Source: Gemmatimonadota bacterium (GTDB lineage: Bacteria > Gemmatimonadota > Gemmatimonadetes > Gemmatimonadales > Gemmatimonadaceae). From it: a stretch of DNA of 45,689 bases. The position numbers and the translations under genes were made by a program. Below the pieces are notes generated by a model. The model was not told the DNA's origin. It saw nothing but the letters and a program-made list of their open reading frames with translations, and searched no databases. Shown piece by piece: positions 1-45,689 of the stretch. Location: contig CANHJV010000010.1 of NCBI GenBank assembly GCA_947461225.1, forward strand, positions 1-45,689, read 5' to 3'. Every line of letters begins with the position of its first letter. The stretch's first letter is position 1.

Positions 1-1
1 T

Positions 2-949
2 ATCGCCGGCTACACGATCGAGGAAAAAGTCGAGATCGCGCAGCGATATCTCATGCCGCGCCTGCTCGAAGATCACGGCTTGACCACCGACGACATTCAC
101 GTGCCCGAAGCCACGCTGGGATTCATCACGAGCCGCTACTCGCGTGAAGCCGGGCTACGCACCTTCGAACGTTCGCTGGCGTCGCTGCTGCGCAAGCGCG
201 CCCGTGCCAAGGCCGACGGTGACCTGAGTACCTGGGAGATCGGCATCGAACGCGCCGAGGTGATCCTCGGCACGCCGCGCTTCTCCATGGAAGAAGCCGA
301 GATGGAGCCCGAGATCGGCGCCGTGACCGGTCTCGCCTGGACCAGCACCGGCGGCGATATCATGACCATCGAAGCGCTGCGCATGCCCGGCAACGGCAAG
401 CTCACCGTGACCGGTCAGCTCGGCGACGTGATGCGCGAATCGGTCGATGCGGCGTATTCGTTCGTCCGTTCGCGCGCGACCACGCTGGGCATCGAGGACA
501 GCGAGTTCCGCGAGTCGGACATGCACCTGCACTTCCCCGCGGGTTCCATTCCGAAAGACGGACCGTCGGCCGGCATCGCCGTCACGCTGGCCCTCGCCAG
601 CGCCCTCTCGCGTCGCCCTGTGCGTCGTGATCTCGCGCTCACCGGCGAAGTGACGCTGCGCGGTCGCGTGCTCGAAATTGGCGGTGTGAAGGAGAAGGTG
701 CTGGCGGCGTATCGCGCAGGGCTGCGCGAAGTGATCATGCCCAAGGGCAACGAGAAGGACGTGCGCGACGTACCGCAGGAAGTGCGCGACAAGATGGCAT
801 TCACCTTCGCCGCCACGATGGACGAAGTGCTGCATCTCGCCCTGTTGCCACACGCGGACATGCATCCAGCCGATGCGATGCCGTTGAATTCCAGTAGTGC
901 AGTGGTGGCAAACGACGGCCCAGCGGCGACGCCGGCCGACACCTGGTAA
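2..949 (+). CDS. lon: Lon ATP-dependent protease, C-terminal part (5' truncated by the window edge)
   Basis: The frame is open from base 2 (IAGYTIEEKVEIAQRYLMPRLLEDHGL...). Lon proteolytic domain with catalytic Ser motif 'PKDGPSAGIAVTLALASALS' and 'LTGEVTLRGRVLEIGGVKEKVLAAYRAG'. Confidence 0.97.
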   Translation: MAGYTIEEKVEIAQRYLMPRLLEDHGLTTDDIHVPEATLGFITSRYSREAGLRTFERSLASLLRKRARAKADGDLSTWEIGIERAEVILGTPRFSMEEAEMEPEIGAVTGLAWTSTGGDIMTIEALRMPGNGKLTVTGQLGDVMRESVDAAYSFVRSRATTLGIEDSEFRESDMHLHFPAGSIPKDGPSAGIAVTLALASALSRRPVRRDLALTGEVTLRGRVLEIGGVKEKVLAAYRAGLREVIMPKGNEKDVRDVPQEVRDKMAFTFAATMDEVLHLALLPHADMHPADAMPLNSSSAVVANDGPAATPADTW

Positions 950-959
950 CGCGCGACAG

Positions 960-2279
960 TTAACGGTGCAGCAACAGCCCCGCGGTATACAGGATCAGCC
1001 CCACCAGTCCGCCCACGATGGTGCCGTTGATCCGGATGAACTGTAAATCGCGACCGATCTGCAGTTCGATTTTGCGGGACGTCGCATCGGCATCCCACGC
1101 CGCCACGGTGGCCGAGATCAGCTTCGCCACTTCCTCGCGGGCCTGCTCCACCGAGTACGACACGATCTCCACGATCCAGCCGTTCACCTTGGCCGACAGC
1201 ACCGGATCCTCGAGCACTTTCTGCCCGAGCCCGGCCAGCCACTGTTCGAGCTGATCCGGCTCCTGCTCGGTGTCGTCCGCCAGCGCGTCGGCGTAGTGGG
1301 CGATCCGTTCCTTCACATCGCCCCACACCTCGCGTGAGAAGTCCGCAACACCGGGGTGCGCCAGCACATCGAGCTTAATCTGCTCGAAGCGCGCGATCGT
1401 TTCTGGATTCTCGCGCAAGGAGATCACGAAGCGGTCCACCGCTTCGTCATACCGCTGACGCAGCGGATGGTCGGGGTCGGCCGCCACCGCCACCAGCGTC
1501 TTCTCCACCCCGCTCACGATCTTGTCGCCCACGCGACTGTCTACCGCGCCGGGCACCCACCACGGGCTCTCCGCTTTCACCTTCTCGCGAATCATCGCCT
1601 CGTTTTCATAGAGAAACTTGGCCGCCAGGCGCAGGGCGTCGTCCAACAGGGCCTGATGACGTCCGCCGGTGGTCATCAGCTCGAACAAGCGCGCCATGAG
1701 CGGCGCCGCCTGCATGCGTCGCAACCGCGACACGATACCGCGATCCACCAACGCCTGCACATCGTCGTCGCGCATCACACCCACCGCGCCCGACAACCCG
1801 TGTGCCGCGTGACGCGCCAGTCGCCGACTGTTCTCCGGCCGGGCCAACCACTGCGCCGCGCGGTTACCGAGCTGCATCGCCGTGATTTTTCCGGCGACCA
1901 CGTCGCGCGTGAGAAAATTGCGCTGCACGAAGTTGCCGAGCGCGGTGCCGATACGGTCTTTTCGCGACGCCACGATCGCCGTGTGCGGAATCGGAATGCC
2001 GAGCGGATGGCGGAACAACGCCGTCACAGCGAACCAATCGGCGATACCGCCAACCATGGCCGCCTCCGCGAACGCCCGCACGAATCCCAGCCAGGGATAC
2101 CGCGACTCGAGCCAGCGGGTGACCACGAACAGCAGCGCCACGCCAACGAGCATAAGCGTGGCGACGCGCTTCATCTTCACCAGCCGGACGCGCTTGAGTT
2201 CGTCGTCGGGCGTGATCTGCAGCGCGGCCGGAACTGGGGCCAACAGTGCAGCGGGGGCCCCGACCGGCTCGATCGCCAT
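960..2279 (-). CDS. DUF445 family membrane protein
   Basis: 439 aa ORF; 'AFAEAAMVGGIADWFAVTALFRHPLGIPIPHTAIV' is typical of DUF445; C-terminal TM 'INGTIVGGLVGLILYTAGLLL'. Confidence 0.9.
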   Translation of the reverse strand: MAIEPVGAPAALLAPVPAALQITPDDELKRVRLVKMKRVATLMLVGVALLFVVTRWLESRYPWLGFVRAFAEAAMVGGIADWFAVTALFRHPLGIPIPHTAIVASRKDRIGTALGNFVQRNFLTRDVVAGKITAMQLGNRAAQWLARPENSRRLARHAAHGLSGAVGVMRDDDVQALVDRGIVSRLRRMQAAPLMARLFELMTTGGRHQALLDDALRLAAKFLYENEAMIREKVKAESPWWVPGAVDSRVGDKIVSGVEKTLVAVAADPDHPLRQRYDEAVDRFVISLRENPETIARFEQIKLDVLAHPGVADFSREVWGDVKERIAHYADALADDTEQEPDQLEQWLAGLGQKVLEDPVLSAKVNGWIVEIVSYSVEQAREEVAKLISATVAAWDADATSRKIELQIGRDLQFIRINGTIVGGLVGLILYTAGLLLHR

Positions 2280-2283
2280 GCGA

Positions 2284-3600
2284 CTATCGGGCGACGGTGA
2301 TGCCGGCCAGGTCGATCAGCGTGGCGCCGATCGTTGCAGGAGTGTCCATGTAGATCACTACGGGCTGGCCGCTCACCTGTTCCAACTTGAGCGTGACCGT
2401 GCGCGCCGGGCGCGCGCCCTTGGCCGACACGTCGTACTGGCGCGTGGTGGCGCCGGCGGGGAACGCGATACGCGCCAGCTCGTACCGGCGACGCGCGGCG
2501 TCACCCATGAGGTCGAGAAAGTCGGCGGCGTCCACCGCCGAGTCCCACGCGGTGGCCCATACCAGCGCGTCGCCTGCGGCCGTACGGATCACGGCGAACT
2601 TGTCACCATCACCACCACTGGCACCGCGACGGGCCAGCGCCTCGTCCTTGAGGTGCTGCACCAGGAGCAAACGCGTCTCGAACTCCCCGAAGCTGTTGCT
2701 GTACACCACCGTGCCCGTGCGCGGCGCCGGCAACGTGACCGTGACCGGCACATCGCGCGTGGCCTTGCCGTCGGTGAAATACGCCGCGTCGTTCAGGATC
2801 TGCTTGGTCGAGATCGGCAGGTCGAGCAGCAACTCCTTCTCCGGACGCTTCTCGATGAAACGCCGCACGAAATCAGCGCCACCGAGATACGGGAACAGCA
2901 ACCCTTCGCGTACGACGCGCGGTGCGGCGGAGAACACCGGCATCCCCGTCTGCGCGTCTTTCATCGCGTCTCGAATACGATCCCAGCCGCCGGGCATCTT
3001 GAGCATCGGGCCGGCGTTCGGATCCATGCGCAACTGTAAAAAGACGGCCTGCCCTTCCAGCACGGATTGCGCGGCCGACTGCCGGTCGGCGTTGTCCACC
3101 TGCGCCTGCACCGAGTCAATCTTCACATACTGATCCTGCAGCGCATGCACGAGCTCGTGCGACACCGTCTGACGCAGCAGCGCCGGCGCAGCACCGTCCA
3201 CCACATACAGCACCTTGGTGGCCGGATCGTAGTACCCCACGATCTGTTCCTCGAGCAGCTTCTGCAGCAACGCCAGCAAGTTCATGCTGTCGGGGATCGA
3301 GCCGAGCAGCTTGTACGCCGACTCCTGACCCGCGAGCTGCGTGCGCGCGCGCGCGCTCTCGAGCTGCTGCCGCACGAACTTCCCGACCTCATCGCGCGTG
3401 CGCGACTCGATTTTGGGGGGCGTCTTGAACGGCAGTCCCGTTTCCTCCTCGATCTTCGGCACGAACTCCGCCACGAGCTCAGCGTACGGCCCTTCCCCCT
3501 TCGGCTTCGTGTCGCCACAGGCGACGAGCGTCGTGAGCGAAACGCAGGCGCCAAGCAGACACGCTCGGCGACGAGTCGAAGCAGGAAGAATGGCTCGCAT
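2284..3600 (-). CDS. Putative lipoprotein with zincin-like HELVH motif
   Basis: Internal ATG at 3600 gives MRAILPASTRRRACLLGACVSLTTLVACGD with a lipobox (LVAC); 'LLRQTVSHELVHALQDQY' resembles a metalloprotease helix. Confidence 0.75.
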   Translation of the reverse strand: MRAILPASTRRRACLLGACVSLTTLVACGDTKPKGEGPYAELVAEFVPKIEEETGLPFKTPPKIESRTRDEVGKFVRQQLESARARTQLAGQESAYKLLGSIPDSMNLLALLQKLLEEQIVGYYDPATKVLYVVDGAAPALLRQTVSHELVHALQDQYVKIDSVQAQVDNADRQSAAQSVLEGQAVFLQLRMDPNAGPMLKMPGGWDRIRDAMKDAQTGMPVFSAAPRVVREGLLFPYLGGADFVRRFIEKRPEKELLLDLPISTKQILNDAAYFTDGKATRDVPVTVTLPAPRTGTVVYSNSFGEFETRLLLVQHLKDEALARRGASGGDGDKFAVIRTAAGDALVWATAWDSAVDAADFLDLMGDAARRRYELARIAFPAGATTRQYDVSAKGARPARTVTLKLEQVSGQPVVIYMDTPATIGATLIDLAGITVAR

Positions 3601-3611
3601 CAGAATCCGTA

Positions 3612-4457
3612 TCAGGTCGGGAACGCGCGCTGCAGATACCACGCAATGAGGGGTTCTCCCCAAAGCAAGACCAGCATCGCGGCAGGCGCAAGGAAGACCC
3701 CAAACGGTACGTCCGGGAACTCGAACGCCACGCCAGCGCCGCGCGTACGCCACTTCACGATCGGGCCCACAATCAGCAGGAATACCACCGCCCCCACAAA
3801 GGCGCCCACGATGATCGTGAGCAGCGAACGCTCGGCCCCGAGCGCCGCTCCGACCACGGCCATCAGCGTCGTGTCGCCGAAGCCCATCGCTTCGCGCTTC
3901 ATGATCACTTCGGCCAGCCAGCCGATGATCGTGATCGCACCGGCGCCGGCGCACGCACCGATGAACGCCGCCCAGGGCGACGCGAAGTGCGAGGGCTCGC
4001 CGATGAAGAAGTTCGCGATCGTGGCCCCGAGTACCATCGCCAGTCCGCTGATCGTGAAGCCGTCGGGAATCAGATAGGTCATCGCATCGGTCACCGCGAT
4101 GCCGAGCAGCACCGTGCCGAACACCGCCACCCGCAGCGCCTCGAACGTCAACCCGAACGCCACGAAGCTGGCCACCCATCCCAGCGCCACCAACAGCTCG
4201 ACGGCCGGATACTGGACCGAAATGGGGAGACTGCACCCACGGCATTTGCCACGCAGCAACAGCCAGCTGAGGAGGGGAATGTTCTCGTGCCACGCGATCG
4301 CCTGCTCGCATTTCGGGCAGCGCGACCGTGGGCGCACGACGCTGAGATCCGCCGGCCAGCGCGAAATGCAGACGTTCAGGAACGACCCGATCGACGCGCC
4401 GAGCACGAACACCGGCAGCAGGACGAGTGTGACGAAATCAGCAGTGAGTGGCAGCAC
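3612..4457 (-). CDS. Prepilin peptidase (A24 family)
   Basis: 'GASIGSFLNVCISRWP', two CPxC-type pairs (CPKCEQ/CRGC), 'GFGDTTLMAVVGAALG' GxGD motif, multiple TM helices. Confidence 0.93.
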   Translation of the reverse strand: MLPLTADFVTLVLLPVFVLGASIGSFLNVCISRWPADLSVVRPRSRCPKCEQAIAWHENIPLLSWLLLRGKCRGCSLPISVQYPAVELLVALGWVASFVAFGLTFEALRVAVFGTVLLGIAVTDAMTYLIPDGFTISGLAMVLGATIANFFIGEPSHFASPWAAFIGACAGAGAITIIGWLAEVIMKREAMGFGDTTLMAVVGAALGAERSLLTIIVGAFVGAVVFLLIVGPIVKWRTRGAGVAFEFPDVPFGVFLAPAAMLVLLWGEPLIAWYLQRAFPT

Positions 4458-4508
4458 GGTGTGGGGCGAAGGCGAAACAACGACGGCGAAACGGCGACGA
4501 TGGAGCCG

Positions 4509-5276
4509 TTAGCTCACGCGGAGCGCATGCAGCAGGATCCCTGCGGCAACCGCCACGTTCAGCGACTCGATCCCGGGCGTCATCCGAATGGCGACCCGCG
4601 ACGTGACCGCCGCGGAGACCGGTGCCGACAATCCGGCCCCTTCGTTGCTCACCACGAGCGCGAGATGCGCCGGCAGCGAGGCCGTCGTGACCTGATCGAG
4701 AGGGACCCCATCGGTGTCCGCCGCCCACACGGGCACGGCATGCGTCGCGGCAAACTCCGCGAACGCCTCCCACGACATCGGTACCGCCGGGTGCACGAAG
4801 AGTGCGCCCATCGTGCTACGGACGACTTTGGCGTTCCAGAGGTCAACGGTTCCCGGCAACGCCACCGTGGCGGTCACCCCCAGCGCGGCCGCCGTCCGGA
4901 TGACCGTACCCACATTCCCGGGGTCCTGGAGGGCATCCAGCACCAGAAATCGACTGGAGGGGCCTTCAGGGGGCCGCAGCGACCGCTCCGGGATCGGCGC
5001 TACCGCCAGCACGCCCTGCGGGGTGTCGGTGTCGGCTGCGCTGTCCAGCTCCCCGTCGCTCACATGGACCACCGCGATCCCGCGGCCCTCGGCGGCCGCC
5101 ACCAGCGCCCGGCCGCGGGGCTGTTCGCGCAGCCCCGTCGTGACCAGCAATCCATCCACCGGCAAGCCGGACGCCAGCAGCGCCTCGACGGTGCGCACAC
5201 CTTCGGCGACGAATCGATGCTGTCGCTCACGCGCTTTCCGGCGCTGCAGATCACGAGCCAGAGTCAGTAGCTTCAC
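4509..5276 (-). CDS. TrmH/SpoU-family RNA methyltransferase
   Basis: GTG start at 5276 (VKLLTLARDLQRRKARERQHRFVAEGVRTVEALL); SpoU motifs 'DALQDPGNVGTVIRTAAALGV', 'LVVSNEGAGLS', 'IESLNVAVAAGILLHALR'. Confidence 0.9.
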   Translation of the reverse strand: MKLLTLARDLQRRKARERQHRFVAEGVRTVEALLASGLPVDGLLVTTGLREQPRGRALVAAAEGRGIAVVHVSDGELDSAADTDTPQGVLAVAPIPERSLRPPEGPSSRFLVLDALQDPGNVGTVIRTAAALGVTATVALPGTVDLWNAKVVRSTMGALFVHPAVPMSWEAFAEFAATHAVPVWAADTDGVPLDQVTTASLPAHLALVVSNEGAGLSAPVSAAVTSRVAIRMTPGIESLNVAVAAGILLHALRVS

Positions 5277-5387
5277 GGGTGCAAACGGGTGCGAGTGGGG
5301 TATGTCTCGGGGGCTGGCACGCCATATGCCATCCAGCAGACGGGAAGCCCCTTCTGAACAAACCAGTATTTCGGACAGGCGACAGCC

Positions 5388-6209
5388 ATGCGTGAGAATA
5401 CACGACGGAACACCAAGTTGGCGATCATCGGCCTCGCCGCCAGCGTCGCGGTCGCGGCCTGTGTGCCGGCCACGCCAGAGGAGGTGGCGATCGGCAACGA
5501 CTACGCGCAGCAGGTCGAGCGCGAACTGCCCATCGTGCGGGACCCCGACATCGTGCGCTACATCAACGTGCTCGGCGACTCCATCGCCAGGGTCTCCGAC
5601 GACCGGAGCCTCACGTGGCACTTCAATGTCGTGGATCAGGCCGAGATCAATGCCTTCGCGGTGCCGGGCGGCCACATCTACGTGTACCGCGGCCTTATCG
5701 AGAAGACCACCAACATGTCCGAGCTCGCGGGCGTGCTGGGGCACGAGATTGCGCATGTCACGCAACGCCACAGCATGCAGCAGATGGCGAAGGCGCAGCG
5801 CGCGAACATCGGCCTCACCGGACTGTGCTTGTTCGTTCCCTCGGCCTGTCAGGGCGTGGCCGGCGCCGCCGTGCAAGTTGGCGCACAGGCGGGATTCGCC
5901 AAGTTCAGCCGCAACGACGAGGCGTCGGCCGACAAGTTCGGCGTAACCTATGTGACACGCGCCGGCATCGACCCGCGTGGCATGCCCAGCATGTTCCGCA
6001 TTCTGATCGCCGAGCGCGAGCGCAATCCAAGCGGCCTGGACGCCTTCTTCGCGTCACACCCCATCGAAGAGAGCCGGGTCGCCAACACCGAAGCCGAGAT
6101 TCAGAAAATGAATCCGGTGGTGCTCAAGTCACTCACCCGGGACACGCGCGCCTTTCAGACGTTCAAGTCTCGCTTGGCGGGATTGCCTCGCACCCCCGCC
6201 AAGCGCTAG
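5388..6209 (+). CDS. M48-family zinc metalloprotease, lipoprotein
   Basis: Lipobox 'AVAACVP'; 'LAGVLGHEIAHVTQRHS' HEXXH; 'NDEASADKFGVTYV' third-ligand region. Confidence 0.93.
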   Translation: MRENTRRNTKLAIIGLAASVAVAACVPATPEEVAIGNDYAQQVERELPIVRDPDIVRYINVLGDSIARVSDDRSLTWHFNVVDQAEINAFAVPGGHIYVYRGLIEKTTNMSELAGVLGHEIAHVTQRHSMQQMAKAQRANIGLTGLCLFVPSACQGVAGAAVQVGAQAGFAKFSRNDEASADKFGVTYVTRAGIDPRGMPSMFRILIAERERNPSGLDAFFASHPIEESRVANTEAEIQKMNPVVLKSLTRDTRAFQTFKSRLAGLPRTPAKR

Positions 6210-6212
6210 CGA

Positions 6213-7088
6213 CTACGGCAGGCGTTTCACGAATTCCGCGACCAGCGCCTCGAAGCGGCCGGCCACGGCCCGCCCGGTGTCCATCACGTCGGCGTGATTG
6301 AGCTTCTCGACTGAGAGGCCGGCCGCCTTGTTCGTAATGCACGACACGGCGGCCACGCGCATGCCGAGCGCCCGCGCGACAATCACTTCGGGCACCGTCG
6401 ACATCCCTACGGCATCGACGCCGAGGCGTTCCAGCATCCGCACTTCGGCCGGCGTCTCGTACGTGGGCCCCAGCAGCCCGCAGTACACGCCATCCTGCAG
6501 CGCGACGCCCGTGGTCCGCGCCGACTCGTGCAAGAGCGCGCGGAGCGTCACGTCATACGGATCGGACATATCAGGAAAACGTTCATCGCCCGGCTCGACC
6601 GCGCCGAACAACGGATTCCGGAACATCAAATTCATGTGATCGGCGATCACCATGAGATCGCCGGGGTTGAACGTGCGCCGTACGCCCCCGGCGGCATTCG
6701 AGGCGAAATAGACCTTCACCCCGAGCGCATGCATCACACGCACGGGAAATGCCGCCAGCGCCGCATCGTGCCCCTCGTACATGTGGAAACGTCCGGCCAG
6801 CGCGATCACCGGCCGCCCGCCCAGCATTCCGACCAGCAACTGCCCGGCATGACCGGCCACGGTGGCGGCGGGAAACCCCGGAACTTGCGAGTAGGGAATC
6901 CGGACGGCCCGTTCGACACGGTCGGCCAGTCCACCCAGCCCCGATCCGAGCACGATGCCGCACACCGGCACCGGTGCATTGGGACCCAGGCGCTGCCGGA
7001 TGTACGCCGCCGCGACCTCCGCAGCGGCCGCCCCCGGCGCCATCGGCTGCGCGGCCAACGCCTGCGTCTCGAAGGCGCGCTCGCTCAT
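6213..7088 (-). CDS. Purine-nucleoside phosphorylase
   Basis: Start MSERAFETQALAAQP at 7088; 'GIVLGSGLGGLADRV', 'GHAGQLLVGMLGGRPVIALAGRFHMYEGHD', 'MSTVPEVIVARALGMRVAAVSCITNKAAG'. Confidence 0.93.
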   Translation of the reverse strand: MSERAFETQALAAQPMAPGAAAAEVAAAYIRQRLGPNAPVPVCGIVLGSGLGGLADRVERAVRIPYSQVPGFPAATVAGHAGQLLVGMLGGRPVIALAGRFHMYEGHDAALAAFPVRVMHALGVKVYFASNAAGGVRRTFNPGDLMVIADHMNLMFRNPLFGAVEPGDERFPDMSDPYDVTLRALLHESARTTGVALQDGVYCGLLGPTYETPAEVRMLERLGVDAVGMSTVPEVIVARALGMRVAAVSCITNKAAGLSVEKLNHADVMDTGRAVAGRFEALVAEFVKRLP

Positions 7089-8155
7089 AGCATCACCGCG
7101 ATGCCGTCGGCGTCTGCCAACAGGTTGCCGACCTCGATCGCGATCGATTCGCGCAGCGTCTCGCGCTCCACATGCGGCAGGAACGACGAATCGAACGAGG
7201 TGATGGCCAGCATCGCCAGCGTGTCGATGTCGAACTGCAAGTGCTGCGCACAGTGCACGTACTCGTCGGTGAGCGAGACGCCGCTCATGAGTCGGTTGTC
7301 GGTATTGATCGTGACCACCGCGCCCATGATCACATAGCGCGCCAGCGGATGCTCCGCGAACGTGGGCACCACGCGCGTCTGCACGTTGCTGGTGGGGCAC
7401 ACCTCGAGCGTGATCCGGTGATCGATCACGTAGGCTTCCAGCGAAGGATCTTCGCGTAGTCGGGTGCCATGGCCGATGCGGTCGGCGCCGCACCGATGTA
7501 ACGCCTCACGGATACTGGCCGGCCCATCACCTTCGCCCGCGTGCACCGTAACCGCGAGGTCATGCTGGCGCGCGTAATCGAAGGCGAGCGCATGGTCCGA
7601 CGCCGGGTTCCCCAACTCGCCTCCGGCCAGATCGAACGCCACCACGCCCTTGCCCTTATAGGCCACGGCCAGCTCGGCCATCTCCAGCGCATGCGGCCAC
7701 GCGACGCTGCGCAGCGCACAAACAATCACCCGCGCGAGTGTTCCGGTGTCTTTCTGCCCGCGCGCCAGCCCGCGCAACACCGCCTCCATCACGTCGTCCA
7801 GCGACAGGCCGCCCCGCACGCTCAACGCCGGACAAAAGCGGGCCTCGATGTACCGCACGCCATCGAGCGCCGCGTCCAGCACGAATTCATGCGCGATGCG
7901 CTCCAGCGCGACGGCATCCTGCATCGCGGCCAGCGTCACCGCGAAACGCGCCAGGTAATCCTCGAGATTGCGGGCGTCGTCCACGCGCATCCAGGCACCG
8001 AGCGCCGATGCCGTGTGCACGGGCAGCGTGAGCCCACGCTCGGTCGACAGCTCGAGTAGCGTGGACGGCCGCAGCGAGCCGTCGAGATGGCAGTGCAAAT
8101 CCGCCTTCGGCATGCGACGCACGATCTCGATGAACGCGGGATTCACCGTGCTCAC
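7085..8155 (-). CDS. add: Adenosine deaminase
   Basis: 'MPKADLHCHLDGSLRPSTLLEL', 'VTVHAGEGDGPASIREAL', 'RIGHGTRLREDP', 'LEVCPTSNVQTRVV', 'VTINTDNRLMSGVSLTDEY'. Confidence 0.95.
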   Translation of the reverse strand: MSTVNPAFIEIVRRMPKADLHCHLDGSLRPSTLLELSTERGLTLPVHTASALGAWMRVDDARNLEDYLARFAVTLAAMQDAVALERIAHEFVLDAALDGVRYIEARFCPALSVRGGLSLDDVMEAVLRGLARGQKDTGTLARVIVCALRSVAWPHALEMAELAVAYKGKGVVAFDLAGGELGNPASDHALAFDYARQHDLAVTVHAGEGDGPASIREALHRCGADRIGHGTRLREDPSLEAYVIDHRITLEVCPTSNVQTRVVPTFAEHPLARYVIMGAVVTINTDNRLMSGVSLTDEYVHCAQHLQFDIDTLAMLAITSFDSSFLPHVERETLRESIAIEVGNLLADADGIAVML

Positions 8156-8439
8156 GAAGCGACCTCTTCACCGCCCGGCTCGACCGCCGCCGCAATCCGC
8201 TCACGGACTGGCACGACCCGGTAGATCGAGCCACCCACCAGCGCCTGCGTGGCCTCCACCGGCAACCCCCGGCTATCCGTGAGCTGTTGCCGTCCCGCAT
8301 CGATCTCCGTGGCGACGTCAGGGAAGAGCGCACGCACGGCGTCGACCGCGACCGACCCGTGCGGCACCGACACGCCACGTTCGTTCACATAGACCCGGAG
8401 CGAATCGGGGCCGGACGTCGGAGAGACAGCATCACTCAT
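8152..8439 (-). CDS. Small protein, possible beta-grasp (ubiquitin/ThiS-like) fold
   Basis: 95 aa; overlaps both neighbours by 4 bp (ATGA). 'LRVYVNERGVSVPHGSVAVDAVRALFP...LTDSRGLPVEATQALVGGSIYRVVPV' looks beta-grasp-like; the family assignment is inferential. Confidence 0.65.
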   Translation of the reverse strand: MSDAVSPTSGPDSLRVYVNERGVSVPHGSVAVDAVRALFPDVATEIDAGRQQLTDSRGLPVEATQALVGGSIYRVVPVRERIAAAVEPGGEEVAS

Positions 8440-11400
8440 TTTTGTGCTCCCGCGCCCACGGCGCGAATACGTTCGATCACGTCGCCGCGCACGGGCTGCG
8501 GCATCGCTTGCAGGTAGCTCGCCAGCATGTCCACATCACGGACAGGTAGCACGTCTACGGAAATCGTACGCGCCAGCATCGTACCTTCGGCATCGTCGAT
8601 CATGAAATCGTTCACGGCCAACGAGTAGATCCGGTCGGGATCGAGCGGCGCGCCGTTGGCGCCGAGCACGCGGACCACGCGCTGCCCTTGCGGCTTGGCC
8701 GGATCGAATTCGATCGTGAGACCACTCACGTGCGTATTCGGCCGGCCATTCCACACCCAGCGCTCGGCATTGGCCACGAGATCGCGGCCGCGCAGACGAA
8801 CACGGACGAGCACGTTACCGAAGGGCGAAATCTGATACACGCCGCCGAACGTGATCGGACCTGCCGGGACGTCCGTGCGGATACCACCGTTGTTCCAAGC
8901 GCCGAAGTCGGCATTGCCCTTCACCCGCGCCGCGTCGGCCACGATGTTGCCCAGCGGATACTGATCGCTGTTCCGCACGAAGGACGTGGCGATGGTCGCC
9001 ACCCGCCGATCGATGCGCACCTGCACTTTGGCTGTGGCCGCCGTGACGATGGAGTCGACCACCGGATCGGCCCCGGCGCGGGCTTCGCCGAACACGCTTC
9101 GCACCTCGGCCCGGGCCGGTCCGCCGTCCAGCGGGATATCGACCACGGCAATGGCGCGGCCGTTCGACGTCGTCTGCACCACGGGCATGTCGCGACGTCG
9201 CAGGGCCACGTTCCAGTGCGCATGGCCCATCACGAACAGGTCGGGCTTGTCGGTGAGCTTGTCGATGATGCTGATACCACCGCCGGTGCAGGCATCCGGC
9301 TTGTCGCGGTCGCAGCGCGCGCCATCATGCGCCAGCGCGATCACGACTTGTGCCCCGCCCGCGCGCAGCGCCCGCACGCGTTCGCTGATGATTGGCGCCG
9401 GATCGAGGAACTTGAGCTGCCGTACGTTACGCGCCTTCGTCGAGGTGGCCGTATGCTCGCCGGCCGTGCCGACAATGCCGATGCGCACGCCACCGCGTAC
9501 CACGACCGTATCGGCGCGCAACCACGGCAGCGGGCGACCATCAGCGCCACGGACGTTGGCGCCAAGGACCGCGTACCGGAGCTCCTGCAAGCGCATACGG
9601 AGCGTGTCCTGTCCGAAATCAAACTCGTGATTGCCGAGCGCACCGGCCGCTACGTGGAGCCGGTTGAATACCGCCACCGTGGGCTTACCCGCATCCCAGT
9701 CGGAGGCCGGCGCGCCGGAGAACAGGTCACCGGCATCGACCACCAGACTCTGGCACAGTCCGGTGCATTCGCGCTGCGCTTGCTCGATCGCCGCCGACAA
9801 CGCCACGGCACCGCCCTGTGAACGCCCACGATCATCCGGGCGGTTCGCCAGCGCGCCGTGAAAGTCACTCATGGTGATCACCCGCAACGTCCGGCCCGGT
9901 GGCGCGGCATCCGCCGGCGCAGCCGCGGGCGCAGCCGCGGGCGCGCCACCAGCCGCCTCACCCGCCCGCCCGCGATTCTGCTCGCGATACGCCATCGCCC
10001 GCGCTGCCGCTGGCTCCAGCCGCCAGTTCACCCTGGCGTACTTGGCCGGATCGAGCGTCCCCGCCTTGGCCACGTCGTCGATGATCAGCGAGCGGATGTC
10101 GATCTCTTTCTGGAATACGACCGGCGCAGTGGCCAGCATCGCGTAGCCGCCACCACCGCTCTGCCGATAGTTGTTGAGCGCCATGGTGAACGAGTCCCCA
10201 GGCTGCACGGCACGGCCGTTCCGTGTGAGCGTCGTGATGCGGGCACCGGCCGGCTTCGACACATCGATGACGTAATCCACCCCCGTCACCACGTCGAAGT
10301 TGTAGCCCGGAATCTTGGGGTCGACCAAACCGCCGGCCGGGGCCGAACCGTCTGGCGACAGCGTGCGGTAGTACAAGGCCGACTGTTCGAGAAACGCGCG
10401 TAACTGGGCGCCCGTAATGCGCACCGCGCGTAGCGTATTCTCGTACGGATACAGCTTAGAGAGCGACGCCTGCGTCACGGCCCCCGTGTCGAGCGTGGCG
10501 TCGAGGGAAAATGCGGCGGTGGCCGACAGCTCCGCCCCCGACGCGCGACGCATCACTTCGTTGATCAAATCGGTAACCGGGGCATCCACCACCCGGGAAC
10601 TGTCGGCACGCCACGTCACCGCGGTACGACCCACCGGCGTGGTCACCCACGTGACCGTGGCCTTGTGCGTCGACGCCGACGCCGCCAGCACGGCTGGCGA
10701 CTCCACGTGGCCGGCCACCCTCACCGACTGACCGCGGTGCTTCACCACCGCCCACTTCCCCTTCGACTTCTCAAGCGTCAACGTGGCCAGCGCCACCGAG
10801 GCCGCCCAGTTACGCGGCTGCACCAGCAAGGCACCATTGATCGTGGAGTCCACCAGCTCAGCGTGCGAATGGCCGTACACCACCAGGTTGATCCCGTCGA
10901 TCTCGCGGGGCACGCGGGCCGCCACATTCTCCGACGGCAGTCCCGTGGCCACCGTGTCATAGGTGGCCGCGCCATCGAGGCCCGAGTGCAGCAGCACGAC
11001 CACCACATCGGCTTTGCGCTTGCGTACCTCGCTCACCGCCCCGCGCACCGACGCCACGATATCGCTCACCGTGAGACCCGCCTCGCGCAGATTGTCGCGG
11101 TCCCACAGCATCGAGCCCGGCGTCGTGCCACCGATGACCGCGATGCGCACCCCCCGCCGGTCGATCAGCGTGTACGGCGCCACAAACGGGCGTCCTTGCG
11201 CATCACGCACGTTGGCGGCCAGGAACGGGAACGCCGCCTTGGAGATCGCCGCCCGCAGCGTCGGGACGCCAAAGTTGAACTCATGATTGCCGAGCACCGC
11301 CGCGTCGTAGTGCATCACGTTCATGGCGGCGATCATCGGGTGCACCGGCGGCGGTGTCACCTTGGCCGCCACATACAGCAGGGGATTGCCGGACAGGAGG

Positions 11401-11648
11401 TCGCCGCCATCCACCAGCAGCACCCGGCCGGGATTGACCGCGCGAACGGAATCCACGATCGTCGCCGCTCCCGCCAAGGAGCGGGCCGGGTCGGCGGCGT
11501 TGGCGTAGTAGTCCCACCCGCGCAGACGCCCATGAACGTCGGTGGTGGCGGCAATCACCAGATCGAACCGTCCCGACTGCGCAGGCAGAGGGGCAACCGC
11601 GGCCAGTGTCAACACAGCCGCGGTGAGTAGCGAAGGCAAGCGTCCCAT
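8436..11648 (-). CDS. Tandem-fused 5'-nucleotidase / 2',3'-cyclic phosphodiesterase (two metallophosphatase modules)
   Basis: 1070 aa with signal peptide. Two metallophosphoesterase cores: 'AATTDVHGRLRGWD...DGGDLLSGNP...GNHEFNFG' and 'ITMSDFHGALANRP...DAGDLFSGAP...GNHEFDFG', each followed by a 5'-nucleotidase C-domain, joined by an Ala/Pro linker. Confidence 0.93.
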   Translation of the reverse strand: MGRLPSLLTAAVLTLAAVAPLPAQSGRFDLVIAATTDVHGRLRGWDYYANAADPARSLAGAATIVDSVRAVNPGRVLLVDGGDLLSGNPLLYVAAKVTPPPVHPMIAAMNVMHYDAAVLGNHEFNFGVPTLRAAISKAAFPFLAANVRDAQGRPFVAPYTLIDRRGVRIAVIGGTTPGSMLWDRDNLREAGLTVSDIVASVRGAVSEVRKRKADVVVVLLHSGLDGAATYDTVATGLPSENVAARVPREIDGINLVVYGHSHAELVDSTINGALLVQPRNWAASVALATLTLEKSKGKWAVVKHRGQSVRVAGHVESPAVLAASASTHKATVTWVTTPVGRTAVTWRADSSRVVDAPVTDLINEVMRRASGAELSATAAFSLDATLDTGAVTQASLSKLYPYENTLRAVRITGAQLRAFLEQSALYYRTLSPDGSAPAGGLVDPKIPGYNFDVVTGVDYVIDVSKPAGARITTLTRNGRAVQPGDSFTMALNNYRQSGGGGYAMLATAPVVFQKEIDIRSLIIDDVAKAGTLDPAKYARVNWRLEPAAARAMAYREQNRGRAGEAAGGAPAAAPAAAPADAAPPGRTLRVITMSDFHGALANRPDDRGRSQGGAVALSAAIEQAQRECTGLCQSLVVDAGDLFSGAPASDWDAGKPTVAVFNRLHVAAGALGNHEFDFGQDTLRMRLQELRYAVLGANVRGADGRPLPWLRADTVVVRGGVRIGIVGTAGEHTATSTKARNVRQLKFLDPAPIISERVRALRAGGAQVVIALAHDGARCDRDKPDACTGGGISIIDKLTDKPDLFVMGHAHWNVALRRRDMPVVQTTSNGRAIAVVDIPLDGGPARAEVRSVFGEARAGADPVVDSIVTAATAKVQVRIDRRVATIATSFVRNSDQYPLGNIVADAARVKGNADFGAWNNGGIRTDVPAGPITFGGVYQISPFGNVLVRVRLRGRDLVANAERWVWNGRPNTHVSGLTIEFDPAKPQGQRVVRVLGANGAPLDPDRIYSLAVNDFMIDDAEGTMLARTISVDVLPVRDVDMLASYLQAMPQPVRGDVIERIRAVGAGAQK
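9919..9942. repeat. 12-bp tandem duplication (gcagccgcgggc x2) encoding the Ala/Pro interdomain linker
   Basis: Direct read of GCAGCCGCGGGC GCAGCCGCGGGC; encodes part of APAAAPAAAPADAAPP. Confidence 0.8.
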
Positions 11649-11822
11649 AGCGGAAAGCTAGCGGTACCGGCGGCCAAACGCTTGCCCCTCCTCTCGGCCC
11701 CCGCGAACTTGCCCATATCGGTTCCGGCCGCCGATACGCTTCCGTTACACCGTCGTGGCGGTCCGGTCACGACAAGGGGACAGGTTGACCATCGTGCAGT
11801 GTCGGAACCGGAATAGCCGCTC

Positions 11823-12491
11823 ATGAAACCGCTGATCATCGGGATCGCAGGCGGCACCGGCTCAGGGAAGTCCACGGTCGCACGCAAGGTTGCCGAAGCA
11901 TTGCCCGACGCTTCGGTCGCCTTTCTCGAGATGGACGCGTACTACCGCGACTTCCGGCACCTCACGTTGTCGCAGTTGCATCACGTGAATTGGGATCATC
12001 CCGATGCCTTCGACGTGGAGTTGCTCACCGTGCACCTCGATGCGCTCTCGCGCGGCGAAGCGGTGGACATGCCCGTTTACGAATTCGCGACCCATTCCCG
12101 AAGTGAACGCACCCGACGCATCGCGCCGGCAGACGTGGTCGTCATTGACGGCATCCTGCTGCTGGCCGATACCAATGTGCGTGCGCTGTGCGATGTGAAG
12201 GTCTTCGTCGATGCCGACCCCGACATCCGGCTCATCCGTCGCATTCGCCGCGATACGGCGGTGCGCGGACGGACGCTCGAGTCGGTGCTCGACCAGTACC
12301 TGAACACCGTGCAACCGATGCATCTGCAGTTCGTCGAACCCAGCAAACGCTACGCTGACGTGATCGTCCCGAGAGGCGGCAGCAACCTCGTCGCCATCGA
12401 GATGATCGTCGCCAAGATCCAGCGTCGGCTCGTCTCGCGCGCGGCTGCGCGAACCCCACTGCCCGTGCCCGTAACGGCCGAACCGGCCTGA
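11823..12491 (+). CDS. udk: Uridine kinase
   Basis: 'IIGIAGGTGSGKSTVARKV' Walker A, 'LEMDAYYRDFRHL', 'NWDHPDAFD'. Confidence 0.94.
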   Translation: MKPLIIGIAGGTGSGKSTVARKVAEALPDASVAFLEMDAYYRDFRHLTLSQLHHVNWDHPDAFDVELLTVHLDALSRGEAVDMPVYEFATHSRSERTRRIAPADVVVIDGILLLADTNVRALCDVKVFVDADPDIRLIRRIRRDTAVRGRTLESVLDQYLNTVQPMHLQFVEPSKRYADVIVPRGGSNLVAIEMIVAKIQRRLVSRAAARTPLPVPVTAEPA

Positions 12492-12503
12492 GTCTGACAC
12501 TGC

Positions 12504-13220
12504 ATGCAAGCTGCGCCGTCCTCTGAACGCATCCTCGTCGTTGACGATGAGCCCGAGATTGTCGCGCTCGTCACCTATCATCTCGCGAAAGTCGGGTACC
12601 GCGTCGCGACGGCGGCTACCGGACAGGAAGCGCTCGATCTCGCCCGTCGTGAGCGACCCTCACTGATGGTGCTCGACCTCATGCTGCCTGGCATCTCCGG
12701 GTTCGATGTGCTCGAGCAGCTTCGGTCCGATGAGAGCACCCGCGACATCGCCGTCCTGATGCTCACCGCGCGCCGCGAAGAGCCCGATCGCATTCGCGGG
12801 CTCTCGCTGGGCGCCGACGATTACCTCACCAAGCCGTTCAGCCCGGCCGAACTCGTGCTGCGCGTCGGGGCCATCCTGCGCCGGACCGGCAACACCGCCC
12901 CCGTGAACGCCGACACGCTCGTGATCGGGCCCCTGCACATCGACCGCGCGGCCATGGCCGTGAAAGTCGAAGGACAGGAAGTCGATCTCACGCCCACCGA
13001 ATTCAAGCTGCTCCTCACGCTGGTGGAGCGGCGCGGCCGCGTGCAGGGTCGTGGGCTGTTGCTGGAAACGGTGTGGGATGCCGCCCCCGATATTCAGACG
13101 CGGACGGTCGACATGCACGTCCAGCGGCTGCGCACCAAACTCGGCGCCGCCGGTGACATGATCGAGACCGTGCGCGGCTTCGGCTACCGCTTCCGTGCGG
13201 CCATGCCGCGCGGCGCGTGA
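12504..13220 (+). CDS. phoB: PhoB-type two-component response regulator (OmpR family)
   Basis: Receiver 'ILVVDDEPEIVALVTYHL...LMVLDLMLPG...GADDYLTKPFSPAEL' plus winged-helix 'LTPTEFKLLLTLVERRGRV...DIQTRTVDMHVQRLRTKLG'. Adjacent to a PhoR-like kinase and the pst genes. Confidence 0.9.
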   Translation: MQAAPSSERILVVDDEPEIVALVTYHLAKVGYRVATAATGQEALDLARRERPSLMVLDLMLPGISGFDVLEQLRSDESTRDIAVLMLTARREEPDRIRGLSLGADDYLTKPFSPAELVLRVGAILRRTGNTAPVNADTLVIGPLHIDRAAMAVKVEGQEVDLTPTEFKLLLTLVERRGRVQGRGLLLETVWDAAPDIQTRTVDMHVQRLRTKLGAAGDMIETVRGFGYRFRAAMPRGA

Positions 13221-13257
13221 ACGCACCGCGACCGGCCGCCCCCGCTCAGCGCGCGTC

Positions 13258-14676
13258 ATGAGACTCGCGCAGCGCATCGTCGTGAACAGCTTCGTCGTCG
13301 CGACGCTCCTGGTCGGCATTGTGCTGTTCGCCGTGGAGCGGCGCGTCACCGAGCGCGTACGCGCCGAGGAGCCCACCGCGGCCGCGTCGGCCGATGAGTT
13401 TCTCGCCAAGGTCCGTCGCGACATCGTCATCGCCGGACTGGCCGCGCTGCTCGTCGGCGTGGCGTTGGCGCAGGTGCTCGCCGCGCCCGTCGCTCGTCCC
13501 ATCGAGGAACTGCGCGACGTGGCCCGCGGTCTGGCCGCCGGCGACCTCACGCAACGTCCGTCCCGCGCGATCGCGGGGGGCGAAGTCGGCGATCTGGCGG
13601 AAGCCCTTCGGCGCCTCGCCGAACAGCTCGAGGCCCGCCTACAGGCGTTGCAGGGCGAAGAGGCGCTCCTGGTCGCCCTCACCGAATCGCTCAACGAAGG
13701 GGTCATCGCCGTCGATGCGCGGCAACGGGTGGTGCGGATCAACGAGACCGCGCGACAGCTGCTTCGCCTGCGCGAGCCGGTGCCCTTCCCCGCCGACTTC
13801 CTGCCGCGCGACCGCACGCTGCGCGAAGCGCTGTCGGCCGTGCTCTCCGGCGCCGAAGCAGTCCCCGACGAAGTCCGCGTCGATGATCGCACGCTCTCGC
13901 TCACCGCGCGTCCGCTGCCAGACGGCGGCGCCGTCCTGGCCCTGTATGATCTCACGCCGGTCCGTCGCCTCGAAGCGGTCCGCCGTGATTTCGTGGCCAA
14001 CGTGTCGCACGAACTGCGCACGCCGCTGACCGTGATCGGCGGCTTCGTGGAGACGCTGCAGGACGAGGAGCTGCCCCCCGACCTGCGCCGTCAGTTCCTC
14101 GCGATGTGCGAGGGCAACGTCCATCGCATGCAGCGCATCGTGGACGATCTGCTCGACCTGTCGCGTATCGAATCGGGAGGATGGGTGCCCAACCCGACCG
14201 ATCTCGACGTGGCGTCGATCGCCGCCGAGGTCCTCGCCCCGCTGCAGACGGCGGCGACCACGAAGGGCGTGGCCCTCCGAACCGAGATCGGCGCCGGTGC
14301 CGACCACCTGTCCATCGACCCCACGGCCGCGCGACAGATTTTAAGCAACCTCGCCGAGAACGCCCTGCGCCACACCACCACCGGTGAGGTCGTGCTCTTC
14401 TCGCAGATCGATGACGGTGGGACGCGCATCGGCGTGCGTGACACCGGCTGCGGCATCGGCCCCGAACACCTGCCTCGGATCTTCGAGCGGTTTTACCGGG
14501 CCGACCCCGGTCGCTCGCGCGAAGCCGGCGGTACGGGGCTGGGGCTGGCCATCGTGCGCCATCTGGCCGAGTCCCACGGGGGCAAGGTCAAGGCCGAGTC
14601 GGAGCCCGGCGTCGGCACCACGATCTCGGCCTGGATCCCTGCCGACGACTCCGCGGAGAGCTACTCCGTAGGCTGA
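13258..14676 (+). CDS. phoR: PhoR-type sensor histidine kinase
   Basis: Start MRLAQRIVVNSFVV at 13258; HAMP-like region, PAS, 'FVANVSHELRTPLTVIGGFVETL', 'GCGIGPEHLPRIFERFYRADPGRSREAGGTGLGLAIVRHL'. Confidence 0.9.
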   Translation: MRLAQRIVVNSFVVATLLVGIVLFAVERRVTERVRAEEPTAAASADEFLAKVRRDIVIAGLAALLVGVALAQVLAAPVARPIEELRDVARGLAAGDLTQRPSRAIAGGEVGDLAEALRRLAEQLEARLQALQGEEALLVALTESLNEGVIAVDARQRVVRINETARQLLRLREPVPFPADFLPRDRTLREALSAVLSGAEAVPDEVRVDDRTLSLTARPLPDGGAVLALYDLTPVRRLEAVRRDFVANVSHELRTPLTVIGGFVETLQDEELPPDLRRQFLAMCEGNVHRMQRIVDDLLDLSRIESGGWVPNPTDLDVASIAAEVLAPLQTAATTKGVALRTEIGAGADHLSIDPTAARQILSNLAENALRHTTTGEVVLFSQIDDGGTRIGVRDTGCGIGPEHLPRIFERFYRADPGRSREAGGTGLGLAIVRHLAESHGGKVKAESEPGVGTTISAWIPADDSAESYSVG

Positions 14677-15605
14677 TCCGATCTCGGCGGGCTCGCCGAT
14701 GTGTCGTCCAACGGGCGTGGCGCGGCGTCGGAAGAGGACACGGCGCTCTCGCGGAGCGACGGAGCCGCCGATTCATGACGTCGGGCGCGGCGACCGGCGA
14801 ACGCTTCGGCCATCAGGCGCGGCAGCATCACCCCCGCCGGTCCCTCGATCGGCAAAATGCTCGGGCCCCGACGCTGCCCGTCCATACTGGGATTCACCAC
14901 GATCACGGTGGCACCGTGGGTGGCCGAGATCCACGGCAACGACGCCGCGGGTTCCACCAGATTTGACGTGCCCACCGAGAGGAACACGTCACAGGCCACC
15001 GCTGCACTGCGGGCCGCCTCGAACTCCGCCATCGGCATCGGCTCGCCGAACCACACCACATCCGGCCGCATCAGGGCCCCACAGGTCGGGCACTTCGGTG
15101 GCTCCGCAGCCTGTGCGTCTGTGGGCACCATGGTACCAGGACAGCCGGCACTGCAACGCGCCCGCATGAGCGAGCCATGCAGGCTGATGACGTCACGCGA
15201 CCCGGCCCGTTCGTGCAGGTCGTCCACGTTCTGCGTCACCAGCGTGCAGTGCGCCACCCGCGAGGCCAGCGTGACCAGCGCCTGATGCGCCGGATTGGGC
15301 TGGGCCGCCCGCACCATGGTGCGACGGGCGGCATACCACTGCCACACGCGATTCGGATGCGCCGCAAAGGCGTCGGGGGTGGCCAACTCCTGCGGCGAAT
15401 ACTTCGCCCAGAGCCCCGTTTGGGCATCGCGAAACGTCGGGATACCGCTTTCGGCCGATACGCCGGCGCCGGCGAGCACGCACACGTGTTCGGCCGCCCG
15501 AAGGGCACGGGCCGCGACCGAGAGGGCCTCGGCGCGGGTCTGCGGGTCGGTCGGCGGGGGCGACGCGACGCGTCGACGCTCGAGCAGGGGATCAGAGGGA
15601 GCCAT
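14661..15605 (-). CDS. NAD-dependent protein deacylase (sirtuin, CobB-like)
   Basis: 'VLAGAGVSAESGIPTFRDAQTGLWAKY', 'LVTQNVDDLHERAGS', 'LHGSL' and Cys pairs for structural zinc. Confidence 0.93.
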   Translation of the reverse strand: MAPSDPLLERRRVASPPPTDPQTRAEALSVAARALRAAEHVCVLAGAGVSAESGIPTFRDAQTGLWAKYSPQELATPDAFAAHPNRVWQWYAARRTMVRAAQPNPAHQALVTLASRVAHCTLVTQNVDDLHERAGSRDVISLHGSLMRARCSAGCPGTMVPTDAQAAEPPKCPTCGALMRPDVVWFGEPMPMAEFEAARSAAVACDVFLSVGTSNLVEPAASLPWISATHGATVIVVNPSMDGQRRGPSILPIEGPAGVMLPRLMAEAFAGRRARRHESAAPSLRESAVSSSDAAPRPLDDTSASPPRSDQPTE

Positions 15606-15678
15606 TACACGGCGAGAATATCACGACAGGGCACGGCGCACCAGCCCCCTTGCCCGTCGGCTCTCGCCTCAGGACTCC

Positions 15679-15707
15679 GTGACACAACCGTTGCACAACC
15701 GTGCGGA
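15679..15707 (+). promoter_or_regulatory. Candidate PHO box: GTGACAC-AACC-GTTGCAC-AACC-GTGCGGA
   Basis: Exact 9-bp direct repeat CACAACCGT at 15683-15691 and 15694-15702, 11-bp period; about 120 bp upstream of the TonB receptor start. Confidence 0.6.
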
Positions 15708-15827
15708 GATCGAAACCTGAGTCACGAAGCTTACCTGTCATCCGGAGCCCACGCGGTCCGGAATGCCTGGAACCACGAGCGCCCGAACGGGCGTCTCCGC
15801 AGTCTACATATACCGACCCGATCATCC

Positions 15828-18602
15828 ATGCGGACCTACGCACACGTGCTTTCCCGTTTCGCGCGTCATTTGACGCTGGCGATTGCGGCTGCCGTCGTCC
15901 CCGCTTCTGTCGTCGCTGCACAGGGAGCTGATGCCCCCGTCGGCCGGATCACCGGCCGCATCATCGATACCAAGTCCGGTCAAGGCATCGCCGCGGCCGG
16001 CGTGCAGATCGTCGGCACGACGATCGGTGCCCAGTCCGGCGTAGACGGTCGATACACCATCCTTCGCGTTCCGGCCGGCACCACCACGTTGCAGGTGCGC
16101 CGCATCGGATACGGACCGAAGACGGTGACCGGCATCGTCGTACCGGCCAACGGCGCGATCGAACTCGACATCTCGCTTAACTCGGCCGACGTGCAGTTGG
16201 CCGCGATCAGCGTAACGGCGACCAAGGAAAAGGGCACGGTCAACGAAGCGTTGAACCAGCAGAAGAACGCCACGAACGCCGTGAACGCGATCACCGCCGA
16301 GCAGATCGCCCGCAGCCCCGACGGCGATGCGGCGCAGGCCGCGCAGCGCGTGAGTGGTGTCACGGTGCAGGACGGCAAGTATCTGCAGGTACGCGGCCTG
16401 GGTGAGCGCTACACCACGGCGTCGTTGAACGGCGCGCGCATTCCGAGTCCGGAACCCGAGCGCAAGGTGGTGCCGCTCGACCTGTTCCCCGCCGGATTGC
16501 TGCAGGATGTCACGACGGTCAAGACGTTTACGCCCGACCAGCCGGGTGACTTCGCCGGTGCGAACGTGAACATCCGGACCAAGGAATTCCCGGCGTCGCG
16601 TCAGATCAACTACTCCACGAGCTTCGGCGCCAACAGCCGCGTGCTCGGCCAGATGATGCCGTTCGCCCCGCGCGCGGGCGGTGAGTTGATCGGCTTTGCC
16701 GGTGCTGCTCGCACCCGGCCATCCGCCATCGCGTCCGCCAACTTCCTCGGCAACGTCACCCAGTCGGACTACAACCAGATGGCGCTTCAGCAGCGCAACG
16801 TCTGGAATGCCGCGCCGCGCAACGGTGGCATGAACGGCTCCTTCGGTGCGTCGACGGGTGGCAACACGATTCTCGGACGACGCATCGGGTATGTCCTAAG
16901 CGGCAACTACGGCTACTCCGAAGAGACCCGCGCCAACGAGCGCTTCGCCGTCGGCAATCAGGGTGCGAACAATACGGTGGTGCCCTTGACCTCCGTATCC
17001 GGTACGACCGGTCGCTCCAGCATTCAGTGGGGCGGCATCGCGAACTTCTCGAAGTTGATCGGCAAGAGCTCGCGTGTCTCGCTCAACACGACCGCCACGC
17101 GCAGTGCGGACAACGAAGCGCGTACGGATCGTGGCTTTGACGAAAACCTGTCGGACAGCATTGCCCGCACGACCCTACGCTATGTGGAGCGTGGCGTTGC
17201 CACGGTGACCGGACAGGGTGAGCATCAGCTTGGCGACCGCAACAAGACGGCGTGGTCCGCCACGTACGCCAGCACCAGCCGCCGTGAACCGGATCGTTCG
17301 GACGTCGTGTACTCGCGTGGTAGCGACGGTAAGTTCTCGCTGCTCGCGTCCCTCGATGGCGCCCGCCGACTGTATTTCGATCTCGAAGAGAAGAACAACA
17401 CCGCGCAGGTTGATCACACGATCAACGTGGGCAACATCGCGAATCAGAATGTCCTCAAGGTTGGTGCCTACTTTCGCACCACCAACCGCTCAGCGGCGGC
17501 TCCGATCTACTCGTTCATCTCGCGGGCGCCGGAAGCGCTGCGCACGCAGTCGGCCGACGTGATCTTCGGCGCGACGCAGGCCTGTGCCTCGTGCAGCCAG
17601 ATCAACGTGCAGCCGATCGGCCAGGCTGGCTCGTACACGGCGGAGGACCGCACGGCGGCTGGCTATGTGATGACGGATTGGGGAATCGGCGAGCGCGTGC
17701 GTGTCATCGCCGGCGCCCGTCTCGAACAGGCCAAGATCAACGTGGCCTCCAGCACGCAGGGTGGCTTCACCGCCAGCGCCATGCTCAACAACACCGACGT
17801 GTTGCCCTCGCTGCTCGTGAACACGAAGCTGACCGAGAACCAGAACCTCCGGTTCGGCATCACGCGCACCCTGGCCCGCCCGGAATATCGCGAGCTGGCC
17901 CCGGTCACCTTCCGCGACGTGCTCGGCGGCGTCAGCGTCACGGGTAACGACAAGCTCAAGCGCTCGCTGATCGACAACGTCGACCTGCGCTACGAAGCCT
18001 TCCCGAACTCGGGCGAAGTGCTGAGCATCGGCGTGTTCGCCAAGCAGTTCGACCGCCCCATCGAGCGTGTGGAATCGGCCACGTCCGGCGCCTACCAGGC
18101 GCGCTTCCAGAACGCCCTGAAGGCTGTCAACCTCGGGGTCGAGCTCGAAGCGCGGAAACAGCTTGGCTTCCTCGGCGCGTGGGCGATGCCGTTCACGGGC
18201 TTCAGCAACGTGACGATCATGCGCTCCTCGGTCGACCTGGATACTACCACCGGTCTCACCGTCACCGACAAGTCGCGTCGCCTCGTCGGCCAGGCGCCGT
18301 TCGTGGTGAACGCCGGCCTCTCCTATTCGTCGGAGAGCGGCCGGACGAACGCCACGCTCCTGTACAACGTCGTGGGCGATCGTATCTATGCCGCCGGCGT
18401 CACGCCGCTCCCGAACATCGTCGAGAAGTCGCGCAAGGTCGTTGACCTCTCCCTGCGCTTCCCGGTGGCCGGCAGCTTGTCGGGCCGCGTCGATGCACGG
18501 AATCTGCTTGACGCACGCTATCAGTTCATGCAGGGCAACCTCGAGCGTGAAGGCTACAACGCGGGCCGCACGTTCTCCGTCGGATTGTCATGGCGCCAGT
18601 AA
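15828..18602 (+). CDS. TonB-dependent receptor with N-terminal carboxypeptidase-regulatory-like domain
   Basis: Start MRTYAHVLSRFARHLTLAIAAAVVPASVVAAQG; 'GRITGRIIDTKSGQGIAAAGVQIVGT', plug 'RVSGVTVQDGKYLQVRGLGERYTTASLNGARIPSPEPERKVVPLDLFPAGLLQ', 'PGDFAGANVNIRTKEFP', C-terminal aromatic 'FSVGLSWRQ'. Confidence 0.93.
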   Translation: MRTYAHVLSRFARHLTLAIAAAVVPASVVAAQGADAPVGRITGRIIDTKSGQGIAAAGVQIVGTTIGAQSGVDGRYTILRVPAGTTTLQVRRIGYGPKTVTGIVVPANGAIELDISLNSADVQLAAISVTATKEKGTVNEALNQQKNATNAVNAITAEQIARSPDGDAAQAAQRVSGVTVQDGKYLQVRGLGERYTTASLNGARIPSPEPERKVVPLDLFPAGLLQDVTTVKTFTPDQPGDFAGANVNIRTKEFPASRQINYSTSFGANSRVLGQMMPFAPRAGGELIGFAGAARTRPSAIASANFLGNVTQSDYNQMALQQRNVWNAAPRNGGMNGSFGASTGGNTILGRRIGYVLSGNYGYSEETRANERFAVGNQGANNTVVPLTSVSGTTGRSSIQWGGIANFSKLIGKSSRVSLNTTATRSADNEARTDRGFDENLSDSIARTTLRYVERGVATVTGQGEHQLGDRNKTAWSATYASTSRREPDRSDVVYSRGSDGKFSLLASLDGARRLYFDLEEKNNTAQVDHTINVGNIANQNVLKVGAYFRTTNRSAAAPIYSFISRAPEALRTQSADVIFGATQACASCSQINVQPIGQAGSYTAEDRTAAGYVMTDWGIGERVRVIAGARLEQAKINVASSTQGGFTASAMLNNTDVLPSLLVNTKLTENQNLRFGITRTLARPEYRELAPVTFRDVLGGVSVTGNDKLKRSLIDNVDLRYEAFPNSGEVLSIGVFAKQFDRPIERVESATSGAYQARFQNALKAVNLGVELEARKQLGFLGAWAMPFTGFSNVTIMRSSVDLDTTTGLTVTDKSRRLVGQAPFVVNAGLSYSSESGRTNATLLYNVVGDRIYAAGVTPLPNIVEKSRKVVDLSLRFPVAGSLSGRVDARNLLDARYQFMQGNLEREGYNAGRTFSVGLSWRQ

Positions 18603-18608
18603 CGCGAA

Positions 18609-18642
18609 CCGTGCGGGCGGGTCCACGGACGGGCCCGCACGG
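18609..18642 (+). terminator. Hairpin downstream of the TonB receptor
   Basis: CCGTGCGGGC ... GCCCGCACGG perfect 10-bp arms just after the stop at 18602; no strong T-tract. Confidence 0.6.
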
Positions 18643-18679
18643 CGCAGACAGTTGAGAAACAGCCACATGACCCGGCACG

Positions 18680-18708
18680 GTGACACAACCGTGACCGGGT
18701 CATGACGT
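18680..18708 (+). promoter_or_regulatory. Candidate PHO box: GTGACAC-AACC-GTGACCG-GGTC-ATGACGT
   Basis: Three heptamers at exact 11-bp spacing sharing TGAC, about 80 bp upstream of the 18790 lipoprotein; overlaps inverted repeat 18666-18704. Confidence 0.6.
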
Positions 18709-18789
18709 ATCCGGCACAGAGTATCGCGTTACTTCCTTTCGTAACAACGCCCGCCCTCCACGCTCCACCTACTACACCCAGGACTTCTG

Positions 18790-20538
18790 ATGACGACGTT
18801 CACGCGTTTGCGCGCCATCGCCATGACGTCATTTAGCCTGCTCGCGCTCGCCGCGTGCGGCAGTGATGATCCCACCGCACCTGTGACTCCCGCGACGGGA
18901 ACGCTCGCGATTACCGTGTCCGGCCTGCCCGCGGGCGTGAATGCCGCGGTCACGGTGACGGGCCCGAGCTCGTACTCGCAGTCACCGACCGCCTCGACGA
19001 CCTACAGCGTCGCCCCGGGCACCTACACGGTGGCGGCCTCGCAGGTCACGAGCAACAACGTGCGCTACAACGCCGCCGTCACGGGCTCGCCCGCAACGGT
19101 CACGTCGAATGCCACGGCCACGGCCACGGTGACGTATTCAATCACCGCCAACCCGACCGTGACGCTTAGCGGTTCGATCGCCGCCAGCCGCACGCTGACG
19201 CCGGACACGAACTACGTGCTTCGTGGTTTCGTCTACGTGAACAGCGGCGCGACACTGACCATCAACGCCGGCACCAAGATCGTCGGTGACACCACCGCCC
19301 TCGGCTCCGCCCTGTTCGTGCTTCGCGGCGCGCGCATCGTGGCCAATGGTACGGAAGCGGCTCCGGTGGTGTTTACGTCGCAGCGCAGCGTCGGCAACCG
19401 CTCCCCGGGTGACTGGGGCGGGTTGATTGTCGTCGGCAACGCGCGCAACAATCGCGCGGGTAACATCATCGTCGAAGGCTCCGACGGCTCGGTCGTCGGT
19501 GGCAACTCGGCCGGCGTTGTGTACACCGGTGGTACGAACGACGCCGACAACAGCGGCACGCTGCGCTATGTGCGCGTGGAATTCGCCGGATACGCGACCC
19601 TTACCGACGCGGAGCTGAACTCGTTCACGTTCGCGGCGCTCGGCAGCGGCACCACGCTGGAATATCTGCAGTCGGTGACGGGTCTCGACGACTCGTTCGA
19701 ATGGTTCGGTGGCACGGTGGACGGCAAGTACCTGGTGTCGTACGAAGCCGGTGACGACCATTTCGACACGTCGGAAGGATACCGCGGCCGCAATCAGTTC
19801 TTGATCGCCTACCAGTCGGCGTTCGCGACGCCGCGTGCCGGCGCCGGTGCCGTCTCGACCGACCCGCAGGGCTTCGAAGTGGACGGTTGCAATGGCGGTG
19901 GCTGCACCGCCCCGGCCGGCGGTAACGCACAGAGCTCGGGTGCCGCTGACGGACTGTGGACGATGAACGTGTTCGCGAACTTTACCGTGATCGGCGTCGG
20001 CGCCGGTGTCACGACGCCGACCAACGGCGGCGTGGGCATGGTGCTCCGTCGTGGTACGGGCGGCTACTACGTGAATGGCGTCGTGGCGCGTTGGCCGCGC
20101 CAGGCGATCTCGATCCGCGACACGACGTCGAACAATCGCTTCCAGGTGGATTCCCTGATCGTGCGCAACCTGTACTTCGCAGACAACGGTTCGCAGAACA
20201 GCGGCGTGACCTTCGACCCGACCGGCACGAACTTCGGCCAGGAAGCGGCGTTTACGGCGCGGAACAGCAACGTCACGCTCGCCGCAGGCACCGTGACGGC
20301 GGCAAGCCTCTTCACCGCGCTTCCGGCTGGCGGTACGACGGCCCCGACGGTGGCCGGCTTCGACTGGTCACCGGCCACCGGTTCGCCGATCGCCACGGGT
20401 GGCCTCAGCGCCTTCACCGCTGATCCGAAGATCGCGGCGCGCGCCGGCACCTTCATCACGGCGACCGCGTACCGCGGCGCCGCCGCTCCGGGTGGCACGA
20501 AGTGGTGGGCGAACTGGACCAACTACGCCCGCAACTAA
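18790..20538 (+). CDS. Lipoprotein with predicted right-handed beta-helix-like region, partner of the TonB receptor
   Basis: Lipobox 'LLALAACGSDD'; repeats such as 'LTPDTNYVLRGFVYVNSGATLTINAGTKIVGD...FVLRGARIVANGTEAAPVVFTS...GDWGGLIVVGNA'. Confidence 0.85.
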   Translation: MTTFTRLRAIAMTSFSLLALAACGSDDPTAPVTPATGTLAITVSGLPAGVNAAVTVTGPSSYSQSPTASTTYSVAPGTYTVAASQVTSNNVRYNAAVTGSPATVTSNATATATVTYSITANPTVTLSGSIAASRTLTPDTNYVLRGFVYVNSGATLTINAGTKIVGDTTALGSALFVLRGARIVANGTEAAPVVFTSQRSVGNRSPGDWGGLIVVGNARNNRAGNIIVEGSDGSVVGGNSAGVVYTGGTNDADNSGTLRYVRVEFAGYATLTDAELNSFTFAALGSGTTLEYLQSVTGLDDSFEWFGGTVDGKYLVSYEAGDDHFDTSEGYRGRNQFLIAYQSAFATPRAGAGAVSTDPQGFEVDGCNGGGCTAPAGGNAQSSGAADGLWTMNVFANFTVIGVGAGVTTPTNGGVGMVLRRGTGGYYVNGVVARWPRQAISIRDTTSNNRFQVDSLIVRNLYFADNGSQNSGVTFDPTGTNFGQEAAFTARNSNVTLAAGTVTAASLFTALPAGGTTAPTVAGFDWSPATGSPIATGGLSAFTADPKIAARAGTFITATAYRGAAAPGGTKWWANWTNYARN

Positions 20539-20582
20539 ACCCGGCGGCTAACGCACTCACGCGCTAGCTTCTTTGAAGTCCG

Positions 20583-20614
20583 AACGGCCGGTGCCCCCTC
20601 GGGCACCGGCCGTT
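20583..20614 (+). terminator. Strong hairpin between the beta-helix lipoprotein and the pstS-linked lipoprotein
   Basis: AACGGCCGGTGCCC-cctc-GGGCACCGGCCGTT, 14-bp perfect stem, 4-nt loop, followed by ctccc. Confidence 0.75.
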
Positions 20615-20630
20615 CTCCCATATCGACGCC

Positions 20631-21260
20631 ATGTCTCTACACACTACGTCGCGATCGCTACTCAGCGCGTTCCTCCTGCTGGCCTGCACGGAAAAGCCGG
20701 CGCCCTCGCCCGCGGACGAACAGGCAAAACATGTCGCCGAAGTGGTTGCTGCCGGCGGCGTCGTCGATTCGATTTTGCCGATTGCCGAACATCTTCGGCG
20801 ATTCCGTACCGAACTCCCCAAGACGGATTCGCTGCAGCACGCGAGTACCTCCCGAGAAGCGCTCGTCTCGCGTTGGGCCGCGGCCATCGCCGCGAACGAC
20901 ACCGCCGACCTCAACGCGATGATCATGAATCGCGCCGAGTTCGCGTGGCTGTACTACGAAGCCAGCCCAATGAGCAAGCCGCCCTACGAGGCGCCTCCGG
21001 AACTCCTCTGGGGGCAACTGCTCGCGTCATCGAACAAAGGCGCAACACAGCTGGTGAATCGGTTCGGAGGAAGTCGCGTGAAGGCGAGCGGCCTGCGCTG
21101 CCCGACACCACCGGATACGCAAGGCACCAACGTGCTCACCAGTAAATGCGAGGTTCGGCTCGCCGCGCCTGGCAAGCAAACCGTTGAGGGCGTCCTCTTC
21201 GGTACCATCATCGAACGCGGCGGACGATTCAAGTTCGTCGGTCTCTCCACCAATCTCTGA
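20631..21260 (+). CDS. Unknown lipoprotein coupled to pstS
   Basis: 209 aa, 'LLSAFLLLACTEKP' lipobox; stop TGA overlaps the pstS ATG (TGATG at 21258-21262). Confidence 0.8.
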   Translation: MSLHTTSRSLLSAFLLLACTEKPAPSPADEQAKHVAEVVAAGGVVDSILPIAEHLRRFRTELPKTDSLQHASTSREALVSRWAAAIAANDTADLNAMIMNRAEFAWLYYEASPMSKPPYEAPPELLWGQLLASSNKGATQLVNRFGGSRVKASGLRCPTPPDTQGTNVLTSKCEVRLAAPGKQTVEGVLFGTIIERGGRFKFVGLSTNL

Positions 21261-22378
21261 TGACGCGTCTCGCGTTCCTCCTGGTGCCCCTGCTCCTTAT
21301 CGGCGGATGCACGGCGTCTCCGAAGGATAGCGTACCGGGCAACGAGTCCACGGCCGCCCTCGCGCCGAGTGGGACCCGCGTCGATCTCACCGGCGCCGGG
21401 GCCACCTTCCCGTATCCGCTCTACTCGCGCTGGTTCAACGAGTACGCGATCCGCACCAACGTGCGCATCAACTACCAGTCGATCGGCTCGGGCGGCGGCA
21501 TCCGCCAAGTGGTCGCGCGCACCGTCGACTTCGGCGCCACCGACGTGCCGATGACCGACGAAGAACTCGCCAGCGCGGGCATGCCGGTGCTGCACATCCC
21601 CACGGTGATCGGCGCCGTCGCCATCACGTACAACCTGCCCGGACTCGCGCGACCGCTCAATCTCAGCCCCGACGTGATCGCCGACATCTTCCTCGGCACG
21701 ATCACCCGCTGGAGCGACCCGCGTATCACGGTGCTCAATCCCAAGCTCACGCTGCCCGCCACCGACATCCTCGTGGTGCATCGCGCCGACGGCAGCGGCA
21801 CGTCCTACATCTTCAGCGACTTCCTGACCAGCGTGAGCCCCGCTTGGGCTGCCGGTCCCGGGCGTGGCAAGGACGTGCGCTGGCCGGTCGGCATCGGTGG
21901 CAAGGGTAACGAAGGCGTGGCCGGTCAGGTGAAACAGATGCCGGGCGCCGTCGGCTATCTCGAGGTCGTGTACGCGCGACAGAATCGCTTGCCCGTCGTG
22001 CACGTGCGGAACGCCGCCGGCCGCTTCATTTCGCCCATGCCCTTCGAAATTGCCTCGGCGGCCACGGCGATGCTCGAGTCGGACCGCAAGCTCAACGCCT
22101 CCGACACCCTCGGCACGCCAGACCTCCGCGTGTCGCTCGTGAACGCGCCTGGTGCCCAGTCGTACCCGATCGCCTCATTTACCTGGATGCTCATCGCGCC
22201 GTCAGCCATCGGCCCTGAGAAGAGCCGTCAATTGGCCGCGTTCGTGCGCTGGGCCCTGCTCGAGACCCCCGACGTGGCCAGTACGCTCGGCTATGTCCCC
22301 CTCCCCTCGGAAGCGGCCACCCGCATCGTCGACCGGCTCGATGCGGCGCTCGCCGCGGAACGACAGCGCGTGCCGTGA
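21260..22378 (+). CDS. pstS: Phosphate ABC transporter substrate-binding protein PstS (lipoprotein)
   Basis: Lipobox 'LLIGGCTAS'; 'LTGAGATFPYPLYSRWFNEY', 'INYQSIGSGGGIRQV', 'TDVPMTDEEL', 'VVHRADGSGTSYIFSDFL'. Confidence 0.96.
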   Translation: MTRLAFLLVPLLLIGGCTASPKDSVPGNESTAALAPSGTRVDLTGAGATFPYPLYSRWFNEYAIRTNVRINYQSIGSGGGIRQVVARTVDFGATDVPMTDEELASAGMPVLHIPTVIGAVAITYNLPGLARPLNLSPDVIADIFLGTITRWSDPRITVLNPKLTLPATDILVVHRADGSGTSYIFSDFLTSVSPAWAAGPGRGKDVRWPVGIGGKGNEGVAGQVKQMPGAVGYLEVVYARQNRLPVVHVRNAAGRFISPMPFEIASAATAMLESDRKLNASDTLGTPDLRVSLVNAPGAQSYPIASFTWMLIAPSAIGPEKSRQLAAFVRWALLETPDVASTLGYVPLPSEAATRIVDRLDAALAAERQRVP

Positions 22379-22392
22379 CAGAGCCGTTACAC
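22375..22392 (+). promoter_or_regulatory. Candidate PHO box: GTGACAG-AGCC-GTTACAC
   Basis: 7-4-7 direct repeat with 11-bp period overlapping the pstS stop, about 43 bp before pstC. Confidence 0.55.
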
Positions 22393-22434
22393 GGCGCACG
22401 GCGGTCTCAGCACCTGAAAACCTAGCTTCACTGG

Positions 22435-23361
22435 ATGCAGACCCCGCTCGGTGACCGGCTCTATCGCACGGTCACGACGGTGTGCGCCGCCGCGATCCCC
22501 CTCGTGCTCGTGCTGCTCACCGCCGTGGTCCTGCGCGCGGCGTGGCCGGCGCTCTCGCTCCACGCCGCCGATCTCGCCTTCGGCACCACGTGGGACGTGC
22601 CCCGAGCTCGATTCGGCGCCTTCCCGGCCATCGCGGGCACGTTGCTGTCGTCGCTGATCGCCCTGTGCCTCGCCACCCCGCTCGCCCTAGGCGTCGCCAT
22701 CTTCACCGTCGACATCGGACCACGACGTCTGCATGAGCCGGTGGCCTTTCTCGTCAACTTGCTCGCGGCGATTCCCTCGGTGGTGTACGGGCTCTGGGGA
22801 GTGTTCGTCCTCGTGCCGCTGCTGCGCAGCGCGATCATGCCGGCCCTCGTTCCCCTCGGTACGTTCCTGCCGCTCTTCCGGGGACCGGCCTATGGCCCAA
22901 GCTTGATCGCGGCCAGCCTCGTGCTCGCCATCATGATCCTGCCGTACATCGCCAGCGTCAGCCGCGAGGTCCTGCTGGCCGTTCCGCAAGCGCAGCGTGA
23001 GGCCGCCCTCGCCCTCGGCGCCACCCGCTGGGAGGTCGTGCGTGATGCCGTGCTCCCAGCGGCCCGCTCCGGGCTGATCGGTGGCGTCATGTTGGGCCTC
23101 GGCCGGGCCCTCGGTGAGACGCTGGCGGTCACGATGGTGATCGGTAACCGCCATGCGGTGCCCGATTCGCTGTTCGATCCGGCGTATACGATGGCGTCGC
23201 TGCTGGCCAATGAATTCGCCGAAGCGTCGAGCGACGCCCATCTCTCCGCACTGATGGCCGTGGCCGCGCTGCTCCTCTTGGTCACGCTGCTCATCAATCT
23301 GCTCGCTCGTTGGCTCGTACGGCGTGTCGCGACGGGCCTGCCCGGTGGGCGCTCGTCATGA
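22435..23361 (+). CDS. pstC: Phosphate ABC transporter permease PstC
   Basis: 'AIPSVVYGLWGVFVLVPLLR', 'REAALALGATRWEVVRDAVLPAARSGLIGGVMLGLGRALGETLAVTMVIGN'. Confidence 0.95.
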   Translation: MQTPLGDRLYRTVTTVCAAAIPLVLVLLTAVVLRAAWPALSLHAADLAFGTTWDVPRARFGAFPAIAGTLLSSLIALCLATPLALGVAIFTVDIGPRRLHEPVAFLVNLLAAIPSVVYGLWGVFVLVPLLRSAIMPALVPLGTFLPLFRGPAYGPSLIAASLVLAIMILPYIASVSREVLLAVPQAQREAALALGATRWEVVRDAVLPAARSGLIGGVMLGLGRALGETLAVTMVIGNRHAVPDSLFDPAYTMASLLANEFAEASSDAHLSALMAVAALLLLVTLLINLLARWLVRRVATGLPGGRSS

Positions 23362-24239
23362 ATGCACGCGCTCAACAGCGTCGCCGTACCGGACGACTCA
23401 TGACGGCGCTGACGTGGACAGCCGCCATCATCGCGATCATCCCGCTCGTCACGATTCTTGCGCATCTGCTCGTGAACGGGCTCGAACAACTCACCCCGAC
23501 CTTCTTCACGCAGCTGCCCGCTCCGCCCGGCGTGCGGGGTGGGGGTGTGGCCAACGCGATCATCGGGTCGGGCATCCTCGTGGCGATCGCCATGACGGTG
23601 GCGGTACCCGTGGGCATCGGTGCCGGCCTTTATCTCGCGGAGCATCGCCGCGGTCGCTTCGCACGGGTGGTGCGCTTGCTCGCCGATGTACTGAGTGGCC
23701 TGCCCTCGATCGTGCTCGGCATCTTCGCGTGGGAATTGATCGTCCGACCGTCGGGGCATTTTTCGGCGTGGGCGGGCGGCATCGCACTCGGACTCCTCGT
23801 GTTGCCGCTGGTCGCGCGGGCCACGGAAGAGATGGTGCGTCTCGTACCGGTCGCGCTCACGGAAGCCGCGTTGGCCCTTGGCTTCTCGCGCTGGCGCACG
23901 TCGCTCACCGTCGTGCTGCGTACCGCCATGCCCGGCATCGTGACCGCCGTGCTGCTCGCGATGTCCCGCGCGGCGGGCGAAACCGCGCCGCTGCTCTTCA
24001 CGGCCTTCGGCAACCCGTTCTGGTCGATCGATCCGGCGCGCCCGATCGCCGCGTTGCCGCTCCAGATCTACGCCTATGCGCAGAGTCCCTACGACGAATG
24101 GCGCGCCCAGGCTTGGGCGGGCGGCCTCGTGTTACTCATGCTCGTGGCGTTGATCAGTGCGGCTGGCTACGCCGTCATTCGTTCGCGCGCCAGGCTCCTC
24201 TCCGCCGTCACCCCTCGCGTGGGACGGGTTGATGACTGA
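23358..24239 (+). CDS. pstA: Phosphate ABC transporter permease PstA
   Basis: ATGA overlap with pstC; 'LSGLPSIVLGIFAWELIV', 'TEAALALGFSRWRTSLTVVLRTAMPGIVTAVLLAMSRAAGETAPLLFTAFGN'. Confidence 0.95.
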   Translation: MNARAQQRRRTGRLMTALTWTAAIIAIIPLVTILAHLLVNGLEQLTPTFFTQLPAPPGVRGGGVANAIIGSGILVAIAMTVAVPVGIGAGLYLAEHRRGRFARVVRLLADVLSGLPSIVLGIFAWELIVRPSGHFSAWAGGIALGLLVLPLVARATEEMVRLVPVALTEAALALGFSRWRTSLTVVLRTAMPGIVTAVLLAMSRAAGETAPLLFTAFGNPFWSIDPARPIAALPLQIYAYAQSPYDEWRAQAWAGGLVLLMLVALISAAGYAVIRSRARLLSAVTPRVGRVDD

Positions 24240-25020
24240 GCGAACGCCGGCGGGCGTCACCGCACCTCCCGTGCGGCTCAGCAATCTGTCTGCCGGCTTC
24301 GCCGATCGCGGCGTGCTGCGTCAGGTCAACCTCGATGGTCCACCCGGCCGTGTACTGGCCATCGTGGGTCCCTCGGGGTGCGGCAAGAGCACCGTGCTGC
24401 GGTGCATCAATCGCCTGCACGAACTCGATGAGGGCGCCTTCGTGAGCGGCGACGTGTCCGTCGGTGCGCTGCCGGTGTATTCATCCACGACCGACGTGAT
24501 CGCCCTGCGTCGTCGGGTCGGCATGGTATTTCAGCGACCCACACCGTTCGTCACTGCCTCGGTGTTCGATAACGTCGCGGCCGGTGTGCGTGCGCACCGG
24601 CGGTTCATTGCCGCCAGCGAACTGGAAGGACTCGTCGAAGACGCGCTGCAGCGCGCTGGCTTGTGGCGCGAAGTCGTCGATCGACTCTTCGGCACGGCGA
24701 TGGCGCTTTCTGGCGGTCAGCAGCAGCGGCTCTGCATTGCGAGAGCGCTGGCGGTGCAACCCGACGTGCTGTTGCTCGACGAGCCCACGGCGTCGCTCGA
24801 CCCGATGGGCACTCAGCGCATCGAAGAGCTGCTGTACGATCTGCGTGACACCGTCACGGTGATCATGGTCACCCACAACATGCAGCAGGCCGCGCGCATC
24901 TCCGACGTTACGGCGTTTCTGCTCAATGGGCGCATCGTGGAGTCCGCCCCCACACGGCAACTCTTCACGACACCGTCCGATGCGCGCACCGAAGCGTACA
25001 TCACGGGGCGTTTCGGATGA
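24232..25020 (+). CDS. pstB: Phosphate ABC transporter ATP-binding protein PstB (copy 1)
   Basis: Start MTERTPAGVTAP; Walker A 'GPSGCGKST', signature 'LSGGQQQRLCIARAL', 'LLLDEPTASLDPMGT'. Confidence 0.93.
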   Translation: MTERTPAGVTAPPVRLSNLSAGFADRGVLRQVNLDGPPGRVLAIVGPSGCGKSTVLRCINRLHELDEGAFVSGDVSVGALPVYSSTTDVIALRRRVGMVFQRPTPFVTASVFDNVAAGVRAHRRFIAASELEGLVEDALQRAGLWREVVDRLFGTAMALSGGQQQRLCIARALAVQPDVLLLDEPTASLDPMGTQRIEELLYDLRDTVTVIMVTHNMQQAARISDVTAFLLNGRIVESAPTRQLFTTPSDARTEAYITGRFG

Positions 25021-25793
25021 GCACAGACCTCGACGGGCTCCCCGGTGCCGTCATTCTCGAACGGTTTTCCGCGTGGTTCGGCGCGGCGCCGGCGCTGCAC
25101 AACGTCGACTTCGCCGTGCGTCCGCGTTCGGTCACCGCGCTCATCGGCCCATCGGGGTCGGGCAAGAGCACACTGCTGCGTGCCATCAATCGCCTCAACG
25201 ATGAATTGCCGGGAGCGCGCCACAGCGGCCGGCTGCTTCTCGACGGCGACAACGTGTACGAGCCGACGGTCGACGTGAGCGTGCTGCGGCAGCGGGTCGG
25301 CATGGTGTTCCAGCGATCCAATCCATTTCCACGATCCGTGTTCGACAACGTGGCGTATGGGCCGCGCCTCAATGTGGGCCTTACCGGTCGCGCGCTCGAC
25401 GACGTAGTCGAGGATGCTCTCCGACGCGCCGCTCTCTGGGACGAAGTCAAGGATCGACTGCACCAGCGTGCATGGTCGCTCTCCGGCGGCCAGCAGCAGC
25501 GACTCTGCATCGCGCGCGCGCTCGCCAACCGTCCGGACGTGCTGCTGCTCGACGAGCCGACCAGCGCGCTTGATCCGCAGGGCACCCAGCGTATTGAAGA
25601 ACTGCTGTACGATCTTCAGCAGGACCTGACCATCATCATCGTGACCCACAACCTGCATCAGGCAGCGCGCGTGTCGCGACGCACCGCGTTGCTGGTGGAC
25701 GGCGTCCTTGTCGAGGACGCGGCTACCGATCGTTTGTTCACGCGCCCGTCCGATTCTCGGACCGAAGCGTTCATCACGGGGAGGTTCGGCTGA
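25017..25793 (+). CDS. pstB: Phosphate ABC transporter ATP-binding protein PstB (copy 2)
   Basis: ATGA overlap with copy 1; 'GPSGSGKSTLLRAINRLND', 'LSGGQQQRLCIARALANRPDVLLLDEPTSALDPQGT'. Confidence 0.93.
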   Translation: MSTDLDGLPGAVILERFSAWFGAAPALHNVDFAVRPRSVTALIGPSGSGKSTLLRAINRLNDELPGARHSGRLLLDGDNVYEPTVDVSVLRQRVGMVFQRSNPFPRSVFDNVAYGPRLNVGLTGRALDDVVEDALRRAALWDEVKDRLHQRAWSLSGGQQQRLCIARALANRPDVLLLDEPTSALDPQGTQRIEELLYDLQQDLTIIIVTHNLHQAARVSRRTALLVDGVLVEDAATDRLFTRPSDSRTEAFITGRFG

Positions 25794-26506
25794 TGCGTAG
25801 TGTCCCCGCCGGCTATCGGCACTTTCACGACGACCTCGCGCTCCTCAAGCAGCGGCTGCTCGACATGTCCGAACGCGCCGAGTCCTTGGTGGCGCTCTCG
25901 GTTGAAGCACTGCTCGAGCGCGACCGCGAGAAGGCGATCGCGGTGATCGAGGCCGACGAGGAGCTCGACCGGCTCGAGGTCGAGGCCGAGAATCAGGCCA
26001 TCGCGATGCTGGCCCTGCAGCAACCGATGGCCCGTGATCTTCGCTTCCTGATCGGCGCCATCAAGGTCTCGAGCGACCTCGAGCGTGTCGGCGATCACGC
26101 CGTAAACATCGCGCAATGTGCGGTGCGGTTGGTCGATCAGCGCACCCCAGTGCCGGCGGTCCCCGCCTTGGCGGACATGGCGCGCCGGGCGCGCGCCATG
26201 CTGAGCGACGCCCTCGACGCCTTCATCCGCGGCGACGGCGCCCTGGGTCGTGCCGTGGGTAAGGCGGATGACGATGTCGACGCCAAGCATGAGAGCATCT
26301 TTCGCGCACTCTTGGCCGACATGATGGGCGACCCGCAGGCCATCGCCCCATCGCTCGAACTATTGCTGGTTAGCCGAAACCTGGAGCGGGTCGCCGACCT
26401 CGCCACCAACATCGGGGAAGACGCCGTGTATCTTGCGGAGGGGAAGCAGATTCGTCATCGGTTCGACGAGGACGCCCCATCGCCTTCTTCCAGCGACGCC
26501 ACATGA
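25793..26506 (+). CDS. phoU: Phosphate transport regulator PhoU
   Basis: 'YRHFHDDLALLKQRLLDMSERAESLVALSVEALLERD', 'QQPMARDLRFLIGAIKVSSDLERVGDHAVNIA', 'SRNLERVADLATNIGEDAVYLAEG'. Confidence 0.95.
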   Translation: MRSVPAGYRHFHDDLALLKQRLLDMSERAESLVALSVEALLERDREKAIAVIEADEELDRLEVEAENQAIAMLALQQPMARDLRFLIGAIKVSSDLERVGDHAVNIAQCAVRLVDQRTPVPAVPALADMARRARAMLSDALDAFIRGDGALGRAVGKADDDVDAKHESIFRALLADMMGDPQAIAPSLELLLVSRNLERVADLATNIGEDAVYLAEGKQIRHRFDEDAPSPSSSDAT

Positions 26507-28098
26507 CGGCACCAATCACGACCGCATCAACCGACATCCGCATCGCCGCGATCGACATCGGCTCCAACTCGGTCCGCCAGATCGTCGCGGACGTCTCCGC
26601 CACCGGGCAGATCCGCGTGGTGGATGAGATGAAGGCGATGCCGCGGCTGGGCGAGGGACTCGAGGCCACCGGCTCGCTGTCGCTGATCGCCATCGATGCG
26701 GCCGTGACGGCGGTCCAGCGCATGGTGACGCTGGCTGGCCAGCTGGGTGCCGCCCGTCTCGAGATTGTGGCCACCAGCGCCGTGCGTGATGCCGCCAACG
26801 GCGCTGATTTCACCGGACAGGTGGAAGCACTCACCGGCCGCCGCGTACGCATCCTGAGCGGCGAGGAGGAAGCCCTGCTCTGCTTCCGCAGCGCACTGGC
26901 GCACTTCGAGCTCGGGGCCGGCCGTACGGTCGTGATGGACATCGGCGGCGGCTCGCTCGAGCTGGTGCTGGCCAAAGACGGCCTCATCGAGCGCGTGGCG
27001 TCCCTGCCCTTCGGGGCGGTGCGCCTCACCGAGCGCTTCCTCACCCCCAAGGTCACCCCGCGCCGCGTGCGCGCCCTGCGCGAGCATGTACGAGACGGCC
27101 TGCGGCGCGCGGTGCCGGTGAAAGACTGGCGCGGCGCGCAGGTGATCGGCTCCGGGGGCACGTTCACGAACCTGGCCGGCATCGTGCTCTCGCGGCAGCA
27201 TGTGACCGCGCGATCGCCGCACGGCACGCGGGTAACGCGCGTGGAGTTGGAGCACGTGCTCGACTGGCTGCAGCGGCTCGAGTCGCACGAACGTGCGCAT
27301 GTGCCGGGGCTCAATCCGGCGCGTGCGGACATCATTGTGGCCGGCCTCGCCGTCGCCGCCGAAGTGCTGTCGCGCTTCGACCCGCGCGATCTGCTGGCCT
27401 CCGCCTATGGCATTCGCGAAGGACTGCTGCTGGAAGCGGCTCGTGTGACACCGACGGTTGCCGACCCCGGCATGGCCCGCGAGCGCTCCGTGCGCGAGTT
27501 CGCTGAGCGGTGTCACTACGAGGAGCCGCACGCGCGCCAGGTACAGACGCTGTCACTGCAGCTGTTCGACGCGCTCGCCTCGCGCATGCAACTCGATGCG
27601 CGCGACCGCCAGTTACTCTCTGATGCGGCGCTCCTGCATGATGTGGGCTATCACATCAACTACGAAAAGCACCACAAGCATTCGTTTCATCTCATCTCGC
27701 ACGCCGAACTCCTCGGGATGACGCCGGCCCAGCAGGTCGTAGTCGCGCATGTGGCCCGCTACCATCGCGGCGCGCCGCCCAAGACCAAGCACCGCGGTTT
27801 CGCGCAGCTCGACCGTGCGTCGCGGGAACGCGTCGTAAAGCTGGCCGCACTGCTGCGCTTCGCCGACGGGATGGACCGCGGCCACGTGGCTGCGGTGGGC
27901 GCGCTCCGTGTGAAGCTGGCCAACGATGCGGTGCGCGTGAGCGTCGTCGAGGCCGAAGGTGCCACCAACGTCCGCCTTGAGTGCTGGGGCGCCAGCCGCA
28001 AGCGACACTTACTCGAGGAAGTCCTCGGCCGACCGATCATCGTGGTGGCGCCCGACGGCACCGAGATCACCGCGGACGACGACGGCGACGGCGAGTAG
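26503..28098 (+). CDS. ppx: Ppx/GppA exopolyphosphatase-family protein with C-terminal HD-type domain
   Basis: 'IAAIDIGSNSVRQIVADVS', 'VVMDIGGGSLELVLAKDG', 'VIGSGGTFTNLAGIVL', then 'DAALLHDVGYHINYEKHHKHSFHLI' (HD). Confidence 0.92.
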   Translation: MTAPITTASTDIRIAAIDIGSNSVRQIVADVSATGQIRVVDEMKAMPRLGEGLEATGSLSLIAIDAAVTAVQRMVTLAGQLGAARLEIVATSAVRDAANGADFTGQVEALTGRRVRILSGEEEALLCFRSALAHFELGAGRTVVMDIGGGSLELVLAKDGLIERVASLPFGAVRLTERFLTPKVTPRRVRALREHVRDGLRRAVPVKDWRGAQVIGSGGTFTNLAGIVLSRQHVTARSPHGTRVTRVELEHVLDWLQRLESHERAHVPGLNPARADIIVAGLAVAAEVLSRFDPRDLLASAYGIREGLLLEAARVTPTVADPGMARERSVREFAERCHYEEPHARQVQTLSLQLFDALASRMQLDARDRQLLSDAALLHDVGYHINYEKHHKHSFHLISHAELLGMTPAQQVVVAHVARYHRGAPPKTKHRGFAQLDRASRERVVKLAALLRFADGMDRGHVAAVGALRVKLANDAVRVSVVEAEGATNVRLECWGASRKRHLLEEVLGRPIIVVAPDGTEITADDDGDGE

Positions 28099-28104
28099 GC
28101 GCGC

Positions 28105-28137
28105 CGCGTTGGCACGCCACCTCGGCGTGCCGACGCG
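28105..28137. terminator. Bidirectional hairpin between convergent ppx and ppk
   Basis: CGCGTTGGCACGCC-acctc-GGCGTGCCGACGCG stem with one T:G pair, fills the intergenic gap. Confidence 0.65.
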
Positions 28138-30354
28138 TCAGTCCGCGCCGATGCCGTCCGGCGACTTCGCCCGCGTCCGCTTCGCGGCCGACTTGGCCGG
28201 CGCCTTCGCCGTCGGCTCCACCCCACCCCACGGATCGCGCATCATCGTCGCGTGCGTCGACCGTTCCGGGGCGCCGTGCGATGCGCCAACCGGTGTTCGC
28301 CGGCGATACGTGCCGTCCGCCCCGAGCTCCCACGCCTGCCGGTTGTCGGCCAGACACGTTTCCAGCACCCGTTGCAGACGGCCGTGCCACGCCACGTCGT
28401 CAATCGGCGCCATCGCTTCCACGCGGCGGTCGAAGTTGCGCGGCATCCAGTCGGCCGATCCGATGTAGTACTCGGGATTACCGCCGTTCGCGAAGTACGC
28501 GATGCGCGAGTGCTCGAGAAAGCGTCCGATGATACTGACCACGCGAATGCGGTCGCTCACACCGCGGAGCCCTGGCAGCAGACAGCAAATCCCGCGCACG
28601 ATCAGGTCGATCTCCACGCCCGCTTGCGACGCACGGTAGAGCGCGACGATCACTTCCGGATCAACCAGCGCGTTCATCTTGGCAATGATGCGTCCACCGC
28701 GACCAGCCTTCGCGTGCGCCGACTCCCGTTCAATCAGTTCCAACGTCCGCGAACGGAGATTCGCCGGCGCCATGATCAGCCGTCGGTAAAACTTCTGCCG
28801 CGACACGCCGGTGAGCGAGTTGAACAGGTCACTCGAATCGGCGCCGATCTGCGGATTGCAGGTGAACAGGCCGACATCGGTGTACAGACGCGCCGTCTTC
28901 GAGTTGTAGTTGCCCGTGCTCACATGGACGTAACGCCGGATGCCGTCATTGTCGCGTCGCACCACCAACACCGTCTTCGCGTGCGTTTTGAGCCCCGGCA
29001 ATCCATACGCCACGTGAATGCCGTAACTCTCCATCGTACGCGCGAAGGTGATGTTGTTCTGCTCATCGAACCGCGCCTGCAGCTCGATGATGACCGCCAC
29101 CTGCTTGCCCGCCTCGGCAGCCTCGGTGAGCGCGCGCACGATCGCCGTGTCACCTGAGGTGCGATACAACGTGAGCTTGATCGCGAGCACCTGGGGATCA
29201 CCGGAGGCCGCCTCGAGGAACGCTTCCACCGACGAACTGAAGGACTCGTACGGGTGATGCACGAGGACATCGCGCTCACGGATCACGTCGAAGATGTTGC
29301 GGCCATCGCGGAACGGCGCCGGCACCACCGGCGTGTACGGCGCGTCGCGCAACTCGGCGACCTCGAGGCCCGCGATCTGCAATAGATCACCCAACTCGAG
29401 CAGGTCATCGCGATCGTGTACGTCGCGCTCGCTCAGCGGGGCAACGAGCTGCGTCTCACTCTCACTCAATTCCTCGATCAACAGCTGTCGCATCGACTGC
29501 GGCATGTCGCGCTGCACTTCCAGGCGCACCACCTCCCCGAATCGACGCTGAAATACCTGCTGCTCGATCGTTTCCAGCAAATCGTCCGGCTGATCGATCT
29601 GGCCGAGGTCGAGATCGGAGTAGCGCGTGATGCGGAACGTGAACCACCGCTTCACAGCCATACCCGGGAACAGCGTGCCCAGGTGCTCGCCAATCACTTC
29701 CTCGAGCGGCACGAAGCAATGCTCGCCGCCACGCTCGAGCGGCACCCAGCGCGGCAGGGAACGCGGCACTTTGACGCGCGCGAAATGCTCCTTGCCACTG
29801 TCCGGATCGCCGATCGCCACCGCCAGCGAAAGCGACAAGTTCGAGATGTACGGGAACGGATGACCGGGGTCCACCGCCAAGGGCGTGAGCACCGGGAAGA
29901 CCTGCGACTCGAAATAGGCGTGCACGCGATCGCGCTCGACATCGTCGAGTGACGCCATCGGTACCAGCTTGATGCCCTTCTCCTCGAGCGCGGGCAACAA
30001 CACGGAGTGCAGCGCATGGTGCCGACGCTGCAGCAGTTCGTGTACCCGCGTGCGGATGGCCTCGAGCTGCTCGGGCGGCGCCAGCGGGTCGGGGGGATAC
30101 TGGGGCGCCCCCGACGTGACTTTGCGCCGCAGGCCCGCCACGCGGACCATGTAGAACTCGTCCAGGTTCGTGCTGAAGATCGCGAGAAACTTCAGCCGCT
30201 CCAGCAACGGCACACGCGCATCCAGCGCTTCTTCGAGGACGCGCGCATTGAAGTCGAGCCAACTCAGCTCGCGATTCAGATACGGCAACGACAAAGCGGT
30301 CGATGACGGAATGGCGGCGGTCCGGCGCGGGGGGCCGCGCCGAACGGGAGGCAA
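28138..30354 (-). CDS. ppk1: Polyphosphate kinase (PPK1)
   Basis: 'LNRELSWLDFNARVLEEALD', 'PLLERLKFLAIFSTNLDEFYMVRVAGL', 'HHPYESFSSSVEAFLEAA', 'LKTHAKTVLVVRRD', 'RYVHVSTGNYNSKTARLYTDVGLFT', 'RFLEHSRIAYFANGGNPEYYIGSADWMPRNFDRRVE'. Confidence 0.97.
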   Translation of the reverse strand: MPPVRRGPPRRTAAIPSSTALSLPYLNRELSWLDFNARVLEEALDARVPLLERLKFLAIFSTNLDEFYMVRVAGLRRKVTSGAPQYPPDPLAPPEQLEAIRTRVHELLQRRHHALHSVLLPALEEKGIKLVPMASLDDVERDRVHAYFESQVFPVLTPLAVDPGHPFPYISNLSLSLAVAIGDPDSGKEHFARVKVPRSLPRWVPLERGGEHCFVPLEEVIGEHLGTLFPGMAVKRWFTFRITRYSDLDLGQIDQPDDLLETIEQQVFQRRFGEVVRLEVQRDMPQSMRQLLIEELSESETQLVAPLSERDVHDRDDLLELGDLLQIAGLEVAELRDAPYTPVVPAPFRDGRNIFDVIRERDVLVHHPYESFSSSVEAFLEAASGDPQVLAIKLTLYRTSGDTAIVRALTEAAEAGKQVAVIIELQARFDEQNNITFARTMESYGIHVAYGLPGLKTHAKTVLVVRRDNDGIRRYVHVSTGNYNSKTARLYTDVGLFTCNPQIGADSSDLFNSLTGVSRQKFYRRLIMAPANLRSRTLELIERESAHAKAGRGGRIIAKMNALVDPEVIVALYRASQAGVEIDLIVRGICCLLPGLRGVSDRIRVVSIIGRFLEHSRIAYFANGGNPEYYIGSADWMPRNFDRRVEAMAPIDDVAWHGRLQRVLETCLADNRQAWELGADGTYRRRTPVGASHGAPERSTHATMMRDPWGGVEPTAKAPAKSAAKRTRAKSPDGIGAD

Positions 30355-30355
30355 G

Positions 30356-31393
30356 TCAGATTGGATTGAACGCAGCCAGCAGCTTGTACGCGAGCGCCGC
30401 CATGGCGGCCGCGGCAGGAATAGTGATCACCCACGCCCAGACGATCTTGCTGGCCAGGCCCCAACGGACCGCCGAGAGACGGTTCGTGGCCCCCACACCG
30501 ACGATGGCTCCCGTAATCGTATGCGTGGTACTGACCGGGATACCAAAGCGGGACGCCGACAGGATGACCAGCGCGCCGGCGGTCTCCGCGCAGAAGCCGC
30601 CGACGGGTCGCAGCTTCGTGATGCGCGTCCCCATCGTGTGCACGATGCGCCAGCCGCCGAACAACGTGCCCAGCGAGATCATCGCATAGGCACCGAGCTC
30701 GACCCAGACCGGGATCGAGTCCAGTGACGTCACGTACATATGGCGCAACAGCCCCGTCTCACCCGCAAACGACGCCTGCGTGGCGACCAACAAGCCGACA
30801 ATGATACCCATGGTCTTCTGCGCGTCATTGCCGCCGTGCGCCAAGGAGAGCAAGGCCGAGCTGGTGAGCTGCGCCACGCGGAAGAACTTGTCGGCCTTCG
30901 AGCTCGTCACCTTCCGGAAGAGGTTGAACACGAGCACCATCAGGATGAACCCCATCAACATCCCGATGGACGGCGACAGTACGATCGCCGAGAGCGTCTC
31001 GATCCACTTCTTGCCCCAGAGGAGCGCCGAAAATCCGACCTTCGACACCGCCGCACCGGCGTAGCCACCGATCAGCGCGTGCGAGGAGCTGGAAGGAATG
31101 CCAAACCACCACGTAATCAGATTCCACGTGATCGCCCCCAGCAACCCCCCAAGAATCACGTTGGCATCGACCACGTTCAGGTCGATAAACCCGGCGGCGA
31201 CGGATTTGGCCACGGCCGTCCCCACAAAAAACAGCGCCGAGAAGTTGAACACCGCCGCCCAGATCACCGCCGCCAACGGGCTCAGCACTCTCGTCCCGAC
31301 GATCGTCGCGATCGAATTGGCCGAATCGTGAAATCCGTTGATGAAATCGAACGCCAGTGCGACGAGAACGATAAAGATGACGAAGTTGACCAC
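30356..31393 (-). CDS. pit: PiT-family inorganic phosphate transporter
   Basis: GTG start at 31393 (VVNFVIFIVLVALAFDFINGFHDSANSIATIVGTRVLSPLAAV); 'LSLAHGGNDAQKTMGII', 'PVSTTHTITGAIVGVGA'. Confidence 0.95.
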   Translation of the reverse strand: MVNFVIFIVLVALAFDFINGFHDSANSIATIVGTRVLSPLAAVIWAAVFNFSALFFVGTAVAKSVAAGFIDLNVVDANVILGGLLGAITWNLITWWFGIPSSSSHALIGGYAGAAVSKVGFSALLWGKKWIETLSAIVLSPSIGMLMGFILMVLVFNLFRKVTSSKADKFFRVAQLTSSALLSLAHGGNDAQKTMGIIVGLLVATQASFAGETGLLRHMYVTSLDSIPVWVELGAYAMISLGTLFGGWRIVHTMGTRITKLRPVGGFCAETAGALVILSASRFGIPVSTTHTITGAIVGVGATNRLSAVRWGLASKIVWAWVITIPAAAAMAALAYKLLAAFNPI

Positions 31394-31400
31394 AGATCCG

Positions 31401-32012
31401 TCAGCTGTTTTTGAGCGCGATGCTTTCGAGCACGTTCGACACATCCTCGCACTCGTCGATCGCCTCTTCCAGCGCGTCGAAGATTTCCTTCCACTTCAAC
31501 ACTTCGATGGCCGGCTCGTCATGCTCGAACAACGCACCGACCGACTGGGCGTAGAGCACGTCGCCCTCTTCCTCGAGTTGTTTGATCTTGCGTCCGTGCT
31601 CGAGCATTTTCACGCGCTTGGTCACATCACTGACCGACGCGAGAATCTCCGCGCTCGCCCGCACCAGCACGTCCGCCATTTCCACGCCGCCGCTGCGCGG
31701 GGCCTTCACGCGGAACATCACCACGCGTCGCGCGGCGCCGTTGATCAGATCGATCACGTTGTCGAGACGCGTCGCCAGCACATGAATGTCTTCGCGATCG
31801 AGCGGGGTCACAAAGCTCGTATCGATACGCTGGTTGATCAGATGCACGATGGCATCACCATCCGTCTCGACCTTCTTGATCTCGACGGCGATGCGCGCGG
31901 CATCGGCCGGATTCTCCAAGAGGGTACGCAACAGGGTCGAAGCGCTACCCATGTACACGGCAAGCTGCCGGAAATGATCGAAAAACGTTTCGTCTTTTGA
32001 AAAGAGCTTCAC
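31401..32012 (-). CDS. DUF47 family PhoU-like protein
   Basis: GTG start at 32012 (VKLFSKDETFFDHFRQLAVYMGSAS); 'ALEEAIDECEDVSNVLESIALKNS'; upstream of pit as usual for the family. Confidence 0.9.
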   Translation of the reverse strand: MKLFSKDETFFDHFRQLAVYMGSASTLLRTLLENPADAARIAVEIKKVETDGDAIVHLINQRIDTSFVTPLDREDIHVLATRLDNVIDLINGAARRVVMFRVKAPRSGGVEMADVLVRASAEILASVSDVTKRVKMLEHGRKIKQLEEEGDVLYAQSVGALFEHDEPAIEVLKWKEIFDALEEAIDECEDVSNVLESIALKNS

Positions 32013-32063
32013 GGCTCGGGCTGTCTGAGAGAGGTTCACGTGCGCTCGGGGCGACCGTGCGTA

Positions 32064-32081
32064 CGGTAACGATTGCGTCAC
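32064..32081 (-). promoter_or_regulatory. Candidate PHO box: GTGACGC-AATC-GTTACCG (minus strand)
   Basis: 7-4-7 direct repeat, 11-bp period, about 50 bp upstream of the DUF47 start, oriented toward DUF47-pit-ppk. Confidence 0.55.
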
Positions 32082-32424
32082 CGCTGCCGGAACGCCACGT
32101 GCAACGTCCATCGTTACACGAAGTTGACGCACTGCGCCGGAACCGAACAGTTCACCGCCAAACGACTTTCGGCGCGCCAGCTTGGGGTTCTCGAACCCGC
32201 GTGCGAGCCGCGTGCCATGAGCGCGCCCACCACGAAGCCAACGCGCGCCAAATTGGCAGACTGCCGCCAAGACAGCTCCCCAGCCGCCGCGTACCGCCAG
32301 AATTGCGCCGGTCCGGCAGACGCACCGCGGCCCATCCCTTGCCCTCTCTGTTCACAGCAGTGAAGCAGGTCGCACATGGACACGATGAAGTCCCTACAGA
32401 CGGCAACTCCTCAACGAGACCTCA

Positions 32425-34365
<1,941 letters not shown>

Positions 34366-34388
34366 GCGCGTCCTGATCGTTGCTTGAA

Positions 34389-34431
34389 ACACCGGACCTC
34401 CGCGGAAACTGAACGCGGGGGTCCGGTGTCT
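34389..34431 (+). terminator. Rho-independent-like terminator after dnaK
   Basis: ACACCGGACCTCCGCG...CGCGGGGGTCCGGTGT followed by cttat. Confidence 0.7.
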
Positions 34432-34503
34432 TATCGTACCGTAGGGTTTAGGTCCGCTTCACTCAGCACCCCAGATCGTACCGCATTCACCGGGTTTAGA
34501 CAC

Positions 34504-36024
34504 ATGGCATCTCGTTTCTCCCGATTCCGCTTCGCCGCTGCCGCGGCCGTGAGCTTTTCTGCCGGCGTCCTCTTCGCGTCCGGCATGGACTGGACGAAGA
34601 TCAGCTGGGCGCAGGGCGGCACGACGTCGCGCTCGGCCTCCGTACGTGGCCCGATGGCCCCCGAAGGCGGCTCCTTCGCCGATATCGCCGAACGCGTGAC
34701 CCCAGGCGTGGTGGCCGTGAACACCACTCGCACGGCCCGCCAGCGGCCGCAGGTTCGCGGTCGCACGCCGCAGGGCATGGAAGACTTCCTCGAGCAGTTC
34801 GGACCGCAGCAGCCACGGCAGCAGCGCGGCGAAGGCTCTGGCTTCATCGTGACGCAGGATGGCTACATCGTCACGAACAATCACGTGGTGGCCGACGCCG
34901 ATCAGGTGTCGATCACGCTCAGCGATGGCCGCACCTTCAAGGCCAAGATCATCGGTACCGACTCGACCACCGACGTGGCTGTCGTCAAGATCGACGCCAA
35001 GGGGCTCCCCACCCTGGCCATCGGCAACGATGAAACCACGCGCATCGGTGACTGGGTACTCGCCGTCGGCAATCCGTTGGGTCTCGACTTCACCGTGACC
35101 GCCGGCATCATCTCGGCCAAGGGACGCGGCTCGGAAATCCAGTTGCCGAACGCCGGCAACTTCACGATCTCCGACTTCATCCAAACCGATGCCGCGATCA
35201 ACCCGGGTAACTCCGGCGGCCCGCTCATCAACCTGCGCGGCGAAGTGATTGGCCTGAACAGCGCAATCGCCAGCCAGACAGGCTTCTACTCGGGGTACGG
35301 CTTCGCCATTCCCATTACACTGGTCAAAGCCGTCACCGATGACCTGATCAAGGAAGGACGCGTACGCCTGCCCGTGATGGGGGTGTCCGTGGGCCGGATC
35401 GACCCGGAAGATGCCGGCATCAACGGCCTGGCCCGCGTGGCGGGCGTGAAGGTGGCGGGCTTCAACCCGGCCGATGGCGGCCCCGCGAAGGCGGCCGGCA
35501 TCGAAGTGGGTGACATCATTGTCACGGTCGACGGCAAGCCGGTGGATCGCGTAAGCTCGCTGCAGCGCGTCGTGCGTTCGCGCCGCGTGGGCGATCTGGT
35601 GCCGGTCGAAGTGATGCGCTTCGGCACCAAGAAGAGCTTCAAGGTGAAGCTGGTGGAAGCCGACGCGATCAGCCGCGTGTCGGCGCTACCGGAAGCGGAG
35701 GCCAAGGCGGTGCCTGCCGCCGGCAAGCTTGGCATCACGGTGGAACCCGTGCCGGCGGATGTAGCCGAGCGCATGAAGCTCGCTGGGCGCGGCGTGCGCG
35801 TATCGGACGTGGCCGAGGACGGCCCGGCGCGCGACAAGCTCGCCCCCGGTAGCGACATCGTACTCGAAGTGCTGTATCCCACGCCGCGTCGTGCCGTGAA
35901 GTCGGTAAACGACTTGCAGGGGGTGCTCTCCGGCCTGAAGGACGGCGACTACGTGAGCCTGCTGGTGCGCAACATGGACCCACGCGTGGGCGAGCGGGTG
36001 GTGAATATCCGCGTGGGCGGCTGA
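34504..36024 (+). CDS. DegP/HtrA-family serine protease with PDZ domains
   Basis: 'GSGFIVTQDGYIVTNNHVVADADQVSITLSDGR', 'TTDVAVVKID', 'IQTDAAINPGNSGGPLINLRGEVIGLNSA', followed by two PDZ-like regions. Confidence 0.95.
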   Translation: MASRFSRFRFAAAAAVSFSAGVLFASGMDWTKISWAQGGTTSRSASVRGPMAPEGGSFADIAERVTPGVVAVNTTRTARQRPQVRGRTPQGMEDFLEQFGPQQPRQQRGEGSGFIVTQDGYIVTNNHVVADADQVSITLSDGRTFKAKIIGTDSTTDVAVVKIDAKGLPTLAIGNDETTRIGDWVLAVGNPLGLDFTVTAGIISAKGRGSEIQLPNAGNFTISDFIQTDAAINPGNSGGPLINLRGEVIGLNSAIASQTGFYSGYGFAIPITLVKAVTDDLIKEGRVRLPVMGVSVGRIDPEDAGINGLARVAGVKVAGFNPADGGPAKAAGIEVGDIIVTVDGKPVDRVSSLQRVVRSRRVGDLVPVEVMRFGTKKSFKVKLVEADAISRVSALPEAEAKAVPAAGKLGITVEPVPADVAERMKLAGRGVRVSDVAEDGPARDKLAPGSDIVLEVLYPTPRRAVKSVNDLQGVLSGLKDGDYVSLLVRNMDPRVGERVVNIRVGG

Positions 36025-36056
36025 TCGCCGCCACGGCCGGATAGTGGGAGGCGAGA

Positions 36057-36097
36057 AACGGGCGGCGTCGCAGAGGCGATGCCGCCCGTTGTCGTTG
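36057..36097 (+). terminator. Terminator hairpin after htrA
   Basis: ACGGGCGGC...GCCGCCCGT followed by tgtcgtt. Confidence 0.65.
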
Positions 36098-36128
36098 CGG
36101 GGTACCGATTATGTTGTGGGAGCAGTTT

Positions 36129-36210
36129 GCGGACGTGGCGAAATTGGTAGACGCACCAGCCTTAGGAGCTGGCGGGGCGACCCATCCCGGTTCGAGTCCG
36201 GGCGTTCGCA
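36129..36210 (+). tRNA. tRNA-Leu (anticodon TAG)
   Basis: Acceptor GCGGACG/CGTTCGC, anticodon stem-loop CCAGC-CTTAGGA-GCTGG, class II variable arm, T-arm CCCGGTTCGAGTCCGGG; no encoded CCA. Confidence 0.95.
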
Positions 36211-36344
36211 TTGTGTACGTAGGCGTGTAGGTGGTGCGCGGGTCGTCGCGCGGTGGGTATGGTGTTTAGCGACCGTCGCGCGGACGCGTATCTTTCCGCT
36301 GCCTGCCATTCGGTGCCCGCTCTCCCCAGCCCGGCGACTCGACT

Positions 36345-36569
36345 ATGCCCGTGTACGTCTACGAAACCATTCCGCAGTCCGACGCCGACCTGCCGCTCAC
36401 GTTCGAGCTACGGCAGTCCATGTCGGAGCCGTGCCTCACGGCGCACCCGGACACCGGCGCGCCCGTGCGCCGCGTGCTCTCGGGTGGTCTCGCCACGTTC
36501 ACCGGCACGGGCGCGGCCCCGATGCGGGGTGGTGGTGGCTGCGGGTCCGGCTGCGGTTGCGCCTCCTGA
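36345..36569 (+). CDS. FmdB-like small protein with Cys-rich C-terminus
   Basis: MPVYVYE start and 'VRRVLSGGLATFTGTGA' resemble the FmdB zinc-ribbon family; C-terminus 'GGGGCGSGCGCAS'; good upstream context after the tRNA. Confidence 0.6.
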   Translation: MPVYVYETIPQSDADLPLTFELRQSMSEPCLTAHPDTGAPVRRVLSGGLATFTGTGAAPMRGGGGCGSGCGCAS

Positions 36570-36576
36570 ACGGCCG

Positions 36577-37584
36577 ATGATCACCGGCGCCGTCGCCATC
36601 GAGCAGTGGGAGCTGATCGAGCCCTTTGAAATCGCGCGTGGCGTGATGACTGCCATTCCGCTGGTCACGCTCACGCTCGCGGATAGCGCGGGCCACGTGG
36701 GCCGCGCCGAAGCGGCCGGCGTGGACTACGACGGAGAAACGCCGGACATGCTGCAGGCGCAGATCGAGTCCGCGCTGCCGCTGGTCATCGCCGCCGCACC
36801 GGGGGACGTGGTGAACGACGCCACGCTGCAGGCCGTGCAGGAGTTGCTCCCCTCTGGTGGCGCACGCAATGCCATCGACTGCGCCCTCTGGGATCTTCGC
36901 GCCAAGCAGTCGGGCACTCCCGCCTGGCAGTACGCGGCGCTTCCTCCGCTGCGGCCCCTCACCACGGTCTTCACACTCGGACTCGGTACCGAATCCGATA
37001 CGCGTCGCAAAGCGCGGGCAGCGCGCCAGTATCCGCTCCTGAAACTCAAGTGCGACGCCGACCGCCACGTGGATGTTGTGCGATGGGTGCGCGAAGAACA
37101 TCCCACGGCGCGCATTGCCGTCGATGCGAATCAGTCATGGACCCGCGACCTGCTCGAGCGCGTGCTGCCGCCACTCGCCGCGCTCGGCGTCGAGATGATT
37201 GAGCAGCCGGTGAAGCGCTTCGAAGATGCGCAGCTCGACGGACTCCGTGCCGCCCTGCCCTTGGCCGCCGACGAATCGTGCGTGGACCGTGAATCACTGG
37301 CCGGGCTGTTCGGACGCTATCAGTTCATCAACATTAAGCTCGACAAATGCGGTGGCCTGACCGAAGCGCTGGTGATGTCGAATGCAGCACTCGCGCACGG
37401 ACTCCAGCTGATGGTCGGCAACATGTGCGGCACGTCGCTAGGCATGGCGCCGGGCTTTCTGGTTGGTCAACGGTGCGGCTACGTGGATCTCGACGGGCCG
37501 TTGTTGCAATCGCGCGATCGCGATCACGCCATCGTGTTCAGCGACGGCGTCATGCAGCCGCCGTCGCCGGCACTCTGGGGCTGA
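36577..37584 (+). CDS. Enolase-superfamily enzyme (dipeptide epimerase / muconate-cycloisomerase-like)
   Basis: Start MITGAVAIEQWELIEPFEIARG; 'YPLLKLKCDADRHVDVVRWVREEHPTARIAVDANQSWTRDLLERVLPPLAALGVEMIEQPVK', 'LAADESCVDRESL', 'INIKLDKCGGLTEAL'. Confidence 0.88.
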   Translation: MITGAVAIEQWELIEPFEIARGVMTAIPLVTLTLADSAGHVGRAEAAGVDYDGETPDMLQAQIESALPLVIAAAPGDVVNDATLQAVQELLPSGGARNAIDCALWDLRAKQSGTPAWQYAALPPLRPLTTVFTLGLGTESDTRRKARAARQYPLLKLKCDADRHVDVVRWVREEHPTARIAVDANQSWTRDLLERVLPPLAALGVEMIEQPVKRFEDAQLDGLRAALPLAADESCVDRESLAGLFGRYQFINIKLDKCGGLTEALVMSNAALAHGLQLMVGNMCGTSLGMAPGFLVGQRCGYVDLDGPLLQSRDRDHAIVFSDGVMQPPSPALWG

Positions 37585-37621
37585 GGCCACGCCACTGAGG
37601 CCACGCCACTGAGGCCACGCC
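37581..37621. repeat. 14-bp tandem repeat, about 2.9 copies (ctgaggccacgcca)
   Basis: CTGAGGCCACGCCA CTGAGGCCACGCCA CTGAGGCCACGCC read directly; first copy contains the stop codon of the preceding gene. Confidence 0.95.
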
Positions 37622-37626
37622 GGCGA

Positions 37627-38769
37627 CTAAGGCGCTCGATCGGCGAAGCGCGCAAGCCGGAACAGGCCAATATCGTGCGGCGTGCGCCCATGCTGCACGA
37701 GATCGGCGCAGATCTCGCCGATCACACTCGACATCTTGAACCCGTGCCCTGAGCAGGGCGACACCAAGAGCACTTCCGGCGCATCCGGCGAGCGATCGAT
37801 GATGAAGTGCTCGTCGGGCGTATTGGTGAACATGCAGGCAGCCGACGACCGCAGCGCCCCGTTGGCCGCGGGGAAATAGCGGGATACCGCCTCCCGAAGC
37901 GCCGCTTCATCTCGCGGATGACAGGCGCGATCGATGGTATCGGGATGCACGTGCTCGTGGAGATGGTGATACCGGCCGATCTTGAAGCCCGGCACGCCGT
38001 ACTCCGGGAATCCATAATACGTGCCTTCGTCGGCCTCGAGCACGAACACCGGAAACGCCCCCGGCGCGAACGATGCACGGTCGGCGACCTCGAACCAGCC
38101 AAGCACCTGACGTTCGGGCGAGAGCAGCGGGCGGAGCGAGGGAGCGAGATCGCTCATCCACGGGCCCGCCGTCACCACGAGCTGGCCGGCCTCGTACTCG
38201 CCGCGATCGGTGCGCACCTGCACGCGTCCGCCGCCGGCCGTGTAGCCGAGCACGCGCTCACCCGTGCGAATGTCCGCGCCCATCGACCGGGCGCGATGGG
38301 CATACGCCTGAATGCAGCGCTCGGGCGTGAGAAACCCGGCGTCGGGCTGGTACACCGCCATCGCGTTCGCCGCGGGGCGCCATCCCGGAAAGCGCGCCGC
38401 CAAGGCCGTCGCATCGAGCACCTCGTGCGGCAGGCCATGCTCCCGGCAGCTGTGCAGCGACCCCTCGAACACCAGGCTTCCCGCCGTGCCCACGTCGAGC
38501 CCGCCAGTGACATGCAGGAGCGGCTCGTCGAGTCCCTCTTGCAGCTCACGCCATAGGGCGAACGCTCGGCGCAGCAACGGCACGTAGGACGGATCCTCGA
38601 AATAGGCGAGGCGGATGATGCGCGTGAGCCCGTGCGACGAGCCGAACCCATGCCCGAGTTCGTGCTGCTCGAGGGCCAGCACCCGAAGGCCGCGTGCCGC
38701 GAGGTGGGCGGTGGCGGCGCTCCCCATCCCGCCCACACCGGCGACGATCACATCGTACTCCTGTGTCAC
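37627..38769 (-). CDS. FAD-dependent oxidase, sarcosine oxidase / N-methyltryptophan oxidase-like
   Basis: Likely GTG start at 38769 (VTQEYDVIVAGVGGMGSAATAHLAARGLRVLALEQHELGHGFGSSHGLTRIIR); C-terminal 'LLVSPCSGHGFKMSSVIGEICADLV'. Confidence 0.9.
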   Translation of the reverse strand: MTQEYDVIVAGVGGMGSAATAHLAARGLRVLALEQHELGHGFGSSHGLTRIIRLAYFEDPSYVPLLRRAFALWRELQEGLDEPLLHVTGGLDVGTAGSLVFEGSLHSCREHGLPHEVLDATALAARFPGWRPAANAMAVYQPDAGFLTPERCIQAYAHRARSMGADIRTGERVLGYTAGGGRVQVRTDRGEYEAGQLVVTAGPWMSDLAPSLRPLLSPERQVLGWFEVADRASFAPGAFPVFVLEADEGTYYGFPEYGVPGFKIGRYHHLHEHVHPDTIDRACHPRDEAALREAVSRYFPAANGALRSSAACMFTNTPDEHFIIDRSPDAPEVLLVSPCSGHGFKMSSVIGEICADLVQHGRTPHDIGLFRLARFADRAP

Positions 38770-38943
38770 TGGATCGACCTCACTTCGATGAAAGTTGTCA
38801 CATGCCCACGCGTCCCGTCCCGATACATCGAACAAAACGCTAGGAATATCGGTCTAAGCCACCCCTTTTTGTGCCCAAACACCGATTTCATCCCCGGGAG
38901 CGTTGGCAAATCCCTCAACCCTGAGACAGCTTACAGCGGTCAC

Positions 38944-38961
38944 GTTACCTATCTGTGACAA
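38944..38961 (+). promoter_or_regulatory. Candidate PHO-box-like repeat: GTTACCT-ATCT-GTGACAA
   Basis: 7-4-7 repeat with 11-bp period about 50 bp upstream of the SusC-like start; same orientation as the other candidate boxes. Confidence 0.4.
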
Positions 38962-39010
38962 CGGCGCCTGCCCTCTGGCGCCGCTCATCCATTTTCCAGA
39001 AGGAGTTGTG

Positions 39011-42000
39011 ATGTTTCACCAAGCGATCATTCGTCGCTTGGCGGTCATCGCCGCCGTCCTGCTGGTCGCCCTCCCGTCGCGTGCGCTGTTGGCGCAGACC
39101 GGAACGATCAGCGGCAAGGTGACAGATGCCGCCACCGCGCTTCCCGTAGCCGACGCTCGCGTCGTGATCGCGGGAACCACGTTCGAGGCGCAGACGAACA
39201 AGGACGGCGACTACCGCCTCACCAACGTGAAGCCCGGCCGTACGGGCGTGTCCGTGTTTCGCCTTGGCTACAAGGCGTCGCGCGACAGCGTGATGGTGGT
39301 GGCAGGGCAGACCGCCACGTTGAACATCAAGATGGCGCAGTCCGTCATCAACCTGTCTGAAGTTGTCGTAACGGGTACCGCCGGTAACCAGGAGCGCAAG
39401 GCGCAGGCCGCGCTCGTGGCCTCGGTGAAGGCCGCCGACATCATCAAGGACGCGCCGATCACCAGCGTCGCCAACCTGCTGCAGTCGCGCGTGCCGGGTG
39501 TGGCACTCAGCTCGCAGTCGGGTACGGCGGGTACGGCCACGCAGATCCGCATCCGCGGCGCGTCGTCGATCAGCCTGTCCAACCAGCCGCTGCTCTTCAT
39601 CGATGGCGTTCGTATCAACGAAGGGACCATCGGTTCCGGCCAGAGCGGTCAGAGTTTCGATCGCATGAACGACATCAATCCCGAAGAAATCGAGAGCATC
39701 GAAGTGGTGAAGGGTCCGGCCGCCGCCACGCTGTATGGCGCCGACGCCTCGGCGGGCGTGATCCAGATCATCACCAAGAAGGGCCGCGCGGGCTCGTCGA
39801 GCTTTCAGCAGAACCTTCGCCTCGAAGTGGGCTCCTCGGAGCTGGCCAACTACACGCCGCCCGACAACTACGGCGCGTGCACGGCGTCGCTCATCTTGTC
39901 CACGAGCGTCAACCCGCTGTGCCGTGGCAAGAATGTCGGCGATCTCGTCAGCGACAATCCCCTCGCGCGCGTGAACGCGTTCCAGAAGGGCGAAACCCGC
40001 GTGGTGAACTGGAGCGCCCGTGGCGGCGGCCAGAACTACGGCTATAACCTGTCGTACGGTTCCGACAACACGTCGGGGACGCTGCCGAACAATACGTACA
40101 ATCGCTACAACGTGCGTACGAACGTGAACTACGTCGCCAACTCGAAGTTGAACGTCGACGTTGGCCTCGGACTCACGCAGAGCAAGATCGACCTGCCCGA
40201 CAACGACAACAACATCTTCGGCTGGCTCGGTGGCGGTCTGCTCGGCAGCCCGCTCACCCGTAGCGACGCCGCCAACGCCCCGCTCACGCAGGACGGTTGG
40301 TACAGCGGCCGCCACTACAACGCCATCAACTCGATCGAGCGCAGCCTGCTCACGAAGCGCGTGACGACGTCGGTCACGGCGAACTACACGCCGACCGCGT
40401 GGTTCACCAACCGCTTCACGGGCGGTATGGACTACGCCAGCGACGATCAGCGCAGCTTCTTCCCGAAGAACGACAGCCTCTGGTACGGCGGCCTGACCGA
40501 CGGTGGCAGCAACGCCTCGACGTCGCGCAGCGCCGAACGCTACACGTTCGACTACCTCGGCAACATGAAGAAGGGCTGGGGCGCGGACTGGGAAAGCAAT
40601 CTCTCGTTCGGCCTGCAGGTGATTTCGTCGCGAAACACCGTGCTTGGCGCCACCGGCATCGGCTTCGTGACCAACACGAACAACTCGGTGGGATCGGCGG
40701 CCACGACCACCGGCAGCGGTGGCTTCACCGAACAGCGTCAGTTCGGCTACCTCAGCCAGTTGCAGATCGGCAACCAGAACAAGCGCTTCCTGCAGGTTGG
40801 CGTCCGTATCGACAAGAACTCGTCGTTCGGTGCAGCCGCTCCGGCGTTCGTGCTGCCCAAGATCGGTGGTAGCTGGGCGATCTCGGAAGAAGACTTCTTC
40901 AGCCCGCTCTCCGGCATTGTCAACACGCTGCGCTTGCGCGCCGCGTACGGCACCACGGGTCGCTCGCCGAACCCGGGCGACGCCCTCAACACGCTGGTGG
41001 CGTCTCCGTTCAACATCGCCGGCAGCACCGCCGCCGGCGCCATCCCGGGCAACCCGGGTAACGGTGATCTGAAGCCGGAGCGTGGTACTGAATTCGAAGC
41101 GGGGCTTGACGCCGGCTTCTTCAACAACCGCCTGTCGGCCGAGTTCACGTACTTCAAGAAGACCACGAAGGACTTGATCATCGCCAAGCCGGTTCCGCCG
41201 TCGCTCGGCTACTCGTCGAACCCGCTGGCGAACATCGGCTCCGTGTTGAATAGCGGCCTCGAGCTCGCCATCAACTACAGTGCGATCAACACGGCGAACG
41301 TGCGCTGGGACATCCGCGCCGGTGCCAACACGTTGCACAACGAACTCACGAGCCTCGGCACGGTACTGCCGTTCGCGCTTGGTGGCGTTGGCCGTACCAT
41401 CGTTGGTCAGCAGCTCGGCGTGCCGGTCTCCAAGCGCATCGAGAACATCAACACCTCCACGAACGTGGTCACGGTGAGCGATACGCTGGCGCCGATGGGC
41501 AACCTGTTCCCGACGCTCGAGTGGAACCTCAGCAACACCGTCACGCTGTTCAAGAATCTCCGCGTGAGTGCGTTGCTCGATGCCAAGCGCGACTTCGTGA
41601 TCATGAACAACACGGCGTTCTTCCGTGAAACGCAGCTGGTGCGTTCCAACCTGCGCCTCGACCCGACCGTGCTGTCGGCCACCGAGCGCCTGCGTCGCTA
41701 CGGCAACCCGACCTCGGGTCAGCCGGCGTTCGTCACGAACAAGGGCAACGCCGCGACCGTCAACGACGTGCGCGACGCCTACCTCGAGCGTGGCGACTTC
41801 GTGAAGCTGCGCGAACTGTCCGCCACCTACACGCTGCCGAACACGTTGGCCAAGCGCATGGGCGGCATTGTCGACGGTGCGTCGATCACGTTCGCCATGC
41901 AGAACCTCAAGATCTGGTCGGACTACTCCGGACCCGATCCCGAAGTGAACGCCCAGACCGGCGCGTTTTCACGCGAAGACTTCCTGACGCTGCCGAATCC

Positions 42001-42037
42001 GCGGAAGGCCGTGCTTCGCTTCAACTTCACCTTCTAA
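39011..42037 (+). CDS. SusC/RagA-like TonB-linked outer membrane protein
   Basis: Signal peptide; 'GTISGKVTDAATALPVADARVVIAGTTFEAQTNKDGDYRLTNVKPG', 'PLLFIDGVRIN', 'NDINPEEIESIEVVKGPAAATLYGADASAGVIQIITKKG'; C-term 'KAVLRFNFTF'. Confidence 0.95.
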   Translation: MFHQAIIRRLAVIAAVLLVALPSRALLAQTGTISGKVTDAATALPVADARVVIAGTTFEAQTNKDGDYRLTNVKPGRTGVSVFRLGYKASRDSVMVVAGQTATLNIKMAQSVINLSEVVVTGTAGNQERKAQAALVASVKAADIIKDAPITSVANLLQSRVPGVALSSQSGTAGTATQIRIRGASSISLSNQPLLFIDGVRINEGTIGSGQSGQSFDRMNDINPEEIESIEVVKGPAAATLYGADASAGVIQIITKKGRAGSSSFQQNLRLEVGSSELANYTPPDNYGACTASLILSTSVNPLCRGKNVGDLVSDNPLARVNAFQKGETRVVNWSARGGGQNYGYNLSYGSDNTSGTLPNNTYNRYNVRTNVNYVANSKLNVDVGLGLTQSKIDLPDNDNNIFGWLGGGLLGSPLTRSDAANAPLTQDGWYSGRHYNAINSIERSLLTKRVTTSVTANYTPTAWFTNRFTGGMDYASDDQRSFFPKNDSLWYGGLTDGGSNASTSRSAERYTFDYLGNMKKGWGADWESNLSFGLQVISSRNTVLGATGIGFVTNTNNSVGSAATTTGSGGFTEQRQFGYLSQLQIGNQNKRFLQVGVRIDKNSSFGAAAPAFVLPKIGGSWAISEEDFFSPLSGIVNTLRLRAAYGTTGRSPNPGDALNTLVASPFNIAGSTAAGAIPGNPGNGDLKPERGTEFEAGLDAGFFNNRLSAEFTYFKKTTKDLIIAKPVPPSLGYSSNPLANIGSVLNSGLELAINYSAINTANVRWDIRAGANTLHNELTSLGTVLPFALGGVGRTIVGQQLGVPVSKRIENINTSTNVVTVSDTLAPMGNLFPTLEWNLSNTVTLFKNLRVSALLDAKRDFVIMNNTAFFRETQLVRSNLRLDPTVLSATERLRRYGNPTSGQPAFVTNKGNAATVNDVRDAYLERGDFVKLRELSATYTLPNTLAKRMGGIVDGASITFAMQNLKIWSDYSGPDPEVNAQTGAFSREDFLTLPNPRKAVLRFNFTF

Positions 42038-42044
42038 CCGCGAA

Positions 42045-43307
42045 ATGATCATGAAGAAGATCCAACGCGCGGTTACGCGCACCTTGGCAGGCACCACGCT
42101 GGTCCTGGGCGCAGCCGCCTGTTCCGACCAATTCCTGCAGGTTACCAACCCGAACGTCATCGACGCCGCCACGGTCGATCCGACGTCGGCGGGTGCCACG
42201 CTCGCCGCGTCCGCACAGCAGAATTTTGCCACGGCGCTCGGCTGGCTCTCGATGTACAGCGGATATTTCACGAACGAAGTCAACGTGTCGGACACCTTCC
42301 CGACGCGTAACGAGTTCGGCTTCCGCACCGTCTCCGATCTGAACGGCTCGTTGAATTCGGATGTCTGGGCACCGATCTCCTTGGCGACGGCCTCGGCGAA
42401 GACGGTCCTCGACCTCACGCTGCCGAACCCGACCACCAACATCAGCCTCGCGCGCGCCGCCACGTTCCGCGGCTTCTCGATCCTGATGATGGCCACGGAC
42501 TTCTGCACCGGCTCGCTGTCGTCGGGCCCGGAACTGACCACCGCGCAGCTGCTCGACTCGGCGACGTTCTGGTTCACGCGTGGCAGCGACGTCGGTAAGG
42601 CCAACGGGACGGCCGACGGTCTCGCGCTGTCCAACGCGGCGCTCGTCGGCCGCGCGCGTGCCAAGCTCCAGAAGGGTGACAACGCAGGGGCGGCGGCCGA
42701 TGCGGCGCTGGTTCCGGCGGGCTTCGAGTACAACATGCGCTACACAGACGATGCCAACAGCCGCACGCGTCTGTCGAACCGCCTGTACCAGTTCAGCTTC
42801 GACCGCGGCGCCATCAGCGTTGCGCCGTGGTATCGTCAGACCGATCCGCGCGTTCCGTTCCGGGCGCCGGGGTCGGGCACCGCGGTCGGCCAGGACGCCG
42901 TCCCGGGCGGGTTCTTCCAGCAGGCGAAGTTCACGGGCTATGCCTCGAGCATCCGCCTCGCCTCGAAGCTCGAAGCGGACTATATCGCCGCCGAAGCCTC
43001 GGCCAACACGGCCACGCAGCTCACGCTGATCAACGCGCGTCGTACGGCCAACAACCAGGCGGCCTACGCGGGCGCCATGGATGCGGCCAGCGTGAAGACC
43101 GAGCTGTTCAACCAGCGTGCCCTCGAGTTCTACCTCGAAGGCAAGCGTCTCGCCGACTTCCGTCGCTCGCCGGCGTCGACCGCGACGACGGTGACGGCCA
43201 CCGGCCAGCCGTACTTCAAGCCCGGCTACGCCAACACGGGCTCGCAGACGTGCTACCCGCTGCCGCGTACCGAGCGGGACAACAACCCGAACATGGCCGG
43301 CAAGTAA
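42045..43307 (+). CDS. SusD/RagB-like nutrient-binding outer membrane lipoprotein
   Basis: Lipobox 'LVLGAAACSDQFLQVTNPNVID'; 'ELFNQRALEFYLEGKRLADFRR' typical of SusD C-terminal region; immediately after susC-like gene. Confidence 0.92.
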   Translation: MIMKKIQRAVTRTLAGTTLVLGAAACSDQFLQVTNPNVIDAATVDPTSAGATLAASAQQNFATALGWLSMYSGYFTNEVNVSDTFPTRNEFGFRTVSDLNGSLNSDVWAPISLATASAKTVLDLTLPNPTTNISLARAATFRGFSILMMATDFCTGSLSSGPELTTAQLLDSATFWFTRGSDVGKANGTADGLALSNAALVGRARAKLQKGDNAGAAADAALVPAGFEYNMRYTDDANSRTRLSNRLYQFSFDRGAISVAPWYRQTDPRVPFRAPGSGTAVGQDAVPGGFFQQAKFTGYASSIRLASKLEADYIAAEASANTATQLTLINARRTANNQAAYAGAMDAASVKTELFNQRALEFYLEGKRLADFRRSPASTATTVTATGQPYFKPGYANTGSQTCYPLPRTERDNNPNMAGK

Positions 43308-43332
43308 GCCTGCTCCATGTGGGATGGTAGGG

Positions 43333-43368
43333 AAAACGGGCGCCGGGGAATCCCTCGGCGCCCGTTTT
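43333..43368 (+). terminator. Rho-independent terminator after the SusD-like gene
   Basis: AAAACGGGCGCCG-gggaatccct-CGGCGCCCGTTTT. Confidence 0.85.
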
Positions 43369-43655
43369 GCCATTCCCCCAAAACCGTCAAGACTTCCTGA
43401 CACTCATGCTGTAAATAATGGTTGACAGTCCAGTAAACCGACCGCAGCTTATCTTATGTCGATCCATCGGATCAACGACACTCGCACTGTGCCGGCGCGG
43501 ACAGGAACCTGTCCTCGTTTTCTGCGTTCATACGGCGAGAGCGTTATGCTCCCGTTGTCCGACCCGCGGCCGAAGTCATCCCGCCTGACCACCGTTTCGA
43601 TGAGTTTCCGTCCCGGCATGAGTCCTACAACGCAGCAGTTGCTGCTCACGGTAGC

Positions 43656-44639
43656 ATGATCGTGAACGCGTCTCTGGACGACGCGTCCGAATGCGCCCGG
43701 ATCACGATGGTCCACGCGCGCACCTTCTCGCTGGCGAGCAAGCTGCTCCCCGCGACGAAGCGCCGTGCGGCCTACGCGCTGTACGCGTTCTGTCGGATCG
43801 CTGACGACCTGGTCGATCAGGCGGACCACGACAATGTGGCCGAGTTGGCCATCCAGCTCGACGCCTACCGGAATCAGCTGCAATCCGCCCTCGACGGGCG
43901 CCCAAGCGGGCCGATCTTCCGTGAGGTAGCGTGGGTCGCCCGCGAGTACGAGGTGTCCCCCGCCCCGCTCTTCGAGCTGCTCGATGGCGTGCGACGTGAC
44001 CTCGAGGCGCACACCTATGGCACGTGGCTCGAGCTCGAGCAGTACTGCGAAGGCGTCGCGAGCTCCGTCGGCGAGATGTGCACGTACGTGTTTGGCGTCC
44101 CGACCGGCCCGACCATGCGCACCCAGGCCATCCAGTACGCCCGGACGCTCGGCACGGCGATGCAGCTCACCAACATCCTGCGCGATGTCGGCGAGGACGC
44201 CCAGCGAGGCCGCTGCTACTTGCCGGCGGAGGACATGGCCCGGTTCGGCTTGACGCCGCAGGACGTGCTGACGCGTGGCCCCGAATTGGCGCGCGACGCC
44301 GGGTGGGCGCCGCTTATGGCGTATGAAGTCAGCCGGGCTCGCGCCTTATATGCCGCGGCGCTGCCCGGGATCGCGTTACTCGACGTCGACGCCCAGCGCT
44401 GTGCGGCCGCCTGTGCGAACGGCTATGCCGGGATCTTGACGGCTATTGAAGCGCAAAATTACGACACCATTTCTACCCGCGCGCGTATTGGTCGCTTAGC
44501 GCGCGTGGGCATCCTCTGGAACGCCTGGCGATATCGCGCGCCGGCGCCTGATCTCTCCGCCTTGGGACACGGTCCGCGGATCGTGTGGGAACCCAATGCG
44601 GTGGCTTCAAATGCCGATTCCCTGATCCGACTGGCCTGA
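43656..44639 (+). CDS. crtB: Phytoene synthase
   Basis: 'TFSLASKLLPATKRRAAYALYAFCRIADDLVDQ', 'AMQLTNILRDVGEDAQRGRCYLPAEDM'. Confidence 0.93.
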   Translation: MIVNASLDDASECARITMVHARTFSLASKLLPATKRRAAYALYAFCRIADDLVDQADHDNVAELAIQLDAYRNQLQSALDGRPSGPIFREVAWVAREYEVSPAPLFELLDGVRRDLEAHTYGTWLELEQYCEGVASSVGEMCTYVFGVPTGPTMRTQAIQYARTLGTAMQLTNILRDVGEDAQRGRCYLPAEDMARFGLTPQDVLTRGPELARDAGWAPLMAYEVSRARALYAAALPGIALLDVDAQRCAAACANGYAGILTAIEAQNYDTISTRARIGRLARVGILWNAWRYRAPAPDLSALGHGPRIVWEPNAVASNADSLIRLA

Positions 44640-44652
44640 GGGGGCTCCACGT

Positions 44653-45618
44653 ATGACTGCTTCGACCGACCTTCGGGATGCTCTGAAGGACGCCTCGCCG
44701 TCCACGCTGTTCAAGATCGCCGGGCTGACGCTCCTGGGCCACGCGTTTTTCAGCGCGTTCTCGGCGTTCGCGTTCGCGACCTTCCTGGTGCCGCCGTATC
44801 CGGAGTGGCTGCAGACCGCGCAGAACCAGAAGGTCATGGCCGTGGGGTTCGCCTACGGCGGGGCCACCACGGTCACGCTGGGTGCCATTGCGGGGCTCGC
44901 ATTTCTCGCCCATTGCATCGGGAACCGGCTCGCCCTCCAAGTATTTTTCGTGTCGTTCGTTCTGGCCTTCATTTCCGAATACGCCGGCACGGTCACCGAC
45001 TATCCGTTTGGCGCGTACGAGTACACCAGTCAGCTGGGCTACAAGATGTTCGGCCGAGTGCCGTTCAATATTCCGACGTCGTGGTTCTACATGCTGGTGG
45101 CGTCGCTCGCGATCTGCGGTCGATTCCTGCCCGCCAAGGACGACAGTACATCCAAGTGGTACTGGGCGCTCATGGGCGGACTCGTGCTCACGGCATGGGA
45201 CGTGTCCATGGACCCGGCGATGGTAAAGACCAATCATTGGTTCTGGCAGATGGGCTCCCTGTCCGATCGCTCAGCCTTTGAGCAGTTCATCGGAAAGCCG
45301 CTCTTCTTCGGCATGCCCATCACGAACTGGCTCGGCTGGCTGCTCACGGGCATCATCGTGGCGCGTGTGATGCTCGCCATCGTGCCGCCGAGCACGTGGT
45401 CGGCCAAGATTTCGCCACATCGTCTGCCGATCACGCTGTACGCCGTGAACGGATTGCTCCCGCTCGCCATCTGCTTCCGGCAGGATATGGTACTGGCCGG
45501 CGTGCTGGGCACGATTGCCATGGCCATTCCGCTCTGGGCCGCCCTGCGGAACGACCCGCGGCCGATCGGCACCGCTGGTACGTCGCCGATGGCGCGCGTC
45601 GCGGTCTCGGGCCGCTGA
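44653..45618 (+). CDS. cruF: Carotenoid 1',2'-hydratase, CruF-like (DUF422)
   Basis: Polytopic; 'EYAGTVTDYPFGAYEYTSQLGYKMFGRVPFNIPTSWFYM', 'AWDVSMDPAMV', 'FFGMPITNWLGW'; adjacent to crtB. Confidence 0.82.
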   Translation: MTASTDLRDALKDASPSTLFKIAGLTLLGHAFFSAFSAFAFATFLVPPYPEWLQTAQNQKVMAVGFAYGGATTVTLGAIAGLAFLAHCIGNRLALQVFFVSFVLAFISEYAGTVTDYPFGAYEYTSQLGYKMFGRVPFNIPTSWFYMLVASLAICGRFLPAKDDSTSKWYWALMGGLVLTAWDVSMDPAMVKTNHWFWQMGSLSDRSAFEQFIGKPLFFGMPITNWLGWLLTGIIVARVMLAIVPPSTWSAKISPHRLPITLYAVNGLLPLAICFRQDMVLAGVLGTIAMAIPLWAALRNDPRPIGTAGTSPMARVAVSGR

Positions 45619-45689
45619 TGCCGCCTCGGACCGGCTGCCGTTCGGGCACCGTCACCGCGGCCCATGCGTTAACCTCAAGAATAACGTGA

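Follow-up and report, generated by a model that had tools for sequence, protein, structure and literature searches.

A TonB-dependent receptor and beta-helix lipoprotein between phoBR and pstS in Gemmatimonadota: a probable ElpS/FII-type module for phosphorus acquisition at the outer membrane

The window, i.e. the whole analysed stretch of 45,689 nucleotides from a Gemmatimonadota bacterium, carries between phoB-phoR and pst a TonB-dependent receptor and a beta-helix lipoprotein, followed by a small lipoprotein of 209 residues and by PstS. This module is probably a PhoB-controlled outer-membrane phosphorus-acquisition system of the ElpS/FII type, in which TonB-driven capture would be followed by PstS in the periplasm and then by Pst or Pit, the substrate being Pi or an organophosphate. 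A role in outer-membrane phosphorus uptake had been suggested in the first-pass annotation of the window, and it is supported as plausible. The two reading frames placed there between phoBR and pst were both recovered (15828–18602 and 18790–20538); their description as a two-gene module is right in that the pair is real, and incomplete in that the next gene (20631–21260) and the tie to pstS were missed. The features of the locus are listed below in window coordinates.

12504–13220, plus strand: phoB response regulator gene (TIGR02154 PhoB, E 2.8e-71, under the equivalog cut-off)
13195–14676, plus strand: phoR sensor kinase gene (HAMP, HisKA, HATPase_c; PnpS/PhoR models)
15679–15711, plus strand: PHO-box-like repeat 5' of the receptor gene, GTGACACAACC GTTGCACAACC GTGCGGAGATC
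15828–18602, plus strand: gene for the TonB-dependent receptor, 924 aa (CarboxypepD_reg and Plug)
18609–18642, plus strand: hairpin 3' of the receptor gene, predicted by folding; terminator-like, no clear U tract
18680–18706, plus strand: PHO-box-like triple repeat 5' of the lipoprotein gene, GTGACACAACC GTGACCGGGTC ATGAC
18790–20538, plus strand: gene for the predicted Ig-like and right-handed beta-helix lipoprotein of the ElpS/FII family, 582 aa
20582–20615, plus strand: strong hairpin in the gap between the lipoprotein gene and the 209-aa gene, GAACGGCCGGTGCCC-CCTC-GGGCACCGGCCGTTC
20631–21260, plus strand: 209-aa lipoprotein gene, the third conserved gene of the module
21260–22378, plus strand: pstS, lipobox-bearing phosphate-binding protein (TIGR00975, 352 bits, cut-off 205)
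22374–22391, plus strand: PHO-box-like repeat CGTGACAGAGCCGTTACA, 43 nt 5' of pstC
22435–25793, plus strand: pstC, pstA and two consecutive pstB-like ATPase genes (pstC TIGR02138, 303 bits; ABC_tran twice)
25793–26506, plus strand: phoU (PF01895)
30356–32270, minus strand: Pit-type phosphate transporter (PHO4) and its DUF47/PhoU_div partner, beyond ppk (PF01384, 310 bits; PF01865, 75 bits)

The gene order is nearly constant within the genus: udk-phoB-phoR-(sir2 reversed)-receptor-lipoprotein-209 aa-pstS-(pstC-pstA-pstB-pstB-phoU)-gppA-ppk, with phoB next to udk and phoR in nearly all the relatives. The 209-aa gene and pstS overlap, stop with start. Hairpins similar in strength to that at 20582–20615 are found at the same place in most relatives of the genus, with varying sequence. 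The two pstB-like ATPase genes (24157–25793) are arranged in tandem, which is kept in the relatives with a pst operon. Elsewhere in the window, a 1070-aa protein with a metallophosphoesterase domain and two stretches of 5'-nucleotidase C-terminal domain is encoded on the minus strand near udk-phoB (8436–11648), and a second TonB-dependent receptor (38903–42037) is adjoined by an unrelated-looking gene for 420 aa (42045–43307) without a Pfam match.

The receptor comprises a CarboxypepD_reg N-terminus and a Plug domain by Pfam. Among the NCBIfam models it gives a full-length match to TIGR01782, under the cut-off of that model; at E ≤ 0.001 this and a weak siderophore-receptor model are the only matches, and the SusC/RagA model is not matched, in agreement with the first view of the protein as having a CarboxypepD_reg-like N-terminus and not being SusC-like. 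The label "FecA/TonB-type" was kept for the TonB-dependent part and rejected for the FecA part, as no STN signalling domain is reported in the receptor by Pfam. The highest-scoring paralogue in the rest of the genome reaches 103 bits over 258 residues, and the module receptors of other phyla score ~420–440 bits.

The lipobox of the beta-helix lipoprotein (Cys23) is 93% conserved. Sequence searches of Pfam, NCBIfam and PDB gave no match for the protein, and the SusD-type domains (PF07980, PF14322) were found by Pfam neither in it nor in its homologues. The claim that the partner is not SusD thus holds, and the SusCD label for the pair was rejected, on account of both the missing SusC/RagA match of the receptor and the missing SusD match of the lipoprotein. 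The homologues carry fn3 or Big_2 (Ig-like) domains at the N-terminus. The AlphaFold (AF2) model (pLDDT 87, pTM 0.83) has a beta domain at residues ~37–119 and, behind it, a long body of beta strands; the Foldseek neighbours of this body are proteins with a right-handed beta-helix (GH28 enzymes, pectate lyases, tailspikes), with TM-scores of ~0.1–0.3 and no match with E ≤ 0.001. As modelled, the lipoprotein consists of an Ig-like domain and a right-handed beta-helix, as had been proposed from its 582-residue sequence. The members from other phyla share 28–36% identity with it over the beta-helix core and have the invariant residues in common. Giant versions (~1360 aa) are encoded on Alteromonas and Pseudoalteromonas megaplasmids (L077, L070), with their own ExbB/ExbD/TonB genes nearby, and a long open frame at G000:C147:4945-6984 (L002-L008) contains several segments similar to the Ig-like N-terminus of the lipoprotein.

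Acidic residues predominate among the invariant positions of the lipoprotein (E275, D300, D301, E304, D322, D326, E363; also R420), so a bound metal would be needed to hold phosphate, and a metal-assisted site formed by the acidic residues and R420 can be guessed at. No histidine is conserved at ≥ 60%, and for this reason no GH28-like acid/His/Arg/Lys site is apparent. Identity as a GH28-like enzyme was considered and set aside: the fold class agrees, but there is no significant match and no conserved histidine. These observations bear on an alternative in which the module serves to scavenge polymer-bound organic phosphorus. The lipoprotein would then be a glycan-binding or glycan-cleaving protein of the polygalacturonase/lyase type and would release or capture phosphorylated oligosaccharides, to be imported by the receptor for periplasmic phosphatases. 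The Foldseek neighbours and the nearby 1070-aa tandem 5'-nucleotidase favour this reading, and scavenging of polymer-bound organic phosphorus was proposed by the authors of the Flavobacterium study (PMC8115612), but the low TM-scores without a significant match, the missing conserved histidine and GH28-like site, a cassette with neither a CAZyme nor a dedicated phosphatase, and the constant association with PstS, a Pi binder, make it unlikely.

According to the first-pass annotation the pair matched no characterised system. This has to be corrected, as the same pair has been published as CC0171-ElpS (PMC2996285) and as Fjoh_0545-0546 FII (PMC8115612), both known but mechanistically open. By homology and synteny the lipoprotein belongs to the ElpS/FII family, the link to ElpS and Fjoh_0546 themselves being drawn through the synteny of related loci. 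ElpS of Caulobacter crescentus is surface-exposed, made under Pi starvation and encoded beside the TonB receptor CC0171, and the ElpS-CC0171-T2SS arrangement was described for Caulobacter and Sphingomonas (PMC2996285). The likeness to the window lies in the lipoprotein adjoining a TonB-dependent receptor. The Sphingomonas and Indioceanicola members, which were found with the window protein, show the order lipoprotein-receptor-gspC/N-gspD and hence the Caulobacter arrangement. Unlike in the window, the locus in Caulobacter lies beside a type II secretion system instead of phoBR/pst, cells shed ElpS, and neither a 209-aa gene nor pstS is reported there.

Overexpression of elpS raised the extracellular phosphatase activity, deletion of elpS left phosphatase activity unchanged, and the purified ElpS protein lacked phosphatase activity; for CC0171 constitutive expression was reported, and intracellular Pi was not seen to change (PMC2996285). 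It was proposed that ElpS activates phosphatases, and the window lipoprotein might likewise be a surface or secreted activator of phosphatases, with PstS in genomes without PstCAB serving PhoR signalling and not transport. The overexpression result and the retention of phoR beside the module agree with such a role, which we consider improbable, given that it leaves the nearly constant receptor partner unexplained and that the elpS deletion had no phosphatase phenotype.

The Flavobacterium johnsoniae pair Fjoh_0545-0546 (TBDT and lipoprotein FII, PUSIV), located in the phoBR operon, is increased by ~8–10 log2 units upon Pi depletion and is not induced by N or Fe limitation (PMC8115612). Here also receptor and lipoprotein adjoin phoBR. 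In Flavobacterium potami the order (GT28, Porin_O_P, PhoR, PhoB, receptor, lipoprotein) is identical to that published for Fjoh_0541-0546, the protein at the locus equivalent to Fjoh_0546 is contained in our lipoprotein alignment, and the genome encodes three lipoprotein homologues, as expected for FI/FII/FIII. The differences are that the Flavobacterium lipoproteins have ~400 aa (582 aa in the window), that the published plant-associated strains are without PstSABC, and that the cassette has neither the 209-aa partner nor pstS. With PusCD/SusCD the module shares a presumably Pi-regulated TonB-dependent receptor with a CarboxypepD_reg N-terminus and a putative surface lipoprotein; it differs in both protein families, as described above. 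No literature on the Gemmatimonas or Alteromonas versions of the module was found.

The promoters of the receptor and lipoprotein genes contain conserved PHO-box-like sequences, defined here as direct repeats with an 11-bp period and a TGAC/TGTCA core; period and TGAC core agree with the E. coli PHO box on the other strand (reverse complement). The repeat starting at 15679 reads GTGACACAACC-GTTGCACAACC-GTGCGG and that starting at 18680 reads GTGACACAACC-GTGACCGGGTC-ATGAC; for both, position and orientation are conserved in the relatives, so that the proposal of a separate candidate PHO box for each gene is sustained. The two-unit pattern precedes the receptor gene in 19/19 genus loci and in 30/66 other loci of the phylum (background 0.3–0.4%), and the lipoprotein gene in 16/18 and 16/29 (background ≤ 0.1%). 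In 25 of 27 relatives the lipoprotein repeat reaches a score of 12 or more out of 15, compared with 2.6% of shuffles; these scores measure conservation and not PhoB binding, and the sites are candidate PHO boxes. A repeat is located 5' of pstC in 4/11 genus and 5/25 other phylum loci, and 5' of pstS in 9/25 loci of other genera. The two-unit pattern was not found 5' of phoR, phoU, pstB, gppA, udk or the 209-aa gene in the genus and phylum loci, and the box 5' of sir2 is the receptor's own box seen from the opposite side. The receptor box is one of four genome-wide matches to CGTGACAN4CGTTGCA (≤ 1 mismatch). GTGACN5CGTGAC has 11 matches in the genome, of which the one at the lipoprotein gene is alone in lying clearly 5' of a gene start, the rest being in ORFs or in a tandem repeat. 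Transcription of pstS solely from the lipoprotein promoter was considered and is weakened, because boxes also precede pstC and, in other genera, pstS itself.

The lipoprotein family is present in 121 of 300 Gemmatimonadota genomes. The neighbourhood survey proposed at the outset gave linkage to pho genes in this phylum, where 42 of the 47 informative loci (fetched loci of at least 15 kb) contain a strong match to phoB, phoR, pstS, pstC, pstA or phoU, a raw count, to be read against a pho locus of a few tens of kb in a 3–5 Mb genome. The receptor was detected in 59/60 phylum loci. The placement of the module varies between genera (5' or 3' of phoB, in either orientation), and the pho association is therefore unlikely to be one frozen arrangement. 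In a scan of named genomes, 80 lipoprotein loci were found, from Bacteroidota, Poribacteria, Acidobacteria, Gammaproteobacteria and others, and the receptor directly adjoins the lipoprotein on the same strand in 73/84 loci (mostly of other phyla, plasmid loci included). In most sampled Flavobacteriaceae loci the pair is adjoined by phoB-phoR. The refuting condition named in the first-pass annotation, homologues without pho linkage, was largely not borne out in Gemmatimonadota and Flavobacteriaceae. In Alteromonas macleodii the order is phoB-phoR-phosphate-binding protein (pstS-like)-2OG oxygenase-lipoprotein-receptor-DUF3450-ExbB. The expected linkage failed in the sampled Bacteroidales and Poribacteria loci, which have no local pho genes, and a phosphorus role cannot on that account be assumed for the family as a whole.

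The loci of these two groups, in which related receptors adjoin the lipoprotein away from pho genes, would also fit a pair that imports a non-phosphorus need of Pi starvation, such as a metal cofactor for phosphatases, its pho location reflecting co-regulation only. PhoX-type phosphatases need Ca and Fe, and the conserved acidic residues suggest metal binding. Such a cofactor role is nevertheless decidedly unlikely in view of the induction of Fjoh_0545-0546 by limitation of Pi and not of Fe (PMC8115612) and of the tie to pstS, which is retained even in genomes without PstC.

With respect to this tie, the window PstS is a TIGR00975 equivalog, as in PstSCAB-PhoU systems, and differs from these in its wider setting, 11 relatives pairing PstS with the receptor module without a recognisable PstC. 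The gene directly behind pstS is gppA in about half of the genus loci. In whole-genome searches of the 20 module genomes, PstS (TIGR00975) is over the cut-off in 20/20 and PstC (TIGR02138) in 9/20; control genomes for PstC gave matches in 14/14, 12 of them over the cut-off. The 11 module genomes with PstS and no PstC over the cut-off are G016, G005, G001, G004, G160, G063, G118, G210, G112, G013 and G012, among which G160 is a single contig rated 100% complete, G063 has 7 contigs (100%), and G016, G005, G001 and G004 are rated at 99%. In G028, G018, G009 and G032 the sole pstC lies elsewhere in the genome, in G028, G018 and G032 beside a second, divergent PstS. The PstC-less genomes largely preserve the ligand-loop motifs of PstS, apart from some substitutions. 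In G160, G063, G118 and G210 an N-terminal hydrophobic segment replaces the PstS lipobox; such an anchor is seen in the pstS of L162, L180, L176 and L187, in one genus. A PHO4 (Pit) transporter is present in 9/9 tested genomes, mostly within ~12 kb of the module. That PstS follows the module, and that 11 module genomes have PstS without a recognisable PstC, is new here. A further, tentative proposal, which we regard as possible but somewhat doubtful, is that the receptor, the two lipoproteins (beta-helix and 209-aa) and PstS together constitute a self-sufficient high-affinity phosphate-capture system of the envelope, which in several Gemmatimonadota replaces the Pst ABC transporter: import driven by TonB would charge a periplasmic or membrane-anchored PstS working without PstCAB, and the low-affinity Pit would complete the uptake.

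The conserved third gene, also new here, adjoins the lipoprotein gene in genus and family loci, even where the module lies away from pho (L058, L060). It was detected in 40/60 phylum loci, and relatives occupy the equivalent place in one Chloroherpetonaceae and one Poribacteria locus. The protein is lipoprotein-like (AF2 pLDDT 88), with no significant fold match and nothing significant in PDB and Pfam searches. The flanks of L065 are 86–97% identical to the window (phoB 97%, pstS 91%), whereas its receptor, lipoprotein and 209-aa gene have 53, 42 and 30% identity. In L061 the module is nearest to that of L195, from another genus (73, 75 and 65%, respectively), while for phoB, pstS and sir2 the nearest match is a congener. 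From these mismatches between module and flanks the three genes seem to move as a unit, and xenologous replacement of one cassette appears to have occurred in L065 and L061, an exchange that is new here.

The evidence counted for the PhoB-controlled phosphorus-acquisition system comprises the pho linkage, the steady pairing of receptor and lipoprotein, the repeats, the Pi induction in Flavobacterium, the making of ElpS under Pi starvation, the PstS and PstC counts, the kept PstS ligand motifs, the PHO4 transporters and the Alteromonas macleodii locus. Counted against it are the null results for ElpS, the constitutive CC0171, the pho-less Bacteroidales and Poribacteria members, and the acidic nature of the invariant residues. 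In this system, phosphorylated PhoB would at low Pi bind the 11-bp repeats 5' of the receptor gene, the lipoprotein gene and, in the window genome, pstC. The lipoprotein, for which a location on the cell surface is suggested by homology to ElpS, would capture phosphorus (as Pi, as a metal-Pi complex or in a phosphorylated polymer) and, presumably in complex with its cognate receptor, either pass it on or aid the release of Pi beside the receptor. TonB would then power inward transport to the periplasm, the 209-aa lipoprotein possibly being an obligate accessory. PstS would bind Pi and deliver it to PstCAB; in relatives without PstCAB, PstS may maintain a periplasmic supply of Pi for the linked PHO4 (Pit) symporter, to which the Pi would be handed over.

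The passage of phosphate through the outer membrane during starvation is usually ascribed to porins; a PhoB-controlled TonB system, if true, would imply that bacteria invest energy in obtaining phosphorus at this membrane. ElpS and FII are the two published representatives of the family. The Gemmatimonadota version offers clean handles, namely a defined cassette of three genes, promoter boxes that are conserved, and naturally occurring genomes with PstS but no recognisable PstC, and these make Pi versus organophosphate, and transport versus phosphatase activation, directly testable. The genomes with PstS and without PstC are the most interesting lead.
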